From the NCBI RefSeq assembly GCF_003667275.1, contig NZ_RCNV01000014.1, forward strand, positions 1-64,000: a stretch of DNA of 64,000 bases, read 5' to 3'. The position numbers and the translations under genes are program-made. Below the pieces are notes generated by a model. The model worked only from the letters and a program-made list of their open reading frames with translations. It made no database searches and was not told the DNA's origin. Shown here piece after piece: positions 1-64,000 of this stretch; within the stretch, counting starts at the first letter, position 1, and each line of letters begins with the position of its first letter. The DNA is from Mesonia aquimarina. GTDB taxonomy: Bacteria; Bacteroidota; Bacteroidia; Flavobacteriales; Flavobacteriaceae.

Positions 1-82
1 CACCTCTTCCCATTCCGAACAGAGCAGTTAAGCCCGTTAGCGCAGATGGTACTACTTATTGTGGGAGAGTATGTCGCCGCCT
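1..82 (+). rRNA. rrf: 5S ribosomal RNA, 3' part (5' end outside window)
   Basis: The first bases match the conserved core and 3' end of bacterial 5S rRNA: CCATTCCGAACAGAG, then AAGCCCGTTAGCGC, GATGGTACT, and the closing GGGAGAGTATGTCGCCGCC. The 5' part is missing because the window starts inside the gene. 16S and 23S genes would be expected just upstream. The exact 3' end is uncertain by a few bases. Confidence 0.93.
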
Positions 83-88
83 TTTTTT

Positions 89-124
89 AAAACCCCTTCA
101 TCAATCGATGAAGGGGTTTTTTGT
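89..124 (+). terminator. Rho-independent terminator of the rRNA operon
   Basis: A perfect 10-bp stem (CCCCTTCATC / GATGAAGGGG) with a 4-base loop is flanked by A's on the left and a T run on the right. It sits directly behind the 5S gene and should end the rRNA transcript. Confidence 0.92.
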
Positions 125-243
125 TTTAATAATTTATTGGCACAGGAATTGACCTTATTAAGAGGACATCTGAAAATATTTATTCAAACAATTAATAGCT
201 AAATATATCTGTTTTATAATGACAGATTGACTAAAAATATACT

Positions 244-2697
244 ATGGCCAAATCTAATTTTTTTAAAGTTGACAACATGTCACTTCAAGATTTAAATGAA
301 GATGCAGAATTAATTCCGTTGATGACTCCCGAAGATGAGGAAGAAATTAACAGAGAGGAATTACCTGAAACTCTACCGATATTACCACTTAGAAATACAG
401 TTTTATTTCCTGGTGTTGTGATACCTATTACTGCAGGTAGAGATGCTTCAATTAAATTGATAAATGAGGCAAATAATAGTGATAAAATAATAGGTGTAGT
501 ATCTCAAAAAGATAGTAGTGTTGAAAATCCTAGCGCAAAGGACATTAATAAATTAGGTGTTGTTGCTAAAATTTTACGGGTTTTAAAAATGCCTGATGGA
601 AATACTACTGTAATTATTCAAGGTAAGAAACGTTTTTCTATTGAAAAGGTTTTAACAGATACTCCTTATATTACAGCTACAGTAGGAGAAGTTTCTGAGG
701 AACGTCCGGCTTCAGATAATGAAGAATTTTCTGCTATTATTGAGTCTATTAAAGATTTATCTTTAAGAATAATTAAGGATAGTCCGAATATTCCTTCCGA
801 AGCCTCGTTTGCTATAAAAAATATTGAAAGTGCTTCATTTCTTATCAATTTTGTTTCTTCTAATATGAATTTAACTGTAGAAGAAAAACAAAAATTACTA
901 GAAACCAACGATCTTAAAGAGCGTGCATTATCAACTCTGAAGTTTATGAATACTGAGTTTCAGAAGTTAGAATTGAGAAACGATATTCAATCGAAAGTGC
1001 AAAGTGATATGAGTCAGCAGCAGCGCGAATATTTCTTGCATCAGCAAATGAAAACAATTCAGGAAGAATTGGGTGGTGTATCACATGAGGGAGAAATTGA
1101 AGAAATGCGTAAACGTGCGAAAGACAAAAAATGGAGTAAAGATGTACAGAAGCATTTTGAAAAAGAACTTTCTAAGATGCAGCGCATGAATCCTCAAGTT
1201 GCTGAGTTTTCTATTCAAAGAAATTATCTGGACTTATTTTTAGATCTTCCTTGGAATGAATTTAGTGAAGATAAGTTTGATTTAAAACGTGCTCAAAAGA
1301 TTCTTGATAGAGATCATTATGGTTTAGAAGAAGTTAAACGCAGAATAATTGAATATCTAGCCGTTTTGAAACTTCGTAATGACATGAAATCACCAATCTT
1401 ATGTTTCTACGGACCTCCGGGAGTTGGTAAAACTTCTTTAGGAAAATCTATAGCAGAATCGTTAGGGAGAGAATATGTTAGAATTTCGTTAGGAGGTTTG
1501 CGTGACGAAGCTGAAATTAGAGGGCATAGAAAAACTTATATAGGAGCTATGCCGGGTAGAATCATTCAAAGTCTTAAAAAGGCTGGCACAAGTAATCCAG
1601 TTTTTGTGTTAGATGAAATTGATAAATTATCGAATAGTCATCAAGGAGATCCTTCTTCGGCATTGTTAGAAGTTTTAGATCCTGAACAAAATAGTGATTT
1701 TCATGATAACTTTTTAGAAATGGGATTTGATCTTTCTAAAGTCATGTTTATTGCCACTTCAAATAGTTTAAATACTATTCAACCTGCATTGCGTGACCGA
1801 ATGGAAATTATAAATATGACCGGTTATACCATTGAAGAAAAAGTTGAAATTGCTAAGCGTCACTTACTTCCAAAGCAAATAGAGGAACATGGACTAACTT
1901 CAAAAAATATAAAACTAGGAAAAGCTCAGCTTGAAAAAATCGTTGAGGGCTATACAAGAGAATCTGGTGTTAGAGGTCTGGAAAAGCAATTAGCAAAAGT
2001 AGTACGTTACGTTGCTAAAAGTATTGCCATGGAAGAGGATTATAATATTAAAATTTCGAATGAAGATATTGTTACTATTCTTGGTTCTAGAAAAGTAGAA
2101 CTAGATAAGTACGAAAATAATGATGTTGCAGGAGTTGTAACCGGCTTGGCATGGACGCGAGTTGGTGGAGATATTCTTTTTATTGAATCTATTCTTTCTA
2201 AAGGTAAAGGAAATCTTAGTATTACCGGGAATTTAGGAAAAGTAATGAAAGAATCTGCTACTATTGCCATGGAATATATTAAGGCAAATGCGGAGGAGTT
2301 TGGAATTGACCCAAGTATTTTCGAAAAATATAATGTTCATATTCACGTGCCGGAAGGAGCCACACCAAAAGATGGGCCAAGTGCCGGAATAACTATGCTT
2401 ACTTCTTTGGTTTCACTTTTTACGCAGCGCAGAGTGAAAAAACATTTGGCCATGACAGGTGAAATTACTCTTCGAGGAAAAGTATTGCCTGTAGGTGGAA
2501 TTAAAGAGAAAATTCTAGCGGCAAAAAGAGCAAAAATTAAAGAAATTATCCTTTGTAAAGAAAATAAAAAGGATATAGATGAAATAAAAGATGATTATTT
2601 GAAAGGATTAAAGTTCCATTTTGTTTCTGATATGAGTGAAGTTTTAGAGCACGCCATTACCAAACAAAGCGTAAAAAATCCTAAAGAATTGAAATAA
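244..2697 (+). CDS. lon: Lon ATP-dependent endopeptidase
   Basis: This is the cytoplasmic AAA+ protease that degrades misfolded and short-lived regulatory proteins. The 817 residues show the full domain order. The N-terminal substrate-binding domain covers about 40-240 and opens with [14 protein letters not shown]. The AAA+ module follows, with Walker A GPPGVGKT at 390-397 and Walker B FVLDEID near 453. The C-terminal serine-lysine protease domain has catalytic Ser713 in PKDGPSAG and Lys754 in GGIKEK. Length and motifs are normal for the family. An acidic N-terminal leader of about 40 residues precedes the first domain. The gene stands alone, between the rRNA operon and a palindromic repeat that probably ends its transcript. 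I see no clear heat-shock operator upstream. Confidence 0.97.
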
Positions 2698-2702
2698 CTT
2701 AT

Positions 2703-2846
2703 AAAAAAGAGGCTGTCTAAAAAGTCTATTTCCGTCAAACTGAACTCGATTCAGGTTCTCATACTGATTTGTAATTCAGCAGGATGAGATTCTGAAATAA
2801 ATTCAGAATGACGGATTTCGTAACTTTTTAGACAGCCTCTTTTTTT
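2703..2846. repeat. 144-bp imperfect palindromic element between convergent genes
   Basis: The outer arms AGAGGCTGTCTAAAAAGT and ACTTTTTAGACAGCCTCT are exact reverse complements about 100 bp apart. The inner sequences are also complementary with mismatches: CCGTCAAACTGAACTCG... against ...TTCAGAATGACGG, and TTCTCAT against ATGAGA. A-runs and T-runs flank the arms, so either transcript could fold it into a long terminator. It lies exactly between lon and a convergent operon. The shape fits a non-coding MITE-like or REP-like repeat. I cannot see other copies in this window. Confidence 0.75.
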
Positions 2847-2860
2847 CGTTAATTGAAAAG

Positions 2861-3664
2861 TTATTTTTTAGCAGGATACCAATCCAAGATCTCTACTTTT
2901 ATTTTTGGGTTATTGGTATTGATGATATTCTTAAACTTCTCTACATCACTAAATCCGTTTTTTCCTCTAAAATGATATGGGTAGACTTTCTTAGGCTTAA
3001 AATCTAAAACAGCATCTGCAGCAGCATCAACAGGCATGGTGTAAGGCAAATTCATGCAAACAAAAGCAAGATCAATATCTTCTAAGTTTCTCATCTCCGG
3101 AATATCTTCCGTATCACCCGATATATAAACTCTTTTATTATTTGCTTCAAGAATATAACCATTTCCTCTTCCTTTCACGTGAAAATCTTTTGCTTCTTCT
3201 CGTAAATTATACATAGGTATTGCTTTAATAGTAATTCCTGAAAGTAATTTTTCTTCTCCATTATTTAAGACAATTACATTTTTAGATAAGCTCTCAGGAA
3301 CCTTTTCTGAGACAGCTTTGGGAACAAGTAAACTTGTTTTATTTGTAACTATATTTTTTACCGTTTCAACATTTAGATGATCTCCGTGTATATCAGTGAT
3401 CAAAATTATATCTGGTTTTTCTAGGCTATTAAACGCTTTTTTTCCACCAACAGGATCTATAACAATTAATTTATTGTTTAATTTCATTGTAAACGTGGCG
3501 TGCGAAATAGGTGTTACTTCAATAGAATCTTTTGATATTTGTTCTTCTTCAGTTTTGCTTTTTACTGCAGGGCTTATTTGTTGTGTATCTTTTTGACTTT
3601 TATTTTGCTCTTTACAAGCGATCAACCCAAAAATTATAACACTAAAAAGTATAATTTTTTTCAT
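2861..3664 (-). CDS. Metallo-beta-lactamase-fold lipoprotein (UlaG/UPF0173-like hydrolase)
   Basis: This is a predicted envelope lipoprotein of 267 residues. An N-terminal hydrophobic segment ends in lipobox LIAC with the lipidated Cys at 17. A linker of about 30 polar residues follows, then a COG2220-type metallo-beta-lactamase fold. Visible signatures are ISHATFTMKL near 53-62, IDPVGG near 69-74, and the metal motif DIHGDH at 91-96. The first histidine of the usual HxHxDH is Asp here. Later signatures are SGDTED and PYHFRGKNG. The gene starts 11 bp after hutG and is probably co-transcribed with hutI and hutG. The substrate is unknown, and a role in histidine use is only implied by position. 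Confidence 0.8.
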   Translation of the reverse strand: MKKIILFSVIIFGLIACKEQNKSQKDTQQISPAVKSKTEEEQISKDSIEVTPISHATFTMKLNNKLIVIDPVGGKKAFNSLEKPDIILITDIHGDHLNVETVKNIVTNKTSLLVPKAVSEKVPESLSKNVIVLNNGEEKLLSGITIKAIPMYNLREEAKDFHVKGRGNGYILEANNKRVYISGDTEDIPEMRNLEDIDLAFVCMNLPYTMPVDAAADAVLDFKPKKVYPYHFRGKNGFSDVEKFKNIINTNNPKIKVEILDWYPAKK

Positions 3665-3675
3665 ATTTATTTTTA

Positions 3676-4668
3676 TTAATCTAATGGTCTAATAAAGTCT
3701 GACACAAAATAGCTTAAGGATTTCCCGATAAGTGGATTATTTTCAGGAACAGCTTCGCAAAGGTGTAAATAAAGAACTTCTTGTTTTCTAGAAAGTTTTA
3801 AAAAGCTTCTAATATCGTTTACAGAAAAACCTGTGGGTCCCATAGCGCTACTATTAAAATTTTGAATGGCATCGCAATCAATTTCAAAACCGAATTGATT
3901 TCGAGCAAAGTCAAATGCTTTTTTCAGTTTTATTAATTTATCAAGAGGAGTTAGATGAAGATATTCTTCAAATAGCGTGTAATCTATTGTTTTATCTTCA
4001 TTCATTCGGTTAAAAATATATTCTGGTGTATAATTTTTATGAAGTCCGACAATACTATAATGATCTAAGAATTTTTCTTTTTTTGCACAGCTAAAACCAT
4101 TTCCGCTGTGGCGATAATCACAACTTCTTAAATCAGTATGTGCGTCTACATTTACAACGTTAATAGCTTTTTCTAAGGCTTTAGATGCTCCTTTAATATT
4201 CCCATAAGCATTGTTATGACCGCCACCGATAATGATTGGAATTTTATTGGCACTAATTATTTTCTCAACAACTTCAGTAACAATTGCATCAATTTTATCG
4301 ACAATTATTCCTAGTTTTTCAAATGGATTTTCTCTTTCAGCTAAAACTACTTCAGCATCTTTTAGGAAAGCTTGACAATTAACTTCACCTAAAAGAATAC
4401 AATTTTCTGGTGTGTTGTAATGATTTGCTTGAATATTTAAAAAAGAATCGAGAAAACTTTTCCAAGCATTTTTGGTGCCCGGTTTTCCGTGATTTGCTTG
4501 AACTCCAATATCTTCCGGTATTCCGAAAATAACGAAATCTGCTTCTTTATCTTCTAATTCTTCAAAAGAATTTATTAAGCTTATTTTTTCGCCAAGCTTC
4601 ACTTCACCTTCTCTTTTATTCAGATGATTTTCTACAAGTAAGCTGTTATATAAAGTGAAATTTTCCAT
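3676..4668 (-). CDS. hutG: Formimidoylglutamase (arginase/ureohydrolase family)
   Basis: Predicted to hydrolyse N-formimino-L-glutamate to glutamate and formamide, the last step of one histidine-degradation route. The 330 residues carry the binuclear manganese motifs of the ureohydrolase family in order: GGGHNNAYGN, then DAHTDLRS, then EIDCDAI. The N-terminal 60 residues are more variable, as is usual for Bacteroidota members. The gene starts 9 bp after the stop of hutI on the same strand, which supports a hut function over arginase or agmatinase. The hutH and hutU genes for the earlier steps are not in this window. Confidence 0.85.
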   Translation of the reverse strand: MENFTLYNSLLVENHLNKREGEVKLGEKISLINSFEELEDKEADFVIFGIPEDIGVQANHGKPGTKNAWKSFLDSFLNIQANHYNTPENCILLGEVNCQAFLKDAEVVLAERENPFEKLGIIVDKIDAIVTEVVEKIISANKIPIIIGGGHNNAYGNIKGASKALEKAINVVNVDAHTDLRSCDYRHSGNGFSCAKKEKFLDHYSIVGLHKNYTPEYIFNRMNEDKTIDYTLFEEYLHLTPLDKLIKLKKAFDFARNQFGFEIDCDAIQNFNSSAMGPTGFSVNDIRSFLKLSRKQEVLYLHLCEAVPENNPLIGKSLSYFVSDFIRPLD

Positions 4669-4677
4669 AAATAAATT

Positions 4678-5916
4678 TTAAAGGATAGTTTTTCCGCCAA
4701 GAATAACCTGGTCTATATTGTTGGTTCCAAATGCATAAGGAAGAAAACCATAAGAAGGGATTTCTTTTGTAATGATAAGGTTTGCTATTTTTCCTTTGGT
4801 AATACTTCCGTGAGTGTTGCTGAGTTCTAAAGCATAAGCCGCATTTATAGTAGCTGCATTTATGGCTTCTTCCGGAGTCATATTCATCTTAATGCATGCT
4901 AATGAAACTACTAAATTCATATTTCCACTTGGTGTACTTCCTGGATTGTAATCGGTTGCTAAGGCTAGAGGTAAATTTGCATCAATAATTTTTCTTGCGG
5001 GAGTGTAAGGAATTCCTAGAAATAATGAACAAGAAGGAAGAGCCACAGGCATTGTTTCTCCCTGTTTTAAGTGCTCAACATCATCATCTGTTAAGACTTC
5101 TAAGTGATCAACGCTAAGAGCTTGATGTTCTACACCGGTTTTTATTCCACCAATTGCATTGAATTGATTTACATGAATTTTTCCTTTTAAGCCATAATTT
5201 TTTCCAGCGGTTAAAATACGTTCAGTATCTTCTATGCTGAAATATCCATCTTCACAAAAAATATCAATATAATCTGCTAGTTTTTCTTCAGCAATTTTTG
5301 GCAACATTTCTTCTATAATGTGCGTAATATATCTTGTTCTATTTCCTTGAAATTCAGGTGGTACTGCGTGAGCACCTAAAAATGTTGTCTTAACTGTAAT
5401 AGGATGTTTTTCTTTCAATTTTTTGGCAACACGAAGCATTTTAAGTTCAGCTTCGGTTGTTAAACCATAACCCGATTTAATTTCAATAGCGCCGGTGCCT
5501 AATCTTATAACTTCTTCAAGCCGCTTTAGAGATTCGTTAAAAAGTGTTTCTTCTGTGGTTTCTTGTAATTTTTTAGCACTGTTTACAATTCCGCCACCTT
5601 TTTTTGCTATTTCTTCGTAAGTAAGTCCGTTAATTCTATCAACAAATTCTTGCTCTCTGTTACCGGCATAAACCAAATGTGTGTGTGAATCTACCCAAGA
5701 TGGCAAAACAAGTTTACCTGTAGCATCAATCTCTTTATCGTAATCTATTTTTGGCATATTTTCCATACTGCCAAAACCTTCTATTTTGTCTTGATTTATA
5801 ACTAGCCAAGCATTTTTTATACTTGGTAATTTCTTCATTTCTTCACCAACAACTTTAGAAATTTCTTTAGGTCTAACTTGAAGAAGCTCCTTTATGTTTG
5901 TAATTAGTATTTTCAT
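4678..5916 (-). CDS. hutI: Imidazolonepropionase
   Basis: Predicted to open the ring of 4-imidazolone-5-propionate to give N-formimino-L-glutamate in histidine catabolism. It is a 412-residue amidohydrolase. The metal-binding HxH lies in DSHTHLVYAG (His78 and His80). Typical HutI motifs follow: IEIKSGYGL, FLGAHAVPPE, DIFCEDGYFS, HVNQFNAIGG, SVDHLE and ATDYNPGS. Length and motif order fit the family. It is the first gene of the minus-strand operon hutI-hutG-MBL lipoprotein. Its upstream region is shared with the divergent peroxiredoxin gene. Confidence 0.95.
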   Translation of the reverse strand: MKILITNIKELLQVRPKEISKVVGEEMKKLPSIKNAWLVINQDKIEGFGSMENMPKIDYDKEIDATGKLVLPSWVDSHTHLVYAGNREQEFVDRINGLTYEEIAKKGGGIVNSAKKLQETTEETLFNESLKRLEEVIRLGTGAIEIKSGYGLTTEAELKMLRVAKKLKEKHPITVKTTFLGAHAVPPEFQGNRTRYITHIIEEMLPKIAEEKLADYIDIFCEDGYFSIEDTERILTAGKNYGLKGKIHVNQFNAIGGIKTGVEHQALSVDHLEVLTDDDVEHLKQGETMPVALPSCSLFLGIPYTPARKIIDANLPLALATDYNPGSTPSGNMNLVVSLACIKMNMTPEEAINAATINAAYALELSNTHGSITKGKIANLIITKEIPSYGFLPYAFGTNNIDQVILGGKTIL

Positions 5917-6109
5917 TGAATTTTTTCTTTTTCAGATTACGTAAAGATATAAAATGGCTTTTAAATATCAGGTATTTTTATCGGCTTAAAGCCTATGAAT
6001 AGTGTTAATATAATTAAAAATTATTGATGATTATTTCAACTATAAACAAAAGCTATTTAGGAATAAAAATTAATAAGTGAAATATTTCGCTGAGAAGAGA
6101 GATATATTA

Positions 6110-6117
6110 TATTTTTG
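6110..6117 (+). promoter_or_regulatory. Possible -7 box for the peroxiredoxin gene
   Basis: TATTTTTG matches the Bacteroidota -7 consensus TAnnTTTG, 43 bp before the start codon. I see no TTG box at the usual spacing, so the call is tentative. The remainder of the 244-bp gap back to hutI holds only AT-rich sequence. Confidence 0.4.
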
Positions 6118-6160
6118 AATCGAAAAAGAAATCAATTTAACTTTAAAAAATAATAGAATT

Positions 6161-6799
6161 ATGTCATTTGTAGGAAAAAAATTCCCAGATTTAAAAGTAA
6201 ACGCAATGAATGAAATGGGCGATACTTTTACAATCAACGTATTAGAAGAAGCTCAGAAAAATAACAAGAAAGTTGTGCTTTTCTGGTACCCAAAAGACTT
6301 TACATATGTTTGTCCAACAGAATTGCATGCATTCCAAGAGGCAATGTCTGAGTTTGAAAAGAGAAACACAATGGTAATTGGTGCTTCTTGTGATACTGCT
6401 GAAGTTCACTTTGCTTGGTTAAGCACTTCTAAAGATAATGGAGGAATTGAAGGTGTAACTTACCCAATTCTTGCAGATTCTAATAGAAATTTAAGTTCTC
6501 GTTTAGGAATCTTAGACGTAGAAAATGAGCGTTACGATGACGAAACAGGACACATTACTGTAGACGGAGATAATGTAACTTACCGTGCTACTTACTTAAT
6601 AGATGAAGAAGGTACAGTATTTCATGAAAGCATAAACCATATGCCATTAGGACGTAATGTAAATGAATTTATTAGAATGGTAGATGCTTATTCTCACGTT
6701 CAAAAGCATGGAGAAGTTTGTCCTGCAAACTGGGAAGAAGGAAAAACTGCTATGGAAGCAAACAGTAAAGGAGTTGCTTCTTACCTATCTGCAAACTAA
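6161..6799 (+). CDS. Typical 2-Cys peroxiredoxin (AhpC/Prx1 class)
   Basis: A cytoplasmic thiol peroxidase that reduces hydrogen peroxide and organic hydroperoxides. The peroxidatic Cys51 lies in DFTYVCPTE, and the resolving Cys187 in GEVCPANW near the C-terminus. The length of 212 residues is normal. No ahpF-like reductase gene is adjacent. A thioredoxin gene follows 72 bp downstream and is the obvious electron donor candidate. The intergenic space between them contains a hairpin without a T run, so read-through is likely. Confidence 0.95.
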   Translation: MSFVGKKFPDLKVNAMNEMGDTFTINVLEEAQKNNKKVVLFWYPKDFTYVCPTELHAFQEAMSEFEKRNTMVIGASCDTAEVHFAWLSTSKDNGGIEGVTYPILADSNRNLSSRLGILDVENERYDDETGHITVDGDNVTYRATYLIDEEGTVFHESINHMPLGRNVNEFIRMVDAYSHVQKHGEVCPANWEEGKTAMEANSKGVASYLSAN

Positions 6800-6825
6800 G
6801 AGAAAAGTTTTTAGAAAAGAATTAT

Positions 6826-6851
6826 ATTTCCGGTAGTTCGCTGCCGGAAAT
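6826..6851 (+). other. Intergenic hairpin between peroxiredoxin and thioredoxin genes
   Basis: ATTTCCGG and CCGGAAAT form a perfect 8-bp stem around a 10-base loop. No run of T follows, so it does not look like a normal terminator. It could stabilise or process the mRNA, or lower expression of the downstream genes. Confidence 0.55.
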
Positions 6852-6871
6852 TACAACCAAAAAAAATTGCT

Positions 6872-7186
6872 ATGATTAAAGAATTAGAAAAAGATAACTT
6901 GTCAGAAATTGTATCAAATAACGAAACCGTTGTAGTACAATATATGGCGGGCTGGTGCGGTAATTGTCGCTTGATGAAACCAAAATTTAAAAAATTGGCT
7001 TCAGAGAATGAAAATACCACATTTATTTTAGCTGATGCTGAAAAATTTCCTGAGTCAAGAAAAATGGCAACTGTAGATAATTTACCAACTTTTGCTACTT
7101 TCAAAAATGGGAATTTTGTAAAACAAGTCCAAACAAATAAATTAGAATCTTTAAAAGAAATTGTAGATGAAGTTACCAGTAATTAG
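6872..7186 (+). CDS. Thioredoxin family protein
   Basis: A small cytoplasmic thioredoxin-fold protein of 104 residues, with the redox motif WCGNC (Cys29 and Cys32) instead of the classical WCGPC. It has the family's cis-proline segment (VDNLPTFATF) about 45 residues later. No signal peptide is visible. It probably feeds electrons to the peroxiredoxin upstream or to Tpx downstream. Its 3' end overlaps the next small gene by 20 bp, which suggests translational coupling. The Pro-to-Asn change inside the motif should shift the redox potential relative to standard thioredoxin. Confidence 0.88.
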   Translation: MIKELEKDNLSEIVSNNETVVVQYMAGWCGNCRLMKPKFKKLASENENTTFILADAEKFPESRKMATVDNLPTFATFKNGNFVKQVQTNKLESLKEIVDEVTSN

Positions 7187-7415
7187 ACATTTGCAGAAAA
7201 ATAATGATGCTAAAAAATTAGAACATACTGTAGAAGTATTAGAGTCTTTTACCGAGCATCGATCTGTAAAAGATGAAGAAATGGATGTTATTGGAGAACT
7301 CATTACAAATATTTGTGGAGCCATTGAAGTTCATAAAATGATAGATGATGGCGTGCCAGAAAGAGATGCCGCAAATAACTTTGTAAAAAAAGTAACGGGT
7401 TCTATAGATAAATAA
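7167..7415 (+). CDS. Small conserved DUF6952-like protein
   Basis: An 82-residue, probably helical, charged soluble protein with a single cysteine (NICGAIE). I recognise it as like the DUF6952 family found in Bacteroidota; its function is unknown. The start codon lies inside the thioredoxin gene (20-bp overlap), and a strong terminator follows. It therefore belongs to the same redox transcript and may act with the thioredoxin. I see no catalytic motif. A conserved association with thioredoxin in other genomes would support a shared role. Confidence 0.75.
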   Translation: MKLPVIRHLQKNNDAKKLEHTVEVLESFTEHRSVKDEEMDVIGELITNICGAIEVHKMIDDGVPERDAANNFVKKVTGSIDK

Positions 7416-7442
7416 TCACCCATAAAAATTCTATAAATTATG

Positions 7443-7470
7443 CGGGTTGCTTTTCAGCAACCCGTTTTTT
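7443..7470 (+). terminator. Rho-independent terminator of the peroxiredoxin-thioredoxin unit
   Basis: CGGGTTGCT and AGCAACCCG form a perfect 9-bp stem with a TTTC loop, followed by six T's. It ends the peroxiredoxin, thioredoxin and DUF6952-like transcript before tpx. Confidence 0.93.
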
Positions 7471-7511
7471 ATGTTTAATTTAGGGCTGTTATTTTCTTTT
7501 AAAATTATATT

Positions 7512-8012
7512 ATGGCTACAATAAAAATGAATGGAAAACCAATACAAACTCTTGGAGAGTTACCCAAAATTGGAGAAAAAGCTCCAGATTTCACCTTAAC
7601 CGATACCAATTTACAAACAAAAACATTATCAGATTTTAAAGGTAAAAGGATTATACTTAATATTTTTCCGAGTATAGATACCGGAGTTTGTGCAACTTCC
7701 GTTAGAAATTTTAATAAAAGAGCAAGTGACTTAAAGAATACAGAAGTGTTATGTATTTCAAGAGATTTGCCTTTTGCTCAAAAACGATTTGTAGACGATG
7801 AAAATTTAAGTCGAGTAACTAATCTTTCTGATTATAAAGATCATACATTCGGAAAGGATTATCAACTGGAAATTACCGAAGGTGTTTTTACAACTTTATT
7901 ATCTCGTGTTGTTATGGTTGTTGACGAAAACGGAAAAGTTTTGTACACAGAGCAAGTCAAAGATATTGCTGAAGAACCTGATTATTTAGCAGCTTTAAAA
8001 ATTCTTTTATAA
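7512..8012 (+). CDS. tpx: Thiol peroxidase Tpx lacking the usual resolving cysteine
   Basis: Atypical 2-Cys peroxiredoxin family, 166 residues, acting on lipid and alkyl hydroperoxides in the cytoplasm. The peroxidatic Cys60 lies in SIDTGVCATSVR and the rest of the Tpx fold is well preserved (LCISRDLPFAQKRF, VVDENGKV, EEPDYLAAL). The canonical resolving cysteine, which follows PFAQxRF in the E. coli enzyme (Cys95), is Val94 here. Cys81 in LCISRD is the only other cysteine. The protein may therefore work as a 1-Cys enzyme or use Cys81 or an external thiol. Its stop codon overlaps the dgkA start by one base. Confidence 0.92.
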   Translation: MATIKMNGKPIQTLGELPKIGEKAPDFTLTDTNLQTKTLSDFKGKRIILNIFPSIDTGVCATSVRNFNKRASDLKNTEVLCISRDLPFAQKRFVDDENLSRVTNLSDYKDHTFGKDYQLEITEGVFTTLLSRVVMVVDENGKVLYTEQVKDIAEEPDYLAALKILL

Positions 8013-8377
8013 TGAAAAACAGCTTTTTAGGAAAACGCTTTTATGGAGGTGTTTATGCTATTAAAGGTGCTTTTTTGTTGTTAAAAACAGAAGCTAGCAT
8101 TCAAGTTCAAGCTGTTATTGCAATTTTAATGACAGTTTTGGGCTTTTATATGGAAATATCTACTATAGAATGGATTTTGCAGATCTTAGCTATCGGTTTA
8201 GTGATGAGTTTAGAAGGAGCAAACACGGCCATTGAAGAAATAGCAGATTTTATTCATCCAGATTTTCATCATAAAATTGGACTTATCAAAGATTTAGCGG
8301 CAGGCGCTGTTTTTTTTGCCGCAATTACAGCGGTAATTATCGGGCTTGTCATTTATATTCCTTATTTTGTGCAATAA
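8012..8377 (+). CDS. dgkA: Diacylglycerol/undecaprenol kinase (DgkA family)
   Basis: A small inner-membrane kinase of 121 residues with three predicted transmembrane helices (about 30-50, 55-75 and 96-119). The family signature is complete: GANTAIEEIADF followed by KDLAAGAVF. Members phosphorylate undecaprenol or diacylglycerol and recycle lipid carriers for cell-wall and lipid synthesis. The Gram-positive-type substrate (undecaprenol) is common in this subfamily, but sequence alone does not settle it. The start codon overlaps the tpx stop codon, so the two are probably translated from one message. Confidence 0.92.
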   Translation: MKNSFLGKRFYGGVYAIKGAFLLLKTEASIQVQAVIAILMTVLGFYMEISTIEWILQILAIGLVMSLEGANTAIEEIADFIHPDFHHKIGLIKDLAAGAVFFAAITAVIIGLVIYIPYFVQ

Positions 8378-8405
8378 TTTTAGCATATTAAAGCCTAAAA
8401 ATTAA

Positions 8406-8437
8406 TTGCTAAAAACTAAACTGAATTTGTACTTTTG
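8406..8437 (+). promoter_or_regulatory. Promoter of the ftsK operon
   Basis: TTG (8406-8408) is followed after 21 bp by TACTTTTG (8430-8437). This matches the Bacteroidota TTG-N(17-23)-TAnnTTTG promoter, and the -7 box ends 21 bp before the ftsK start. Confidence 0.7.
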
Positions 8438-8458
8438 CTTACAATCTAAGCCAATTGA

Positions 8459-10834
8459 ATGCCGAAGAAAAAATCAAAATCAAAAAAAATAAATAAGCCA
8501 AATTTTAAGGCAAACCTTAAACTTACCCGAAAACAAAAAGTCCTTTTAGGAGGATTTTTAATGCTTTTAGGGCTAGGGCTTTGCATTGCTTTTGTTTCTT
8601 TTTTATTCAACTGGAAAGCAGATCAAAGCACACTCGGTCAGCTAAGTGATAGAAGTGTGGTTACTAAAAACTGGCTTAGTAAATTTGGAGCAGAAATCAG
8701 TAACTTTTTCATCTATCAAGGTTTTGGTATTGCCGCATTTAGTTTAGCGGTTTTAACCAGCTTAACGGGTGTTTATTTATTTTTTGGATTGAAAAATGAA
8801 CCGCTCAAAAAATTCTGGTTTTGGGGAATTTTAGTTATGATTTGGTTTTCTTGCGTTTTTGGTTTTTTTGCTGATCAAAATGCACTTTTAGGAGGGATTA
8901 TCGGGTTCGAATTAAACGACTTTCTTCAAGACTACTTAGGCTTTGCCGGAACAGTTTTGGTGTTAGTTTTTATTTTTATGACTTATCTAGTTCTACGCCT
9001 AAACATTACACCAGAATTAGTTCAAACCTACTTTAAAAAAACCAAACAAGATCTTTCAGAAGACTTTAAATCAGTTGCGAAAGAAGAAAATTCTTCAAAA
9101 GCTGAAGTAAAAAATAATACCACAGAAAACCTAAAAAAATCACCCGAAAAAACTGTAGAAAACTTTTCAGAAAATCAGTCTGAAAAAGAATCAATTCCAG
9201 AACCACCTAAAGAAAAAATTGTTATTAAGAATGAGGAAGATGAAAGCGATTTGGCAATGGAAGTGGAGACTGCTGCAGAAGAAGAGGAAATTGAAGATAA
9301 TTTAAGCACCCGTTTAGTTAAAGATTTTGGTGAGTTTGATCCGAAACTAGAATTGAGCAATTATAAATTTCCTTCTATAGAATTACTGAAAGATTACAAC
9401 ATAGGTGGCGGAATAACAATAGATCAAGAAGAACTAGAAGAAAATAAAGATAATATTGTCAATACTTTAAAAAATTATAAAATTGAAATTGCTCAGATTA
9501 AAGCTACGGTTGGGCCAACAGTAACATTATATGAAATTGTTCCGGAAGCGGGTATAAGAATTTCAAAGATTAAAAATTTAGAAGATGATATAGCACTTTC
9601 ACTATCAGCTTTAGGAATACGTATTATTGCGCCAATTCCAGGAAGAGGAACAATAGGTATAGAAGTACCTAATAAAAAAGCAAGTATTGTGTCTATGCGT
9701 TCGGTGGCGGCTTCTTCTAAATTTCAAAATGCAGAAATGCAATTACCTCTAGCCTTAGGAAAAACAATTTCTAACGAAACTTTTGTAGTAGATTTAGCTA
9801 AAATGCCACACTTGCTAATGGCTGGAGCAACTGGACAAGGAAAATCTGTTGGATTAAATTGTATTCTTACCTCACTATTGTATCAAAAGCATCCCGCAGA
9901 AGTAAAATTTGTATTAGTAGATCCTAAAAAAGTTGAACTAACATTATTCAATAAAATAGAACGTCATTATTTGGCCAAATTACCCGATACAGACGAGGCG
10001 ATTATTACTGATAACACCAAAGTAATCAATACCTTGAACTCTCTTTGTATTGAAATGGATAATCGTTACGACTTGCTGAAAGATGCAATGGTTCGTAATA
10101 TAAAAGAGTATAATGATAAATTTAAAGCTAGAAAATTAAATCCGGAAAACGGACACAAATTTTTGCCCTATATAGTTCTAGTAGTCGATGAATTTGCCGA
10201 TTTAATCATGACTGCCGGAAAAGAGGTAGAAACGCCAATTGCTAGATTAGCACAATTAGCACGAGCTATAGGAATTCATTTAATTATCGCAACACAACGT
10301 CCGTCTGTTAATGTAATTACCGGAATGATCAAAGCCAATTTCCCGGCAAGAATTGCCTTTAGAGTAACTTCAAAAATAGATTCTCGAACTATTTTAGATG
10401 CTGGCGGAGCAGAGCAATTAATTGGCCGTGGAGATATGTTATATACACAAGGAAACGATTTAATTAGACTGCAATGTGCTTTTGTAGACACGCCTGAAGT
10501 TGAAAAAATAACCGATTTTATCGGTTCACAAAAAGCTTATCCTGATGCACACAAACTTCCTGAATATCAAGGAGAGGAAAGTGGCACAGGACTTGATATA
10601 GATATCAGCGAGCGCGATAAGCTCTTTAAACACGCAGCCGAAGTAATTGTAACCGCTCAGCAAGGTTCGGCATCTTTGCTTCAGCGTAAGTTGAAATTGG
10701 GCTATAATCGCGCCGGAAGAATTATAGATCAATTAGAAGCGGCAGGAATTGTTGGTCCTTTTGAAGGAAGTAAAGCCAGACAAGTTTTAGTGCCCGACTT
10801 AATTGCTTTAGAAGAACATTTAAATAATAAATAA
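8459..10834 (+). CDS. ftsK: DNA translocase FtsK/SpoIIIE
   Basis: Divisome-anchored ATPase that pumps chromosome ends across the closing septum and activates dif recombination. The 791 residues have a basic N-terminus and about four or five membrane helices (roughly 25-185). A charged, low-complexity linker follows (about 195-285), then the alpha/beta motor with Walker A GATGQGKS (456-463) and Walker B VVDEFADL (Asp577-Glu578). A C-terminal winged-helix gamma domain (SLLQRKLKLGYNRAGRI) reads the orienting DNA sequences. It leads the operon ftsK-lolA-lptF/G, with gaps of 13 and 10 bp. Confidence 0.96.
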   Translation: MPKKKSKSKKINKPNFKANLKLTRKQKVLLGGFLMLLGLGLCIAFVSFLFNWKADQSTLGQLSDRSVVTKNWLSKFGAEISNFFIYQGFGIAAFSLAVLTSLTGVYLFFGLKNEPLKKFWFWGILVMIWFSCVFGFFADQNALLGGIIGFELNDFLQDYLGFAGTVLVLVFIFMTYLVLRLNITPELVQTYFKKTKQDLSEDFKSVAKEENSSKAEVKNNTTENLKKSPEKTVENFSENQSEKESIPEPPKEKIVIKNEEDESDLAMEVETAAEEEEIEDNLSTRLVKDFGEFDPKLELSNYKFPSIELLKDYNIGGGITIDQEELEENKDNIVNTLKNYKIEIAQIKATVGPTVTLYEIVPEAGIRISKIKNLEDDIALSLSALGIRIIAPIPGRGTIGIEVPNKKASIVSMRSVAASSKFQNAEMQLPLALGKTISNETFVVDLAKMPHLLMAGATGQGKSVGLNCILTSLLYQKHPAEVKFVLVDPKKVELTLFNKIERHYLAKLPDTDEAIITDNTKVINTLNSLCIEMDNRYDLLKDAMVRNIKEYNDKFKARKLNPENGHKFLPYIVLVVDEFADLIMTAGKEVETPIARLAQLARAIGIHLIIATQRPSVNVITGMIKANFPARIAFRVTSKIDSRTILDAGGAEQLIGRGDMLYTQGNDLIRLQCAFVDTPEVEKITDFIGSQKAYPDAHKLPEYQGEESGTGLDIDISERDKLFKHAAEVIVTAQQGSASLLQRKLKLGYNRAGRIIDQLEAAGIVGPFEGSKARQVLVPDLIALEEHLNNK

Positions 10835-10847
10835 TTTAGAAAAAACT

Positions 10848-11489
10848 ATGAAAAAACTAAGCGTTTTATTTTTGTTGGTATTAACCACTACGCTAACATT
10901 CGCACAAGACAATCAGAAGGCTAAAAAGTTGTTAGATGAAGTTTCTGCAAAAGTGAAATCTTATGATAATATGCAAATTGAATTTAGCTATATCTTAGAA
11001 AATACAGTAGAAAATATTAAGCAAGAAACTCGAGGCGACGTAGTTTTAAAAGGTGAGAAATACAGACTTAACCTTATGGGAACTACGCGTTTGTTTGATG
11101 GAGAAAAACTTTATACTATTATTCCTGAAGATGAAGAAGTTATCATTTCTCCGTATAGTGAACAAGATAATGATGAGATTACGCCTTCAAAAATGTTGAC
11201 TTTTTATGAAGAAGGATATACCTACAAATGGGATATTACACAAAATGCAAACGGAAGAAAAATCCAGTATATAAAATTAATGCCAAAAGATTCTAATGCT
11301 GAAATAAAAGAAATTTTATTAGGCGTAGATACACAAACAAAACACATTTACAATTTGATTCAGTTACAAGAAAACGGAACAAAAGTTACTATAAAAGTAA
11401 ATAGCTTTAAAACAGATCAGCCTATATCAGAAAATCTGTTCAAGTTCAATAAAGACAAATATCAAGGCTATTATATTAATCGTTTATAG
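10848..11489 (+). CDS. lolA: LolA-like outer-membrane lipoprotein carrier protein
   Basis: A periplasmic chaperone that carries lipoproteins from the inner to the outer membrane. The 213-residue product has a clear Sec signal peptide ending TLTFAQ, and then the LolA fold with hydrophobic-cavity strands (IEFSYIL, GDVVLKGEKYRL, TRLFDGEKLYT). It lies between ftsK and an LptF/G permease, a gene order known from other Flavobacteria, which supports an envelope-biogenesis role. Sequence divergence within the family is high, so the assignment rests on pattern plus context. Confidence 0.87.
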   Translation: MKKLSVLFLLVLTTTLTFAQDNQKAKKLLDEVSAKVKSYDNMQIEFSYILENTVENIKQETRGDVVLKGEKYRLNLMGTTRLFDGEKLYTIIPEDEEVIISPYSEQDNDEITPSKMLTFYEEGYTYKWDITQNANGRKIQYIKLMPKDSNAEIKEILLGVDTQTKHIYNLIQLQENGTKVTIKVNSFKTDQPISENLFKFNKDKYQGYYINRL

Positions 11490-11499
11490 GTAAACTTTC

Positions 11500-13581
11500 T
11501 TGAAAATACTAGATCGCTACATATTTTTCAGCTTTATAAAAACTTTTACAGCGGTTTTTGTAATCTTGATGTTCATTTTTGTTCTTCAAGGTATTTGGCT
11601 ACACATTTCTGAACTTGCCGGTAAAGATTTAGATTTTATTATCATTGCCAGATTTTTGGTTTACATTACTCCAAGTTTAATTCCCTTGGTTTTGCCGCTT
11701 ACTATTTTGGTGACATCCATTATGACTTTTGGAAGTTTTGCTGAAAATTATGAGTTTGCTGCCATGAAATCTTCCGGAATTTCGCTTCAACGAGCAATGC
11801 GAAGTTTAATTTTCTTTATTTCTTTTTTAAGTATTGTAGCATTCTTTTTTGCTAATAATGTTATTCCTTGGGCAGAGTTTAAATCCATAAATCTTCGTAA
11901 AAATATCTCTAAACTAAAACCGGCAATGGCAATTGTAGAAGGTGCTTTTAATGATATTGGCGATGTAAATATTAAAGTTGAAGAAAAAACTGGTGATAAC
12001 GATCAATACTTGCATGATGTTATTATTCATAATAAAAAGGAAAATTTAACCGGAAATTATACGGTAATAAAAGCTAAAAAAGGCGAATTGATCGGTAGTG
12101 AAGATTCTGATATCCTCTCTTTAGTACTAAGCAATGGAAATTATTATGATGAGTTGCAACCTAAAGATTACGAGGAGCGTAAAAAAAAGCCCTATGTAAA
12201 AAGTTATTTTGATGAGTACACCATCAATATAGATTTATCAGGTTTTAATGAGGTAGATTTTGAAGATGAGCGCTATAATTATTCTTATAAAATGCTGGAT
12301 GTGCCAGAATTACGAATTGCATTAGATTCGCTTTCTGAAGATTTAAATCAAGACAAAAAAAATTTTTCAGATAATTTAATCAACAGAAGCGGACTTGAAA
12401 ATTTAAGCGAAACACAACTTCAGAAAAAAGACACTTCTAGGGTTAGGATAAAACCAACGTTTGATTTACCGGGAGATACAATAACCTACAATATAAAAAG
12501 TATTCGAGAATTTTACGATTCTTACACCAATAGACAACAGCAACAAATTGCTAATATCGCTTTAGGAACAGTACGTGGAACGCTTTCTAATATCAACGGA
12601 AAAAAATCTAATCTCTCAAGAAAAGCTAGTCGATTGAATAAAACTGAAATTCAACTGCACGAAAAGTTTGCACTGGCAGCAGCTTGTTTTATTCTGTTTT
12701 TTGTAGGAGCTCCATTGGGCGCCATTATTAGAAAAGGCGGATTAGGTCTACCCATGGTAGTAGCAATAATGTTATTTTTAACTTATCATTTTATAGGGAT
12801 TTTCGCAAAAAACAGTGCAGAAGATGGCACGGTGAGTCCGTTTATAGCAACATGGCTTTCCACATTCATTATGTTTCCCTTGAGTATTTATCTTACCTAT
12901 CGCGCTACCACAGATCAAGGATTTATCAATACCGATGTAGTCACAGAGCCGGTGAAGAAATTCTTTAGAAAAATAGGAATTGTAAAGAAAGGAAAAGATA
13001 AAAATACGAGTATTGAAATAGTTGATTTGAATAAAAATATTTCAATTAGTGAAAGTGATTTAGATTTATTTCAAACTTACGATAATAAAAAGCTAAAAGA
13101 TCTTGTGAAAAATTATAAGGCTTACGATGTTTCACATGATCAGAGAATAGCTTTTTTAAGGATATTAGAGTCAAGAGGTATAACACAAGAGGATTTAAAA
13201 AAATCTGGTGAATTATTTAATAAACAGTATTCTAAGTTAGAAAACCTATTATCAACTTTAAAAATTAATTTTTTAGTAACCAATATAACTTATATACTGG
13301 TAATTATTTCCCCTATAATAACGGCAATTCTGAATAATAATTTTGATTCAGAATTAGTACTAATTATATTTTCGATTTTATCCTTACTTTTTATAGTAAC
13401 TTTTTATGTTTCACTTTTTAAATTGGATAAAAATTATAGGGATATAAATAAAGTTTTAAAGAGTGATGATGATTCTTCAATTACCGTTTTTTTATTTACT
13501 GGATTAGTTTTTTATTTCCTTTTTTATTTTTATTACAGAAATCATATAAAGCTTATTAAACAAGGATTAATATCAAGATAG
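11500..13581 (+). CDS. LptF/LptG-family permease with C-terminal extension
   Basis: An inner-membrane subunit of the lipopolysaccharide export ABC transporter family (YjgP/YjgQ). It has the classic layout: N-terminal membrane helices (about 10-115), a periplasmic beta-jellyroll region (about 130-260), a polar connector, and further helices (about 390-470). The start is TTG (LKILDRYIF...), 10 bp after lolA. At 693 residues it is much longer than the E. coli proteins (about 360). Residues about 485-693 form an added polar coil plus three extra hydrophobic segments (FLVTNITYILVIISP, LVLIIFSILSLLF, VFLFTGLVFYFLFYF). A paralogue elsewhere would be expected to form the LptF/LptG pair. Confidence 0.88.
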   Translation: MKILDRYIFFSFIKTFTAVFVILMFIFVLQGIWLHISELAGKDLDFIIIARFLVYITPSLIPLVLPLTILVTSIMTFGSFAENYEFAAMKSSGISLQRAMRSLIFFISFLSIVAFFFANNVIPWAEFKSINLRKNISKLKPAMAIVEGAFNDIGDVNIKVEEKTGDNDQYLHDVIIHNKKENLTGNYTVIKAKKGELIGSEDSDILSLVLSNGNYYDELQPKDYEERKKKPYVKSYFDEYTINIDLSGFNEVDFEDERYNYSYKMLDVPELRIALDSLSEDLNQDKKNFSDNLINRSGLENLSETQLQKKDTSRVRIKPTFDLPGDTITYNIKSIREFYDSYTNRQQQQIANIALGTVRGTLSNINGKKSNLSRKASRLNKTEIQLHEKFALAAACFILFFVGAPLGAIIRKGGLGLPMVVAIMLFLTYHFIGIFAKNSAEDGTVSPFIATWLSTFIMFPLSIYLTYRATTDQGFINTDVVTEPVKKFFRKIGIVKKGKDKNTSIEIVDLNKNISISESDLDLFQTYDNKKLKDLVKNYKAYDVSHDQRIAFLRILESRGITQEDLKKSGELFNKQYSKLENLLSTLKINFLVTNITYILVIISPIITAILNNNFDSELVLIIFSILSLLFIVTFYVSLFKLDKNYRDINKVLKSDDDSSITVFLFTGLVFYFLFYFYYRNHIKLIKQGLISR

Positions 13582-13586
13582 ATTAG

Positions 13587-13594
13587 TACCTTTG
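13587..13594 (+). promoter_or_regulatory. -7 promoter box for ribB
   Basis: TACCTTTG is a perfect TAnnTTTG box 21 bp before the ribB ATG. It starts 5 bp after the stop of the LptF/G permease gene. It argues that ribB can be transcribed on its own. No TTG lies at the usual distance upstream. Confidence 0.55.
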
Positions 13595-13615
13595 CAGCAT
13601 CAAAAAAAAGAAGTT

Positions 13616-14764
13616 ATGGCAGAAGGAATAAAAAGCGCAGAAAATATAAAATTGAACAGCATACAAGAGGCAATAGACGATATTCGAGAAGGAAAAGTTG
13701 TTATTGTTGTTGATGATGAAGATCGAGAAAATGAAGGCGATTTTATTGCTGCTGCCGAAAAAGTGACTCCGGAAATGATCAATTTTATGGCACGTCACGG
13801 ACGTGGTTTAATTTGCGCGCCATTAACTGAAGATCGTTGCGAAGAATTAGAGTTAGATATGATGGTAAATAACAATACCGTCTTGCATCATACACAATTT
13901 ACAGTATCGGTAGATTTAATTGGTCACGGTTGCACAACAGGAATATCGGTTCACGATAGAGCTAAAACCATAAAATCTTTGGTAGAAGAAGAAACTAAGC
14001 CTCAAGATTTAGGGAGACCGGGGCATATTTTTCCGTTGAAAGCTAAAAATGGCGGGGTTTTAAGAAGAACCGGACATACAGAAGCTTCTGTAGATTTAGC
14101 GCGATTAGCAGGTTTAAAATCGGCTGGTATTTTAGTTGAAATTTTAAATGATGATGGTACAATGGCTCGCTTACCACAGCTTGCCGAAGTTGCTAAAAAA
14201 TTCGATTTAAAATTAATTTCAATTGAAGATTTAGTTGCTTACAGAATGCAACACGATTCTTTGATTGTCAAAAAAGAAGATTTTCAAGTAGAAACTCGTT
14301 TTGGTTCTTACCGATTAAGAGCCTATAAACAGACTACCAATAACCAAGTTCATTTAGCATTGACTAAAGGTAGTTGGAAAGAAAATGAACCGGTTTTAGT
14401 TCGTGTAAATTCAACCTTGGTTAACAATGATATTTTAGGGACTCTAACCAACAATGCCGATAAAAAATTGGATGATATGTTTAAGGCCTTAAATAAGGAA
14501 GAGAAAGGTGCGGTAGTTTTTATAAATCAAGAAAATTCTACGCTTAATTTATTAAACAGGCTTCAAGAATTACGAGAAAATCAAGCTAATGGAGAGATGA
14601 AAGCTCCGCGTTTAGCAATGGACAATAAAGATTTTGGAATTGGAGCTCAGATTTTACACGATTTAGGTATTCATAAAATAAAATTATTATCTAATTCACA
14701 ACAAAAGAAGCGAGTAGGGATGATTGGTTATGGTTTAGAAATTACCGAATACGTTAGTTATTAA
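13616..14764 (+). CDS. ribB: 3,4-dihydroxy-2-butanone-4-phosphate synthase with degenerate GTP cyclohydrolase II domain
   Basis: Makes the four-carbon precursor of riboflavin from ribulose 5-phosphate. Residues about 12-210 form an intact RibB domain: [34 protein letters not shown]. Residues about 218-382 align with GTP cyclohydrolase II, but the zinc-binding cysteines are absent. The segment [18 protein letters not shown] stands where a functional enzyme has RVHSECLTGDxFGSxRCDCG. Only the RibB reaction is therefore expected. ATG 13616 is chosen because a -7 box overlaps the more upstream TTG at 13592. The 3' end overlaps the convergent nitroreductase gene by 11 bp. Confidence 0.93.
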
Positions 14765-15389
14765 AATCTACAATTACGTCGTCTAACGGGCGACGTACTT
14801 TTTTAAAATCTGCAAAAATGTCGTCCTCTGCTCGATAACCAATAGGAAGGATTAGTTTAGATTTTAAACCTTTATTTTTTAGCTGAAGGACTTCATCAAA
14901 TTTTTTGGTGTTAAAACCTTCCATCGGGCACGCATCAATTTTCTCTGCAGCGCAAACGGTTAGCATATTTCCTATGGCTAAATAGACTTGTTTGGTTGCC
15001 CAATCTTCTTTTTCTAGTCGACTTTTCTTTCGGAAATCTTTTAGTAAAAAATCTCTAAAAGGAGCTAAAATATCATCAGGGGTTTCACGAATTTCTTTAA
15101 TTCGTTTAAAATTTTCTTCAATAAAAAAATCGTCTATTTCAGTTTCAATGCAAAAAATTAAAATATGAGAAGCTGTTAAAACTTGCTGCTGTTTTGCACT
15201 ATGCTCGTATAAGGCTTCTTTTGTTTGTTGATCTTTCACAACCACCAATTTTGCGGGCTGTAATCCGTATGAAGTTGGTGTTAAATTAAAGCTCTTTTTT
15301 AAAATGGTCACTTTTTCTTCAGGAACTATTTTTTCAGCATCAAATTTTTTAGTGGCATAACGCCATTCTAAGGCTTCTAAATTTGTCAT
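14754..15389 (-). CDS. Nitroreductase family NAD(P)H-dependent oxidoreductase
   Basis: A soluble FMN-dependent reductase of the NfsB/nitroreductase family, 211 residues. The N-terminal WRYATKKFD motif binds FMN phosphate. SYGLQPAKLVVV and KQVYLAIGNMLTVCAAEKIDACPMEGF are typical of the subgroup that reduces quinones and nitro compounds with NAD(P)H. The normal substrate in this organism cannot be read from the sequence. The gene is single and convergent with ribB (11-bp overlap), with its own -7 box upstream. The genuine partner is probably flavin only. Confidence 0.9.
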   Translation of the reverse strand: MTNLEALEWRYATKKFDAEKIVPEEKVTILKKSFNLTPTSYGLQPAKLVVVKDQQTKEALYEHSAKQQQVLTASHILIFCIETEIDDFFIEENFKRIKEIRETPDDILAPFRDFLLKDFRKKSRLEKEDWATKQVYLAIGNMLTVCAAEKIDACPMEGFNTKKFDEVLQLKNKGLKSKLILPIGYRAEDDIFADFKKVRRPLDDVIVDFNN

Positions 15390-15412
15390 AAATCATTTTT
15401 AATTCAGCAATG

Positions 15413-15420
15413 CAAAGATA
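15413..15420 (-). promoter_or_regulatory. -7 promoter box for the nitroreductase gene
   Basis: On the minus strand the sequence reads TATCTTTG, a perfect TAnnTTTG box, 23 bp upstream of the start codon. No TTG box is seen at the usual spacing. Confidence 0.5.
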
Positions 15421-15536
15421 CAAATGAATAGAAGTCTAGCATAATTGAATGGATAAGAAGTTTTTATAGAATTATAAATGAAACAGTAATCTTTTAAATT
15501 GCTAGTTAGAATGCCTATCTTTAAAAAAATAAGCTT

Positions 15537-16466
15537 ATGAAATCCTATATAATAATACTAAGCTTATTATATTCATTAACACTAATAGCACAAACTACTT
15601 CCATCCCTGATCAGCAATTTGAGCAAATCTTGATTAATGAAGGCATTGATAGCGATGGTGTTATTAATGGGCAAGTCGTGACGAGCGATATTGATACTGT
15701 ATTAAATTTAGATTTAGATGAGGTTGAGGATTTAACTGGTCTGGAAGATTTTATAGCGTTAGAATCCTTAGTTTTAGATGAAGGAGGAGGACCTACTTCT
15801 CCAGACTGGCCTAATATACCTATCGATTTAACCGGGAATTTAAATTTAAAAAAGCTTGAGATTTGGTCTTACGAAGGCTTGAGTGGTCTTGACTTTACAG
15901 GTTTAATTAACTTAGAGGAAGTAAAAATATTTGAAGGCCAACACGATGTATTAACGATGTTTATTGATGAATTAGATTTAAGTACAAATGCAAAAATAAA
16001 TAGAGTGGAAATTCATTTTGTAGAATATCTACAATATATAAACCTACAAAACGAGAATAATGTTAATATGCAAAATTTTGAGTTAGAAGTAGACTATTAC
16101 AGTCCAAGGTCCTTGTGTATTAAAGTAGATGACGCTACAAAAGCTACGAATAATACAGCTCCTTATAATACATGGTTGCTTTCTGGTGTTGACCCTAATT
16201 TTTATGATACAGGAGAATGTAACTTGTCGTTAAAACAAGCAGAAGTAATAGAAGTCACTTTACACCCTAATCCTACAGAAAATACATTTCAGCTTCAAAC
16301 GCAAGCAGAAGTACAAAAAGTGGAGTTGTTTTCTTTACAAGGAAAAAAATTAGCGCAGTTTTCTTCACAAGAAAATTATGACATTTCTTTTTTAGAGACA
16401 GGAATTTATTTTTTGAAAGTATCTACAACAAGGGGAAGTCAGACGCTACGTTTGCTTAAGCAATAA
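15537..16466 (+). CDS. Secreted T9SS protein, tandem paralogue 1
   Basis: A 309-residue exported protein. A Sec signal peptide ends near LTLIAQ. It is followed by a conserved block (IPDQQFEQILINEGIDSDG), a leucine-rich-like middle (VEDLTGLEDFIALESL, LEIWSYEGLSGLDFTGL), and a C-terminal type-A T9SS sorting domain starting at HPNPTENTFQLQ and ending with TLRLLKQ. It is the first of three adjacent homologues separated by 11 and 7 bp. The middle regions differ while the ends are almost the same. The leucine-rich-like core suggests a binding role at the cell surface. The ligand is unknown. Confidence 0.88.
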   Translation: MKSYIIILSLLYSLTLIAQTTSIPDQQFEQILINEGIDSDGVINGQVVTSDIDTVLNLDLDEVEDLTGLEDFIALESLVLDEGGGPTSPDWPNIPIDLTGNLNLKKLEIWSYEGLSGLDFTGLINLEEVKIFEGQHDVLTMFIDELDLSTNAKINRVEIHFVEYLQYINLQNENNVNMQNFELEVDYYSPRSLCIKVDDATKATNNTAPYNTWLLSGVDPNFYDTGECNLSLKQAEVIEVTLHPNPTENTFQLQTQAEVQKVELFSLQGKKLAQFSSQENYDISFLETGIYFLKVSTTRGSQTLRLLKQ

Positions 16467-16477
16467 AAATTAATCTT

Positions 16478-17401
16478 ATGAAATCCTATATAACAATACT
16501 AAGCTTATTATGTTCATTAACACTAATGGCACAAACTACTTCCATCCCCGATCAACAATTTGAACAAATCTTAATTAATGAAGGGATTGATAGTGATGGT
16601 ATTATTAATGGACAAGTCTTGACGAGCGATATCAATAATGTACAAAGTTTAGCATTAAACAATGTAGAAGATTTAACCGGCCTGCAAGATTTTAATGCTT
16701 TAGAATCCTTAGTTTTAGATGAAGGAGGACAGTCACTTTCAAGCAATATAACGGTAGATTTAACAGCGAATACTAATTTGAAAGAGCTAGAAATTTGGTC
16801 TTTTGCAGGCTTAACAGACCTAGATGTAACGGGACTGAGTAATCTACAAGATATATGGATTGTTGAATCACAAGACGATGTCAATACTATGTCTATTTCA
16901 GACCTAGATTTAAGCACCAATACAAATATAGAATATGTATTACTTGGATATATAGATTCTTTTAGGCGGATAAACTTAAAAAATGGGAATAATGCAAATA
17001 TGCAAGATTTTGAATTGGATATGGATTTCTTTGTTTCTATGTGGCCTACATGCATTAAGGTAGATGATGCCACAGCTGCCACGAATAATACGGCGCCTTA
17101 TGATACGTGGTTGCTTTCTGGTGTTGACCCTACTTTTTACGATGCAGCAGAATGTACTCTGTCGTTAAAACAAGCAGAAGAAATAGAAGTTGCTTTATAT
17201 CCTAATCCTACAGAAAATACGTTTCAGCTTCAAACACAAACAGAAGTACAAAAAGTGGAGTTATTTTCTTTACAAGGAAAAAAAATAGCGCAGTTTTCTT
17301 CACAAGAAAATTATGACATTTCTTTTTTAGAGACAGGAATTTATTTTGTGGAAGTCTCATCAATAAACAGCAGTCAGACGCTGCGTTTAATTAAAAAATA
17401 A
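16478..17401 (+). CDS. Secreted T9SS protein, tandem paralogue 2
   Basis: 307 residues with the same plan as its neighbours: signal peptide ending LTLMAQ, the conserved IPDQQFEQIL block, a leucine-rich-like core (LQDFNALESLVLDEGG, LTDLDVTGLSNLQDIW), and a T9SS type-A C-terminus. It is the most divergent of the three in the CTD (EVALYPNPTENTF). Synonymous changes are spread through the part where copies 1 and 3 match almost base for base. It therefore escaped the recent homogenisation that affected the other two. It lies 11 bp after copy 1 and is probably co-transcribed. Confidence 0.88.
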   Translation: MKSYITILSLLCSLTLMAQTTSIPDQQFEQILINEGIDSDGIINGQVLTSDINNVQSLALNNVEDLTGLQDFNALESLVLDEGGQSLSSNITVDLTANTNLKELEIWSFAGLTDLDVTGLSNLQDIWIVESQDDVNTMSISDLDLSTNTNIEYVLLGYIDSFRRINLKNGNNANMQDFELDMDFFVSMWPTCIKVDDATAATNNTAPYDTWLLSGVDPTFYDAAECTLSLKQAEEIEVALYPNPTENTFQLQTQTEVQKVELFSLQGKKIAQFSSQENYDISFLETGIYFVEVSSINSSQTLRLIKK

Positions 17402-17408
17402 AAATCTT

Positions 17409-18338
17409 ATGAAAACCTTTATAAAAATTTTAAGCTTTTTGTGTTCACTAACTGTACTAGCACAAACTACTTCCATCCCTGATCAGCAATTTGAGCAAAT
17501 TTTAATAAATGAAGGTATTGATAGCGATGGTACTATCAATGGGCAAGTGTTGACTAGCGACATTAATAGCGTACAAAATTTAGAGCTAAATGATGTAGCT
17601 GATTTAACAGGGTTGGAAGACTTTAATGCTTTAGAATCCTTAGTTTTAGATGAAGGAGGAGGGTTAGATTCTCAAGGTTGGCCTGATGTAATCATAGACT
17701 TAACCGCAAATACCAACTTAAAAGAATTGGAAATATGGGGTTTTATGAAATTAAATGTTCTTGATGTAACGGGATTAACTCAGCTTAAAGAATTACGTCT
17801 TGGTAATATTAGCGACGATCTTCAAGAAATGTCAATTTCTGAATTAGATTTAAGCACGAATATTAATATTGAGTATGTTGAAATAGGATTTGTAGATCCT
17901 CTGAATTACGTTAATTTAAAAAATGGGAATAATATCAATATGCAAAACTTTGCGTTGAACATAGATCATTATGGTCCAATTTCAACTTGCATTAAAGTAG
18001 ATGACGCTACAAAAGCTACGAATAATACAGCTCCTTATAATACATGGTTGCTTTCTGGTGTTGACCCTAATTTTTATGAAAACGGCGAATGTAACTTGTC
18101 GTTAAAACAAGCAGAAGTAATAGAAGTCACTTTACACCCTAATCCTACAGAAAATACATTTCAGCTTCAAACGCAAGCAGAAGTACAAAAAGTGGAGTTG
18201 TTTTCTTTACAAGGAAAAAAATTAGCGCAGTTTTCTTCACAAGAAAATTATGACATTTCTTTTTTACAAACAGGAATTTATTTTGTGAAAGTCTCAACAA
18301 CAAAGGAAAGTCAGACGCTGCGTTTAATTAAAAAATAG
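17409..18338 (+). CDS. Secreted T9SS protein, tandem paralogue 3
   Basis: 309 residues with signal peptide (LTVLAQ), the shared N-terminal block, a distinct leucine-rich-like core (DVTGLTQLKELRLGN) and a T9SS type-A sorting domain. From about 17995 to 18265 its DNA is nearly identical to copy 1 (about 16122-16392), apart from a few bases near the YENGEC codons. The last 60 bp (TTTGTGAAAGTCTCA, ending CGTTTAATTAAAAAATAG) instead follow copy 2. The gene is thus a mosaic. A terminator follows it and ends the three-gene unit. Confidence 0.88.
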   Translation: MKTFIKILSFLCSLTVLAQTTSIPDQQFEQILINEGIDSDGTINGQVLTSDINSVQNLELNDVADLTGLEDFNALESLVLDEGGGLDSQGWPDVIIDLTANTNLKELEIWGFMKLNVLDVTGLTQLKELRLGNISDDLQEMSISELDLSTNINIEYVEIGFVDPLNYVNLKNGNNINMQNFALNIDHYGPISTCIKVDDATKATNNTAPYNTWLLSGVDPNFYENGECNLSLKQAEVIEVTLHPNPTENTFQLQTQAEVQKVELFSLQGKKLAQFSSQENYDISFLQTGIYFVKVSTTKESQTLRLIKK

Positions 18339-18363
18339 TATTTAAAAAAAAATGAATTTTTTT

Positions 18364-18391
18364 ACACCTCGCTGATATAGCGGGGTTTTTT
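18364..18391 (+). terminator. Terminator after the three tandem paralogues
   Basis: CCTCGCT pairs with AGCGGGG (one G-T wobble) around a GATAT loop, followed by a run of T's. It lies 30 bp after the stop of copy 3. Confidence 0.8.
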
Positions 18392-18452
18392 ATGTGATTT
18401 TTTAACCTAATCAAAACCGTAATATTTTTGTTACCTTTAAAAAATTAAGTTT

Positions 18453-20423
18453 ATGAAAAATTTCTTCTCAATTTTATGTGTTCTTTTATGTATTCCTACA
18501 AGTCAAGCACAAGTGATGATTCATGAATTAGATTGTGATTCTCCAAGTATTGACGATCAAGAATTTATCGAATTAAAATCTAACACACCAAATTATGCGC
18601 TTACTAATTTAGTTTTGGTTTTTTTTAATGGTTCTTTTAGTGGAGGGAATAAAAGTTATTTTACCATCGACTTAGATAATTACACAACTGATATCAACGG
18701 AATTTTTTTAATAGGTAGTAGTTCAGTTTCTCCTAGCCCACAGTTGCTCATTCCGCCTAACGTAATTCAAAATGGTGTCGATGCAGTCGGGCTTTATCAA
18801 GCTTCGGCGGCAGATTTTCCAGACGGTACTTTAGCTACCACTACAAATTTGATTGATGCCATTGCATATGATACAAGCGATGCAGATGCAACGAGTTTAA
18901 TGAGTTTATTAGGTCTTACAAATCAACTTAATGAAGATAAAAATAATAATAAAGACACTGAATCTATTCAACAAACTACTAATGGGAATTATATAGTAAC
19001 TACGCCAACACCACGAGCGATAAATGATGGCAGCGGAATTGATTTAAATGGAATTACCACAACTATTTCTGCTTCAGAAGTTACCGAGGGCGATCAATTA
19101 ACAATTAGTTTTTCTACCGAACAACCCGTTGGTTCTACTTCATTAAGTTTTACCATCAGCCTAGATAACGGCACATTTAATAATGCTGATTTTTCTGGTA
19201 ATACCAATATTACAATTCCTGTGGGAGCAACATCAGCTTCAACAACTATTACGTTAACAGACGACTCTGTAGATGAAGGTGATGAAGAAATGCTTATAAA
19301 AATTAACCAGTTACCTGATAAATATATTTCTTTAAACACCAATATTATTGTTAGGGTTTACGATGACGACTATACAGTTTCTCCTTTTGGAACACCTAAA
19401 AATCCTAGTTTTGGTATGGTACAATCTTCACAAACTTCAGGTTATTACAATTCTTTAGATGAAAAAGCAGACCAAAATTTAAGGCAAGCTTTACAAGATA
19501 TTATTGCCGATCCCACACTTGTAAGAGCACAGACCTATGCCGATGTAATTAATATTTTAAAAGAAGCTGATCAAAATCCTGCGCATAGCAATCAAGTTTG
19601 GTTGGCATATTCTGAAAAGGGAAAACCAAAGTTAGATTTGCAAACAACTTCTGTAAATACAGGGACTTGGAATAGAGAACACACTTACCCTAGATCTCGA
19701 GGTGGTTTTTATAGTATTGAAGAAGATGAGGTAGCAGATGGGAAAAATACCTTTTGGACTACAAATGCTGACAGTCTGCGTCATGCAAATTCTGATGCGC
19801 ATGCTTTACGCGCTGTTGCCGGACCGGAAAATAGTAGTCGAGGAAATCAAAATTACGGAGTTCAAGAATATGATGGACCCGTGGGAAACCTAGGAAGTTT
19901 TAAGGGTGATGTTGCCCGAAGTATTTTCTATATGGCTATTCGCTATAACGATCTATCGGTAGTAAACGGTTACCCAGATAGTAGTAATGAGGGTGAGCTT
20001 GGTGATTTACAAAGCTTGCTGACTTGGCATGAGAACGATCCGCCAGATGATTTTGAAATGAATAGAAATAATATTATTTACACTTGGCAAAAAAATAGGA
20101 ATCCGTTTATAGATCAACCAGAGTTAGTTGATTATATCTGGGGAAATAAAAAAGGAGATGTTTGGGAGCAAGAGCTATATAACGATAACAATAATTTACC
20201 GGTATTAAAAATTTATCCCAATCCAACAAAAGGCACTATAAAAATTGAAGGAGTTAAGGGGAGTTATAAAGTTGCTATACTAAATTTAAGTGGTAAAAAA
20301 GTTAGATCATTCAAAGCTTCGGGTACGCTGAGTAAAAAGATAAACCTTGAGAGCGGAATATATTTTGTGCAAATTAATCAAAACTCAAAAAAAATTGTCC
20401 GTAAAATTATCGTCAAACAATAG
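18453..20423 (+). CDS. Secreted endonuclease I with LTD-like and Calx-beta domains and T9SS tail
   Basis: An exported nuclease of 656 residues. The signal peptide ends PTSQAQ. Residues about 20-190 look like a lamin-tail-type domain (MIHELDCDSPSIDDQEFIEL). About 200-310 form a Calx-beta repeat rich in acidic residues (LTDDSVDEGDEE). About 320-560 form an endonuclease I domain with the catalytic stretch WNREHTYPRSRGG, then NADSLRHANSDAHALRAV and SRGNQNY. The C-terminus is a type-A T9SS sorting domain (LKIYPNPTKGTIKIEG). The enzyme would degrade extracellular DNA at the cell surface for nutrient or phosphate gain. A TACCTTTA box, one base off consensus, lies upstream at 18432. Confidence 0.9.
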   Translation: MKNFFSILCVLLCIPTSQAQVMIHELDCDSPSIDDQEFIELKSNTPNYALTNLVLVFFNGSFSGGNKSYFTIDLDNYTTDINGIFLIGSSSVSPSPQLLIPPNVIQNGVDAVGLYQASAADFPDGTLATTTNLIDAIAYDTSDADATSLMSLLGLTNQLNEDKNNNKDTESIQQTTNGNYIVTTPTPRAINDGSGIDLNGITTTISASEVTEGDQLTISFSTEQPVGSTSLSFTISLDNGTFNNADFSGNTNITIPVGATSASTTITLTDDSVDEGDEEMLIKINQLPDKYISLNTNIIVRVYDDDYTVSPFGTPKNPSFGMVQSSQTSGYYNSLDEKADQNLRQALQDIIADPTLVRAQTYADVINILKEADQNPAHSNQVWLAYSEKGKPKLDLQTTSVNTGTWNREHTYPRSRGGFYSIEEDEVADGKNTFWTTNADSLRHANSDAHALRAVAGPENSSRGNQNYGVQEYDGPVGNLGSFKGDVARSIFYMAIRYNDLSVVNGYPDSSNEGELGDLQSLLTWHENDPPDDFEMNRNNIIYTWQKNRNPFIDQPELVDYIWGNKKGDVWEQELYNDNNNLPVLKIYPNPTKGTIKIEGVKGSYKVAILNLSGKKVRSFKASGTLSKKINLESGIYFVQINQNSKKIVRKIIVKQ

Positions 20424-20498
20424 TTTTTCAGTGCTTAATATATTTCTTTAATGATGATTTTTATGTTTTATTTATCATTTCTGATTTAGTAAATAAGT

Positions 20499-20506
20499 TA
20501 TATTTG
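20499..20506 (+). promoter_or_regulatory. -7 promoter box for the ATP-grasp operon
   Basis: TATATTTG is a perfect TAnnTTTG match, 23 bp before the start of the first ligase gene. I see no clear TTG box upstream. Confidence 0.5.
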
Positions 20507-20529
20507 GTTATTACGTTCTAATATAAGAA

Positions 20530-21981
20530 ATGAATAAATTTATAGTAGTAGATAATCCAAAAGCTTGGTACTTTCTTAACGACAGTTCTCAAGTAATTGC
20601 TGCTAAAGAGTATTTAACCAATCCGTCTTTTGCTGCTTTAAAAAATGTACGCATTTTTAATTTATGTAAAGATTTCAGGTATCAATCTAAAGGCTATTAT
20701 GTATCTCTTTTAGCCGAAGCTAGAGGACATTTACCTTTACCAACTGTAAAAAATTTAGTTGATTTACGAGCTTTAAAATTAGTGAAAATTGTATCTGAAG
20801 AATTTGATGATTTAATTCAACAAAGTCTAAAAACAATAAAATCTAGAGAATTTACTTTAAGTATTTATTTCGGACAAAATGTTGCGCAGAAGTACAAAGA
20901 GTTGAGCGCAATGTTTCATCGGTATTTTCAAGTTCCTTTTTTACGAATTAAATTTACTTATACTAATAAATGGAATATTCAAAACATTAGGGCTATTGGC
21001 GTTTCAGAAATTCCTGAAGATCACAAAGAAAGTATGCAGCTTTTTGCAAAACAATATTTTTCAAAAAAACGATATGATACGGCAAAGGCATCAAAAGCAA
21101 TTTATGATTTAGCTATTTTAGTTCAAGAAAACGATCCTGCACCACCCAGTAACCCAAAAGCAATAAAGAAGTTTATAGAGGCTGCAGAGAAATTAAATTT
21201 TTATGTAGAAATTATTTCACCTAAAGATTTATCACGTCTTTCAGCATTTGATGCACTTTTTATTCGACAAAGTACAGAAGTAAATAATGAAACCTACACC
21301 TTTGCCAGAAAAGCTCAACAAGAAAATATAGCTTTGGTAGATTATCCTGATGCTATTTTAAAATGTTGCAACAAGGTTTTTATGGCAGAAGCGCTACAAA
21401 ATGCAGGAATAGCTTCTCCTAAAACCACTATAATTCATCAAGACAATATTTCTAGTACTTTAGAAGAAATTACATTGCCCTGTGTTTTAAAATTACCGGA
21501 TTCTACATTCTCCTTTGGTGTAAAAAAAGCTAGTAGTAAAGAAGAATATTTTCAACTGGTAAAAGAGATGCTAAAATCTTCTGATTTAATTATCGCTCAG
21601 GAATTTTGCCCTTCAGAATACGATTGGCGAATTGGTGTATTAGACGGAAAACCATTTTATGCGTGTAGGTATTATATGGCAAAAGGACATTGGCAAATTT
21701 ATAATTGGGATGCAGAAAATAAAGATGATCAGGATGGGAATGCAGATTGTATGGCGATTGAAGATGTTCCAAAAGAAATTATAGACATTGCCATCAAAAC
21801 AACTAAAATTATGGGGAAAGGCCTTTTTGGAATAGATATAAAACAAATAGATGGCCAAGCCCTTGTTATTGAAATTAATGATAATCCAAATATTGACGCA
21901 GGAGTAGAAGACCGCCATTATGGAGATCAAGTTTATACAACTATTATTGAAGCATTAATAAACCGATTAAATGAAAAATAA
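20530..21981 (+). CDS. RLAN-domain RimK-type ATP-grasp ligase
   Basis: A predicted cytoplasmic carboxylate-amine ligase of 483 residues that couples ATP hydrolysis to amide-bond formation. The N-terminal 160 residues (MNKFIVVDNPKAWYFL..., GYYVSLLAEARGHLPLP) match the RLAN domain that precedes some RimK-like enzymes. The ATP-grasp domain covers about 195-480, with the ATP-binding segment LPCVLKLPDSTFSFGV, the central VLDGKPFYACRYYM and the Mg-binding VIEINDNPN near the end. It overlaps the next gene by 11 bp. It is the first gene of a three-gene unit with a GCS2 ligase and an N-formylglutamate-amidohydrolase-like enzyme. The substrates are not known. Confidence 0.87.
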   Translation: MNKFIVVDNPKAWYFLNDSSQVIAAKEYLTNPSFAALKNVRIFNLCKDFRYQSKGYYVSLLAEARGHLPLPTVKNLVDLRALKLVKIVSEEFDDLIQQSLKTIKSREFTLSIYFGQNVAQKYKELSAMFHRYFQVPFLRIKFTYTNKWNIQNIRAIGVSEIPEDHKESMQLFAKQYFSKKRYDTAKASKAIYDLAILVQENDPAPPSNPKAIKKFIEAAEKLNFYVEIISPKDLSRLSAFDALFIRQSTEVNNETYTFARKAQQENIALVDYPDAILKCCNKVFMAEALQNAGIASPKTTIIHQDNISSTLEEITLPCVLKLPDSTFSFGVKKASSKEEYFQLVKEMLKSSDLIIAQEFCPSEYDWRIGVLDGKPFYACRYYMAKGHWQIYNWDAENKDDQDGNADCMAIEDVPKEIIDIAIKTTKIMGKGLFGIDIKQIDGQALVIEINDNPNIDAGVEDRHYGDQVYTTIIEALINRLNEK

Positions 21982-23194
21982 AAAGTACCATTTGTTTGAG
22001 GTTGTAGGAGTAGAGTTAGAATACATGCTCGTGGATAACGAGAACCTAAGCGTTATTCCCGAAGTAGATGCGCTATTGACTGATAAAAATGGAAGCTTAA
22101 CTTCTGATATTGACAATGGAGAAATTTCTTGGAGTAACGAGTTAGTAGCTCATGTTGTAGAATTAAAAACAAACGGCCCAACTGCAGATCATGAGCGTTT
22201 ATCAATGTTTTTTCTTGAAAATATTAGAGAAATAAATAGAATATTGAAGCCTAAAGGACAGCGATTATTGCCAACTGCTTCGCATCCTTTTATGAATCCC
22301 AAAAAAGAAACTGTTCTTTGGAAACACAACTACAACGAAGTTTATTCACTTTACAATAAAATTTTTGATTGTAGTGGTCACGGTTGGTCTAATGTTCAAA
22401 GTATGCATTTAAATTTTCCGTTTTATAATGATGAAGAATTTGAAATGCTTCACGCGGCTATTAGAATTTTATTGCCGATAATTCCTGCACTTACCGCCAG
22501 TTCGCCAATTTTTGAAGGAAAAGTAACCGGTTATAAAGATTCTAGGTTAGCGGTTTATAAAAATAATCAAAAAGAAATTCCGCAGCTTACCGGAAAAGTA
22601 ATTCCAGAGCGCATTTTTACAAAAAAAGATTATGAAAAAATTATTTTTGAACCGATTAAAAAAGCGATTAAACCTTATGATGCTGAAGGAATTTTAGATA
22701 GGCATTTTTTAAATTCGAGAGGAGCAATTGCAAGATTTGATAGAAATGCGATCGAGATTAGAATTATTGATATACAAGAATGTCCAAAAGTAGATTTAGC
22801 AATTGCAGATTTTCTTATTAAAGTTTTACAACATTTAACCAATTTTGGAGAGTTAGAAAAACAAAAAAGTTGGCATGAAAATGACTTGTTTAAAATTTTT
22901 GATGAGGTTATTAAAACCGGAGAAAAAACTAAATTACAAGGAGAATATTTAACTTTATTTGATCTACCACAAACGGAAATTTTAGTTCGAGATTTATGGA
23001 TGAGCTTATTTAAAGAAATTAGCAATACCATGAGTTTTGAAAATCAGGAAATAATTTCCATAATATTAGAACGCGGTTGTCTTTCTTCAAGAATTATAAG
23101 TGCTTTAGATCGAGATTTTTCAGCAAAAAATATACATAAGGTTTATCATGACTTAGCAGATTGTTTAGATAAAAATAAACTTTTTATTCCGTGA
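21971..23194 (+). CDS. GCS2-type carboxylate-amine ligase (glutamate-cysteine-ligase-like)
   Basis: A 407-residue member of the GCS2 family (YbdK-like, glutamine-synthetase fold). The N-terminal VGVELEYMLVD carries the metal-binding Glu of the fold. Further family signatures are VELKTNGP, a histidine-rich stretch near GHGWSNVQSMHLNF, and NAIEIRIID. Such enzymes join an amino acid, often glutamate, to an amine. The start lies inside the ATP-grasp gene (11-bp overlap), and its TGA overlaps the GTG start of the next gene by 4 bp. It is therefore a fixed partner in a multi-step ligase pathway. A true glutathione function is possible but not shown. Confidence 0.85.
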   Translation: MKNKKYHLFEVVGVELEYMLVDNENLSVIPEVDALLTDKNGSLTSDIDNGEISWSNELVAHVVELKTNGPTADHERLSMFFLENIREINRILKPKGQRLLPTASHPFMNPKKETVLWKHNYNEVYSLYNKIFDCSGHGWSNVQSMHLNFPFYNDEEFEMLHAAIRILLPIIPALTASSPIFEGKVTGYKDSRLAVYKNNQKEIPQLTGKVIPERIFTKKDYEKIIFEPIKKAIKPYDAEGILDRHFLNSRGAIARFDRNAIEIRIIDIQECPKVDLAIADFLIKVLQHLTNFGELEKQKSWHENDLFKIFDEVIKTGEKTKLQGEYLTLFDLPQTEILVRDLWMSLFKEISNTMSFENQEIISIILERGCLSSRIISALDRDFSAKNIHKVYHDLADCLDKNKLFIP

Positions 23195-23871
23195 AACTGA
23201 TTATTACTTGTGAACATGGTGGTAATTTAATTCCATCAAAATATATTCATTTATTTAAAAATGCTCAACAAATATTAGCATCACATCAAGGTTTTGATAC
23301 AGGAACTTTAGATTTATTCACGTACTTATCTCCGCTAGCAGATTTTTCAAAAGCAACCCAAATTAGCAGATTATTGATTGAAGTAAACCGATCTTTACAT
23401 CATCCTCAACTTTTTTCAGCATATACAAAATCACTTTCTACCTTAGAAAAGAATAAAATAATAGACCTTTTTTATCAGGATTACCGACGTGTTGTTGAAG
23501 AAAAAATTAAGGATTATCACGCTGCAAAAGAATGTGTTTTTCATCTTTCATTACATTCATTTACGCCTATTTTAAACAAAGAAAATAGAACTAATGATAT
23601 TGGCATTTTATATGATTCTAAAATTGAAGAGGAAAAAAGTATAGCAAAATTATTCAAATCAGCTTTAAAAGCTCTTCAGCCAGATTTAATTATTCGTTTT
23701 AATTATCCGTATTTGGGAAGTGCCGATGGTTTTACTACATATCTTCGAAAAAAATTTCCCAAAAATTATATTGGTATAGAATTAGAAATCAATCAAAATT
23801 TGGTTCAAAATAATTCATTTCCTATTTTGTTGAAAGAGAATATAAAAAAAGTTTTAGAAAAAATTAATTGA
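23191..23871 (+). CDS. N-formylglutamate-amidohydrolase-like hydrolase
   Basis: A 226-residue member of the N-formylglutamate amidohydrolase superfamily, a zinc-dependent peptidase-like fold. Visible motifs are ITCEHGGNLIP, GFDTGTLDLF, LIEVNRSLHHP, FHLSLHSF, and GIELEINQN near the end. It starts with GTG in an overlap with the GCS2 gene. In this setting it is more likely to trim or hydrolyse the amide product of the two ligases than to act in histidine breakdown; the hut genes are 17 kb away. Its 3' end overlaps the convergent rluE-like gene by 8 bp. Confidence 0.84.
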   Translation: MKLIITCEHGGNLIPSKYIHLFKNAQQILASHQGFDTGTLDLFTYLSPLADFSKATQISRLLIEVNRSLHHPQLFSAYTKSLSTLEKNKIIDLFYQDYRRVVEEKIKDYHAAKECVFHLSLHSFTPILNKENRTNDIGILYDSKIEEEKSIAKLFKSALKALQPDLIIRFNYPYLGSADGFTTYLRKKFPKNYIGIELEINQNLVQNNSFPILLKENIKKVLEKIN

Positions 23872-24454
23872 ATTCGTTTTCCATTAATTCGGTAATTTCT
23901 TCAACATCTCCGGCGTCCATTTTTTCAATTCCAATATTCCCTATTCGAACTCTTACCAAACGGAGTGTAGGAAAACCAACCGCTGCAGTCATTTTTCTAA
24001 CCTGACGATATTTTCCTTCCGTAAGCGTAATAGAAACCCAACTCGTTGGTCCGTGACGTTCGTCTCTAATTTTTTTAGCTCGTTTAGGGAAGTTGGGTAC
24101 TTCAAGAATCTTAATTGCTTGGCAAGGTTTAGTTGTATATTTTTCACCATCAATTCCTATTTCTACGCCTTGTTGTAGTTTTTGAATAGCTTCGGCTGTA
24201 ATAATACCATCTACTTGAGCAAAATATTCTTTTTCAATTTTGGTACCGGTAATTTTTGCACTCATTTTTCCATCGGTAGTCAAAATAAGTAAACCTTCAG
24301 AAGGCTCATCAAGTCTTCCTGCTGCCATAGTTTCTCTAGGGAAATTATAGTTTAATTCGCCTAACATTTTTTTCTTTTTAGCTTTTTCCTGATGTGTAAT
24401 AAACTGACTTAAATAACCGTAGGGTTTAAATATTTTAAAATGCTGATGTTTCAT
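23864..24454 (-). CDS. rluE: Pseudouridine synthase, RluE-like
   Basis: A 196-residue RsuA/RluE-type enzyme that isomerises a uridine in rRNA; in E. coli RluE modifies 23S U2457. The catalytic Asp49 lies in AGRLDEPSEGLL. Later motifs KIEKEYFAQV, TEGKYRQVRKM and LRLVRVRIG complete the family pattern. No S4 RNA-binding domain precedes the catalytic domain, as in RluE. The -7 box sits only 4 bp before the start codon, so the message may have almost no leader. Confidence 0.9.
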   Translation of the reverse strand: MKHQHFKIFKPYGYLSQFITHQEKAKKKKMLGELNYNFPRETMAAGRLDEPSEGLLILTTDGKMSAKITGTKIEKEYFAQVDGIITAEAIQKLQQGVEIGIDGEKYTTKPCQAIKILEVPNFPKRAKKIRDERHGPTSWVSITLTEGKYRQVRKMTAAVGFPTLRLVRVRIGNIGIEKMDAGDVEEITELMENEFN

Positions 24455-24458
24455 ATTA

Positions 24459-24466
24459 CAAAAGTA
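24459..24466 (-). promoter_or_regulatory. -7 promoter box almost touching the rluE start
   Basis: The minus strand reads TACTTTTG, a perfect TAnnTTTG, ending 4 bp before the ATG. Transcription would start at or just inside the start codon, giving a leaderless or near-leaderless mRNA. Confidence 0.5.
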
Positions 24467-24535
24467 GAAAGTTTAGTAAAAAATGCATTTTTTTAGAAAA
24501 AAAATATAGCTATTTTTAAGAAAAGAATTGTAATT

Positions 24536-24952
24536 ATGGCTTTTCTAGATTTTATGATTCCCGTGTTAGTTGCTTTAATTTCAGGTTTACTGATTGGTTT
24601 AGAGCGAGAATTTAAAAATAAAAATGCAGGCTTAAAGACTAATGCTTTAGTTTCTGTTGGGGCAGCAATATTTATGCTTATTTCTCTAAAATTCGAACAT
24701 CAATTTGGAGTCGATATTACCCGCGTTCTAAGTCAAGTTGTTGTCGGTATTGGTTTTCTGGGAGCCGGTGTTATTGTCCGTAAAGGAGCAAATATACATG
24801 GGTTAACTACCGCTGCAACGGTTTGGTGTTGTGCGGCTTTAGGTTGCCTTGCTGCCGTTGAAATGTATCTTGAAGTAGCTGCGGTTACTATTTTAATTAT
24901 AGCAGTAAATTTTATTTTTGGTTTTTTTGATCATAAAATCGGAAAAGAATAA
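24536..24952 (+). CDS. MgtC/SapB family membrane protein
   Basis: 138 residues with about four hydrophobic helices. It holds the MgtC hallmark segments LISGLLIGLEREFKN, KTNALVSVGAAIF, GIGFLGAGVIVRKG and GLTTAATVWCCAALG. Homologues affect growth at low magnesium and intracellular survival in pathogens; the molecular role in free-living Flavobacteria is unclear. The protein lacks the C-terminal ACT-like domain of longer MgtC proteins. The gene is single, divergent from rluE, and not obviously linked to its neighbours. Confidence 0.88.
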   Translation: MAFLDFMIPVLVALISGLLIGLEREFKNKNAGLKTNALVSVGAAIFMLISLKFEHQFGVDITRVLSQVVVGIGFLGAGVIVRKGANIHGLTTAATVWCCAALGCLAAVEMYLEVAAVTILIIAVNFIFGFFDHKIGKE

Positions 24953-25001
24953 ATATTTATATTCAAGTTGGATATCATTTAACCGAAAATGTAAAGCAAA
25001 C

Positions 25002-25032
25002 TTGTCATAAAGTAAAATTAAATTTACATTTG
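25002..25032 (+). promoter_or_regulatory. Promoter of the membrane protein / XRE pair
   Basis: TTG (25002-25004), a 20-bp spacer and TACATTTG (25025-25032) match the Bacteroidota promoter consensus. The -7 box ends 25 bp before the start codon. Confidence 0.68.
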
Positions 25033-25057
25033 TAATGCATTTTTAATTTTATGATTT

Positions 25058-25549
25058 ATGAAGACAAATTATTTATTACCTAACTCATTTAAAAAATGGG
25101 GATGGATTATATTTTTAATAGGTATTGGATTAGGGATTATTTATTGTTGTGGATATGATTCTCCTAAATTTTTTGATACTAAAGTTTTTGCATTAGTTGT
25201 AGATGAATTTACTGTAAACCTTGGTGGTGCAAATTCAAAATTTTTCACACTTTATAAGACTAATTTTTTTGATGAATTAATTTGTTTATTATTAATAATA
25301 GGAGGATTGTTGGTTGCATTTTCTAAACAAAAAATAGAAGATGAGTTTATCTCAAAAATTAGAGTAGAATCCTTAATTTGGGCAACCTATTGCAATTATT
25401 TTATTTTGTTAATTGCTATTTTGTTTGTTTACGAAACTCCTTTTTTTTGGGTAATGATTTTTAATATGTTTACGGTTTTATTATTTTTTATCATTCGTTT
25501 TCATTGGGCTTCTTATAGAATGAAAAAACTGGTTACTGATGAAGAATAA
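25058..25549 (+). CDS. Unknown four-helix membrane protein paired with an XRE regulator
   Basis: I do not recognise a family. The 163 residues contain four hydrophobic segments (WIIFLIGIGLGIIYCC, LICLLLIIGGLLVAF, YFILLIAILFVYE, WVMIFNMFTVLLFFII) and no enzymatic motif. There is a good promoter upstream, and the last 11 bp overlap the start of a small XRE-type regulator gene. Such membrane-protein plus HTH pairs are common, and the membrane partner may sense a signal or sequester the regulator. This function is inferred from context only. Confidence 0.72.
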   Translation: MKTNYLLPNSFKKWGWIIFLIGIGLGIIYCCGYDSPKFFDTKVFALVVDEFTVNLGGANSKFFTLYKTNFFDELICLLLIIGGLLVAFSKQKIEDEFISKIRVESLIWATYCNYFILLIAILFVYETPFFWVMIFNMFTVLLFFIIRFHWASYRMKKLVTDEE

Positions 25550-25745
25550 ATTAAAAGTAGAACGAGCAAAAAACGATATGACACAGGCTCGACTAGCTGA
25601 ATTAGTTCAGGTAAGTAGGCAAACCATAAATGCTATAGAATCTGGTAAATATAATTTATCTACAGTTTTAGCATTAAAAATAGCTCAGGTTTTTAAAACT
25701 GATGTAAATTCTATATTTGAATTGGAAGAAACAGATTGGAATTAA
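25539..25745 (+). CDS. Small XRE (Cro/CI) family transcriptional regulator
   Basis: 68 residues that consist almost entirely of one helix-turn-helix domain: MTQARLAELVQVSRQTINAIE is the DNA-binding helix pair. The tail resembles YozG-like regulators, a compact family with no sensor domain. The start overlaps the membrane-protein gene by 11 bp, so the two are translationally coupled. It probably regulates its own promoter. Its 3' end overlaps the convergent next gene by 4 bp. Confidence 0.9.
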   Translation: MKNKLKVERAKNDMTQARLAELVQVSRQTINAIESGKYNLSTVLALKIAQVFKTDVNSIFELEETDWN

Positions 25746-26386
25746 TCACTCGAAATTCGCTTTAAAAAAGCTTTATTTTTCTTTAAACTCTCAACATCTG
25801 ATGTGAGTTTTTTTGTAGCTGAAAGTTTCGGAAAACTTAATTTTCCAGCAGCATAGCTTTTTGAAATCAATAATAGAATATAATTGTAGCTTAAAATAAG
25901 TTGTTGAATAAAAGTTGGTGCGGCAATTGAAAAGCCCATTTTTTTGGCAGTACGTTTATTTAAGATATAAGTAGTTGCTTCAATTTTTGTGGCTTCTTTT
26001 TCGGTTTCAATTAAGTGTAATAGTCCTTCAGCAAATTGCTTTAAGATTATTTTTTTTCGTTGAGCCGGTGGTATTCTTTTATGCAAAACGAAGAGATAAT
26101 CAAATAAAGTTCCGCCATGTATAAAAATTTTATCATTCTTATTTTCCATTAAGCAAAGCGGAGATAGGTACTGTAATTTATTTTGCTTCACTCCAGAGGG
26201 TACATCTATAAATGGTGCAAAAATGGAAAGTGTTATTGGAAAACCTAAAAAAGAAATATAAAGCTGATAGTAAAAAACAACTATACTGAAGAGAACCAAA
26301 AAAATAAGTAATAAAAAAATGATGCTAAAAAAATAGACTCTTTTTTGAAAAGAAGACAAGTTATAAAAACGGTGACTTAATTTCAT
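25742..26386 (-). CDS. Unknown protein with N-terminal membrane segments
   Basis: A 214-residue protein I cannot place in a family. Residues about 15-55 form one long or two adjacent membrane helices (VYFFSIIFLLLIFLVLFSIVV, then LYISFLGFPITLSIFAPF). The rest is basic and probably cytoplasmic, with a hydrophobic patch near 160-175. It starts 18 bp after the lipid A acyltransferase gene on the same strand, so it is probably co-transcribed and may act in the envelope. No catalytic signature is visible. Confidence 0.7.
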   Translation of the reverse strand: MKLSHRFYNLSSFQKRVYFFSIIFLLLIFLVLFSIVVFYYQLYISFLGFPITLSIFAPFIDVPSGVKQNKLQYLSPLCLMENKNDKIFIHGGTLFDYLFVLHKRIPPAQRKKIILKQFAEGLLHLIETEKEATKIEATTYILNKRTAKKMGFSIAAPTFIQQLILSYNYILLLISKSYAAGKLSFPKLSATKKLTSDVESLKKNKAFLKRISSD

Positions 26387-26404
26387 AGTTGTGAAATCTT
26401 CAAA

Positions 26405-27280
26405 TTAATTTCTGGCATGCTTAAAACGTTTGTGAGTCCATAAATAATACTCCGGTTTTTTATTGATTTGTACTTCTAATTGCTGAAAAAATTTATCGGT
26501 TATCTCAAAATCTTCGTAGTTTTTTGCGTTTTCAGCTAGCGGAAGTAAGCTTGCTTCATAATAACCGCGTTTCACTTTTTCTACGTGTAAATACAGCACT
26601 GCAAAACCTAATCTTTTAGCCATGGCCTCAGAACCTACAAATGCAGGAACTTCTTTTCCCATAAAATTTATCCAATGTTTTTGGTTTCCTTTTTTAGGAG
26701 ATTGATCAGCAATCATATAATAACTGCTTTTTTGTTGATCGCGCATATTGCGTAACATTGTTGGAATTACTTCTTTACTGCTAATGAGTGTGGTGCCTAA
26801 ATTTGCGCGGATATCTTTTATGAGTTTATCAAAATATGGGTTCTTTATTTTTTTATAAATAGCGTAGCCTTTATTGTAAGTTTCGTAAAAATTAATTGCT
26901 GTTGCCCATTCGTAACTAGCGTAATGACCACACATAACAATTACGCCTTTACTCTTTTTTTCGAGTTCACTTAAGGCTTCGATATTAGTGTAAACAAATC
27001 GTTTTTTTAATTCTTTTTTAGAAATGGAAAGGGTTTTTATCATCTCCAAAAACATATCGCACATATGTTTGTAGAAGGCTTTTTCTATTTTTTTAAGCTC
27101 ATTTTTTGATTTTTTGGGAAAAGCGGTGACTAAATTTTCTCTAACCACTTTTTTTCGGTAACCGACTATATAATAAAAGAGGACATAAAAAATATCTGAA
27201 ACCAAATAAAATAAAGGAAAAGGCAGTTTTGAAATACACCACAATAGAGGATAAACTAAAATGTATACGGCTTTTTTCAT
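26405..27280 (-). CDS. Lysophospholipid/lipid A acyltransferase (LpxL/HtrB family)
   Basis: An inner-membrane acyltransferase of 291 residues that adds a secondary acyl chain to lipid A or a related lipid. An N-terminal membrane helix (YILVYPLLWCISKLPFPLFYL) is followed by the LPLAT catalytic motif HX4E: His119 and Glu124 in CGHYASYEW. Further signatures are SYYMIADQSPKKG and WINFMGKEVPAF. It lies 61 bp downstream of a truncated paralogue. The substrate specificity cannot be read from the sequence. Confidence 0.9.
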   Translation of the reverse strand: MKKAVYILVYPLLWCISKLPFPLFYLVSDIFYVLFYYIVGYRKKVVRENLVTAFPKKSKNELKKIEKAFYKHMCDMFLEMIKTLSISKKELKKRFVYTNIEALSELEKKSKGVIVMCGHYASYEWATAINFYETYNKGYAIYKKIKNPYFDKLIKDIRANLGTTLISSKEVIPTMLRNMRDQQKSSYYMIADQSPKKGNQKHWINFMGKEVPAFVGSEAMAKRLGFAVLYLHVEKVKRGYYEASLLPLAENAKNYEDFEITDKFFQQLEVQINKKPEYYLWTHKRFKHARN

Positions 27281-27341
27281 AAAAAATAATTATTTCAAAT
27301 ATAAATTTTTATCAGTATAAATATTGTTCTTAAACCACTTT

Positions 27342-27629
27342 TTATGTAATAAGCTGTTTCATATTTATGAGCCCATAAAAATTTTTGATTCTTTGTTCTA
27401 TTGGTGAAAAAACATCGAAAAATTGGTGATAAAATTTGTTGCTGATTTTTTTAACTTCCGCTAAATATTGTTCAGTAAAAGTTACGATCAAGTTTTTATG
27501 TACTACTTTTTTTAGATAACCAATAAATTTGTGAATACAAAAATAAGTTAGATATGAAAGCCAATCAAGAAATATATAATTGAACCATAAAAAAAAAGGG
27601 TAGGAGAGTAGGTAAACCAATCTTTGCAT
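27342..27629 (-). pseudogene. Truncated LpxL/HtrB-like paralogue
   Basis: The 95-residue reading frame aligns only with the N-terminal third of the adjacent intact acyltransferase: LVYLLSYPFFLW against AVYILVYPLLWC, and GYLKKVVHKNLIVTF against GYRKKVVRENLVTAF. The catalytic HX4E motif and everything after it are missing, and I find no remnant in the 61 bp that follow. It looks like a tandem duplicate that has lost its catalytic part. A short membrane-anchored product with a new role is possible but less likely. Confidence 0.75.
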
Positions 27630-27669
27630 GGAGAATAATAAAATTTGTGTAAAGATATGGTATATTTGA

Positions 27670-28335
27670 ATGTTAACAAATTTGACTATGGGAAACTTAG
27701 CATTGGTTACAATTATAGTAATTGCTATAAATGGAATTATTTCATTTAAAGGATTTAACGATCAACTTTTTTTTGATAAGTATAAGTTTAGTATAAGTGC
27801 TATTCAACGCGGAGAGTATTGGCGTATGATTTCTTCTGGCTTTTTACATGTAGATATTACCCATTTATTTGTGAATATGCTAACGCTCTATTTTTTTGCT
27901 AACGTTGTGATTTTTCATGGCGGAATTCTTGCATTTATTTTAACCTATCTTGGTAGTCTTTTTTTAGGAAATTTATTTACACTTTTCTTTCATAAAGACG
28001 AACCTTTTTATTCAGCCGTTGGCGCAAGTGGTGCAGTTATGGGGGTTTTATATTCAGCAATTTTACTACGCCCAGATATGATGCTAGGGCTGTTTTTCTT
28101 TATCCCGATTCCTGCTTATATTTTTGGAATAGGTTATCTGTTATATTCAATTTACGGAATGAAAGCGCAAAACGATCAAATTGGTCATGACGCACATTTT
28201 GGCGGCGCAATGGGCGGTTATTTTATAACCATGTTTTTTGCCCCCTGGGTTTTTCAAGAACATTTATTAATGGTAGGCTTGTTACTAATACCTATTGTTG
28301 TTTTATTTATCTTAAAACAAACCGGCAAAATTTAA
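27670..28335 (+). CDS. Rhomboid family intramembrane serine protease
   Basis: 221 residues with six hydrophobic helices. The catalytic dyad is visible: Ser120 in GASGAVMG and His176 in GHDAHFGGAMGG. The early motif HVDITHLFVNM is also typical of rhomboids. The enzyme cleaves substrates within the membrane; targets are unknown. The start is ambiguous. A TATATTTG promoter-like box at 27661-27668 touches the first ATG (27670), so the ATG at 27688 (MGNLALVTII) may be the real start. The N-terminus differs by six residues only. Confidence 0.92.
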   Translation: MLTNLTMGNLALVTIIVIAINGIISFKGFNDQLFFDKYKFSISAIQRGEYWRMISSGFLHVDITHLFVNMLTLYFFANVVIFHGGILAFILTYLGSLFLGNLFTLFFHKDEPFYSAVGASGAVMGVLYSAILLRPDMMLGLFFFIPIPAYIFGIGYLLYSIYGMKAQNDQIGHDAHFGGAMGGYFITMFFAPWVFQEHLLMVGLLLIPIVVLFILKQTGKI

Positions 28336-28384
28336 GTTGGTATTCTTTTTGAGTAACTTTCATCGAACTTAAAATTATTAACCG

Positions 28385-29062
28385 ATGAAAAAACTATTTT
28401 TATTAATCTTATTTTGTGCAACTTCAGTAATTTTTGCGCAAGAAACTACTTCAAAAGGAATTAATGTAACAGGAAAGGGGAGCGTAAACGTTGTTCCAGA
28501 TCAAGTGATTATAAATGTCCGGTCAGAATATAGCGGAAATTCTGCTAATACCGTAAAAGATGAAGTAGATGCAGATATTAATGAGGTGATCAAATTTTTA
28601 AAACAAGAAGGTGTTGCCGAAAAAAATATTCAAACTGAATATATTCATCTGGGAAAAGCTTATCATCATCAATTAAATAAATATGAGTTTAGAGCTTATC
28701 AAAGCCTCAGCATTTTATTAGAAGATATAAATGACTATGAAAAAATAATGGACGGCTTAATGTCTTCCGGAATCAATGCGATAAATAGTGTGAGTTTTGA
28801 GAGCTCTAAAGAAGAACAATTAAAAGCCGAGGCAAGAAAAAAAGCGATTGAAAATGCTAGAAGTAAAGCTGAAGAATATGCTAAAGCACTTGGGCAATCT
28901 GTAGGAAAAGCTTTTTATGTAAGCGAAAACAATGCTAGTTTTTCAGGACCAATTTTATTTAAAAGTATGGATGCCGGTGGAGAATCTTCAGAAGGACAAA
29001 GCATTGCAGTTGGAGAAAAAACAATAAGCGTAAGTGTGCAGGTTGGATTTATTTTGAATTAA
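28385..29062 (+). CDS. SIMPL domain (DUF541/BP26-like) periplasmic protein
   Basis: 225 residues with a Sec signal peptide ending SVIFAQ, then the SIMPL domain: INVTGKGSVNVVPDQVIINV, FRAYQSLSILLEDI and ARKKAIENARSKAEEYAKALGQ. The family includes Brucella BP26/OMP28 and mouse SIMPL. The bacterial role is not well defined; an oligomeric ring in the periplasm has been described for BP26. The gene is single, and a bidirectional terminator follows it. Confidence 0.88.
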   Translation: MKKLFLLILFCATSVIFAQETTSKGINVTGKGSVNVVPDQVIINVRSEYSGNSANTVKDEVDADINEVIKFLKQEGVAEKNIQTEYIHLGKAYHHQLNKYEFRAYQSLSILLEDINDYEKIMDGLMSSGINAINSVSFESSKEEQLKAEARKKAIENARSKAEEYAKALGQSVGKAFYVSENNASFSGPILFKSMDAGGESSEGQSIAVGEKTISVSVQVGFILN

Positions 29063-29081
29063 TACACTGAAAGCAAATCAT

Positions 29082-29118
29082 AAAAAAAGCGATCTAAATT
29101 TTTAGATCGCTTTTTTTA
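29082..29118. terminator. Bidirectional terminator between SIMPL and TlpA-like genes
   Basis: A long perfect stem AAAGCGATCTAAA / TTTAGATCGCTTT with a two-base loop has A and T runs on both sides. It serves both convergent genes. Confidence 0.93.
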
Positions 29119-29136
29119 TAAAGTAAAATTGTTGAT

Positions 29137-30261
29137 TTATTCTATTTCAGCAAATAACTCAGCCATTTTTTCTTCCAAAGCATTTCCTCTAACATCTTTA
29201 GCGATAATAACGCCATTTTCATCTAAAACAAATGTTGCAGGAATAGAGCTTACATTATAGTTTTTAATAATAGGATCTCTCCAAAACTGTAAGTTAGAAA
29301 CATGTTGCCAAGTTAAATTGTCATCTTTAATGGCTTTTAACCATTTATCTTTTTGATTTGGCTTGTCTAAAGAAACACCAATAATATTTAATCCTTTTTC
29401 GTGATATTTATTATACACTTTTACCACATTAGGATTTTCAATTCTACAAGGCTTACACCAAGATGCCCAAAAATCTATAATCGTAATTTTTCCCATCGCA
29501 TCTTTTAATGAAAGCATTTCTCCATCTGGTGTTGGCGCAGAGAAGTTAGGTGCTTTACTGCCAATAGCGGTTTTAGAAGCTTTTTCTAAAAACTTTTCTA
29601 CTTCTTTACCAGGAATGCTATTTTTAACTTCTTCAGAAAGACCGGCGTACATTTCGCCCATTTCATTGGCAGGAAGCATTTTCATCTTCATAATATCAGA
29701 TAGAATTAGAATTGAAACCAATGAATTTGGATTTTCATTGATGAGTTGTTTTCTAAACTCAGCATCCTTTTCTGTTATTTTCTGTTGTTTCGTTCTTACC
29801 TCTTGAACTATCGCCGGGTTTTGGCGCATTTGCGGGTCTTGAAATTGTTCTCGAAGTTTTTGTATTTTTTTTGATTGCTTAATTAAGTGGTCTACATATT
29901 CAGCAAATAAAGCATTGTTTTTTCCTCCGGTAATTTCTGAAGAACGTAAGCTATCTTTGTAGATGGTAGCTTTTAATGCTTCATTTTCGTTGATGAAAAG
30001 TACATTGCTATTTAAGTTTTCTATCGTAAGTACGTTCAAGGTTTGAAAATCTGTCTCAGGTAAATCTAACTGAAACTTCCCTTTTTGAACTTCTACCGTA
30101 TCTTGAGCAACGGGCTGACCATTCTCTCCAAGTTTAGCTAAATATACTTTTGTTCCATCTGCTACATTATCTATGTTTGCCGTAATGCCGGGAGTTTGTT
30201 CTTTTTTCTCTTGACACGAAAAGGCTAGTGCAGCCAGTAAAATAAGACTTATTTTTTTCAT
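29137..30261 (-). CDS. TlpA/ResA-like thiol-disulfide oxidoreductase lipoprotein (DUF4369)
   Basis: An envelope lipoprotein whose N-terminal lipobox AFSC follows a short hydrophobic stretch (ISLILLAALAFSC). Residues about 25-130 form a DUF4369-type beta domain common in Bacteroidota. A helical region follows, then the C-terminal thioredoxin fold with the redox motif WCKPC (WASWCKPCRIENP). It probably reduces or shuffles disulfides in the periplasm, for example during cytochrome maturation. I choose the internal ATG at 30261 over the one at 30285. The upstream ATG overlaps a TATTTTTG promoter box, and only the shorter form begins with a lipoprotein signal. Confidence 0.88.
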   Translation of the reverse strand: MKKISLILLAALAFSCQEKKEQTPGITANIDNVADGTKVYLAKLGENGQPVAQDTVEVQKGKFQLDLPETDFQTLNVLTIENLNSNVLFINENEALKATIYKDSLRSSEITGGKNNALFAEYVDHLIKQSKKIQKLREQFQDPQMRQNPAIVQEVRTKQQKITEKDAEFRKQLINENPNSLVSILILSDIMKMKMLPANEMGEMYAGLSEEVKNSIPGKEVEKFLEKASKTAIGSKAPNFSAPTPDGEMLSLKDAMGKITIIDFWASWCKPCRIENPNVVKVYNKYHEKGLNIIGVSLDKPNQKDKWLKAIKDDNLTWQHVSNLQFWRDPIIKNYNVSSIPATFVLDENGVIIAKDVRGNALEEKMAELFAEIE

Positions 30262-30282
30262 TATGTATAATTCTGTTTTTTG

Positions 30283-30290
30283 CAAAAATA
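30283..30290 (-). promoter_or_regulatory. -7 promoter box for the TlpA-like gene
   Basis: The minus strand reads TATTTTTG, a perfect TAnnTTTG match, 21 bp before the chosen ATG at 30261. It excludes the longer start at 30285. Confidence 0.55.
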
Positions 30291-30408
30291 AATAACTTAT
30301 ATGGCTTTATACCCCTAAAAATTTAAAATATTGTTAATATTTAAAAACAATATTTGCCAACGCTCCGCAATAGGCTAACTTGTCTTCGTTACTTAATTGA
30401 AAAGAATA

Positions 30409-32778
30409 ATGATAAATAAGAATACAGATTTTCCATTTCAAGTAAAAATCAGTTTTAAAAAAGTAATCGATGCTTATCGAGAGCGAATTAAAACAGAAGA
30501 AAAACCTATTACCAAAGATTATCTTGAGAAAATGCTGGCGTATATAGAAGATTACCCACAACTAGAATCGGGGATAGATAATGTTGAAGATTTAAATAAA
30601 CATAATAAAACCATCGAGATTTTATTAGATGATCTTTTTCCGAATGTATTAACAAATAACGAAATTAAAGCAGCTTCAACACCACGCAATAATTTCATCT
30701 TCAATTCTTCTAAACGTTTTGATGAGATTTTAGAGAAAGCAGGAAAGGACTACAAATTTAGTGTAAGAAATCTAAGTCCAGATTTAGATTATGTATACGG
30801 ATGTATTTTAATATTGAATCAATATTTTGGTCATGAAGTAGACTTTACAAGACCGTTTTATATAGATATTCCGGATGAAAACGGCATTATGCATCACTAC
30901 AGGTTAGCTGTAAATGCAGATTTTGTAAGTTTTGAACCTACAGATAAAGCCATAGAACTATCAGATAAAGACATTGATAAGTTAATTCAAAATACAGATG
31001 ATATAGAATTATGGAGAGAAAAATTTCCGCCACAGAGTTGGATATTTAAAGGTTTTGTAATTCTCAACCTTACCGATGTTACCGTAGATGATGGTATTTC
31101 CGATTTAAAAACCCAACTCATCAATAATAGAATTCCAGATGAAGAAAATATACAAAGTCTGGTCAATATTTTTAGATCTATTTATAAAATACCAGATCTT
31201 CGGGTTGGTTTTACCATGTTCGATAAGAGTGAAACCACTTTCTATAAAATGGAAAAAGGAAAAGTAAAAAGCTTCATTCTAAATAATGAAAAAGAATGTG
31301 ATTGCGAAGAGGTTTTATGTAAGAATGCGTTTAAATCGCTTTTAAAAAATCATAAATATTTTACTATTGCGAATGTAGAAGATTATGCACTAAAAACCAA
31401 TCATAACCTTCTCTCTGAAACTTTATTAACAAATGAAGTAAAAAGTTGTATTCTAGCTCCAATGGCAAAAAACGATGAGCTTTTAGGAGTTTTAGAGCTG
31501 GTTTCTTACCGAAAAAATGAACTAAATAATATTAACGCGGTAAAATTAGAAGATATTTTACCTTATATAACTACTGCAGTAGAACGAAATACAGCAGAGT
31601 TTGAAAACAGAGTAAAAGCAGTAATTCAAAGTGAGTGTACCTCTATACATCCAAGTGTCCTTTGGGTTTTTGAAGAAGAAGCAAAACGCTACATCAAAGA
31701 TTTAGATAATGATGGGGTTTCTTCCTTTAGAGATATTGCTTTTAAAGATATTTATCCATTATACGGACAAATTGATATTGTAGGTTCTTCAGATGAACGA
31801 AATAAGGCAATTCAAAAAGATTTACTTCAACAATTAGGCATGATTACAAAAATTATTGATGATGCTATGGAAATTGAAGAATTACCTATTTATGAGCAGG
31901 TAAAATTTAGAGTAAATGAATTCAGTGAAAATTTAAAAGACAACTTAAACGCTTCTAGTGAGCAGCGCATTATCAATTTTATTTTTAAGGAAATAAAACC
32001 GATGATGCAGCACTTAAAAAAACAATCTCGCAAGCTGAGAAGAAAGATTGATAAATACAGCGAATGTATGGATCCTAGTAGTGGCGTAATTTATAGTGAA
32101 AGAAAAAATTATGACGATACTGTACAGCGAATCAATAGAACTTTATCGCGTTTTATAGACAGAAAACAAATTGATGCGCAAAAAATTTTCCCACATTATT
32201 TTGAACGCTATAAAACCGATGGAGTAGATCACAATATTTATATAGGCGAAGAAATGACTAAAAATAGAACTTTTAGTAAAGTCTATTTGTATAATTTACG
32301 TTTATGGCAATTGCAGATAATGTGTGAAATGGAAAATAAGTTTTATCACATTCAAAAAGATATGCCATTAAAATTAGATGCAGCGTCGTTAATTTTGGTG
32401 TTCAATTCAACTCTATCAATCCGTTACCGAATGGATGAAAAAAAGTTTGATGTAGATGGGACTTATAATGCGCGTTATGAAATTATCAAAAAGCGTATCG
32501 ATAAAGCTTATGTAAAAGGTACCGAAGAGCGAATTACGCAGAAGGGAAAAATTGCTATTATATATTCTCAAAAATCAGATCAGCGAGAATACTTACGCTA
32601 TATTAAATATTTACAGAGTAAAAATTATATAGGAGAAAATGTAGAGCTGTTAGAGCTTGAAGATGTTCAAGGAGTAGTAGGTCTAAAAGCAATACGGGTA
32701 GAGGTTCTTTATCATAAAGAAGATACAGATGATAAAGAAACCTTTACCTATGAAGCTTTAATGGAAGAACTACATTGA
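30409..32778 (+). CDS. GAF-domain sensory protein of unknown function
   Basis: 789 residues and no signal peptide. A GAF-like region lies at about 265-400 (VNIFRSIYKIPDLRVGFTMF, CILAPMAKNDELLGVLEL). The N-terminal 250 residues and the long C-terminal half are family-specific and I cannot assign them. The C-terminal half includes a basic helical stretch near 545-560. A cysteine pair in ECDCEEVLC may bind metal. The ATG at 30409 is preferred over a TTG 12 bp upstream. The gene converges with the HD/Pycsar-effector-like gene, with a 9-bp overlap. Members appear to be a Bacteroidota-conserved family. A role in ligand sensing is inferred only from the GAF fold. Confidence 0.75.
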   Translation: MINKNTDFPFQVKISFKKVIDAYRERIKTEEKPITKDYLEKMLAYIEDYPQLESGIDNVEDLNKHNKTIEILLDDLFPNVLTNNEIKAASTPRNNFIFNSSKRFDEILEKAGKDYKFSVRNLSPDLDYVYGCILILNQYFGHEVDFTRPFYIDIPDENGIMHHYRLAVNADFVSFEPTDKAIELSDKDIDKLIQNTDDIELWREKFPPQSWIFKGFVILNLTDVTVDDGISDLKTQLINNRIPDEENIQSLVNIFRSIYKIPDLRVGFTMFDKSETTFYKMEKGKVKSFILNNEKECDCEEVLCKNAFKSLLKNHKYFTIANVEDYALKTNHNLLSETLLTNEVKSCILAPMAKNDELLGVLELVSYRKNELNNINAVKLEDILPYITTAVERNTAEFENRVKAVIQSECTSIHPSVLWVFEEEAKRYIKDLDNDGVSSFRDIAFKDIYPLYGQIDIVGSSDERNKAIQKDLLQQLGMITKIIDDAMEIEELPIYEQVKFRVNEFSENLKDNLNASSEQRIINFIFKEIKPMMQHLKKQSRKLRRKIDKYSECMDPSSGVIYSERKNYDDTVQRINRTLSRFIDRKQIDAQKIFPHYFERYKTDGVDHNIYIGEEMTKNRTFSKVYLYNLRLWQLQIMCEMENKFYHIQKDMPLKLDAASLILVFNSTLSIRYRMDEKKFDVDGTYNARYEIIKKRIDKAYVKGTEERITQKGKIAIIYSQKSDQREYLRYIKYLQSKNYIGENVELLELEDVQGVVGLKAIRVEVLYHKEDTDDKETFTYEALMEELH

Positions 32779-33954
32779 CCAAAAGGCAATAACAAAACTG
32801 ATAACAGAAATTATTAAGCCGGTCATAAAAATAGTGTAGGTCCAACGTAAAATTTTATACTTCCGGTTAAGTACCACACCTAGTAAGTATAAATCTTTGG
32901 TTAAGGCTTCGTACATATAATCTTGATCGTCTAATATTTCATTCATCGCCCAATTATACTGGTCAAAAGGCATTTTATGAAAATTACCAAAAAAGAGAAT
33001 GTTCACTTTTCTCTTTTTTACTTGCTCTCTTGTAAACTCACCAGTTGTAACATTTGGTCGTGTAGACATAATAGAAAGTATAATTGATGCGACACTAAAA
33101 CAGACCAGTACAAGTGTAGGAATCATTAAATGTCGATTAGAATCTGCATCTAATTTTGGGATGATGTTAGCCAAAGCTAAGGAAATGATAATAGCATTTA
33201 CCGAAAGTAAAATGTTAGCTTTAGTATCAGCAATATCACTCAGTTTTATGTGGTTTCGTAAAGTCGTTCTGTAAATAGTTTGCCTGCTACGATCCGGATT
33301 CTGACTTTTATATTTTGCTTTTAACTTTGCTTTAGTTTCTTCTTTTTCTAATTTTTTCTTTTTCTTTTTCTGTTTTTTTAAAAGAGATAAAAGGTTTTCA
33401 TCTTTTTTGGGACGCCATTCTTTGGCTGCATAATCTGTATAAAACTTATGTTTTTCCGTAAAGAGATTAATATTTTCTTGAATCCATTCATTGGGGTTGT
33501 AATAACAAACTCCGTGAAGTTTTAATTCTTGACGTAAAAACTCTGTAGTTTCTTCAAAATAATCTTTTGCTAAATGAGAAGAATCTGCATCCCTAATAAT
33601 TTCTTCTAATTTATCTTGAGGAACTGCATTCATTTCAGTTGCTAAAATGCAGCGTTTTACTTCATCTATAATTTCTTGATCTTCATTTTGCTCTTTTAAA
33701 AAATCCTCGGCAATTTTAGAACTCTCTAATTCATGACCGTCTTTGGCAACTATGTAACCCGTGTCATGAAGCCAAGCAGCTAGCAATAGTACCTTTTCTT
33801 CTTTAACATTAATTTGAGAATTTTCAATTAATTCTTTAGTACTTTTAACCACACGTTGCGTGTGATTGTAGTTATGATAAATGAAGGTATTTGGGAGCTT
33901 TTCCTTAAAAAGGTTCAATACAAATTTATCTGTTCTCTCAAGAATATTATCCAT
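32770..33954 (-). CDS. HD-domain hydrolase fused to Pycsar-effector-like membrane domain
   Basis: 394 residues in two parts. Residues about 20-180 form an HD phosphohydrolase domain with ligands His31 (YNHTQRV), His63-Asp64 (LHDTGY), His74 (GHELES) and Asp122 (RDADSSHL). After a very lysine-rich linker (about 188-215), residues 225-394 match the Pycsar-system effector-type membrane domain (PycTM, DUF5706): LSDIADTKANILLSVNA, a second helix LMIPTLVLVCFSVASIILSIM, and a C-terminal helix ISVISFVIAFW. HD enzymes hydrolyse nucleotides or phosphate esters. The other half resembles effectors triggered by cyclic pyrimidine nucleotides. No cyclase gene is adjacent, so a complete Pycsar defence module is not shown. 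Confidence 0.82.
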   Translation of the reverse strand: MDNILERTDKFVLNLFKEKLPNTFIYHNYNHTQRVVKSTKELIENSQINVKEEKVLLLAAWLHDTGYIVAKDGHELESSKIAEDFLKEQNEDQEIIDEVKRCILATEMNAVPQDKLEEIIRDADSSHLAKDYFEETTEFLRQELKLHGVCYYNPNEWIQENINLFTEKHKFYTDYAAKEWRPKKDENLLSLLKKQKKKKKKLEKEETKAKLKAKYKSQNPDRSRQTIYRTTLRNHIKLSDIADTKANILLSVNAIIISLALANIIPKLDADSNRHLMIPTLVLVCFSVASIILSIMSTRPNVTTGEFTREQVKKRKVNILFFGNFHKMPFDQYNWAMNEILDDQDYMYEALTKDLYLLGVVLNRKYKILRWTYTIFMTGLIISVISFVIAFWSM

Positions 33955-34013
33955 AAAGTTTTGTTGTTTTTACGATAAGCAAAATACAAAAAAACGACGA
34001 TGAATTAATTCCT

Positions 34014-37000
34014 ATGAATAAAAATAACATACTTCTAACAGTTTTAACAATAGTAATTTTGGCTTCTTGCGCCACATTTGATCCTAAATATAAAGAAGGA
34101 GAAGCAACAGAAGATTTTGATTTTCCCATTGATAAAGAAATCGATAAACGCTTTTTTGTAATAGGTGACGCAGGCTATTCGCAACCTGGTGGTTCTTCAA
34201 GCGGGTTACAAGCTTTTAAAAATTTTTTAGACTCTGTTGAAACTAAAAATTCTTATGTGATTTTTCCGGGTGATAATATTTACCCCGTCGGGATGCCTGA
34301 TGAAAATGATCCAGGGCGTTTGCAAGCAGAATATAGAATTGACGCACAATTAGATGCTTTAGAAAATTTTGATGGTGAAGTTTTATTTATTCCTGGCAAT
34401 CACGATTGGTATGCCAACGGGATTGATGGTGTAGAAGACCAAGCAGAATATATTAAAAGTAAGTTAAAGGATAAAGAAAATATTTGGGACCCAGTTCCGG
34501 GTTGTGGCTTGGCTATTCGTGATATCACTGATGATATTACGATGATTATCATAGATTCACAATGGTATTTAGAAGATTGGGATACTAACCCGACAATAAA
34601 TGATAATTGTCCGGAGCGAAAAACAAGAGAAGCAGTATTTACTGAAATTGAAACCGAACTCAAAAAAAGTCAGAATAAAACAGTTGTAATTGCAATGCAT
34701 CACCCAATGTATACTAACGGAGTTCATGGGGGTAATTATCATTTTGATCGACATTTATATCCTTCGCAGCGAAAATTACCGATGCCAATTTTAGGTTCTT
34801 TAGCCATGCTCATTAGAACAACTGGAGGAGTTTCAATTCAAGATAAACAAAATGAACGCTACAAATCTTTGGTAAGACGCTTAGAAACGCTTTCATCAAA
34901 TTACCATAGAGTGGTTTATATTTCTGGACACGAGCATAATTTACAATATGTTGAGCACGATAGTATTAGGCAAATTGTATCCGGGTCTGGCTCAAAAGCT
35001 AGTTTTGCAAGTTTAAGAAATGATGGTGTTTTTGCTTATCCAGGTCAAGGTTTTGCAATCTATGATGTGTTTAAAGATGGTTCTTCTTGGGTGAGTTTTT
35101 ACGCAAGTGAAGAAAATAAACCAAAATTATTGTTTCAAAAAGAAGTATTTAGTGGACCCAGAACTTATGACATAAATAAACTTCCGAAAGAAATAAAACT
35201 ACCTAAGCAAATCGAGGCTTCAATTTATGAATACGAAGAAACTGAAAAAGGAGACGTATATGAAAGTGTTTGGGGCGATCATTATCGAAAATTATACGGC
35301 ACTAAAATTAAAGCAGATGTTGCTGTTTTAGATACTTTATATGGTGGGTTAGAAGTTTTACGAGAAGGCGGTGGACACCAAACCAGATCTATTCGAGTGC
35401 GTGATAAGCAAAAACGAGAGTATAATATTAGAGCTTTACAAAAAAGCGCTGTTCAATTTATACAAACAGTTGCTTTTAAAGATAAAAAAGTAGAGCAAAA
35501 ATTTGAAAATACGCTTGCAGAAAGTGCTATAAGAGATTTTTATACAGCTTCACATCCGTATGCTTTTTTAGCTATTCCGACACTTTCTGAAGCGATAAGT
35601 GTTTATCATACCAACCCGAAAGTAATTTATATGCCGAAACAACGTGCTTTAGAAAAATATAATAGCACGTTCGGAGATGAATTATATATGATTGTTGAAC
35701 GACCGGAAGAGCATTGGAAAGATGCTGAATTTTTTGGTTCTCCAAATCACGATATTCAGAGTACCGAGGGGCTTTTTGATCGCTTACGGAGAGATGAAAA
35801 ATATAATTTGGATGAGGGTGAATATATAAAAGCGCGTGTTTTTGATATGTTAATTGGCGATTGGGATCGCCATAAAGATCAGTGGCGTTGGGCAGAATTC
35901 GAAAACGAAGATGGTACGCATACTTTTAAACCAATTCCAAGAGATCGCGATCAGGTTTTTTCAAATTTCGATGGTGCTTTTTTTGCAACGCTTCGAGGTT
36001 TAGCCGGATTTGCTAAACAGTTTAGTAAGTATGATGAAAATTTAACAGATTTAGAGTGGTTCAATACAGCAGGACTTGGGTTAGATCGAGCTTTAATTCA
36101 AAATAAGGGAAAAGAAGAATGGATAAAACAAGCAGAATTTGTTCAACAAAATATTACCGATGAGGTTATAGAAGAGGCCTTTAGTAAAATGCCTGAAGAA
36201 GTTCAAGGAGAGTCAACTAATGAGTTAATAAAAAAAGTAAAAGGGAGGCGCGATAGAATTGTTGATATAACAGAACGCTATTATAAACATTTTGCAAAAC
36301 TAGCGATTATAACCGCGACTGATAAAGACGATTTTTTAGATGTAACAAGACTACCAGATGGAAAAACTAAAATTGAAATTTGGCGAAATAAGGACGGGAA
36401 AAGAGATGGTTTAGTAAGTGTTAAAACTTACGATAAAAAAGACACCAAAGAAATTTGGTTGTATGCATTAGATGATGACGATGAAATTAGTGTTTCTGGA
36501 AAAGGAAACGATTATATATTTATGAGAATTATCGGTGGACAAAACAATGATATTTATAAAATCACTAACGGAAAAAAGCTAAAAGTATACGATCATCAAT
36601 CAAAGCCCAATACTTTTGAAGAAGCAGGTTCAGCAAAAATTAGATTATCAGATCGTTATGAGCAAAATATTTATAATAAGGATAAAAGAATTTTCAATAC
36701 CAATGTAATTGTTCCAGGAATTGGCTATAATCCAGATGATGGTTTTAAAATCGGTTTACAAAATGTATTTACTATAAACCGATTTAAAAGAAATCCATTT
36801 ACTGCACAGCATAAATTTCGTGCGGGTTATTATTTCGCAACTAAAGGATTTGATTTTGAATATAGTGGAAACTTTGCCAGTATAGTCGGTAATTATAATT
36901 TAGAAGTGGGTGCTCATTTTACAAGCCCAAATTTTGCTCGAAACTTTTTTGGTTATGGAAATGAAACTATTAATCCGGAACAGGAATTAGGAGAGGGTTT

Positions 37001-37748
37001 TGATTATAATCGTGTGAAAATCAGCAGAATTGGTACTGACATAGGATTAGTGAAAAGAAGTCCGTATGGAAGTTATTTTAGTTATATCGCATCTTTTGAA
37101 GCAGTAGAGGTTGAGGACACAGACGGAAGATTTTTAGATGAAGCTTTTGTACCCGATACGGAAGATTTTTATGAGCGTAAATATTTTGCCGGTTTGCAAG
37201 CTACATATGGTTATGAAAGTTATGATGATGTTTTAAACCCAACACAAGGAATGGATTTTAACTTGACTGTTGGTGGAAAAATGAATACAAAAGATCCTGA
37301 TCGTTATTATGGTTATATTCATCCATCCTTAGAATTTTACAACGCTATTTCTACCAATAGAAAATGGGTTTTGAGAACACAAGTACAGTCGCAGGTAAAT
37401 CTAGGAGACGATTATGAATTTTATCAAGCGGCTCAATTAGGAGGGGATACCGGTTTGCGCGGCTATAGGAATCAACGTTTTAGCGGAGAAAGTGCTTTAG
37501 CTTTTGGAGCTGATATCCGTTACAGTATTGCACAATTTAAAACTGCTTTTTTACCTTTTCAATTGGGCGTTTTTGCCGGAGGAGATTTGGGTAGAGTATG
37601 GTTAGATGGTGATGATAGTAGACGTTACCATAATGATTATGGTGGTGGATTTTGGTTAAACAGTGCAGAAGCCATTAATGGAACTTTTAATCTATTTCAC
37701 GGAGAAGATGGCTTGCGATTTAGTTTTGGTTTTGGTTTCAGATTCTAA
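34014..37748 (+). CDS. Lipoprotein fusing calcineurin-like phosphoesterase, kinase-like region and outer-membrane beta-barrel
   Basis: 1244 residues with three visible parts. Lipobox LASC (near residue 20) follows a hydrophobic signal. Residues about 45-335 are a calcineurin-like metallophosphoesterase with all motifs: GDAGY, GDNIYP, GNHDWY, HHPMY and GHEHN. Residues about 430-760 are unassigned, but GDWDRHKDQW (615-624), followed by PRDRDQVF (Asp644 and Asp646) and an upstream YNIRALQK, resemble HipA/Fam20/PI-kinase-like catalytic motifs. Residues about 880-1244 form a BamA/TamA-like 16-stranded-type barrel ending in FGFGFRF. It should sit in the outer membrane with the enzymatic part in the periplasm or outside. 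The substrate is unknown. Confidence 0.85.
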   Translation: MNKNNILLTVLTIVILASCATFDPKYKEGEATEDFDFPIDKEIDKRFFVIGDAGYSQPGGSSSGLQAFKNFLDSVETKNSYVIFPGDNIYPVGMPDENDPGRLQAEYRIDAQLDALENFDGEVLFIPGNHDWYANGIDGVEDQAEYIKSKLKDKENIWDPVPGCGLAIRDITDDITMIIIDSQWYLEDWDTNPTINDNCPERKTREAVFTEIETELKKSQNKTVVIAMHHPMYTNGVHGGNYHFDRHLYPSQRKLPMPILGSLAMLIRTTGGVSIQDKQNERYKSLVRRLETLSSNYHRVVYISGHEHNLQYVEHDSIRQIVSGSGSKASFASLRNDGVFAYPGQGFAIYDVFKDGSSWVSFYASEENKPKLLFQKEVFSGPRTYDINKLPKEIKLPKQIEASIYEYEETEKGDVYESVWGDHYRKLYGTKIKADVAVLDTLYGGLEVLREGGGHQTRSIRVRDKQKREYNIRALQKSAVQFIQTVAFKDKKVEQKFENTLAESAIRDFYTASHPYAFLAIPTLSEAISVYHTNPKVIYMPKQRALEKYNSTFGDELYMIVERPEEHWKDAEFFGSPNHDIQSTEGLFDRLRRDEKYNLDEGEYIKARVFDMLIGDWDRHKDQWRWAEFENEDGTHTFKPIPRDRDQVFSNFDGAFFATLRGLAGFAKQFSKYDENLTDLEWFNTAGLGLDRALIQNKGKEEWIKQAEFVQQNITDEVIEEAFSKMPEEVQGESTNELIKKVKGRRDRIVDITERYYKHFAKLAIITATDKDDFLDVTRLPDGKTKIEIWRNKDGKRDGLVSVKTYDKKDTKEIWLYALDDDDEISVSGKGNDYIFMRIIGGQNNDIYKITNGKKLKVYDHQSKPNTFEEAGSAKIRLSDRYEQNIYNKDKRIFNTNVIVPGIGYNPDDGFKIGLQNVFTINRFKRNPFTAQHKFRAGYYFATKGFDFEYSGNFASIVGNYNLEVGAHFTSPNFARNFFGYGNETINPEQELGEGFDYNRVKISRIGTDIGLVKRSPYGSYFSYIASFEAVEVEDTDGRFLDEAFVPDTEDFYERKYFAGLQATYGYESYDDVLNPTQGMDFNLTVGGKMNTKDPDRYYGYIHPSLEFYNAISTNRKWVLRTQVQSQVNLGDDYEFYQAAQLGGDTGLRGYRNQRFSGESALAFGADIRYSIAQFKTAFLPFQLGVFAGGDLGRVWLDGDDSRRYHNDYGGGFWLNSAEAINGTFNLFHGEDGLRFSFGFGFRF

Positions 37749-37794
37749 AAGTATTAAAATTAAATATTGATAACTAAATCATAAACTATACTGG

Positions 37795-37830
37795 TTCAGT
37801 AATTTCTCATCGTGAAATTACCTGAATTTT
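37795..37830 (+). terminator. Probable terminator after the phosphoesterase-barrel gene
   Basis: TTCA-GTAATTTC pairs with GAAATTAC-C-TGAA (12 bp with one bulged C) around a 7-base loop, followed by four T's. It lies 46 bp after the stop. The rest of the 313-bp gap to mscS (37749-38061) is AT-rich, and I see nothing else in it. Confidence 0.55.
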
Positions 37831-38061
37831 AATTGAAGTTTAAGAATTGGTAGAGATCTTAGAAAAGCGCTGGAAAAACTAAAGTTTAAATTTCTTTAAG
37901 CACACAATTTTTTTGCTATTGAGATTAAAATTGTAACAGATAAATTTTATTCAAAATTAAATTTATCCGTTAGAAGTACAATTATAGAAAATAAAGTGTA
38001 GCTACTGCATACAAAAAATCCCGATAATTTTATATTGTGATTTTTTAGTTGGGAATTAATT

Positions 38062-38979
38062 TTATTCTTCTTTTTTATTCTTTTGCATCGAAACAATTTC
38101 TAATTGCTCAGATCTAAATTTGTTCTTTCCAAAATCCAATGTTCTGATAGGGAATGGAATGTTGATATCATTTTCGTTAAAGGCCTTTTTAACCGCTAAA
38201 ATTGCTTTATGCTTAGCCATTAAAATATCCTTTTGTCGATTTACATCAGTCCAAAAACGTACAACAAAATTAATGGAACTATCGCCAAATTCAGTATATG
38301 CAAACTCAACTTCTTCTCCGTGTTCCTGCTTAAATAGTTTTTTAACAGCATCAGTTGTTATTTGCTGAACTTTTTCTAAATCACTCTCATAACCAACACC
38401 TATATCTAACATAACCCGAGATCTAGAAGTTCTTGAAAAGTTTTTAAACGTATCTTCAACAATCATCGAGTTGGGTATAACTACGTGATTATTATCAGAT
38501 TCTTTAATAATAATATTCCTTAAATTTACTTCAAGTACTTCTCCTGCATAGCCATTAGTTTCTACCCAATCATGTATTTGGATTTCAGGAAGAAAACTTA
38601 GGATTATTCCAGAGAAGGTATTGTTTAGTGTTCCTTGAAGTGCTAAACCTATAGCTAAACCAACAACTCCGGCAGCACCAAGGATTGTGGTTAACATTTT
38701 GTCAAGGTTTAGTAACTCTAAGGAGATAAAAAAGCCGATTGCAATAACAATAACCTTAATTATTTTTACCGTTATTTGCCTGATAGAATGCTGTATTCCT
38801 CTTCTTAAAAATAATTTATCGAAGCCTTTACCAATATATTTGGCTATTATTATAAATATAATAAATACAACAATAGCCAATAAAAAGTTAGGTAAATTTA
38901 CAATTATGGCATCAAGCCAATCTGCCATTTTATCCCATATCCCTTGAACGGATTTTCCTAAGTCAAAATCTTCTAACAT
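38062..38979 (-). CDS. mscS: MscS-family mechanosensitive channel
   Basis: A 305-residue inner-membrane channel that releases osmolytes on hypo-osmotic shock. Three membrane helices precede the Gly/Ala-rich pore helix (AAGVVGLAIGLALQGTLNN). The cytoplasmic beta domain follows (IQIHDWVETNGYAGEVLEV, VVIPNSMI). The length fits the small MscS class. It lies 10 bp downstream of dps on the same strand and shares its promoter. The two are likely induced together under stress, which is unusual enough to note. Confidence 0.93.
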   Translation of the reverse strand: MLEDFDLGKSVQGIWDKMADWLDAIIVNLPNFLLAIVVFIIFIIIAKYIGKGFDKLFLRRGIQHSIRQITVKIIKVIVIAIGFFISLELLNLDKMLTTILGAAGVVGLAIGLALQGTLNNTFSGIILSFLPEIQIHDWVETNGYAGEVLEVNLRNIIIKESDNNHVVIPNSMIVEDTFKNFSRTSRSRVMLDIGVGYESDLEKVQQITTDAVKKLFKQEHGEEVEFAYTEFGDSSINFVVRFWTDVNRQKDILMAKHKAILAVKKAFNENDINIPFPIRTLDFGKNKFRSEQLEIVSMQKNKKEE

Positions 38980-38989
38980 TTGTTATAAC

Positions 38990-39487
38990 TTAGGCTTGTA
39001 CTGCTTTATGTGTTTCTTTTGTTTTCATTACCCAGGCGTCTAACATCCAACTAGTTTTCTCTAGTTCTCTAATGTAAGCTCCAATTAAATCAATAGTACC
39101 TTCATCTCCAGCAGCATCAGCGGCTTCAACCACTTTTCTCATCTGTTTTAAAATCGTACCGTGATCTTTTAAAAGTGTTTTTACCATTTCGGTATCGGTA
39201 ATTTCAGAAGGAGATTCTTCCACATTAGAATTGTTCAAATAATCAGATAGATTACTAATTGGCTGGTAACGAAGTGTTAAAATACGTTCAGCAATCTCAT
39301 CAACTTTTAATTTAGCATCATCGTACATTTCTTCGAATTTCTCGTGTAAATCGAAAAAGCTTTTTCCAATAATATTCCAATGAAAATTACGTAATTTTTG
39401 ATAATATAAGTGATAGTCTGCAAGTAACGTATTTAATTCTTTTACAGTGTGTGAAGTTTTTTCGCGGTCTAAATTTAAATATTCCAT
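38990..39487 (-). CDS. dps: Dps family DNA-binding ferritin-like protein
   Basis: 165 residues of the miniferritin family, which forms dodecamers that oxidise and store iron with hydrogen peroxide and may protect DNA. The intersubunit ferroxidase ligands are visible: His in LRNFHWNI, then Asp and Glu in FFDLHEKFEEMYDDA. The C-terminus is short and not strongly basic, so direct DNA binding is uncertain. A consensus promoter precedes the gene and mscS follows 10 bp later. It may be co-regulated with the peroxide genes near 6-8 kb, but I see no shared operator. Confidence 0.93.
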   Translation of the reverse strand: MEYLNLDREKTSHTVKELNTLLADYHLYYQKLRNFHWNIIGKSFFDLHEKFEEMYDDAKLKVDEIAERILTLRYQPISNLSDYLNNSNVEESPSEITDTEMVKTLLKDHGTILKQMRKVVEAADAAGDEGTIDLIGAYIRELEKTSWMLDAWVMKTKETHKAVQA

Positions 39488-39519
39488 AATTTTTATTTAT
39501 TATTTTTTAAATTTCAATA

Positions 39520-39550
39520 CAAAAATACAATAGTAGTTGATCTATATCAA
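39520..39550 (-). promoter_or_regulatory. Promoter of dps-mscS
   Basis: On the minus strand TTG (39550-39548), a 20-bp spacer and TATTTTTG (39527-39520) match the Bacteroidota promoter consensus, 32 bp before the dps start. Confidence 0.68.
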
Positions 39551-39590
39551 ATGAAAAATCTACTTTAGTATAAGTTTAACGCCTGTATAA

Positions 39591-39899
39591 TTAGGCTTCA
39601 GGATGAATTTTTAATTTTTCGATCATTTCTTTTGAAACTTGACCACTATACACACCATAGGCATCAGTTAAGACTCCTTTCTTTCCGTTAGAAGTTGTTA
39701 TGGCATATAATACAGAGTTATCGTCTGGGTTGCTCATTCCTTCAAATCGAAGAACTTTATCAACATCAAATTCTTTCGCGGTATAGCGTTCCTTATCTTT
39801 TTTGTTTTCTAAATGCTCGTCAAGTAGATTAAAATCGTGGCTGTAGCCTTCTTCTTTTAACTTATTAATAGCTTCTGAGAGCGTACCGTAATCTTTCAT
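39591..39899 (-). CDS. Small conserved Bacteroidota protein of unknown function
   Basis: A 102-residue acidic soluble protein, recognisable by YGTLSEAINKLKEEGYSHDFNL, VLRFEGMSNPDDNSVLYAI and KGVLTDAYGVYSGQVS. Homologues in Flavobacteria are sometimes labelled phosphoribosylpyrophosphate synthetase. The protein is far too short for that enzyme and shows none of its nucleotide-binding motifs, so I treat that name as an error. Its neighbours (dps, mscS) hint at a stress role, with no direct evidence. Confidence 0.75.
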   Translation of the reverse strand: MKDYGTLSEAINKLKEEGYSHDFNLLDEHLENKKDKERYTAKEFDVDKVLRFEGMSNPDDNSVLYAITTSNGKKGVLTDAYGVYSGQVSKEMIEKLKIHPEA

Positions 39900-39987
39900 G
39901 ATTTTTAGTTTTTACAGTAAATTACTATGAAAGCATTTCCTGAGCAAATTCTCATACTAGTTTAATATAAGTTTAACTTGGAAAAGT

Positions 39988-40116
39988 TTAATTTTTATCG
40001 CACGAACCTAATAGACCTAGTGGGAGCACAAATAAAATGAATAGAAATTTTCCGGTTAAAATTCCGTAAATTGTAATTCCGGCAGCTAATATGTAAAGAA
40101 AATATTTTAATTTCAT
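39988..40116 (-). CDS. 42-residue membrane peptide coupled to the DCC-family gene
   Basis: A short reading frame: MKLKYFLYILAAGITIYG, then a hydrophobic stretch around FILFVLPLGLLGSC, ending in DKN and TAA. Its ATG overlaps the TGA of the upstream gene (ATGA), a sign of translational coupling. The two hydrophobic segments suggest a two-pass or lipidated small membrane protein; LLGSC resembles a lipobox but lies near the C-terminus. I recognise no family. Conservation next to DUF393 genes in other genomes would confirm it. Confidence 0.55.
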   Translation of the reverse strand: MKLKYFLYILAAGITIYGILTGKFLFILFVLPLGLLGSCDKN

Positions 40117-40583
40117 ATAAAAAAATAAGCTACTAAAAATATACCAATCGTGATGTGAAATAACCAATAAGGTTTTGGCTTTTTAGGATTTTTACCCCAT
40201 ATAATTTTTGTTAGTTTAAAATAAAAGCCTCTGTTTTTGGCAATGTGATTATATGCATGATCACTTAAAAACATAAACCAACTAGAATTTTGATAAAGTT
40301 GGTGCCAAAAAGATTGTCCGCTAAGATAAAGTATTCGATAAGCAGAATCGGGTCCGTTGAAAACCCTACCTTCAGTATCAATTAATTTACTCGATTTTTT
40401 AAATTCTTTAAGCGGAATATCTTCAAAAAAAGAAGCTTTATTTTGAAAGGTTTCAAAAACAACTTCACCTTTCAATTTTTTTTGCCAACGAATTTTCCAA
40501 TAATGACAAAATCCGCAATTACCATCCCAAATCAGGTGAGGTTTTTGTGGTGTATACATTGTTTTGTTTATCTTTTTAAACAT
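40113..40583 (-). CDS. DCC-family thiol-disulfide oxidoreductase-like protein (DUF393)
   Basis: 156 residues. The N-terminal DGNCGFCHYWK is the DxxCxxC motif that gives the DCC family its name, and FETFQNK follows. Members are predicted thiol oxidoreductases; substrates are unknown. The C-terminus has a hydrophobic helix (LFHITIGIFLVAYFFI), so the protein is probably membrane-anchored. The start may be the ATG at 40562 (MYTPQKPHLI), seven residues later. It overlaps the 42-residue membrane peptide gene by 4 bp. Confidence 0.85.
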   Translation of the reverse strand: MFKKINKTMYTPQKPHLIWDGNCGFCHYWKIRWQKKLKGEVVFETFQNKASFFEDIPLKEFKKSSKLIDTEGRVFNGPDSAYRILYLSGQSFWHQLYQNSSWFMFLSDHAYNHIAKNRGFYFKLTKIIWGKNPKKPKPYWLFHITIGIFLVAYFFI

Positions 40584-40672
40584 ATGAAACTGAATTCTTT
40601 AAAAAAACGTAACTATAAAGTCACTTTTATTAACCAATTGATTTATACTATCTTTAAACAAAAAATAAAAAT

Positions 40673-42598
40673 ATGAAATATATACTTTACTTTTTTGCTT
40701 GCCTTTTTTCTAGTCAGCTTATGGCGCAATCTTTTAATATGGATGAGTTGATTGAAGTTGAATCAAAATCGGCGCAAGCTCGCATGAATTTCAGCACTAA
40801 TTCTAATACAGCAAATTATGATCTCACGTATCATCGTTTAGAGTTAGAAGTAGATCCGCTACAAGCATTTATAAGTGGAGAAATTACATCATATTTTATT
40901 GCTAAAGAAGATTTAACAGAAGTAGTTTTTGATTTGGCTTCTAACATGAATGTAAGCGGAGTAGAGCAAGATGGTGTTTCGCTAAGCTATTCTCATACAG
41001 GCGATGAATTAATAATTGACCTTCCACAGACGCAAACACAAGGTACCTTAGACTCACTTTCTGTAAGCTACTCGGGAAATCCGGTGAGTTCTGGGTTTGG
41101 TTCTTTTGAGCAAACTTTTCATAATCAAAATGAAATTATTTGGACCTTGTCAGAACCTTATGGCGCTAAAGCGTGGTGGCCATGTAAGCAAGATTTAAAT
41201 GATAAAATAGATAATATAGATGTGTATATAACCACTCCTGAAATTAATTCGCAAGGAAATGAGAATATTGCCGTAGCTAACGGTGTTCAAATTTCTGAAG
41301 TGCTCAATAATGGAGATAAAACCACTCATTTTCAGCATAGCTATCCAATTCCGGCTTATTTAATTGCAATTGCGATTACAAACTATGAAGTGTATTCTCA
41401 TCAAGTACCTAATAACGGAAATCCTTTTCCTATTGTAAATTATGTTTATCCTGAAAATTTAGCGGTAGCACAAAATGATACACCCGTTACAGTGCCAATT
41501 ATGAACCTTTTTTCTTCTCATTTTTTAGAATACCCATTTGCAGATGAAAAATATGGTCATGCCCAATTTGGCTGGGGTGGTGGAATGGAACATACTACGG
41601 TATCTTTTATGGGTAATTTTAATCGTGGCTTAATAGCCCATGAATTAGCTCACCAGTGGTTTGGTAATAAAGTAACTTGCGGAAGCTGGCAAGACATTTG
41701 GTTAAATGAAGGATTTGCAACCTATTTAACGGGAATGACGGTAGAAGATTTAGACGGACAGCAGTCGTTTAAAAATTGGCGTCAATCTATTGTGTTTAGT
41801 ATTACCTCAGAGCCAGATGGGGCAGTTTATATTCCTGCGCAAGACACCACTAGTGTATCTAGAGTTTTTAGCAAACGACTCTCTTATAATAAAGGAGCGA
41901 TGGTTTTACATATGTTACGAGAAAAATTAGGCGATCAAGATTTTTTTCAAGGTCTTCGTAATTATTTAACAAACCCAAGTTTGAGTTATGCTTATGCAAA
42001 AACGGAAAACTTAAAAGATGAATTAGAGTCGCAAAGCGGATTAAACTTAACGGAATTTTTTCAGGATTGGGTATATAGTGAAGGTTATCCTAGTTATGAT
42101 GTTACATACCAACAAGATCAATCTAATTTAATTTCAATTACGCTAAATCAATCACAAAGTCATAACTCTGTTGATTTTTTTGAAGCAAATGTTCCTGTGA
42201 AACTTATCGGTACCAATGGCGAAGAAATGGAATATGTTTTTGAGAATACACAAAATGGCGAGGTTTTTCAAGAGAATCCTGGATTTGAAGTTGCCGCCTT
42301 AGAAATAAACCCTGATTTTGATATTATAAGTACAGGAAATGATGTATTGCGAGTTGAGAAAACCAACAAGAACCAAGTTATATTATACCCAAATCCGGTC
42401 TCTGCTCAACTAAATTTAAAAATACCTTCAGAGATAAAAGTGAAACAGCTTGTATTTTATAATACACTGGGACAGAAAATAAAACAAATTAAAAAACCTA
42501 AGTCTAGTATTTCTGTTTCCGAACTAGCTTCAGGCTTGTATTTTGTAAATATTATAACCAATAACGGAGAAGAAAATAAAACACTTATAGTTAAGTAG
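40673..42598 (+). CDS. Secreted M1-family aminopeptidase with T9SS sorting domain
   Basis: A zinc metallopeptidase of 641 residues. The signal peptide ends QLMAQ. The catalytic site is complete: GGGMEHTTVSFMG as the substrate-binding exopeptidase motif, then HELAH (323-327) and the third zinc ligand Glu346 in WLNEGFATYL. The C-terminal 85 residues form a type-A T9SS sorting domain starting at ILYPNPVSAQLNLKI, so the enzyme is exported to the surface or medium. It would trim peptides from extracellular protein. The helical C-terminal domain of classic aminopeptidase N is missing, as in the shorter members. Confidence 0.94.
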   Translation: MKYILYFFACLFSSQLMAQSFNMDELIEVESKSAQARMNFSTNSNTANYDLTYHRLELEVDPLQAFISGEITSYFIAKEDLTEVVFDLASNMNVSGVEQDGVSLSYSHTGDELIIDLPQTQTQGTLDSLSVSYSGNPVSSGFGSFEQTFHNQNEIIWTLSEPYGAKAWWPCKQDLNDKIDNIDVYITTPEINSQGNENIAVANGVQISEVLNNGDKTTHFQHSYPIPAYLIAIAITNYEVYSHQVPNNGNPFPIVNYVYPENLAVAQNDTPVTVPIMNLFSSHFLEYPFADEKYGHAQFGWGGGMEHTTVSFMGNFNRGLIAHELAHQWFGNKVTCGSWQDIWLNEGFATYLTGMTVEDLDGQQSFKNWRQSIVFSITSEPDGAVYIPAQDTTSVSRVFSKRLSYNKGAMVLHMLREKLGDQDFFQGLRNYLTNPSLSYAYAKTENLKDELESQSGLNLTEFFQDWVYSEGYPSYDVTYQQDQSNLISITLNQSQSHNSVDFFEANVPVKLIGTNGEEMEYVFENTQNGEVFQENPGFEVAALEINPDFDIISTGNDVLRVEKTNKNQVILYPNPVSAQLNLKIPSEIKVKQLVFYNTLGQKIKQIKKPKSSISVSELASGLYFVNIITNNGEENKTLIVK

Positions 42599-42620
42599 AA
42601 AATTTGATAAAAATTGATGT

Positions 42621-42657
42621 AAAAAAAACTCGAGAATAATTTCTCGAGGTTTTTTTA
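42621..42657 (+). terminator. Terminator after the M1 aminopeptidase gene
   Basis: A perfect palindromic stem (ACTCGAGAA / TTCTCGAGGT) with a 4-base loop is flanked by A and T runs. Confidence 0.9.
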
Positions 42658-42692
42658 CATTGAATTTTACAAAAAAGTAAAAAAACTGGGCA

Positions 42693-42720
42693 ACAAAAAA
42701 AGCCCCTTAAAAAAGAGGCT
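42693..42720 (-). terminator. Terminator of the rpsT transcript
   Basis: On the minus strand AGCCTC pairs with GGGGCT (one G-U wobble), followed by seven T's. It lies about 50 bp after the rpsT stop codon. Confidence 0.75.
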
Positions 42721-42770
42721 CAATTTTTTTGAACACTAATAATTAAAAATAAATACTATTTTTCAATAGC

Positions 42771-43019
42771 TTATAATGCCGCTACGTGCTTTGCTAATTT
42801 AGATTTTAAATTAGCCGCTTTATTAGCGTGTATAATATTTTTCTTTGCTAACTTATCGATCATTGAAGCAACAGATGGAAACATTTTTTCAGCTTCATTC
42901 TTTTCTGCACCTTTCAATTTCTTAATAGCATTACGTGTAGTTTTGTGTTGGTAACGATTTCTAAGACGTTTCGTCTCACTGTTACGTATTCTCTTTAATG
43001 CTGACTTATGATTTGCCAT
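42771..43019 (-). CDS. rpsT: 30S ribosomal protein S20
   Basis: 82 residues, strongly basic, starting [21 protein letters not shown], the standard S20 N-terminus. The helical C-terminal half ([29 protein letters not shown]) is also typical. S20 binds 16S rRNA early in 30S assembly. It follows two tRNA-Glu genes on the same strand with a gap of 32 bp and no terminator between them, so it may be co-transcribed with them. Confidence 0.97.
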
Positions 43020-43051
43020 AACCCTTGTTTTGTTTCCTTAATTTTAAAAAG

Positions 43052-43123
43052 TAGTCCGTAGGGGATTCGAACCCCTGTTACCAGGATGAAAACCTGGCGT
43101 CCTAACCCCTAGACGAACGGACC
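43052..43123 (-). tRNA. tRNA-Glu (anticodon TTC), copy 2
   Basis: On the minus strand the cloverleaf reads GGTCCGT at the 5' acceptor arm. The anticodon arm CCAGG-TTTTCAT-CCTGG gives anticodon TTC, and the T arm is CAGGGGTTCGAATCCCCT. The CCA end is not encoded. The gene is identical to the copy 45 bp upstream. Confidence 0.95.
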
Positions 43124-43168
43124 TAATCTCATTATTTCAATTAAATGATTTCCTCCTGAAATCCTTTG

Positions 43169-43240
43169 TAGTCCGTAGGGGATTCGAACCCCTGTTACCA
43201 GGATGAAAACCTGGCGTCCTAACCCCTAGACGAACGGACC
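43169..43240 (-). tRNA. tRNA-Glu (anticodon TTC), copy 1
   Basis: Same 72-base sequence as the neighbouring copy: 5' GGTCCGT, anticodon loop TTTTCAT with TTC at its centre, T loop TTCGAAT. It is the first gene after a consensus promoter. Confidence 0.95.
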
Positions 43241-43260
43241 TTGCTATTAAAATGCGGATG

Positions 43261-43290
43261 CAAAAATAATACTTATTTTGAATGCTCCAA
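43261..43290 (-). promoter_or_regulatory. Promoter of the tRNA-Glu pair (and perhaps rpsT)
   Basis: On the minus strand TTG (43290-43288), a 19-bp spacer and TATTTTTG (43268-43261) match the consensus. The -7 box lies about 20 bp before the 5' end of the first tRNA-Glu. Confidence 0.78.
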
Positions 43291-43317
43291 ACTTTCTAAA
43301 TACTTTTTTTAAAAAAT

Positions 43318-44796
43318 TTAATATGCCTTTGCAAAAAGCACTCGCTGTTTAGATGCTTTACCAGTTAATACACAGTTACCTACCTGCGGTTTTCCATCAA
43401 AAGGAATACATCTTATTGTTGCTTTGGTAAGTTCTTTAATTTTTTGTTCTGTTTCTGACGTTCCATCCCAATGAGCAGAAATAAAGCCTCCCTTTTCTTT
43501 TAACACCTTTTTAAAGTCATCAAACGTATCAACTTCACTAATATGCTGATCTCGAAAAGAAAGTGCTTTCTGAAACAAGGTATCTTGAATTTCCACCATT
43601 AAAGCCCGTACCTTATTAATTACTTCAGATTGATCGATAAATTCTTTTGTAAGGGTATCTCTTCTCGCTAATTCAACGCTCCCCTTTTCAAGGTCTTTAG
43701 GTCCAATAGCAAGACGAACAGGAACTCCTTGTAATTCATATTGTGCAAATTTCCAACCCGGCTTATGGGTATCGCGATCATCGTACTTTACAGAAATACC
43801 GGAAGCTCTTAAATCTTTAGCTAACTTATTTGCAACTTCTGAGATTGCTTTTAACTGATCTTCATTTTTATAAATAGGAACAATCACTACTTGATTTGGG
43901 GCTAATTTCGGAGGTAGAACTAAGCCTTTATCGTCACTGTGAGTCATAACCAAAGCACCCATTAAACGCGTAGAAACTCCCCAGCTCGTTGCCCAAACAA
44001 GTTCTTGCTTACCTTCTTTAGAGGTATATTTCACATCAAAAGCTTTGGCAAAATTTTGACCTAAAAAATGAGATGTACCAGCTTGTAAAGCTTTCCCGTC
44101 TTGCATCAAAGCCTCAATACAATAGGTTTCCTCTGCCCCAGCAAATTTTTCCTGTTCTGTTTTTTTTCCTTTTATGACAGGAATCGCCATAAATTCTTCA
44201 GCAAATTCAGCGTAAATATCATTCATTAATTCAGTTTCACGAAGTGCTTCTTTTTTAGTAGCATGGGCGGTATGTCCTTCTTGCCATAAAAATTCTGCAG
44301 TTCGTAAAAATAAACGTGTTCGCATTTCCCAACGAACCACATTTGCCCACTGATTTACCAAAATAGGAAGATCTCTATACGATTGAATCCAACCTTTGTA
44401 AGTATTCCAGATGATAGCTTCGGATGTTGGCCTTACAACTAACTCTTCTTCTAATTTAGCTTCTGGATCTACAATTAATTTAGATGCATCATCGGGATCG
44501 GTTTTTAATCGATAATGTGTAACCACCGCACATTCTTTAGCAAAACCTTCGGCGTTTTTTTCTTCAGCTTCAAAAAGACTTTTAGGTACAAATAATGGAA
44601 AATATGCATTTTGATGCCCTGTTGCTTTAAACATACTGTCTAATTTAGCTTGCATTTTTTCCCAGATAGCGTAACCATAGGGTTTTATGACCATACATCC
44701 TCTTACCGCAGAATTTTCAGCCAGGTCTGCCTGTACCACTAATTCGTTATACCATTTTGAATAATCCTTACTTCTTTCTGTTAGCTTCTTACTCAT
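43318..44796 (-). CDS. proS: Prolyl-tRNA synthetase (short, archaeal/eukaryote-like type)
   Basis: A 492-residue class II synthetase that charges tRNA-Pro. Motif 2 is [20 protein letters not shown], and RPTSEAIIW and [13 protein letters not shown] match the prolyl enzyme. The anticodon-binding domain starts near [12 protein letters not shown]. There is no editing insertion between motifs 2 and 3, which places it in the shorter archaeal/eukaryote-like group found in many Bacteroidota. The C-terminal end [18 protein letters not shown] fits the zinc-binding-like tail. Its promoter overlaps that of the divergent lipoprotein gene. Confidence 0.96.
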
Positions 44797-44850
44797 TACC
44801 TCTGATTTGGCACAAATGTTGTGTTTATGTTAATGAATTTTTAGTTAGCG

Positions 44851-44880
44851 CAAAACTAAGTATTTTTGATTTATGTTCAA
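44851..44880 (-). promoter_or_regulatory. Promoter of proS
   Basis: On the minus strand TTG (44880-44878), a 19-bp spacer and TAGTTTTG (44858-44851) match the consensus. The -35-like part lies inside the leader of the divergent gene. Confidence 0.68.
44861..44868 (+). promoter_or_regulatory. -7 promoter box of the Tyr/Gly-rich lipoprotein gene
   Basis: TATTTTTG is a perfect TAnnTTTG box on the plus strand, 2 bp away from the -7 box of the divergent proS promoter. It argues that translation starts at ATG 44900, since the ATG at 44873 would lie at the transcription start. Confidence 0.55.
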
Positions 44881-44899
44881 CAATAAAAAACCTCAAGAT

Positions 44900-45937
44900 A
44901 TGCAACTGTTTAAACAAATTTCCTCGTTCACAATTTTAGTTACAGGAATTACAGCTGCGCTTATTTTATCTTCTTGTGGTTCTTATGAAAATTCGAGCTA
45001 TAATGATGGCATTTATGCTGCTGGAAAAAGTGATAATGAAACTGAAAATTATACCGAGAATAATAACGAACCTTCCTATTACGAAAATTATTTTTCTAAA
45101 CAAGGAGAGCAAATAGAAGAAGCGCAGAATGACAATAATAACACGAATGATGTATTTACTGATGTAGATTCATATTCGTCTAGTCCACAACCAAATAGTA
45201 ATGATGTTTATTACGAAGGCGATAATAACACCTACAACGGAGGAAATCCTTCTTGGGGGAGTAATCCTACTTCAGTAAATGTTAACTACTATGATACTGG
45301 TTTTTATAATCCGTGGGGTTATGGATACGGTTATGGCTGGGGTGGTTATTATAGACCTTGGTACGGTGGTTACTATGGTGGATTCTACGGACCTTATTAT
45401 GGCGGTGGCTGGAACGTCGGCTGGGGCTGGGGAGGTTACTATAATTCTTGGGGTTATGGATATGGTGGTTATTACGGAAACCCTTATTACAATAACAACT
45501 ACCGCAACCCCTACTATCGTGTAGCGTATCATAACCAAAGTAGAAATTACAGAAGTAGCTACAATAGAAATGCTAACACACGTAGCAACTACAATAGTAG
45601 AAGTTCAGTGAATGCTAATCGTTCTTCAAACAGACGAGTAGATTATAATAATTCAAGAAGCAGAGTTAGAAATTCTAGCAACGTAAACGCTAGATCTTCA
45701 AGATCATACAATAACAACGCACGTAGAAGTAATAATTCTAACAGAAATACCTTCTATAATAATAGCAGAAGATCTAATAATTCTAATTCAACCTATTCTC
45801 CTAATAGTAGAACAAGAACACAATCTTCAACACGATCTAGTCGTAGTAATTCTTCCAGTAGAAGTACTTCTACCAGAAGCTCCGGTAGTAGCTCGAGATC
45901 TAGTGGCACCAGAAGCTCTGGAGGAAGAAGAAGGTAA
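44900..45937 (+). CDS. Lipoprotein with Tyr/Gly/Trp-rich and Ser/Arg-rich low-complexity regions
   Basis: 345 residues from the preferred ATG. A lipoprotein signal ends LSSC (Cys26). An acidic, Asn-rich segment follows (about 30-125). A segment of about 90 residues (about 125-215) is made almost only of Tyr, Gly, Trp, Asn and Pro (WGYGYGYGWGGYYRP). The last 125 residues are Ser, Arg and Asn repeats (NNSRRSNNSN, SSGTRSSGGRRR). The protein is probably disordered and may act as an adhesive or cell-surface matrix component. The family is known in Bacteroidota but has no firm function. The OmpP1/FadL gene follows 17 bp later. Confidence 0.82.
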   Translation: MQLFKQISSFTILVTGITAALILSSCGSYENSSYNDGIYAAGKSDNETENYTENNNEPSYYENYFSKQGEQIEEAQNDNNNTNDVFTDVDSYSSSPQPNSNDVYYEGDNNTYNGGNPSWGSNPTSVNVNYYDTGFYNPWGYGYGYGWGGYYRPWYGGYYGGFYGPYYGGGWNVGWGWGGYYNSWGYGYGGYYGNPYYNNNYRNPYYRVAYHNQSRNYRSSYNRNANTRSNYNSRSSVNANRSSNRRVDYNNSRSRVRNSSNVNARSSRSYNNNARRSNNSNRNTFYNNSRRSNNSNSTYSPNSRTRTQSSTRSSRSNSSSRSTSTRSSGSSSRSSGTRSSGGRRR

Positions 45938-45954
45938 TTTAAAAAAGCATTTCG

Positions 45955-47496
45955 ATGATAAAAAAAGTAATAGTAAGTTCTTTCCTAGCATTATTAGGAT
46001 GGACAGCGCAGTCGCAAAATATAGCAGAAGCCTTAGATTTCTCTACAGAAAAATTATCCGGTACAGCAAGATTTACAGGTATGAGTGGCGCATTTGGGGC
46101 ATTAGGGGGAGATATTTCGTCACTCAAGGTAAATCCTGCAGGATCGTCTGTATTCCTTAACAACTATGCATCATTCTCTATAAATAATAGATCTTACAAT
46201 AACGATGTTTCTTTTTTAGGAGAACGCAGTTCAAACCGAAACAATAATATAGACCTTAATCAGGCAGGTGCGGTATTGGTGTTTAAAAATGCTAATGAAA
46301 AAGCAGCGGTTTCTAAATTTAGCTTAGGGTTTACCTACGACAAAACTAATAATTTCAAAAACAGCTATCATCCAAGCGGTGTAAACTCCACCTCCATAGC
46401 TGATTATTTTGTAGGCTTGGCCAACGGAGTACCTTTAGATTTATTTACACCGCGACAAGGAGAAAGTCTAGAGGACCTTTACGTCTATTTAGGCGAAACA
46501 AACTTTTCTGCAGAAGGGTATAATAACAATGATTTGCAAACGGCTTATTTAGGTTATGAAACTTTCATTTTTGATGCTGTTAATCCGGGGGATATAGAAA
46601 ACACGGCATACGAATCGAATGTTAGTGGAAATAGTTTCCAACAACAATATAACTATATTTCTACGGGTTTAAATGGTAAATTATCCGTAAATGGTTCTTT
46701 TGCAATTAATGATAAATTTCTCTTCGGATTAAATTTAAATAGTCATTTTATTAATTATAACCGTACCACAAGTTTTTATGAAGAAATAGGAAGTCAAAGT
46801 GAAGTAAATGAAATCTATTTCAGAAATGAACTTGAGACTCTAGGGAGAGGTTTTTCATTTCAAATAGGAGGTATTGCCATGCTTACCGATATGATTAGAG
46901 TGGGGGCTAGTTGGACTTCCCCTACTTGGAATACTATTTCTGAAGAGAGCACACAATACCTTGACACCTATAGTGAAGGCTTTGACGAACCTTATGTGGT
47001 TGCTGATCCTCGCGTAATCAATATTTATCCGGACTATCAGCTAAGAACACCGGGTAAATTAACTGGAAGTTTAGGACTTGTTTTTGGAGTAAGCGGTTTA
47101 TTGAGTTTTGATTATTCTTATAAAGATTATTCAGGAATTGAATATGATTCTGATTTTAATCGCGCGGCTTTTAATGCACAGAATAACAGAATAGATCAAC
47201 TTTTAAAACCGGCATCTACTTATCGATTAGGAGGAGAATATCGAGTAAAAGCTTGGTCGTTTAGAGGAGGATACCGTTATCAAGAATCTCCATATGAAAA
47301 TGAAGATTTAATGAGTGAATTAACAGGTTACTCTTTTGGTTTAGGTTATAGTTTTGGTACGTTAAAATTAGATTTCGCCTATGATTTCTCTACACAAGAA
47401 TATAATGCTGCCGTTCTTAATTCAGGTTTAAGTGAACCGGTATTTATTGAAAACAACCTTTCTAACTATGTACTAACACTTTCTTTTGATTTGTAA
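45955..47496 (+). CDS. OmpP1/FadL-family outer-membrane porin
   Basis: A beta-barrel transporter of 513 residues for hydrophobic molecules such as long-chain fatty acids. The signal peptide ends WTAQSQ and the N-terminal hatch is present (TARFTGMSGAFGALGGDISSL, VNPAG). The C-terminus ends with a hydrophobic strand (NYVLTLSFDL) typical of outer-membrane proteins. It is co-directional with the low-complexity lipoprotein 17 bp upstream and probably forms an operon with it. Substrate specificity is not clear; related proteins are also called hemin receptors. Confidence 0.9.
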   Translation: MIKKVIVSSFLALLGWTAQSQNIAEALDFSTEKLSGTARFTGMSGAFGALGGDISSLKVNPAGSSVFLNNYASFSINNRSYNNDVSFLGERSSNRNNNIDLNQAGAVLVFKNANEKAAVSKFSLGFTYDKTNNFKNSYHPSGVNSTSIADYFVGLANGVPLDLFTPRQGESLEDLYVYLGETNFSAEGYNNNDLQTAYLGYETFIFDAVNPGDIENTAYESNVSGNSFQQQYNYISTGLNGKLSVNGSFAINDKFLFGLNLNSHFINYNRTTSFYEEIGSQSEVNEIYFRNELETLGRGFSFQIGGIAMLTDMIRVGASWTSPTWNTISEESTQYLDTYSEGFDEPYVVADPRVINIYPDYQLRTPGKLTGSLGLVFGVSGLLSFDYSYKDYSGIEYDSDFNRAAFNAQNNRIDQLLKPASTYRLGGEYRVKAWSFRGGYRYQESPYENEDLMSELTGYSFGLGYSFGTLKLDFAYDFSTQEYNAAVLNSGLSEPVFIENNLSNYVLTLSFDL

Positions 47497-47509
47497 GTTT
47501 TTAAATCCT

Positions 47510-48415
47510 TTAAAAATAAACGGAACAATTTTTTAATTTGTTCTTTATTTCTTGCTGACGATTTTCTTCAATGGGATTTCCTATAAGAATGATTGTTTTT
47601 AATGACTTTATATTTTCTAATCCTTCAGGAATATTTTGTAATTCATTGTGAGATAGAATTAATAACTCTAAATTATTGAAGTTTTTTATTGAAGAAGGTA
47701 AGCTTGTTAATTTATTATTATTTAAAATTAAAGTCTTTAAATTTTTTAAATCTTCTAAAGAAGTAGGTAAACTAGTTAATTGATTGTGCGATAAGTTTAA
47801 AACTTCTAACGATTTTATGTTTAACCAATTTTTATCGAATTCATTAAACTGGTTATGTGCTAATTGCAGTGTTTTTAATTTTTTTAAATCGGTAATTGTA
47901 GTGGGTAAATATGTAAGTTGATTATTGTCTAATTCTAGTACCTCTAATTTTTTACAGGTCCCTATATTTTTTGGAAGATGGGTAAGGATATTTGATGATA
48001 AATATAAAAATTTAAGCTGGTTCAACTCACCAATTTCTTCAGCTATACTTGTAATTTTGTTAGTTGCTAAATCTAGCGAAATGAGTTTGTCTAATGCTGA
48101 AATTTGATTAGGAATATAACCGAGCGAATTCTGCTTTAAATTGAGACTTTCTAAGTTTTTTAAGCTGAAAATCACTTCATCCCAGTTACTTAAATGATTC
48201 CGCATTAAGTTTAAAAAAGTCAGGTTTTTAAATTTTTCTAATTCCGTTGGAATGTGAAATAAATTTTGATCTCTTAAATTTAACTGACTTACTTCATTAG
48301 ATTTTTGAAGTGCAACATCAATTTTATAATACACTTTTTCGGAAAGCGGATTTGCATTTTGACTGAAACAAAAAAAACTTGCGCTAAGGCAAATAAGAAA
48401 AATAAGATTTTTCAT
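47510..48415 (-). CDS. Exported leucine-rich repeat protein
   Basis: 301 residues from the preferred ATG. The signal peptide ends FFCFSQ. Residues about 45-285 form about ten 23-residue leucine-rich repeats of the plain LxxLxLxxNxLxxLP type (LEVLNLSHNQLTSLP, LKTLILNNNKLTSLP). No T9SS tail or membrane anchor follows, so it is probably periplasmic or secreted. LRR proteins usually bind other proteins; the target is unknown. The longer start at 48451 would put 12 extra residues before the signal peptide and is rejected. A terminator of the upstream gene lies just before it. Confidence 0.87.
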   Translation of the reverse strand: MKNLIFLICLSASFFCFSQNANPLSEKVYYKIDVALQKSNEVSQLNLRDQNLFHIPTELEKFKNLTFLNLMRNHLSNWDEVIFSLKNLESLNLKQNSLGYIPNQISALDKLISLDLATNKITSIAEEIGELNQLKFLYLSSNILTHLPKNIGTCKKLEVLELDNNQLTYLPTTITDLKKLKTLQLAHNQFNEFDKNWLNIKSLEVLNLSHNQLTSLPTSLEDLKNLKTLILNNNKLTSLPSSIKNFNNLELLILSHNELQNIPEGLENIKSLKTIILIGNPIEENRQQEIKNKLKNCSVYF

Positions 48416-48428
48416 AGATAAAAAAATT

Positions 48429-48463
48429 AAAAAAGGACCGGTATTTTTCAACCGATCCTTTTA
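48429..48463 (-). terminator. Terminator after the PhoX-like gene
   Basis: On the minus strand AAAGGATCGGT pairs with ACCGGTCCTTT (one G-U wobble) around an 8-base loop, followed by a T run. Confidence 0.8.
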
Positions 48464-48480
48464 GTTGTAATAAGAAAGTT

Positions 48481-51400
48481 TTAGTTCGCTTTTAAAACTT
48501 TGTAACGTCCTACTTGATTCCCTACTTTTACTTGAACAATAAATAATTGCTCTCCTTGAGAAAATTCAGCAAGATTTACATTTATTTGTTGTGCGCTTCC
48601 GGTAGTTTGATTTTCAGAAATATGAGCAACTGTTCTTCCTAAAAGATCAAATACTTCAATTTCAATTTCTTTTCCTGCAGTAGCATTTACTTGAATAGTT
48701 AAATTATCTTTAGTCGGGTTTGGATAAAGACTTACCATTTCAGCTAACGCATCTTTTACACCTAATGTTGAAACAGTAATGTACTGAGTTTTGCTTTCGG
48801 TGCTATTTCCTGCAATGTTAGTTGTTTTTAAGGTTACTTTGTAGGTTCCTTCAGCATCATACGTTACTGTTGGAGATTGCGCTGTTGAAGTAGCCGGAGT
48901 TCCGCCTTCAAAAGTCCACTCCCAAGAACTTGGGTCATTTGTACTTAAATCCGTAAAAGTTACAGTTTCTCCAATAGCCACGTTTACATTATCTGCAGTA
49001 AAATCGGTTTCAGGAGCTTGCATTCCTAAATTTTCTTCTAATGAAAATACTACTGTTGCCGATTGATCTAAAGTTACGTTATTAAATGTAGCATCTAACT
49101 GAGCTGCGTTATTTCCGCTAGGATGTTGTACCGAGAAAAATCCATATTTAAAATCTGGCGTAAAGGTTAATCCGGTTGGTTCAGAACCAGCAGGCATAGA
49201 AGCGAATAATTCTACATGCGGATTATTTTGCGTGTGGTCTGGACGAACAACCCAAATGTAATTGTTACCACCATCTTGTAAAACCCAAAGGTTTCCTTTA
49301 TCGTCAAAAGTTAGATTGTCGTTTCCGCCACCCCAAGATTCGGTATAATTTCCTTGTGTAGATTGAATGGTATAACTCATTCCGCCAACAAATGTTTCAA
49401 AATCGGTTACATTTGTTCCGGCATCAGTAAAACGGTAAGTTCTTCCTTTTCCTTTAGCCGTAAAATAGATTTTACCATCAACCGGACTAATTTCGCAATC
49501 TTCAACACCATTAAAGTTAGTTCCTCCTAAGGCAGCAGCAGTATTTCTTATATTATTACGCTCTGCTTTAGTATCATTAGGAACTTCAATCCATTCTGCT
49601 GTTGTAGAAGTTGGATCATCTCCAGAAAGCGGTAAATCTAATTTTAAAACATATACAGTTCCTGCTGAAAGATCTCCAGGAGTATCCATTACATATTTAT
49701 ACACACAGTCGGTTCCGCCATCTTCGCCGTAATAAGCTGTAGTTCCGTCATTAGAAATAACTACGTTTTCATGGTTCATTCTTCCCATTGCCCATAGTTT
49801 TTCTTGACCATTTCCATAGTCCATTACTTGAGCAGTTTCAGGATCAATTTCAACTAACCAACCAACATCTTCGTACCCATCGTTATTGTTATCACCACCA
49901 TTAGTAGATTCTTCAGCAGTAACTACCGTTCCCCAAGGCGTGATTCCACCAGAGCAGTTTCTAGTTGTAGTAACTAATGCTTGATTATATAAATCTACCG
50001 GTTGACTATTATCGATGCTCCATAAATTTTGTGACGTGTCTAAATGTAAATCTACAATTGAAACACCACCGGGAGTGTTTTCATGGTTTACAGATAAATG
50101 TCCTAATTCACTACTTCCTGCAGTTGGAACGTAAGCAGTAAAATCATGGTTTCCTGGCACTGTCCCGCTTCCATCGGTGTATTGTTCCCCTTGTTTAAAT
50201 AATAATTGAAAGCGGTGTTCTTGTGGAATGATTAAATGATCGGTTTGCGCTGTCGGAACGATAGAAGTGAAACACCCGATATGCGAATCGTTACAATTGA
50301 AGTTTGAAGTTACTACGTTATCGATATACATATCAAATCCAAGATCTGAACTTTGCCCATCACGGTTGTGAAGCTCTACAGCGATTCTATTTACACCCTG
50401 TTGAAAAGCTGTTTTTGGCACTTCGTGAATTTGGTAGCTTGTTTCATCTGAACCACTAATAATAGTAGCCGAAGTAGTTAAATAATCTACAGGTCCGCTA
50501 GGCATATTGTCTCTAAAAACTTCCACACCATTTACATATACAATTGCTCCGTCGTCTCTTTTGATTCCGAATTCAATCATGTCTTCAAGATCAGCTAAAT
50601 TTACATTGATATCTCTTGTGAAATAAGTAGTGATGAATTTATTTCCGCTATCAGGTCCGTAAGAAATTTCAGTATTTACAGGATCTCCGTAACCAAAACT
50701 TCCATAATTTCTTGACCAAGAATCGTAATCGTAACCGCTTTGATTCCAGTTCGTATTTCCTAAATCTGAACCATCATCTAAATAATTCCAAGCAGATTCT
50801 TTCTCTAAAGGAAAATCAGCAGGAGTTAAAGGCGCTAATTCAAAACTTAATTCCATATCAAAACGAAGATCAGAGCTCCCCGCGTCTCCTTGATGAATTT
50901 CAACAGCAACTACATTCGTTCCGTTTTGTAAGGTATTTGCTGTTGGAATTTGATGAAAAGTTTCTTCACTAGATCCACCAATTGCGTTAGAAGCATACGT
51001 ATTGTAAGTTACCGTACCAGCAGGCATATTTAAACGAGCTACTTCGGTTCCATTTAAGTAAACAATTGCTCCATCATCTTTCATTACTTTAAAAAGTAAA
51101 TCTCCTAAAGAAGAAGCATTTGTTACTTGAATTTCTTTTCTAAAATAATACGTTGGGTATTTGTTATTTCCGTCGCTTCCATAATCTATAGTAGTCGATT
51201 CAATTCCGTCGCCATAACCAAAAATAGCATTTCCAGTTGACCAAGAAGCATCGTTGTAGCTTACATCTTTCCAAGAGGTTCCTAAATCGGTACCATTGTC
51301 ATTGTACTTCCAAGAACTTCCGGTTGCAATAAGGATGTTTTGCTGATTGAAAGCAAAAGAAGTACAATTAGTTTCGCTTTCACAATTTTCTTCAATTGCG

Positions 51401-51483
51401 CAATCAGTATCATTAGCATAGCTATTTAGTCCTAATGCAATACTGAAAAAAACTAACCATAAAGAGTAATAATTTTTTTTCAT
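48481..51483 (-). CDS. Large T9SS protein with paired jelly-roll domains, PhoX-like (DUF839) core and PKD domain
   Basis: A 1000-residue exported protein. The signal peptide ends LNSYAN. Two related domains of about 170 residues come first, each with W(K/N)Y-x-DxGxDLG and DDGAIVY(L/V)NG(T/V)EV motifs, which look like galactose-binding-type jelly rolls. Residues about 390-790 resemble PhoX/DUF839 proteins: HLSVNHENTPGGVS, TPWGTVVTAEEST, AMGRMNHENVV, YYGEDGGTDCVYKYV. A PKD domain follows (EWTFEGGTPATSTAQSPTVTY) and then a type-A T9SS sorting domain (SLYPNPTKDNLTIQV). It may be a calcium-dependent surface phosphatase. Iron and calcium ligands need structural comparison. Confidence 0.87.
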   Translation of the reverse strand: MKKNYYSLWLVFFSIALGLNSYANDTDCAIEENCESETNCTSFAFNQQNILIATGSSWKYNDNGTDLGTSWKDVSYNDASWSTGNAIFGYGDGIESTTIDYGSDGNNKYPTYYFRKEIQVTNASSLGDLLFKVMKDDGAIVYLNGTEVARLNMPAGTVTYNTYASNAIGGSSEETFHQIPTANTLQNGTNVVAVEIHQGDAGSSDLRFDMELSFELAPLTPADFPLEKESAWNYLDDGSDLGNTNWNQSGYDYDSWSRNYGSFGYGDPVNTEISYGPDSGNKFITTYFTRDINVNLADLEDMIEFGIKRDDGAIVYVNGVEVFRDNMPSGPVDYLTTSATIISGSDETSYQIHEVPKTAFQQGVNRIAVELHNRDGQSSDLGFDMYIDNVVTSNFNCNDSHIGCFTSIVPTAQTDHLIIPQEHRFQLLFKQGEQYTDGSGTVPGNHDFTAYVPTAGSSELGHLSVNHENTPGGVSIVDLHLDTSQNLWSIDNSQPVDLYNQALVTTTRNCSGGITPWGTVVTAEESTNGGDNNNDGYEDVGWLVEIDPETAQVMDYGNGQEKLWAMGRMNHENVVISNDGTTAYYGEDGGTDCVYKYVMDTPGDLSAGTVYVLKLDLPLSGDDPTSTTAEWIEVPNDTKAERNNIRNTAAALGGTNFNGVEDCEISPVDGKIYFTAKGKGRTYRFTDAGTNVTDFETFVGGMSYTIQSTQGNYTESWGGGNDNLTFDDKGNLWVLQDGGNNYIWVVRPDHTQNNPHVELFASMPAGSEPTGLTFTPDFKYGFFSVQHPSGNNAAQLDATFNNVTLDQSATVVFSLEENLGMQAPETDFTADNVNVAIGETVTFTDLSTNDPSSWEWTFEGGTPATSTAQSPTVTYDAEGTYKVTLKTTNIAGNSTESKTQYITVSTLGVKDALAEMVSLYPNPTKDNLTIQVNATAGKEIEIEVFDLLGRTVAHISENQTTGSAQQINVNLAEFSQGEQLFIVQVKVGNQVGRYKVLKAN

Positions 51484-51517
51484 TTTAAGATAGTTAAGAG
51501 GTTAAAATTTGATGCTT

Positions 51518-51525
51518 CAAAAGTA
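51518..51525 (-). promoter_or_regulatory. -7 promoter box for the PhoX-like gene
   Basis: The minus strand reads TACTTTTG, a perfect TAnnTTTG box, 34 bp before the start codon. No TTG box is found at the usual spacing. Confidence 0.5.
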
Positions 51526-51668
51526 CTTCTATGGCTTTCTTAAAACTAAAATATTGGTTTAAGCTTCTTTTATGAAAAGGTTACTCAGGTTAGTAAATCC
51601 TAAATTGAATGTTAGGTTTGTAAACTGGATGTTAAGTGATTTTTTAATAGGGTTTGAAAATAAGCGGC

Positions 51669-53528
51669 TTAGCTTTTTTTGTTAAAACTAGAGGTGTCGG
51701 TTAATGATTTTATAAAAGCGATTAAATCATTTTTTTCTTGTTCAGTAAGATTTAATTCGTCTGGAGCAAGTGTTTGGTTAGTTACTTCTAAGCCTTGTCC
51801 CGCACCGCCGCCTTTGTTATAAAAATCAATAACTTCTTCTAACGTTTTATAAGCGCCGTTATGAAAATATGGAGCGGTAACTTCAGCATTTCTAACCGAT
51901 GTGGTTTTAAAGGATTTTTCGTAAATCCATGCTTTTTCATTGTGAACGAGACTTTCAATTCTGCCCTCGTCCGGATCCAATTTTATATTGTTAGACTTCG
52001 GGTCTTCTAAAACGCCTAAAATTTCACTTTCAGAATCACTGTAAAATGGCGGAACTAAACCGGCAAAGGTAGGAGAGAAGTGGCAAGTGGCACAAGCTGC
52101 TTTTCCCATAAATAAATTGAAACCGCGTTTTATTGAAGGATCAGGAGCTTGATTTCTATTTCTGATATATTTATCGAACGTGCTATTCCAAGACGTAAGC
52201 GAAGCTACATAAGAAGTAAGCGCTTTTGAAAATTGTTGACGCGAAATTTCTTCTGTATTAAAAATTTCTTTAAAACCATTTTTGTAGGTTTTATCGGTTT
52301 CTAATTTTTCTAAAATAGAACTATAGGCCGTATTAAATTCATCTGAATTAAAAATTACATGTTCGGCTTGTTGCTCTAAAGTAAACGCACGCAGGTCATA
52401 AAAATACCGATCTGCATACACCGAGTTAAGTAGACTTGGAGAGTTTCGTAAAACCGTTTTTCCTTGCACATTGCTTTCTGATTTTGCTTTGCCGTCGGTA
52501 AAAGCCAAGTTAGGATTGTGACAAGAAGCACAACTAATTTTTTTATTATTGCTCAGATTTTTATCGTAAAATAATTTTTCGCCTAGTGTTTTTAGTTGCG
52601 GACTGTCTTCTTTCTCTTTTAAAGCGGTAAAAAAATAAGGGTTTAAAAATTCTGAAGAAAAAATAGAAGTACTTTCAGGATTCCAAGCTGAAGAATTTAC
52701 TAAAAAATCGGGTGTTTTTTTTGATTGAAAAATCTTCAATTCTTCATAAATAGGTTCAACATGCTGCGTTAAAAATTCATAACGATCAAAAGAATTAAAA
52801 TCATTATTTTCATCCAAAAAAGAAATCGCATTTTTAAAGTCGGTTAAGATTTTTTTATGTTCTTTTTGATGATGTTGCGGAGAAAATTCAGCAAAAAAGT
52901 CATGCATACTTTGTAAAGAAATACGAGCTTCTTCTAACGCATTTAGCGATCCGGGCGTGTCAAAACCACTTACGCCAAGTGTAAAAATTCTGATTAACTG
53001 CATGCGCATCGCCACAATTTCCTCTTCCGGGTTTATGTTTTTTTGCTGAATTCCGTTTTCTAATAATTTATAATGATTAAGAAGCTTTTTCGCAACCGAA
53101 GACACCAAGTTTTTTTCTTCAGTCGGATTTTCTGTATAGACCAGTTCGTCTAATACTTGTAAGCCTTCCGGCGGAACAACATCTGGTAAGGCACCGGATT
53201 TTTCAATCTGTAAAAGCGGCGCACCGTTTATATGAGAATTGACATAGTCGTGATAATGAAAATCGAGGTAGAATTCTATTTTCTTATAAGTTAAACGTGC
53301 ATTTTTTACAGCTTTTTGTACTGAATCTATTTTGATTTTATCAAGTTTAAAAGCTTCAGCTGTCTGATCTAATTTTTTTAACGAAGTTTCAAATTCTTTG
53401 GTATATTGAGCAAATAAAGTTGATGTTTTTTGATAAGAATTCTTTTCGTCTGTAAATGAAAAAAAACAAGTAAGAATAGTGATTCCTATTCCTATAATAT
53501 AAAAGCGAATACTGTATAGATGGTGCAT
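51669..53528 (-). CDS. Dihaem cytochrome c peroxidase (CCP/MauG family) with long N-terminal domain
   Basis: 619 residues from the preferred ATG. A signal or anchor helix (FYIIGIGITILTCFF) comes first. About 280 residues of mostly helical sequence of unknown role follow. The dihaem peroxidase domain has haem-binding CASCH (Cys333) and CATCH (Cys479) and ends with a typical VTAPYFHNGAYKTLEEVIDFY segment. The protein probably reduces hydrogen peroxide in the periplasm. The start at 53555 is rejected because a TAGGTTTG promoter box covers it. The N-terminal domain is longer than in standard CCPs. Confidence 0.88.
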   Translation of the reverse strand: MHHLYSIRFYIIGIGITILTCFFSFTDEKNSYQKTSTLFAQYTKEFETSLKKLDQTAEAFKLDKIKIDSVQKAVKNARLTYKKIEFYLDFHYHDYVNSHINGAPLLQIEKSGALPDVVPPEGLQVLDELVYTENPTEEKNLVSSVAKKLLNHYKLLENGIQQKNINPEEEIVAMRMQLIRIFTLGVSGFDTPGSLNALEEARISLQSMHDFFAEFSPQHHQKEHKKILTDFKNAISFLDENNDFNSFDRYEFLTQHVEPIYEELKIFQSKKTPDFLVNSSAWNPESTSIFSSEFLNPYFFTALKEKEDSPQLKTLGEKLFYDKNLSNNKKISCASCHNPNLAFTDGKAKSESNVQGKTVLRNSPSLLNSVYADRYFYDLRAFTLEQQAEHVIFNSDEFNTAYSSILEKLETDKTYKNGFKEIFNTEEISRQQFSKALTSYVASLTSWNSTFDKYIRNRNQAPDPSIKRGFNLFMGKAACATCHFSPTFAGLVPPFYSDSESEILGVLEDPKSNNIKLDPDEGRIESLVHNEKAWIYEKSFKTTSVRNAEVTAPYFHNGAYKTLEEVIDFYNKGGGAGQGLEVTNQTLAPDELNLTEQEKNDLIAFIKSLTDTSSFNKKS

Positions 53529-53552
53529 GAAATTATAATTTTTTTGAACCTC

Positions 53553-53560
53553 CAAACCTA
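53553..53560 (-). promoter_or_regulatory. -7 promoter box for the cytochrome c peroxidase gene
   Basis: The minus strand reads TAGGTTTG, a perfect TAnnTTTG box, 24 bp before the ATG at 53528. Confidence 0.5.
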
Positions 53561-53637
53561 AATCTTACTGAAAAAAATTAGGTTAATAAATAATTATATT
53601 AGCGTTAAATAGGTAGAAAATTAAATTGTAAAATAAT

Positions 53638-54165
53638 ATGATAGAAACGGAGGAACTCCTACTTAGGCCTATTACCAGTAAAGATAATGTACAGTTTTTT
53701 AGTTATCGATCTGATGCAGAAACCAATAAGTATCAGAATTTTGTACCTCAAAAATTAGCAGAAGTTGATGCCTTTATTGCGAAAAATCCTACTGAATTTA
53801 ACCAACCCAATACTTGGTTTCAATTGGTAATCATTAAGAGAGAGAGCGATAAAATTATAGGAGATATTGGTATTCACTTTATTAAAGGTGGCTTGCAATG
53901 TGAGATTGGTTGTACTTTGGCAAAGCAATATCAAGGGAAAGGTTATGCCTTCAGAGCCATGAAAATATGCATAGATTTTTTGTTTTGTACATTAGATAAA
54001 CATCGCATAACAGCTTCTGTGGATCCCAAGAATAGTAAATCAATTCAACTTTTAGAGCGATTAAAATTTAGAAAAGAAGCTCATTTTAAAGAAGCTTTAC
54101 TGATAAAAGGAGAATGGGTAGATGATGTAATTTATGGACTACTTAAAGAAGAGTGGGTGGCGTAA
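53638..54165 (+). CDS. GNAT-family N-acetyltransferase (RimJ/RimL-like)
   Basis: 175 residues starting with the RimJ/RimL-like IETEELLLRPITSKD. The acetyl-CoA pyrophosphate-binding loop is visible in KQYQGKGYAFRAMKI, and VDPKNSKSIQLLERLKF is the typical substrate-facing helix. The substrate could be a ribosomal protein N-terminus or a small amine, such as an antibiotic; the sequence does not decide. The gene opens the accessory region and is followed by two small lipoproteins. Confidence 0.9.
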   Translation: MIETEELLLRPITSKDNVQFFSYRSDAETNKYQNFVPQKLAEVDAFIAKNPTEFNQPNTWFQLVIIKRESDKIIGDIGIHFIKGGLQCEIGCTLAKQYQGKGYAFRAMKICIDFLFCTLDKHRITASVDPKNSKSIQLLERLKFRKEAHFKEALLIKGEWVDDVIYGLLKEEWVA

Positions 54166-54196
54166 TTATTGGATTAGAAATTAAGTTTTGAGTTTT

Positions 54197-54604
54197 ATGA
54201 ATATGAAATATAAACACCTTATAAGATTACTTGTGAAATGCATTTTTTTATACTTAATGTTTTCTTCTTGTAAAAAAGAGTACAGCTGTCTTAAAAAAAT
54301 ACACTTTGAAAGAAATAATAAAGCCGTTGGTGCAGATGTATTAGAATTAACGTTTTACTCTACTATTTCTCCTGCAAAAGAGAAAATTGTTGGAGAATTA
54401 AAATTTGAGGATCATAAGATTTCTTTTGGAAGTTATAGTATTACCAAATTTAAAGAAAATTTATATCAAGTTGAATATATGACTTCTGAATTTATAGGTG
54501 TTCCAGAAGAAAAAGTTGATAAATTAATTCAAAACAAAAAATTAATAGTCAACATTGAAAATAATTTTTTTGGTGAGGTCAATCAGGTAATGAAATGTCT
54601 TTAA
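54197..54604 (+). CDS. Small lipoprotein of unknown function
   Basis: About 135 residues. The N-terminal helix LIRLLVKCIFLYLMFSSC ends in a lipobox (FSSC), with the lipidated Cys near residue 25. The mature part is charged and shows no family motif I recognise. The start may also be ATG 54203 or TTG 54188. Ribosome-binding sequence is weak at all of them, as is usual in this group. It lies 31 bp after the acetyltransferase gene. Close spacing with the next lipoprotein gene (16 bp) suggests one transcript. Confidence 0.65.
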   Translation: MNMKYKHLIRLLVKCIFLYLMFSSCKKEYSCLKKIHFERNNKAVGADVLELTFYSTISPAKEKIVGELKFEDHKISFGSYSITKFKENLYQVEYMTSEFIGVPEEKVDKLIQNKKLIVNIENNFFGEVNQVMKCL

Positions 54605-54620
54605 AAACGAAATTTAACTT

Positions 54621-55082
54621 ATGGTACTAAAAGAGATAAATTTGATTAGAGAGTTAAAGAGAAAATTTATTTTTACTATTATAATTGTTTTGTTGATTTC
54701 TTGTATAGATAAAAAACAGAATGAGGTCATAAATAATGAGTCAGAGGTTGTTTTTTTTCTAAAAAATGGAAAAACAGGTGAATTTAAAGTTCAAGAATTA
54801 GATTCTATAGAAAATGTTTATTTAATACTTGTAACTAATAAAAATGGTTCATTTAAGATATTAACTTCTAAATTGGAAAATCAACAGGGTTGTGAAAAAA
54901 TTAAAATAGGTAGTTATTATAATTTTGATTTAAGAAATGTTTTTGATGATCAAATAAATGCTGTAGAAATAGATGGTGTTTTATATAATGGAGTAGAAGT
55001 TCCCCTAGAAAAAGACGCCAAAACCGATTTGTATTATTGTTCAAATTTAGCGGGTCTTTGCTTCATTGAACAGAAAAAGTGA
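54621..55082 (+). CDS. Second small lipoprotein of unknown function
   Basis: 153 residues. A basic N-terminus and hydrophobic helix (FIFTIIIVLLISC) end in lipobox LISC with Cys near 28. The mature part has a beta-rich look (FFLKNGKTGEFKVQEL, VYLILVTNKNGSFKIL) and two late cysteines (YYCSNLAGLC). I recognise no family. It has no visible sequence similarity to the lipoprotein before it. A 361-bp gap follows, so the gene ends this unit. Confidence 0.65.
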   Translation: MVLKEINLIRELKRKFIFTIIIVLLISCIDKKQNEVINNESEVVFFLKNGKTGEFKVQELDSIENVYLILVTNKNGSFKILTSKLENQQGCEKIKIGSYYNFDLRNVFDDQINAVEIDGVLYNGVEVPLEKDAKTDLYYCSNLAGLCFIEQKK

Positions 55083-55443
55083 TACTGTTTTTTAGCTCCT
55101 TCGTTAGCGTTCTACTGAATTTATGAAAAACAATTTATGCTTTAAAATATTAAAAGAGTCGTAAAAAATGTAACGTGTATAGACGAAAATACAGGTTGAT
55201 GAATTTTTGAGTTGGATAAACATCGGTAATAGCTTCTGTTAACACTGAAAGTATAAAATCAATTTTACTACTAATAAAGTTGATAAGAAGTAGTTAATGA
55301 AGAGGGTGTGAATGAGTCGAAGGGATATAATTTTTATTAAATTTAACACAATATTAACTTAATTATTATTTAGTTATATCTTAATTAGTAGATTAAGTGT
55401 TAAATGTTTAACATGTTTTAATATTTGAAAGCTGTTTTATCTT
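55083..55443. other. 361-bp AT-rich intergenic region
   Basis: No reading frame, tRNA or clear terminator is visible. A short 6-bp palindrome (CTTAAT / ATTAAG) lies at 55380-55397 and an imperfect -7-like AATATTTG at 55420-55427, before the broken T9SS gene. It probably holds that gene's promoter. Nothing else stands out. Confidence 0.5.
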
Positions 55444-58155
55444 ATGGATTATCGTAATTTTTTATATATCTTTTTTTTTCTTTTCGGTTTTTTTAGTATT
55501 GCTCAAAATTTTCCCGGTGGGGTTACAGGAGCAGAGGTGTGGTTTGTTGTAGATCATAATATGATGGCAAATGATCAATTTCTTAATTACAGTCAATCGA
55601 ATATTATAAAAGAATTAAATAATTGTGGTAATATAGATAAGGATTATATTAATTTTAATGAAGCTATTGCTACAGATAAATTATGTTTGTCTTATATTGC
55701 TTCGTTAGAAAATTCTATTGCACGAAATGTGTTTTTTGTTGGAGTTCCAAAAAATTAATCAGTTGCTTATTCTAATGTAGCTACATCTTGGCGAAGTGAT
55801 TTTAATCAACAAACTTATCCTCAAATTGCTTCTTCTGTAAAAAATCAATTTGGTCTCAGTAATCAAAATTCTTTTTTGGATGAACTTTCTTCCTCCTATA
55901 GTAGTGTAAATAATGCCCAAGTTAATTTTTATCATTGGAACAAATATCGATTACAGGAAAAATATAAAAGTCATGGAAGAGAAGGAGAGACTCAATTCTA
56001 TATAGGTAAGCAATTTGTTCTTCCTTCAAATGACAATTCTCAAGCTGATTTTAATGGCAAATTTCCAGAATATATTTCCTTTCCACATGAATTAAACCCA
56101 AACGAACGAAATCGAGTTGAATCATATTTAGCCTTAAAGTATGGTTTGACTTTGGAAGAAGTGTCTTACCGGAATGCTATAAATATTGTCTTTTGGAAAA
56201 AAGAAAATTATAATATTTTTCATAAGCGTATTTTCGGTATAGGACGCGATAAGATTTCTAATTTGAATCAGTTAATTAGTGAAAGTACGCATAATTTAGA
56301 TTTTTTAACAGTTTCAGTTGGTGAGTTTGCTGATACTAATAAAGAAAAACAGGCTCAAGTAAATATTCCTGATAATAATTTTATTGTATTTGGAGATAAT
56401 GGAGGAGGTTTAAGTCCAGGAACTCAAAATGATGTTGGTGTGAGATTATTACAACGTAAGTGGCTTTCTCAAAATACCGGTAAAGAAACAAGTAGTTTTC
56501 CTTTATTTTTCAAATTGAATATAGCTCCTTGGCTCTCTGTTTTATCTGATCCAGAAATTAAATTATGGATGCTTCACGATAAGAATGTAACCAATCAGGA
56601 ATTATCTGATTTCAATAACAATTATGTTGACTATTACGAGCCTGATGATATAACCTCAAGCGGATATGCGATTTTTGAAAAAAAATATTTTGATCCGGAT
56701 AGTAGTTATTACGATCAGTTTACTTTCGGTATTGGTCCAGAAATAATAGTACAGGTTCGTTTTCCACCTGACCAATGTAATAGACCTAAATTAAATGCTG
56801 AGGTGGTGATTACTGGAGGGAAAGCTCCTTATAATATTATGATACATGGACCTTATAATTATCACGAAGAATTTAATATATCAAACAATACACTAAATCT
56901 ACAGGATTTGTCTGCTGGTGATTATACGGTGGTAGTAACAGATGTTAATCATGTAGAAGCGGAAACAGAGTTTGAAGTTGTACCTACACAGATAGAGGTT
57001 GATTTAGGTCCTGACTTAACTTTAACAGCTAGTCAGTCACAGATAATTTTAGATGCAGGACAAGGGGTTAATGATCCTGAAGCAACCTTTGAGTGGTTCA
57101 AAGATAATGCCTCTTTAGAGCATTATGAGTCAGAGTACACTGTTGAAGAGCCGGGAGAATATAAAGTTATTATTACAAGTGGAAATAGGGCCTGTGAAGT
57201 ATCTGATAGCATTTTGATTGAATACGAGTTTTCAGGAATCTTTGAAACGGAGGTGATATGTGAAGAAAATCAAGGTTTGTTGTTTGGAGAATTATTGGGG
57301 GGTGTCCCTAATTATAATGTTAAAGTGTTTGATATAAATAATAATGAAATCAATAACTTGCCAACCAACGGACAAATAGAGTTGTATTTAAATTATGGAA
57401 GTTATACTCTCAAATTCGAAGATGCAATTGGAAATACTTTCGAAGAACAGGTTGTTATAGAAGATCCTTTAGAAGGAATCGATTTGGATATTTACTCTCA
57501 ACTTTCTGCACAGTGTCAACTCACCTATGAGCCTTCTTCATCTTCATATCCTTGGCTCGCGGGAGGTTGTGTGGCAATACCTATAATTCTTGATGCTTCT
57601 CTTTTGGTAAGTAATCCAAATGTAGAATATGAGTGGTCATATACCAATACAAGCGGGTTTTGTAATGTGACAAATGAAGTATTCAGTTCTAATCCTACTA
57701 TTGAAATTAATGATGCTATTGGACTAGATGAATGCGGTGGAGGCCATCATGAAATTACAATAAAGATTACTAATACTTTAACGGATTGTTATATTTCTCA
57801 AACCTTTGCTTCAAAATCATATTGGTCACCTGAGGTTGAGCCTACTTCGTTAACACAAGAAAATGAAATTTCCACAGCAAAAAAGAATGGAGAGGAGAAA
57901 AATTCTTATTTGACTACTCGAGTTTATCCTAATCCTAGTGATCCTGATAACACATTCTATCATGAAGTAAGTATAAACGAAAAAACAGATGTTAAAGTTG
58001 AAGTATATACAGTTGCAGGCTCATTGCTGTTTCAAACAAATTTAACAGGTGAAAGTTTTTATCAACTTCCCCTTAACCTCTCAACTTCCGGTGTATATTT
58101 TATAGTAACTACATCAAATCAAACTGTCAAAACCGATCGATTAATTATCCGATAA
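55444..58155 (+). pseudogene. T9SS surface protein gene interrupted by an in-frame stop
   Basis: Two reading frames in the same phase (55444-55758 and 55876-58155) are joined by open sequence. The only break is TAA at 55756-55758 (AAA AAT TAA TCA GTT). Without it the product is about 903 residues. It would have a signal peptide (FFSIAQ) and a DUF8202-like region of the type common in Flavobacteria (FPHELNPNERNRVESYLALKYG, IFGIGRDKISNLNQ). An Ig/SprB-like repeat (VVITGGKAPYNIMI) comes next, then a T9SS tail starting RVYPNPSDPDNTF. The start of the SpvB-like gene lies 9 bp after its stop. It may be a pseudogene, a sequencing error, or read through. Confidence 0.82.
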
Positions 58156-58164
58156 TTTTATTTT

Positions 58165-61100
58165 ATGAAAGTTAATTTTTTTAAGAAAATAAGGACTTCC
58201 TACATAGCAAGCACCTTAGGAACAACTATACTGAGTAATATAATGGTTTTTGGCCAGCCAATTTTACAACTTCATTCTTTGGTAGAAACTAAATTGCCAC
58301 TTGAAAATAATGTGATAAAAATAATAGAAAGCCCAAAATTAAAAGAAGAAAAAGAAAACAAGATTTTTTGGGCTAAGCAAGGAGAAGGGAAAATAGGAAT
58401 GTTTAGCTCCAAAGATGTTGAAAATCCCTCAGATAACCTTTTTATTGTAGACATTCCTGAAAATATAAGTATTGAAAAATATACAGTGAAATTACATTAT
58501 GATTTATATGGATTGTCTGAAGCAAATCAAACCACAAAAAGTATTAATAACGAAGTAGCTTATGGAGGGGTTTTACTGGAAAAGAATAAGGTCTGGAAAA
58601 GTGTAAGTGAAGAAATTCCACCTACAAGCTTAAAAAAGGGGAAAAATGAAATTTTCTTTTCTAGAAGGAGGGATTTAGCATATCAATATAATATAAAAAA
58701 ACTTAGAGTTGAGCTTATTCCAAAAAATAAAGATCTAATTCATTTAATTGATTCACTAGTAAGTTATAATGGAAAACTTTCTGTATCAGGCTATTCAGCT
58801 AATAAAAACTTAAGCTTTTTAGAGATAAATGGAAGAAAAGCGACCTTAGTTAATGGGAGGTTTGAAATCCTTATTGATTCGGTGCCAAGCTCACAAGCAA
58901 GTTTAAAAATTAAATATAAAACAGCGACGGGGCAATTAAAACAAGAATTATTTCCTATATCACATACAAAATCTTCCTCATTAATTTATTTTGATGAAGA
59001 TGGTGATCATTTAGAAAGCGATGACATAACTGTTAATGAAAGTAAAGAAAACTCATTTTATGCTGCAAAGTTAAGTCCCGGAGATTATTCTAAGAATAGA
59101 CAATTTAAGTTAACGGTTAAAGGGCTTTATTTTAAGGATATTCGACCTTTAAACCCAGATCTTGTAAATGTGACAGAAGGAAAGTTTTTAGCTTACCGGC
59201 TTAAAAGGAAAATTAATAAAAAGGATAGTCTTTCTTTTAAACTTCATTTAAAGTTTGATACAGGCAAAATACCAAATGGATATTCTCCGAAAGATATACG
59301 AACTCTTTACTACAATAGAACACAAAAAAAATGGAAACCTTTACCTATAGATAGTTTAGATTACAAAAAAAAAGAAATCATATCTACTATATATAATGAA
59401 AATGAAACAGATTATATTAATGGTATTATAAAAACTCCAGAATCTCCAGAAACCGGTAGTTTTACTCCAACTATGCTTTCAGATATGGAGTATGCAAACC
59501 CTACATCAGGGGTAGTAGGTATAGCGCCTCCTAAGCCCAATAATAGAGGAACGCTACAGACTACGTTTCCTTTGAAAATACCAAAAGGAAGAAATGGAAT
59601 GCAGCCATCCCTACAGGTTTCCTATAATAGTGAAGCAGGAAACGGATGGATGGGAATCGGTTGGAATATAACAACTCCCTCCGTTAGCTTAAATACAAAG
59701 TGGGGCGTCCCCCAGTTTATTGAAGGAAAAGAATCAGAACTATATATACTAAATGGAAATGACCTTGTCATAAAAGAAGGAAACAGTTATACGAACCCTC
59801 ATCGGCAAACTAGTATATCCCGCTCCCCTAACAGAAGATTTTACAAGAGGATAGAAGGGGAATATCAAAAGATCATCCGACATGGCGATCAAATTCACAA
59901 TTATTGGTGGGAAATAACCGATAGATATGGAAATAAACAATATTATGGAGGGGATCCAGATCAGGGAGTAATTGAGAATTCGGTTATACGGACGGAAGAA
60001 GGTGCCATTGCTCACTGGGCACTTTCAAAAAAAGAAGATCCTTTTGGTAACACTGTGAACTATACTTATCACAATGCTCAATCTACAATTAGTGATGGAC
60101 AGTCTGGTCAATTTCAAGGGCAAGAATTCTATCCGAAAAAAATAGAATATACCAAACATCCTTCCTTAAACAATTTTTATGAAATAGAATTCAAAAGAAA
60201 CTCTTATTCAATACCTAGCAGTAGTAGTGTGACACGTAACGATAAAATAATAAATGCTAGAAAGGGATTTATACAGTTTACTGATGACTTGCTGACGGAA
60301 ATTCATGTCTCCTATATTGAAAATTCAGTTAGTCAACGAATAAGGTCTTATAAATTTGAATACCAACCTGTAGCGTTTAAAAAAATGCAATTAAACAGTA
60401 TTGCTGAGTTTGATGCTAATGATGACCTGTTTTATACTAATACCTTGGAATATTATGGTTTAACATCAGGAGATGAAAATAATCTATATGGTTCTGAGAC
60501 TATATATGCCGGAAATAACGATAATTGGATTACTACTGATGCGTCAGTTTTGTTAATGTCTGGAATACCGTCGAGCATGATTTTACAAGGATCATCATTG
60601 GGTACTTCTAAATCTACGGGAATATCTGGCGGTATAAGAGTAGGTGTTGGTTTAGGTTCGAACGTTTTCTCAAAAGGTAAATCAGCAGGTGGTACCATTA
60701 GCTTTAGTAAAAGTTGGCAACAAGGACTTATCTCTTTATTTGATGTTAATGGAGATGGTCTGCCTGATAAGGTTTTTAGAGATAATAATGATGTGCTTTA
60801 CAGAGAAAATACAGGGAATGGTTTTAGTAATACTGTATACAATTTGAATGGAATAGATCATTTTAATACAGTAGAATCACGCACAACTTCTGGTGGATTT
60901 GATGCAAGTTTTTTTGGCGCAAGTATTGGGAAAAGCTGGAGTAAAACTCGTATAAGAACAGAGAATTTTTTTGTTGATAGAAACGGAGACGGGTTACCGG
61001 ATATCGTAAATGGGGGAAGGTTTTTATTTAATACTGCTAGTAATGGAAATTTTCAAGAGAGAAGTTTTAGTAGTGATATTGGGACATCAGAAAATTTTAT

Positions 61101-64000
61101 TGAAAGTGGAACATTAGACCCTTCTCTACTTGATAATATAACCTTGCCTACAAAATTAGAATTAAGAGAAGAAAACCCACAATTTGATGTGGTAAAAATA
61201 TGGGAAGCTCCTTATGAAGGGGTTGTAGATATTAGTAGTGTAGCAAAAATGGAGAGTGTGGCTCCTAATGAAGAACAAAATATTTTTAGGTTCACACTAG
61301 AAAAAGCTACAGCTGAAAGTACCGGAGAAGCTAATATTATAGCAGATGCCTCAGGTTCTTCCCAAGATGTTTTAAGTGCTGCAGGAACTAGCAAAACCCT
61401 AAACTATAATAATATTTACGTAGACAGAGGGGATATGTTGTTGTTTCGTACACATAATAAAAAAAATGGTTCAGGTGGGATTGCAAGTTGGAACCCTACA
61501 ATAGAGTATGACTTGAGTAATTCACCTGTTTCTTTATCTTCGCTAAATTATACTGATGAAAATGGAAAGAGTAATTTAGTATTTAATTCAAAGGAAGACT
61601 TTTTATTGACTAACGGTAGTATGTACGAGGTGACTGGGGCTTCAGCGGTATCAGTTGATATGAATACAGCAAGTCTTAATTGGAATGCAAACGATTTTAC
61701 TGATGATATTGAACTCCATGTAAAACGTATAAGGGTTAATAGTGAAGGGGAAGAAGTGAATGTATATCCAAATTCCTGGTCTATGACCTACAATCACAAA
61801 ACAGGTAATTTTGGACCTTCTTTAAATCCAAGTATCACGTTAAATACACCCACAAATTATCGGGAAGCTTTTTATTTTTATATAGAGAGTGATTCTAATA
61901 TAGAATGGGATAATATAAATTGGCAACCTTCAATTACACTTACGAAAACTCAACAGCAACAAACTTATTATGAAACATATTATGCTCCTGTAGATCATAA
62001 AATATACAATTATCGTTTAATACCATTCTCTCATCGGATAAATAATTCCGAATTCCCCCAACCCAATATCATTGAAAATCCTGAAACAGGTTTAGATGAT
62101 GGTGATGAACCGCTCATAGAGGTAAGTCATAATTTAAATGGGACAACTATGGATTATGACCTGTTAGATGACGAAGATTTTCCCTTAGAGATAAGCTTAG
62201 TGTTAAAAGAAGAAGTCAATGGTACTATACAGGTGTTAGACAAACGAAAATATACAATTAATCAATATATCTCAGGAGAGTATACTTTAACATCTTCTGC
62301 TTCCACGCCTATTACTATTTCAAAAAATAAGATAAATGAAATGGATAATCTCTTTATAGGTTTATACAGTAAAAATAATAATGTTAACTCGCTTCTTTTG
62401 AATAGTACATCGCCTCATCTTAAATTAAAATTAGTACCTGCTGAAGAAAGTCAACAATCTTGGTCTTCAATTGTTTTGGAGCATCCTTTTTTTACCGCAA
62501 AGCCAAATAAATTTGGTAATGCATATCGAGGTTGGGGGCAATTTCTTTATAATGGTGCTCTTAAGTTAGAGCGAAATGATGAGGGGGATGTTGAGTTTCA
62601 AAATAATGGAACCCCTGAAATAGATACTTTTTTTGGTGAAAGCTCAAATGGAGCTGTCAAGCCTATTGATATGGGCGTTTTTGAAACCTCTAATCAAAAT
62701 GGTGGTATAGAGGATATAGATGAGGAAACCTCTTTAGAAAATATGGAAAACGGTGATATTGGAGATTTTGAAATGTTTCCAAGATATTCTTTATACACTC
62801 AAGATTATGAGTATATTCAAGGAACACCTAAAAATGAGAAATATATAAGTACTGGTATAGGGTCTACTTATGGTGTGGTGAACAATAAGTTAGAAGAAAA
62901 ATTAAGTCGTTTTGGAGAAGATAATATTTTAGAATTATATTTAGATCCTAATTCGTTGGGTGATGTGCCGGCAGGTGTTTTTATTGGTTTAAAACAATTT
63001 TCTATTTCCAAAGGTAACACTACTTCCGCAGGTTTTTCTGCCTCATCAGGTTATGGAGGTTCTGCAAATCATAGTGAAGCAGAAACAAATATTTTAAATC
63101 GTTATATTGATTTAAATGGAGATCGTTATCCTGATATGGTGACTGATAAAAGAATACAGTACACTAATGCTTTAGGAGCTTTATCACTTACTCATTTAAC
63201 TGGACAAAACTTTAATATCAAAAATGAAAGTGAAGGCTGGTATGCTGGCGCTACATTAGGGCTTTTACAAAATTCAACAGCATCAGACAATAAGGATGAA
63301 GCTGCCCCTCCTTTTCCTTCTTACGGAGTAAATTTAACGAGTTCTGCCAGTATATTAAACCCAAATAGTTCGCAGGGTAGTACAGGCTTAGGCGGAAATA
63401 TCTCTGATTCGAATAATAAAGTTATTTGGCTTGATATGAATGGAGATGGCTTACCGGATAAAGTTTCCATTAATAAAGGAGATAATAACGATAAGGTTTT
63501 GGTAAATTTAAATAGAGGCTATGATTTTTTAAGTGAGAGTATAGAGTGGGGGGAATATCCGTCTACAAATACCAGTAAAAGTGAGACAGGGGGTGCCAAT
63601 GCATCTTTTTCACCTGATCCCTATGGAAGTATTGGTTTTGGGGCAGGTTTTAAACTCTCTGAAGCGAGTAGAAAGTGTCTTTTTATCGATGTAAATGGAG
63701 ATGGGTTATCAGATTTAGTATACGATAATGGAGGTAATAATTTTAAATATAAACTTAATTTGGGTGATTCATTTTCAAATAATTCTTACACGTTTTATAA
63801 TGGATCATTAGGAAAAAATCTGTCTGTTAGCGGCAATGTGTATGGTACGATTACAGGGGGAGTGGCTTTTGCTATATTTGGTGTGGGTTTTAAAGCTGTA
63901 ATAAGTCCTTCAGGGGGCACTTCGGCGGGTTTCAATCAAACTAATAAAACTATTCAGGATATTGATGGAGACGGTTTTCCCGATCTTTTAGAAAAGGATG
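58165..64000 (+). CDS. SpvB/TcdB-like giant secreted protein (partial, 3' end outside window)
   Basis: The frame is open from the ATG to the window end, at least 1945 residues. The signal peptide ends MVFGQ. The first 420 residues are family-specific. Around 445-730 comes the SpvB/TcaC N-terminal domain (TFPLKIPKGRNGMQPSLQVSYNS, GNGWMGIGWNI). FG-GAP/VCBS-type calcium-binding repeats follow: FDVNGDGLPD, DRNGDGLPD, DLNGDRYPD, DMNGDGLPD, DVNGDGLSD and DIDGDGFPD. Such proteins relate to the B subunit of Tc toxins and to polymorphic toxins with an RHS C-terminus, which may lie beyond the window. It is linked in one unit with the broken T9SS gene. Toxin activity is not shown here. Confidence 0.88.
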   Translation, partial: MKVNFFKKIRTSYIASTLGTTILSNIMVFGQPILQLHSLVETKLPLENNVIKIIESPKLKEEKENKIFWAKQGEGKIGMFSSKDVENPSDNLFIVDIPENISIEKYTVKLHYDLYGLSEANQTTKSINNEVAYGGVLLEKNKVWKSVSEEIPPTSLKKGKNEIFFSRRRDLAYQYNIKKLRVELIPKNKDLIHLIDSLVSYNGKLSVSGYSANKNLSFLEINGRKATLVNGRFEILIDSVPSSQASLKIKYKTATGQLKQELFPISHTKSSSLIYFDEDGDHLESDDITVNESKENSFYAAKLSPGDYSKNRQFKLTVKGLYFKDIRPLNPDLVNVTEGKFLAYRLKRKINKKDSLSFKLHLKFDTGKIPNGYSPKDIRTLYYNRTQKKWKPLPIDSLDYKKKEIISTIYNENETDYINGIIKTPESPETGSFTPTMLSDMEYANPTSGVVGIAPPKPNNRGTLQTTFPLKIPKGRNGMQPSLQVSYNSEAGNGWMGIGWNITTPSVSLNTKWGVPQFIEGKESELYILNGNDLVIKEGNSYTNPHRQTSISRSPNRRFYKRIEGEYQKIIRHGDQIHNYWWEITDRYGNKQYYGGDPDQGVIENSVIRTEEGAIAHWALSKKEDPFGNTVNYTYHNAQSTISDGQSGQFQGQEFYPKKIEYTKHPSLNNFYEIEFKRNSYSIPSSSSVTRNDKIINARKGFIQFTDDLLTEIHVSYIENSVSQRIRSYKFEYQPVAFKKMQLNSIAEFDANDDLFYTNTLEYYGLTSGDENNLYGSETIYAGNNDNWITTDASVLLMSGIPSSMILQGSSLGTSKSTGISGGIRVGVGLGSNVFSKGKSAGGTISFSKSWQQGLISLFDVNGDGLPDKVFRDNNDVLYRENTGNGFSNTVYNLNGIDHFNTVESRTTSGGFDASFFGASIGKSWSKTRIRTENFFVDRNGDGLPDIVNGGRFLFNTASNGNFQERSFSSDIGTSENFIESGTLDPSLLDNITLPTKLELREENPQFDVVKIWEAPYEGVVDISSVAKMESVAPNEEQNIFRFTLEKATAESTGEANIIADASGSSQDVLSAAGTSKTLNYNNIYVDRGDMLLFRTHNKKNGSGGIASWNPTIEYDLSNSPVSLSSLNYTDENGKSNLVFNSKEDFLLTNGSMYEVTGASAVSVDMNTASLNWNANDFTDDIELHVKRIRVNSEGEEVNVYPNSWSMTYNHKTGNFGPSLNPSITLNTPTNYREAFYFYIESDSNIEWDNINWQPSITLTKTQQQQTYYETYYAPVDHKIYNYRLIPFSHRINNSEFPQPNIIENPETGLDDGDEPLIEVSHNLNGTTMDYDLLDDEDFPLEISLVLKEEVNGTIQVLDKRKYTINQYISGEYTLTSSASTPITISKNKINEMDNLFIGLYSKNNNVNSLLLNSTSPHLKLKLVPAEESQQSWSSIVLEHPFFTAKPNKFGNAYRGWGQFLYNGALKLERNDEGDVEFQNNGTPEIDTFFGESSNGAVKPIDMGVFETSNQNGGIEDIDEETSLENMENGDIGDFEMFPRYSLYTQDYEYIQGTPKNEKYISTGIGSTYGVVNNKLEEKLSRFGEDNILELYLDPNSLGDVPAGVFIGLKQFSISKGNTTSAGFSASSGYGGSANHSEAETNILNRYIDLNGDRYPDMVTDKRIQYTNALGALSLTHLTGQNFNIKNESEGWYAGATLGLLQNSTASDNKDEAAPPFPSYGVNLTSSASILNPNSSQGSTGLGGNISDSNNKVIWLDMNGDGLPDKVSINKGDNNDKVLVNLNRGYDFLSESIEWGEYPSTNTSKSETGGANASFSPDPYGSIGFGAGFKLSEASRKCLFIDVNGDGLSDLVYDNGGNNFKYKLNLGDSFSNNSYTFYNGSLGKNLSVSGNVYGTITGGVAFAIFGVGFKAVISPSGGTSAGFNQTNKTIQDIDGDGFPDLLEKD

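Follow-up and report, generated by a model that had tools for sequence, protein, structure and literature searches.

Gene content of the overlapping triplet

Three intact open reading frames lie head to tail on the forward strand of the window, the whole 64,000-nucleotide stretch of Mesonia aquimarina DNA analysed here. The genes, their domains and the two flanking genes that mark the edges of the unit are listed below.

20530-21981, + strand: RLAN-ATP-grasp ligase gene, first in the triplet (483 aa, ATG start)
20602-21039, + strand: RLAN domain, inside the first gene
about 21370-21900, + strand: RimK-like ATP-grasp domain, inside the first gene
21971-23194, + strand: GCS2-type carboxylate-amine ligase gene, second in the triplet (407 aa, ATG start)
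22004-22831, + strand: GCS2 domain, inside the second gene
23191-23871, + strand: FGase-fold hydrolase gene, third in the triplet (226 aa, GTG start)
18453-20423, + strand: left flank, T9SS-tailed endonuclease I gene, outside the system and marking the unit edge
23864-24454, - strand: right flank, RsuA/RluE-type pseudouridine synthase gene, outside the system and marking the unit edge

The sequence-only reading had described the three frames as overlapping by 11 and 4 bp, and both overlaps were reproduced at these sizes (RLAN/GCS2, 21971-21981; GCS2/FGase, 23191-23194). A gap of 106 bp separates the left flank from the RLAN gene, and the right-flank gene is convergent with the FGase gene and overlaps it by 8 bp. 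In the nearest relative, locus L069, both overlaps are identical and the RLAN, GCS2 and FGase proteins share 79, 63 and 52% identity with those of the window, respectively; the corresponding values were dN 0.137, 0.309 and 0.420 and dS 2.12, 1.78 and 2.13 (NG86; each dS is near saturation). Because the frames are conserved in L069 with these dN/dS values, and because the triplet recurs at 9/9 other loci of the genus having an RLAN gene, it is not due to chance. The triplet is a real operon and is widely shared.

The identities proposed for the two ligases were confirmed by Pfam matches above curated cut-offs. The first protein, with an RLAN domain (PF14401; E 8.7e-47, 159 bits versus a cut-off of 25) followed by an ATP-grasp domain (RimK, PF08443; E 8.4e-10, 39 bits versus 21), is a member of the RLAN ATP-grasp family, and it scored below the NCBIfam cut-offs for RimK S6:glutamate ligases (69.8 versus 143.4 bits for the family model and 28.7 versus 331 for the S6 ligase). 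Its residues N281, K282, K321, D436, E448 and N450 were invariant in 72/72 aligned sequences, and we take them to bind ATP and metal, by comparison with ATP-grasp enzymes. The solved structures scoring best with its ATP-grasp domain were RimK-type ligases, among them 7qyr, 3vpd and 5zct, and the profile matched glutathione synthetase 1gsa weakly (E 7.3e-5).

The second protein, the sole GCS2 match in the genome, matched PF04107 (E 1.3e-28, 100.7 bits versus a cut-off of 21) and fell far under the YbdK-type model TIGR02050 (57 versus 176.4 bits), the cyanobacterial GshA model TIGR02048 (38.4 versus 249.05 bits) and the cut-off of its best-scoring glutamate-cysteine ligase model (45.6 versus 409 bits). 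As judged from sequence, it belongs to a subfamily distinct from YbdK and GshA; in the family sample, 24 GCS2 proteins of this subtype scored 80-102 bits on PF04107 and the 15 others >200. Residues G13, E15, E17, C134, H137, R250, R258 and E262 were invariant in 60/60 aligned sequences. GCS2 enzymes and pupylation enzymes are relatives.

For the third protein, the reading as N-formylglutamate-amidohydrolase-like was upheld at the Pfam level (PF05013; E 2.9e-17, 64 bits versus a cut-off of 28.9) but not by NCBIfam, in which nothing matched at E 0.01, HutG N-formylglutamate deformylase included, although the library may not hold such a model. In the family sample, the window protein reached 60.9 bits on PF05013 and the 13 other FGase proteins 204-233. 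Six residues (E8, H9, D36, H118, H122 and E199) were invariant in 39/39 aligned sequences, and the closest solved structure by sequence was 2odf (E 9.8e-32).

Inheritance as a unit and the wider cassette

The two distinct amide ligases and the hydrolase had been proposed to act as a set, and their distribution shows that they are inherited as one unit. Within the genus, presence is all or none: the whole triplet was found in 10/16 genomes, and in 6/6 operon-less genomes both flanking genes lay directly side by side, 22-108 bp apart (tblastn ends). Among 199 Flavobacteriaceae genomes, 24 of the 27 with an RLAN gene had the GCS2 subtype adjacent, FGase was also present in 23 of these 24, and the GCS2 subtype occurred in 0 of the 172 RLAN-less genomes. 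Two weak RLAN rows (G049 and G118) had been removed from the class sample before counting. Separate occurrence of the genes in related genomes, which the sequence-only reading had named as a refutation, was sought and not found.

The three-gene set as originally described holds in Flavobacteriaceae but is incomplete elsewhere, where a C39-like cysteine peptidase is usually a fourth member and FGase is optional. The order of the wider cassette is C39 peptidase, RLAN, GCS2, FGase, and the window triplet is its C39-less Flavobacteriaceae form. RLAN-GCS2 sets were found under 15 phylum names and the four-gene form under 11, with conserved motifs in the alignments of all four proteins. FGase is missing from many loci and is therefore not essential. 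Since phyla are intermixed in the RLAN tree, the RLAN gene moves between lineages. Agreement between gene trees was moderate (Spearman: RLAN-GCS2 0.58, RLAN-C39 0.69, RLAN-FGase 0.39, FGase-C39 0.26), 18 loci having been thinned out before the RLAN tree and 20 before the gene-tree comparison, in which L098 appeared as a mosaic. The second copies of four locus pairs with identical sequence (L053/L109, L056/L116, L061/L108 and L073/L079) were left out of tallies.

No fifth conserved gene was found: when neighbouring ORFs of at least 80 aa were clustered, with each cluster required to span five or more of the 105 loci, no further family occurred in >11/105 loci, apart from ORFs overlying core genes. 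Single coupled neighbours in two scans of 10 each (among them MFS, 4Fe-4S, CitMHS, ankyrin, DHDPS and Orn/Arg decarboxylase) had no common theme, and the three genes behind the cassettes of L123, L127 and L133 were mutually unrelated and without relatives in other loci. DUF155 adjoins or lies near the cassette in 5/105 loci, and in L054 a GATase_4 gene overlaps C39.

GNAT domains in exchange for GCS2

Associations between amide ligases like these were predicted as early as 2009; Iyer et al. (2009) are said to have placed RLAN-ATP-grasp genes in neighbourhoods with GNAT, GCS2 or a papain-like peptidase. That RLAN work is cited in PMC10318531 and PMC4431377. The window differs from such neighbourhoods, and from an RLAN plus GNAT-papain set, in having FGase and neither GNAT nor C39 beside RLAN: a profile search gave no C39 match anywhere in the genome, and a domain scan covering the RLAN protein and a set of neighbours turned up no GNAT domain. 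At an Azospirillum plasmid locus, GNAT-DUF3335 lies directly upstream of RLAN. The four-gene order and the mutual exclusion of GNAT and GCS2 were measured in this analysis and go beyond the 2009 predictions. In agreement with the sequence-only reading, no established product and no paper on the triplet emerged from a literature search of limited scope and collection, which excluded the key 2009 paper.

Among 395 Bacteroidota genomes (two weak RLAN rows, G623 and G820, having been removed before counting), the 30 with a normal-length RLAN were exactly the 30 with the GCS2 subtype, and 12 others encoded a GNAT acyltransferase fused to RLAN, with the GCS2 subtype in 0/12. A separate exchange test, from which fragment G324 was removed, found GCS2 in 0/5 GNAT versus 36/37 other cases (Fisher 7e-6). 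No C39, GCS2 or FGase match was found near the fused GNAT-RLAN genes, and one two-domain protein therefore seems able to replace the set; the GNAT-RLAN proteins might instead serve another job. On a tree of 75 selected loci plus the window, the exchange corresponds to three changes, two of them forced by well-supported branches; one of the three depends on L128, in which ~2.3 kb containing other genes separates the GNAT gene from RLAN. The pattern amounts to two to three evolutionary switches and should not be counted as 42 separate events. The tree was built without L184, in which RLAN and GCS2 are split over two frames and whose genome, G646, was scored in the phylum sample as having GCS2 and a normal-length RLAN. 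Beyond that sample, RLAN occurs with neither GNAT nor GCS2 in L053 (identical to L109), L124, L131, L159 and L161, and with C39 only in L120, L151, L152 and L156, of which L120 and L152 are at contig ends. A weak GNAT match at L129 (25 bits, about 2 kb away) was not treated as an exception.

Proposed pathway and competing explanations

The product of the triplet is probably a small capped peptide-like molecule. We put at about even the chance that the operon makes a ribosome-independent, capped dipeptide-like amide in two ATP-dependent steps, in which the RLAN-ATP-grasp enzyme, as core ligase, would activate a carboxylate and couple an amine to it, GCS2 would link glutamate through its side-chain carboxylate to an amine, forming a gamma-glutamyl cap, and the FGase-fold hydrolase, with the C39-like cysteine peptidase in most other lineages, would remove the cap or trim or recycle the product. 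Elsewhere the cap step would fall to the GNAT domain fused to RLAN, an acyl-CoA N-acyltransferase; the cap chemistry would then be interchangeable and the core ligation constant. Beside the directly observed gene content, unit behaviour, motif conservation and GNAT/GCS2 exchange, we infer a gamma-glutamyl cap, a small-molecule product and enzymes that act on each other's products. Possible, if on balance doubtful, is the broader idea that RLAN synthetases make a widespread, so far overlooked class of small amides whose N-cap is modular, gamma-glutamyl with a dedicated GCS2 subtype beside the ligase or acyl with a fused GNAT domain. If so, one chemically new product family would extend from marine Flavobacteriaceae to nitrifiers under all 15 phylum names, Flavobacteriaceae would have lost the C39 processing step, and the GCS2/GNAT exchange would predict the nature of the cap. 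Gain and loss of the triplet as a unit within one genus, with natural operon-less strains that have matching flanks, makes the question a sharp one, and a metabolomic comparison of operon-bearing and operon-less strains could uncover a new common bacterial metabolite.

Ngg, which acts with AsnO in NAGGN synthesis, combines GNAT and ATP-grasp domains in one protein, a pairing of the kind present in GNAT-RLAN. As described in PMC8070244, Ngg acetylates one glutamine and joins it to a second, a precedent for the GNAT-ligase architecture in which acetylation and ATP-dependent ligation jointly give an N-capped dipeptide; PMC4431377 offers a precedent for linked ligases that act successively or are capped via an associated GNAT. 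The window set differs in relying on GCS2 and not on GNAT, its RLAN protein having no GNAT domain, and the L060 GNAT-RLAN fusion matched no NAGGN-synthetase (Ngg) model up to E 0.001 in the full list of matches to a library presumed to include one. Ribosome-independent assembly of closthioamide and butirosin (PMC6772006; BtrH in PMC10318531) is similar in pairing an ATP-grasp enzyme with acyl transfer of a transglutaminase- or papain-like type, but both systems use carrier proteins, and no recurrent neighbour of at least 80 aa in the 105 loci fits that role.

Protein modification by the two ligases, a RimK- or PafA-like addition of glutamate or some other residue that the hydrolases would reverse, is an unlikely alternative to the small capped amide: the top-scoring solved relatives of the ATP-grasp domain are RimK-type ligases, and GCS2 enzymes are kin to pupylation enzymes (PMC2588565, PMC7947786), but the RimK S6-ligase score is far under its cut-off, no conserved protein-substrate gene of at least 80 aa lies nearby in the 105 loci, and two ligases of different folds with a GNAT exchange suit a small molecule better. 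The first reading had emphasized a glutathione-like thiol, and this emphasis was not sustained. Glutathione is synthesized by a GCS-type ligase (GshA) and then an ATP-grasp ligase (GshB), enzyme classes that match the pair found here; on strict glutathione logic, GCS2 would form gamma-Glu-Cys or gamma-Glu-X and the ATP-grasp enzyme would add one more residue; the result would be a redox thiol or a peptide that binds metal, with C39 as the phytochelatin-synthase-like component. The weak match to 1gsa, the treatment of phytochelatin synthase beside C39 families in a papain-like classification (PMC10318531) and the broken appearance of bshC in the operon-bearing G309 favour this scheme, which we nonetheless consider quite unlikely, since the window proteins are far under the cut-offs of glutamate-cysteine ligase and glutathione synthetase models, the operon is patchy within its own genus, and the GNAT that stands in for GCS2 would be superfluous in a thiol pathway. 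Moreover, the genus has a bacillithiol gene anyway: bshC matched in 16/16 genomes, operon-bearing or not, and is unbroken in 14 of them; in G307 and G309, which both have the operon, it is in pieces, with internal stops in G309. The operon is therefore unlikely to replace the main thiol there, and a primary thiol pathway was set aside; a secondary thiol is conceivable.

Graspetides are made by ATP-grasp ligases (PMC8939145), and a RiPP pathway of this kind, with a ribosomal precursor peptide encoded nearby, was also considered. It is highly improbable and was set aside: the window genes overlap, with little room on either flank, and in 30 Flavobacteriaceae loci the ORFs of at least 20 aa in the 350 bp preceding RLAN gave no sign of a precursor gene, the only inter-locus matches among these 59 ORFs either resembling C-terminal ends of the flanking gene or linking close relatives. 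That the three genes merely travel together on mobile DNA and share no pathway would agree with the mixing of phyla in the RLAN tree, but is barely credible given that they keep a fixed order, are coupled, co-occur almost perfectly and are present or absent as a unit.

The triplet in the window and in the genus

The triplet is a real, widely shared unit, and, as far as a limited literature search can tell, its clean all-or-none behaviour, the probable loss of its C39 peptidase partner in Flavobacteriaceae and the exchange of GCS2 with GNAT, an acyltransferase domain, are new. The three overlapping ORFs described in the sequence-only reading are present exactly as stated, with overlaps of 11 and 4 bp, and were assigned by Pfam as follows:

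20530-21981, +, RLAN and RimK-type ATP-grasp
21971-23194, +, GCS2
23191-23871, +, FGase

None of the three proteins reached the cut-off of a curated NCBIfam model, indicating that all three fall in subfamilies for which NCBIfam has no curated name. The window's genome contains one GCS2 gene and gave no match to the C39 profile; among the 16 genus genomes, only G306 matched this profile (24 bits, partial, in a 733-aa frame). A TATATTTG box at 20499-20506 (+), some 24 bp ahead of the first gene, was noticed by eye; it resembles the Bacteroidota TAnnTTTG promoter element.

RLAN was found in 10 of the 16 genus genomes (at least 63% identity, the window's own counted), and GCS2 and FGase lie directly 3' of it in all nine RLAN-bearing relatives. 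The endonuclease I and RluE-type genes that flank the operon in the window are immediate neighbours in all six operon-less genomes (gap 22-108 bp, measured between tblastn ends). Together, these findings indicate that the three genes were gained or lost together. One operon-less genome that is also part of the family sample, G303, contains none of the RLAN, GCS2 and FGase families; for the remaining five, the search covered just RLAN and the flanks. In G309, the operon is present, but at a different genomic place.

Linkage of RLAN to GCS2 or GNAT

The samples of the family (199 genomes), class (295) and phylum (395), which are partly the same genomes, contain 27 RLAN genomes, 17 clear RLAN genes and 42 clear RLAN genes, respectively. 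In the family, operon-type GCS2 adjoins RLAN in 24 of the 27 genomes, with FGase also present in 23 of those 24, and no operon-type GCS2 was found in the RLAN-less genomes (Fisher 5e-28 for the RLAN/GCS2-subtype linkage, relatedness ignored). Of the three exceptions, two are GNAT-RLAN fusions (G470 and G406) and the third, in G324, is a fragment of 65 aa. The class genes comprise 13 with GCS2, three GNAT fusions and one with FGase only. In the phylum, the 30 RLAN genes of normal length occur in the same 30 genomes as operon-type GCS2, whereas all 12 long ones have an N-terminal GNAT domain and lack operon-type GCS2 (Fisher 9e-11 for length class versus GCS2, relatedness ignored). At one locus (L184 of G646, 2272-5159, -), RLAN and GCS2 are both split over two frames, reflecting sequencing error or decay.

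The GNAT/GCS2 exclusion is sharp, but few events lie behind it, because the label requires only three changes on a tree of 76 rows (rooted at the midpoint merely to draw it), two of them forced by well-supported branches. The first GNAT clade (15 rows, support 98) is nested among GCS2 rows; 14 of these 15 have a GNAT-RLAN fusion, and the other (L125) has GNAT as a separate neighbour gene. The second group, outside, includes an Azospirillum GNAT-DUF3335 neighbour and a family coded f90; the third change is locus L128, where the GNAT gene lies about 2.3 kb from RLAN.

No C39, GCS2 or FGase match was found near the GNAT-RLAN fusions, and the two-domain protein therefore seems to do alone what RLAN and GCS2 do jointly. 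The fusion follows the same logic as Ngg, which acetylates a glutamine and also forms the peptide bond (PMC8070244). For linked ligases, successive ligation or GNAT capping has been proposed from comparative genomics (PMC4431377). The product would be an N-capped small amide, with a gamma-glutamyl group replacing the acyl cap. The proposal of a short pathway of two ligases and a hydrolase is supported, but the emphasis that the sequence-only reading placed on a thiol is not. A BshC match was present in all 16 genus genomes; the case against a thiol is slightly weakened by two operon-bearing genomes, G307 (contig C38) and G309 (contig C25), in which the bacillithiol gene bshC is in pieces, with internal stops in the latter.

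The wider cassette and its enzymes

The named-genome scan took the best 80 of at least 589 relatives, a set biased to near relatives. We compared 105 distinct loci, some of them near contig ends; four second copies had been taken off an initial 109, one of them from the pair L073 and L079, whose RLAN sequences are identical. C39-RLAN-GCS2-FGase occurs in 37 of the 105, RLAN-GCS2-FGase in 29, C39-RLAN-GCS2 in 17 and RLAN-GCS2 in six; RLAN is accompanied by GNAT in six, by C39 only in four, by FGase only in one and by none of these in four, and one mixed call was discounted. The loci with GCS2 fall under 15 phylum names, and those with all four genes under 11, many loci being from metagenome-assembled genomes with possibly misbinned contigs. 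In one set of loci, C39 is missing from all 29 that belong to Flavobacteriaceae (28 without second copies) and present in 61 of the 76 from elsewhere (59 of 73 without second copies). Because the Flavobacteriaceae form is a single clade in the RLAN tree (18 rows, support 99) and its sister carries C39, the peptidase was probably lost in this form.

The Gln-Cys-His-Asp set of C39 is invariant in 45 of 45 sequences, consistent with an active papain-like enzyme, and conserved catalytic columns suggest that the cassette enzymes are probably active; the roles of single residues are presumed to be those known in their families. Solved relatives found by sequence were 2odf for FGase and a marginal YbdK match (E 0.043) for GCS2; those of the RLAN protein covered just its ATP-grasp part and were of the RimK, LysX and D-Ala ligase types. 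The trees of the cassette proteins show at best moderate agreement in their pairwise distances (0.26 to 0.69).

At locus L054, a GATase_4 gene (class-II glutamine amidotransferase-like; 8305-9180, +) overlaps the C39 gene, giving a coupled five-gene run, GATase-C39-RLAN-GCS2-FGase. In five of 105 loci (L062, L063, L064, L128 and L136), the cassette has a DUF155 (RMND1/Sif2-like) gene beside it or close by; Pfam was consulted for L062 and L128 only, and in the latter the gene is on the opposite strand. An MFS transporter gene directly 5' of the cassette in two Planctomycetota loci (L143, 5837-7273; L157, 5691-7169; both +) hints that a substrate or product is transported.

Elsewhere in the window, 15537-18338 (+) holds three paralogues in tandem, each about 308 aa long:

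15537-16466, +, first paralogue
16478-17401, +, second paralogue
17409-18338, +, third paralogue, the only one scanned, with a T9SS sorting tail and weak LRR matches

A 95-aa ORF at 27342-27629 (-) resembles, by eye, the start of the adjoining gene (26405-27280) and is perhaps a truncated copy of an acyltransferase-like gene.
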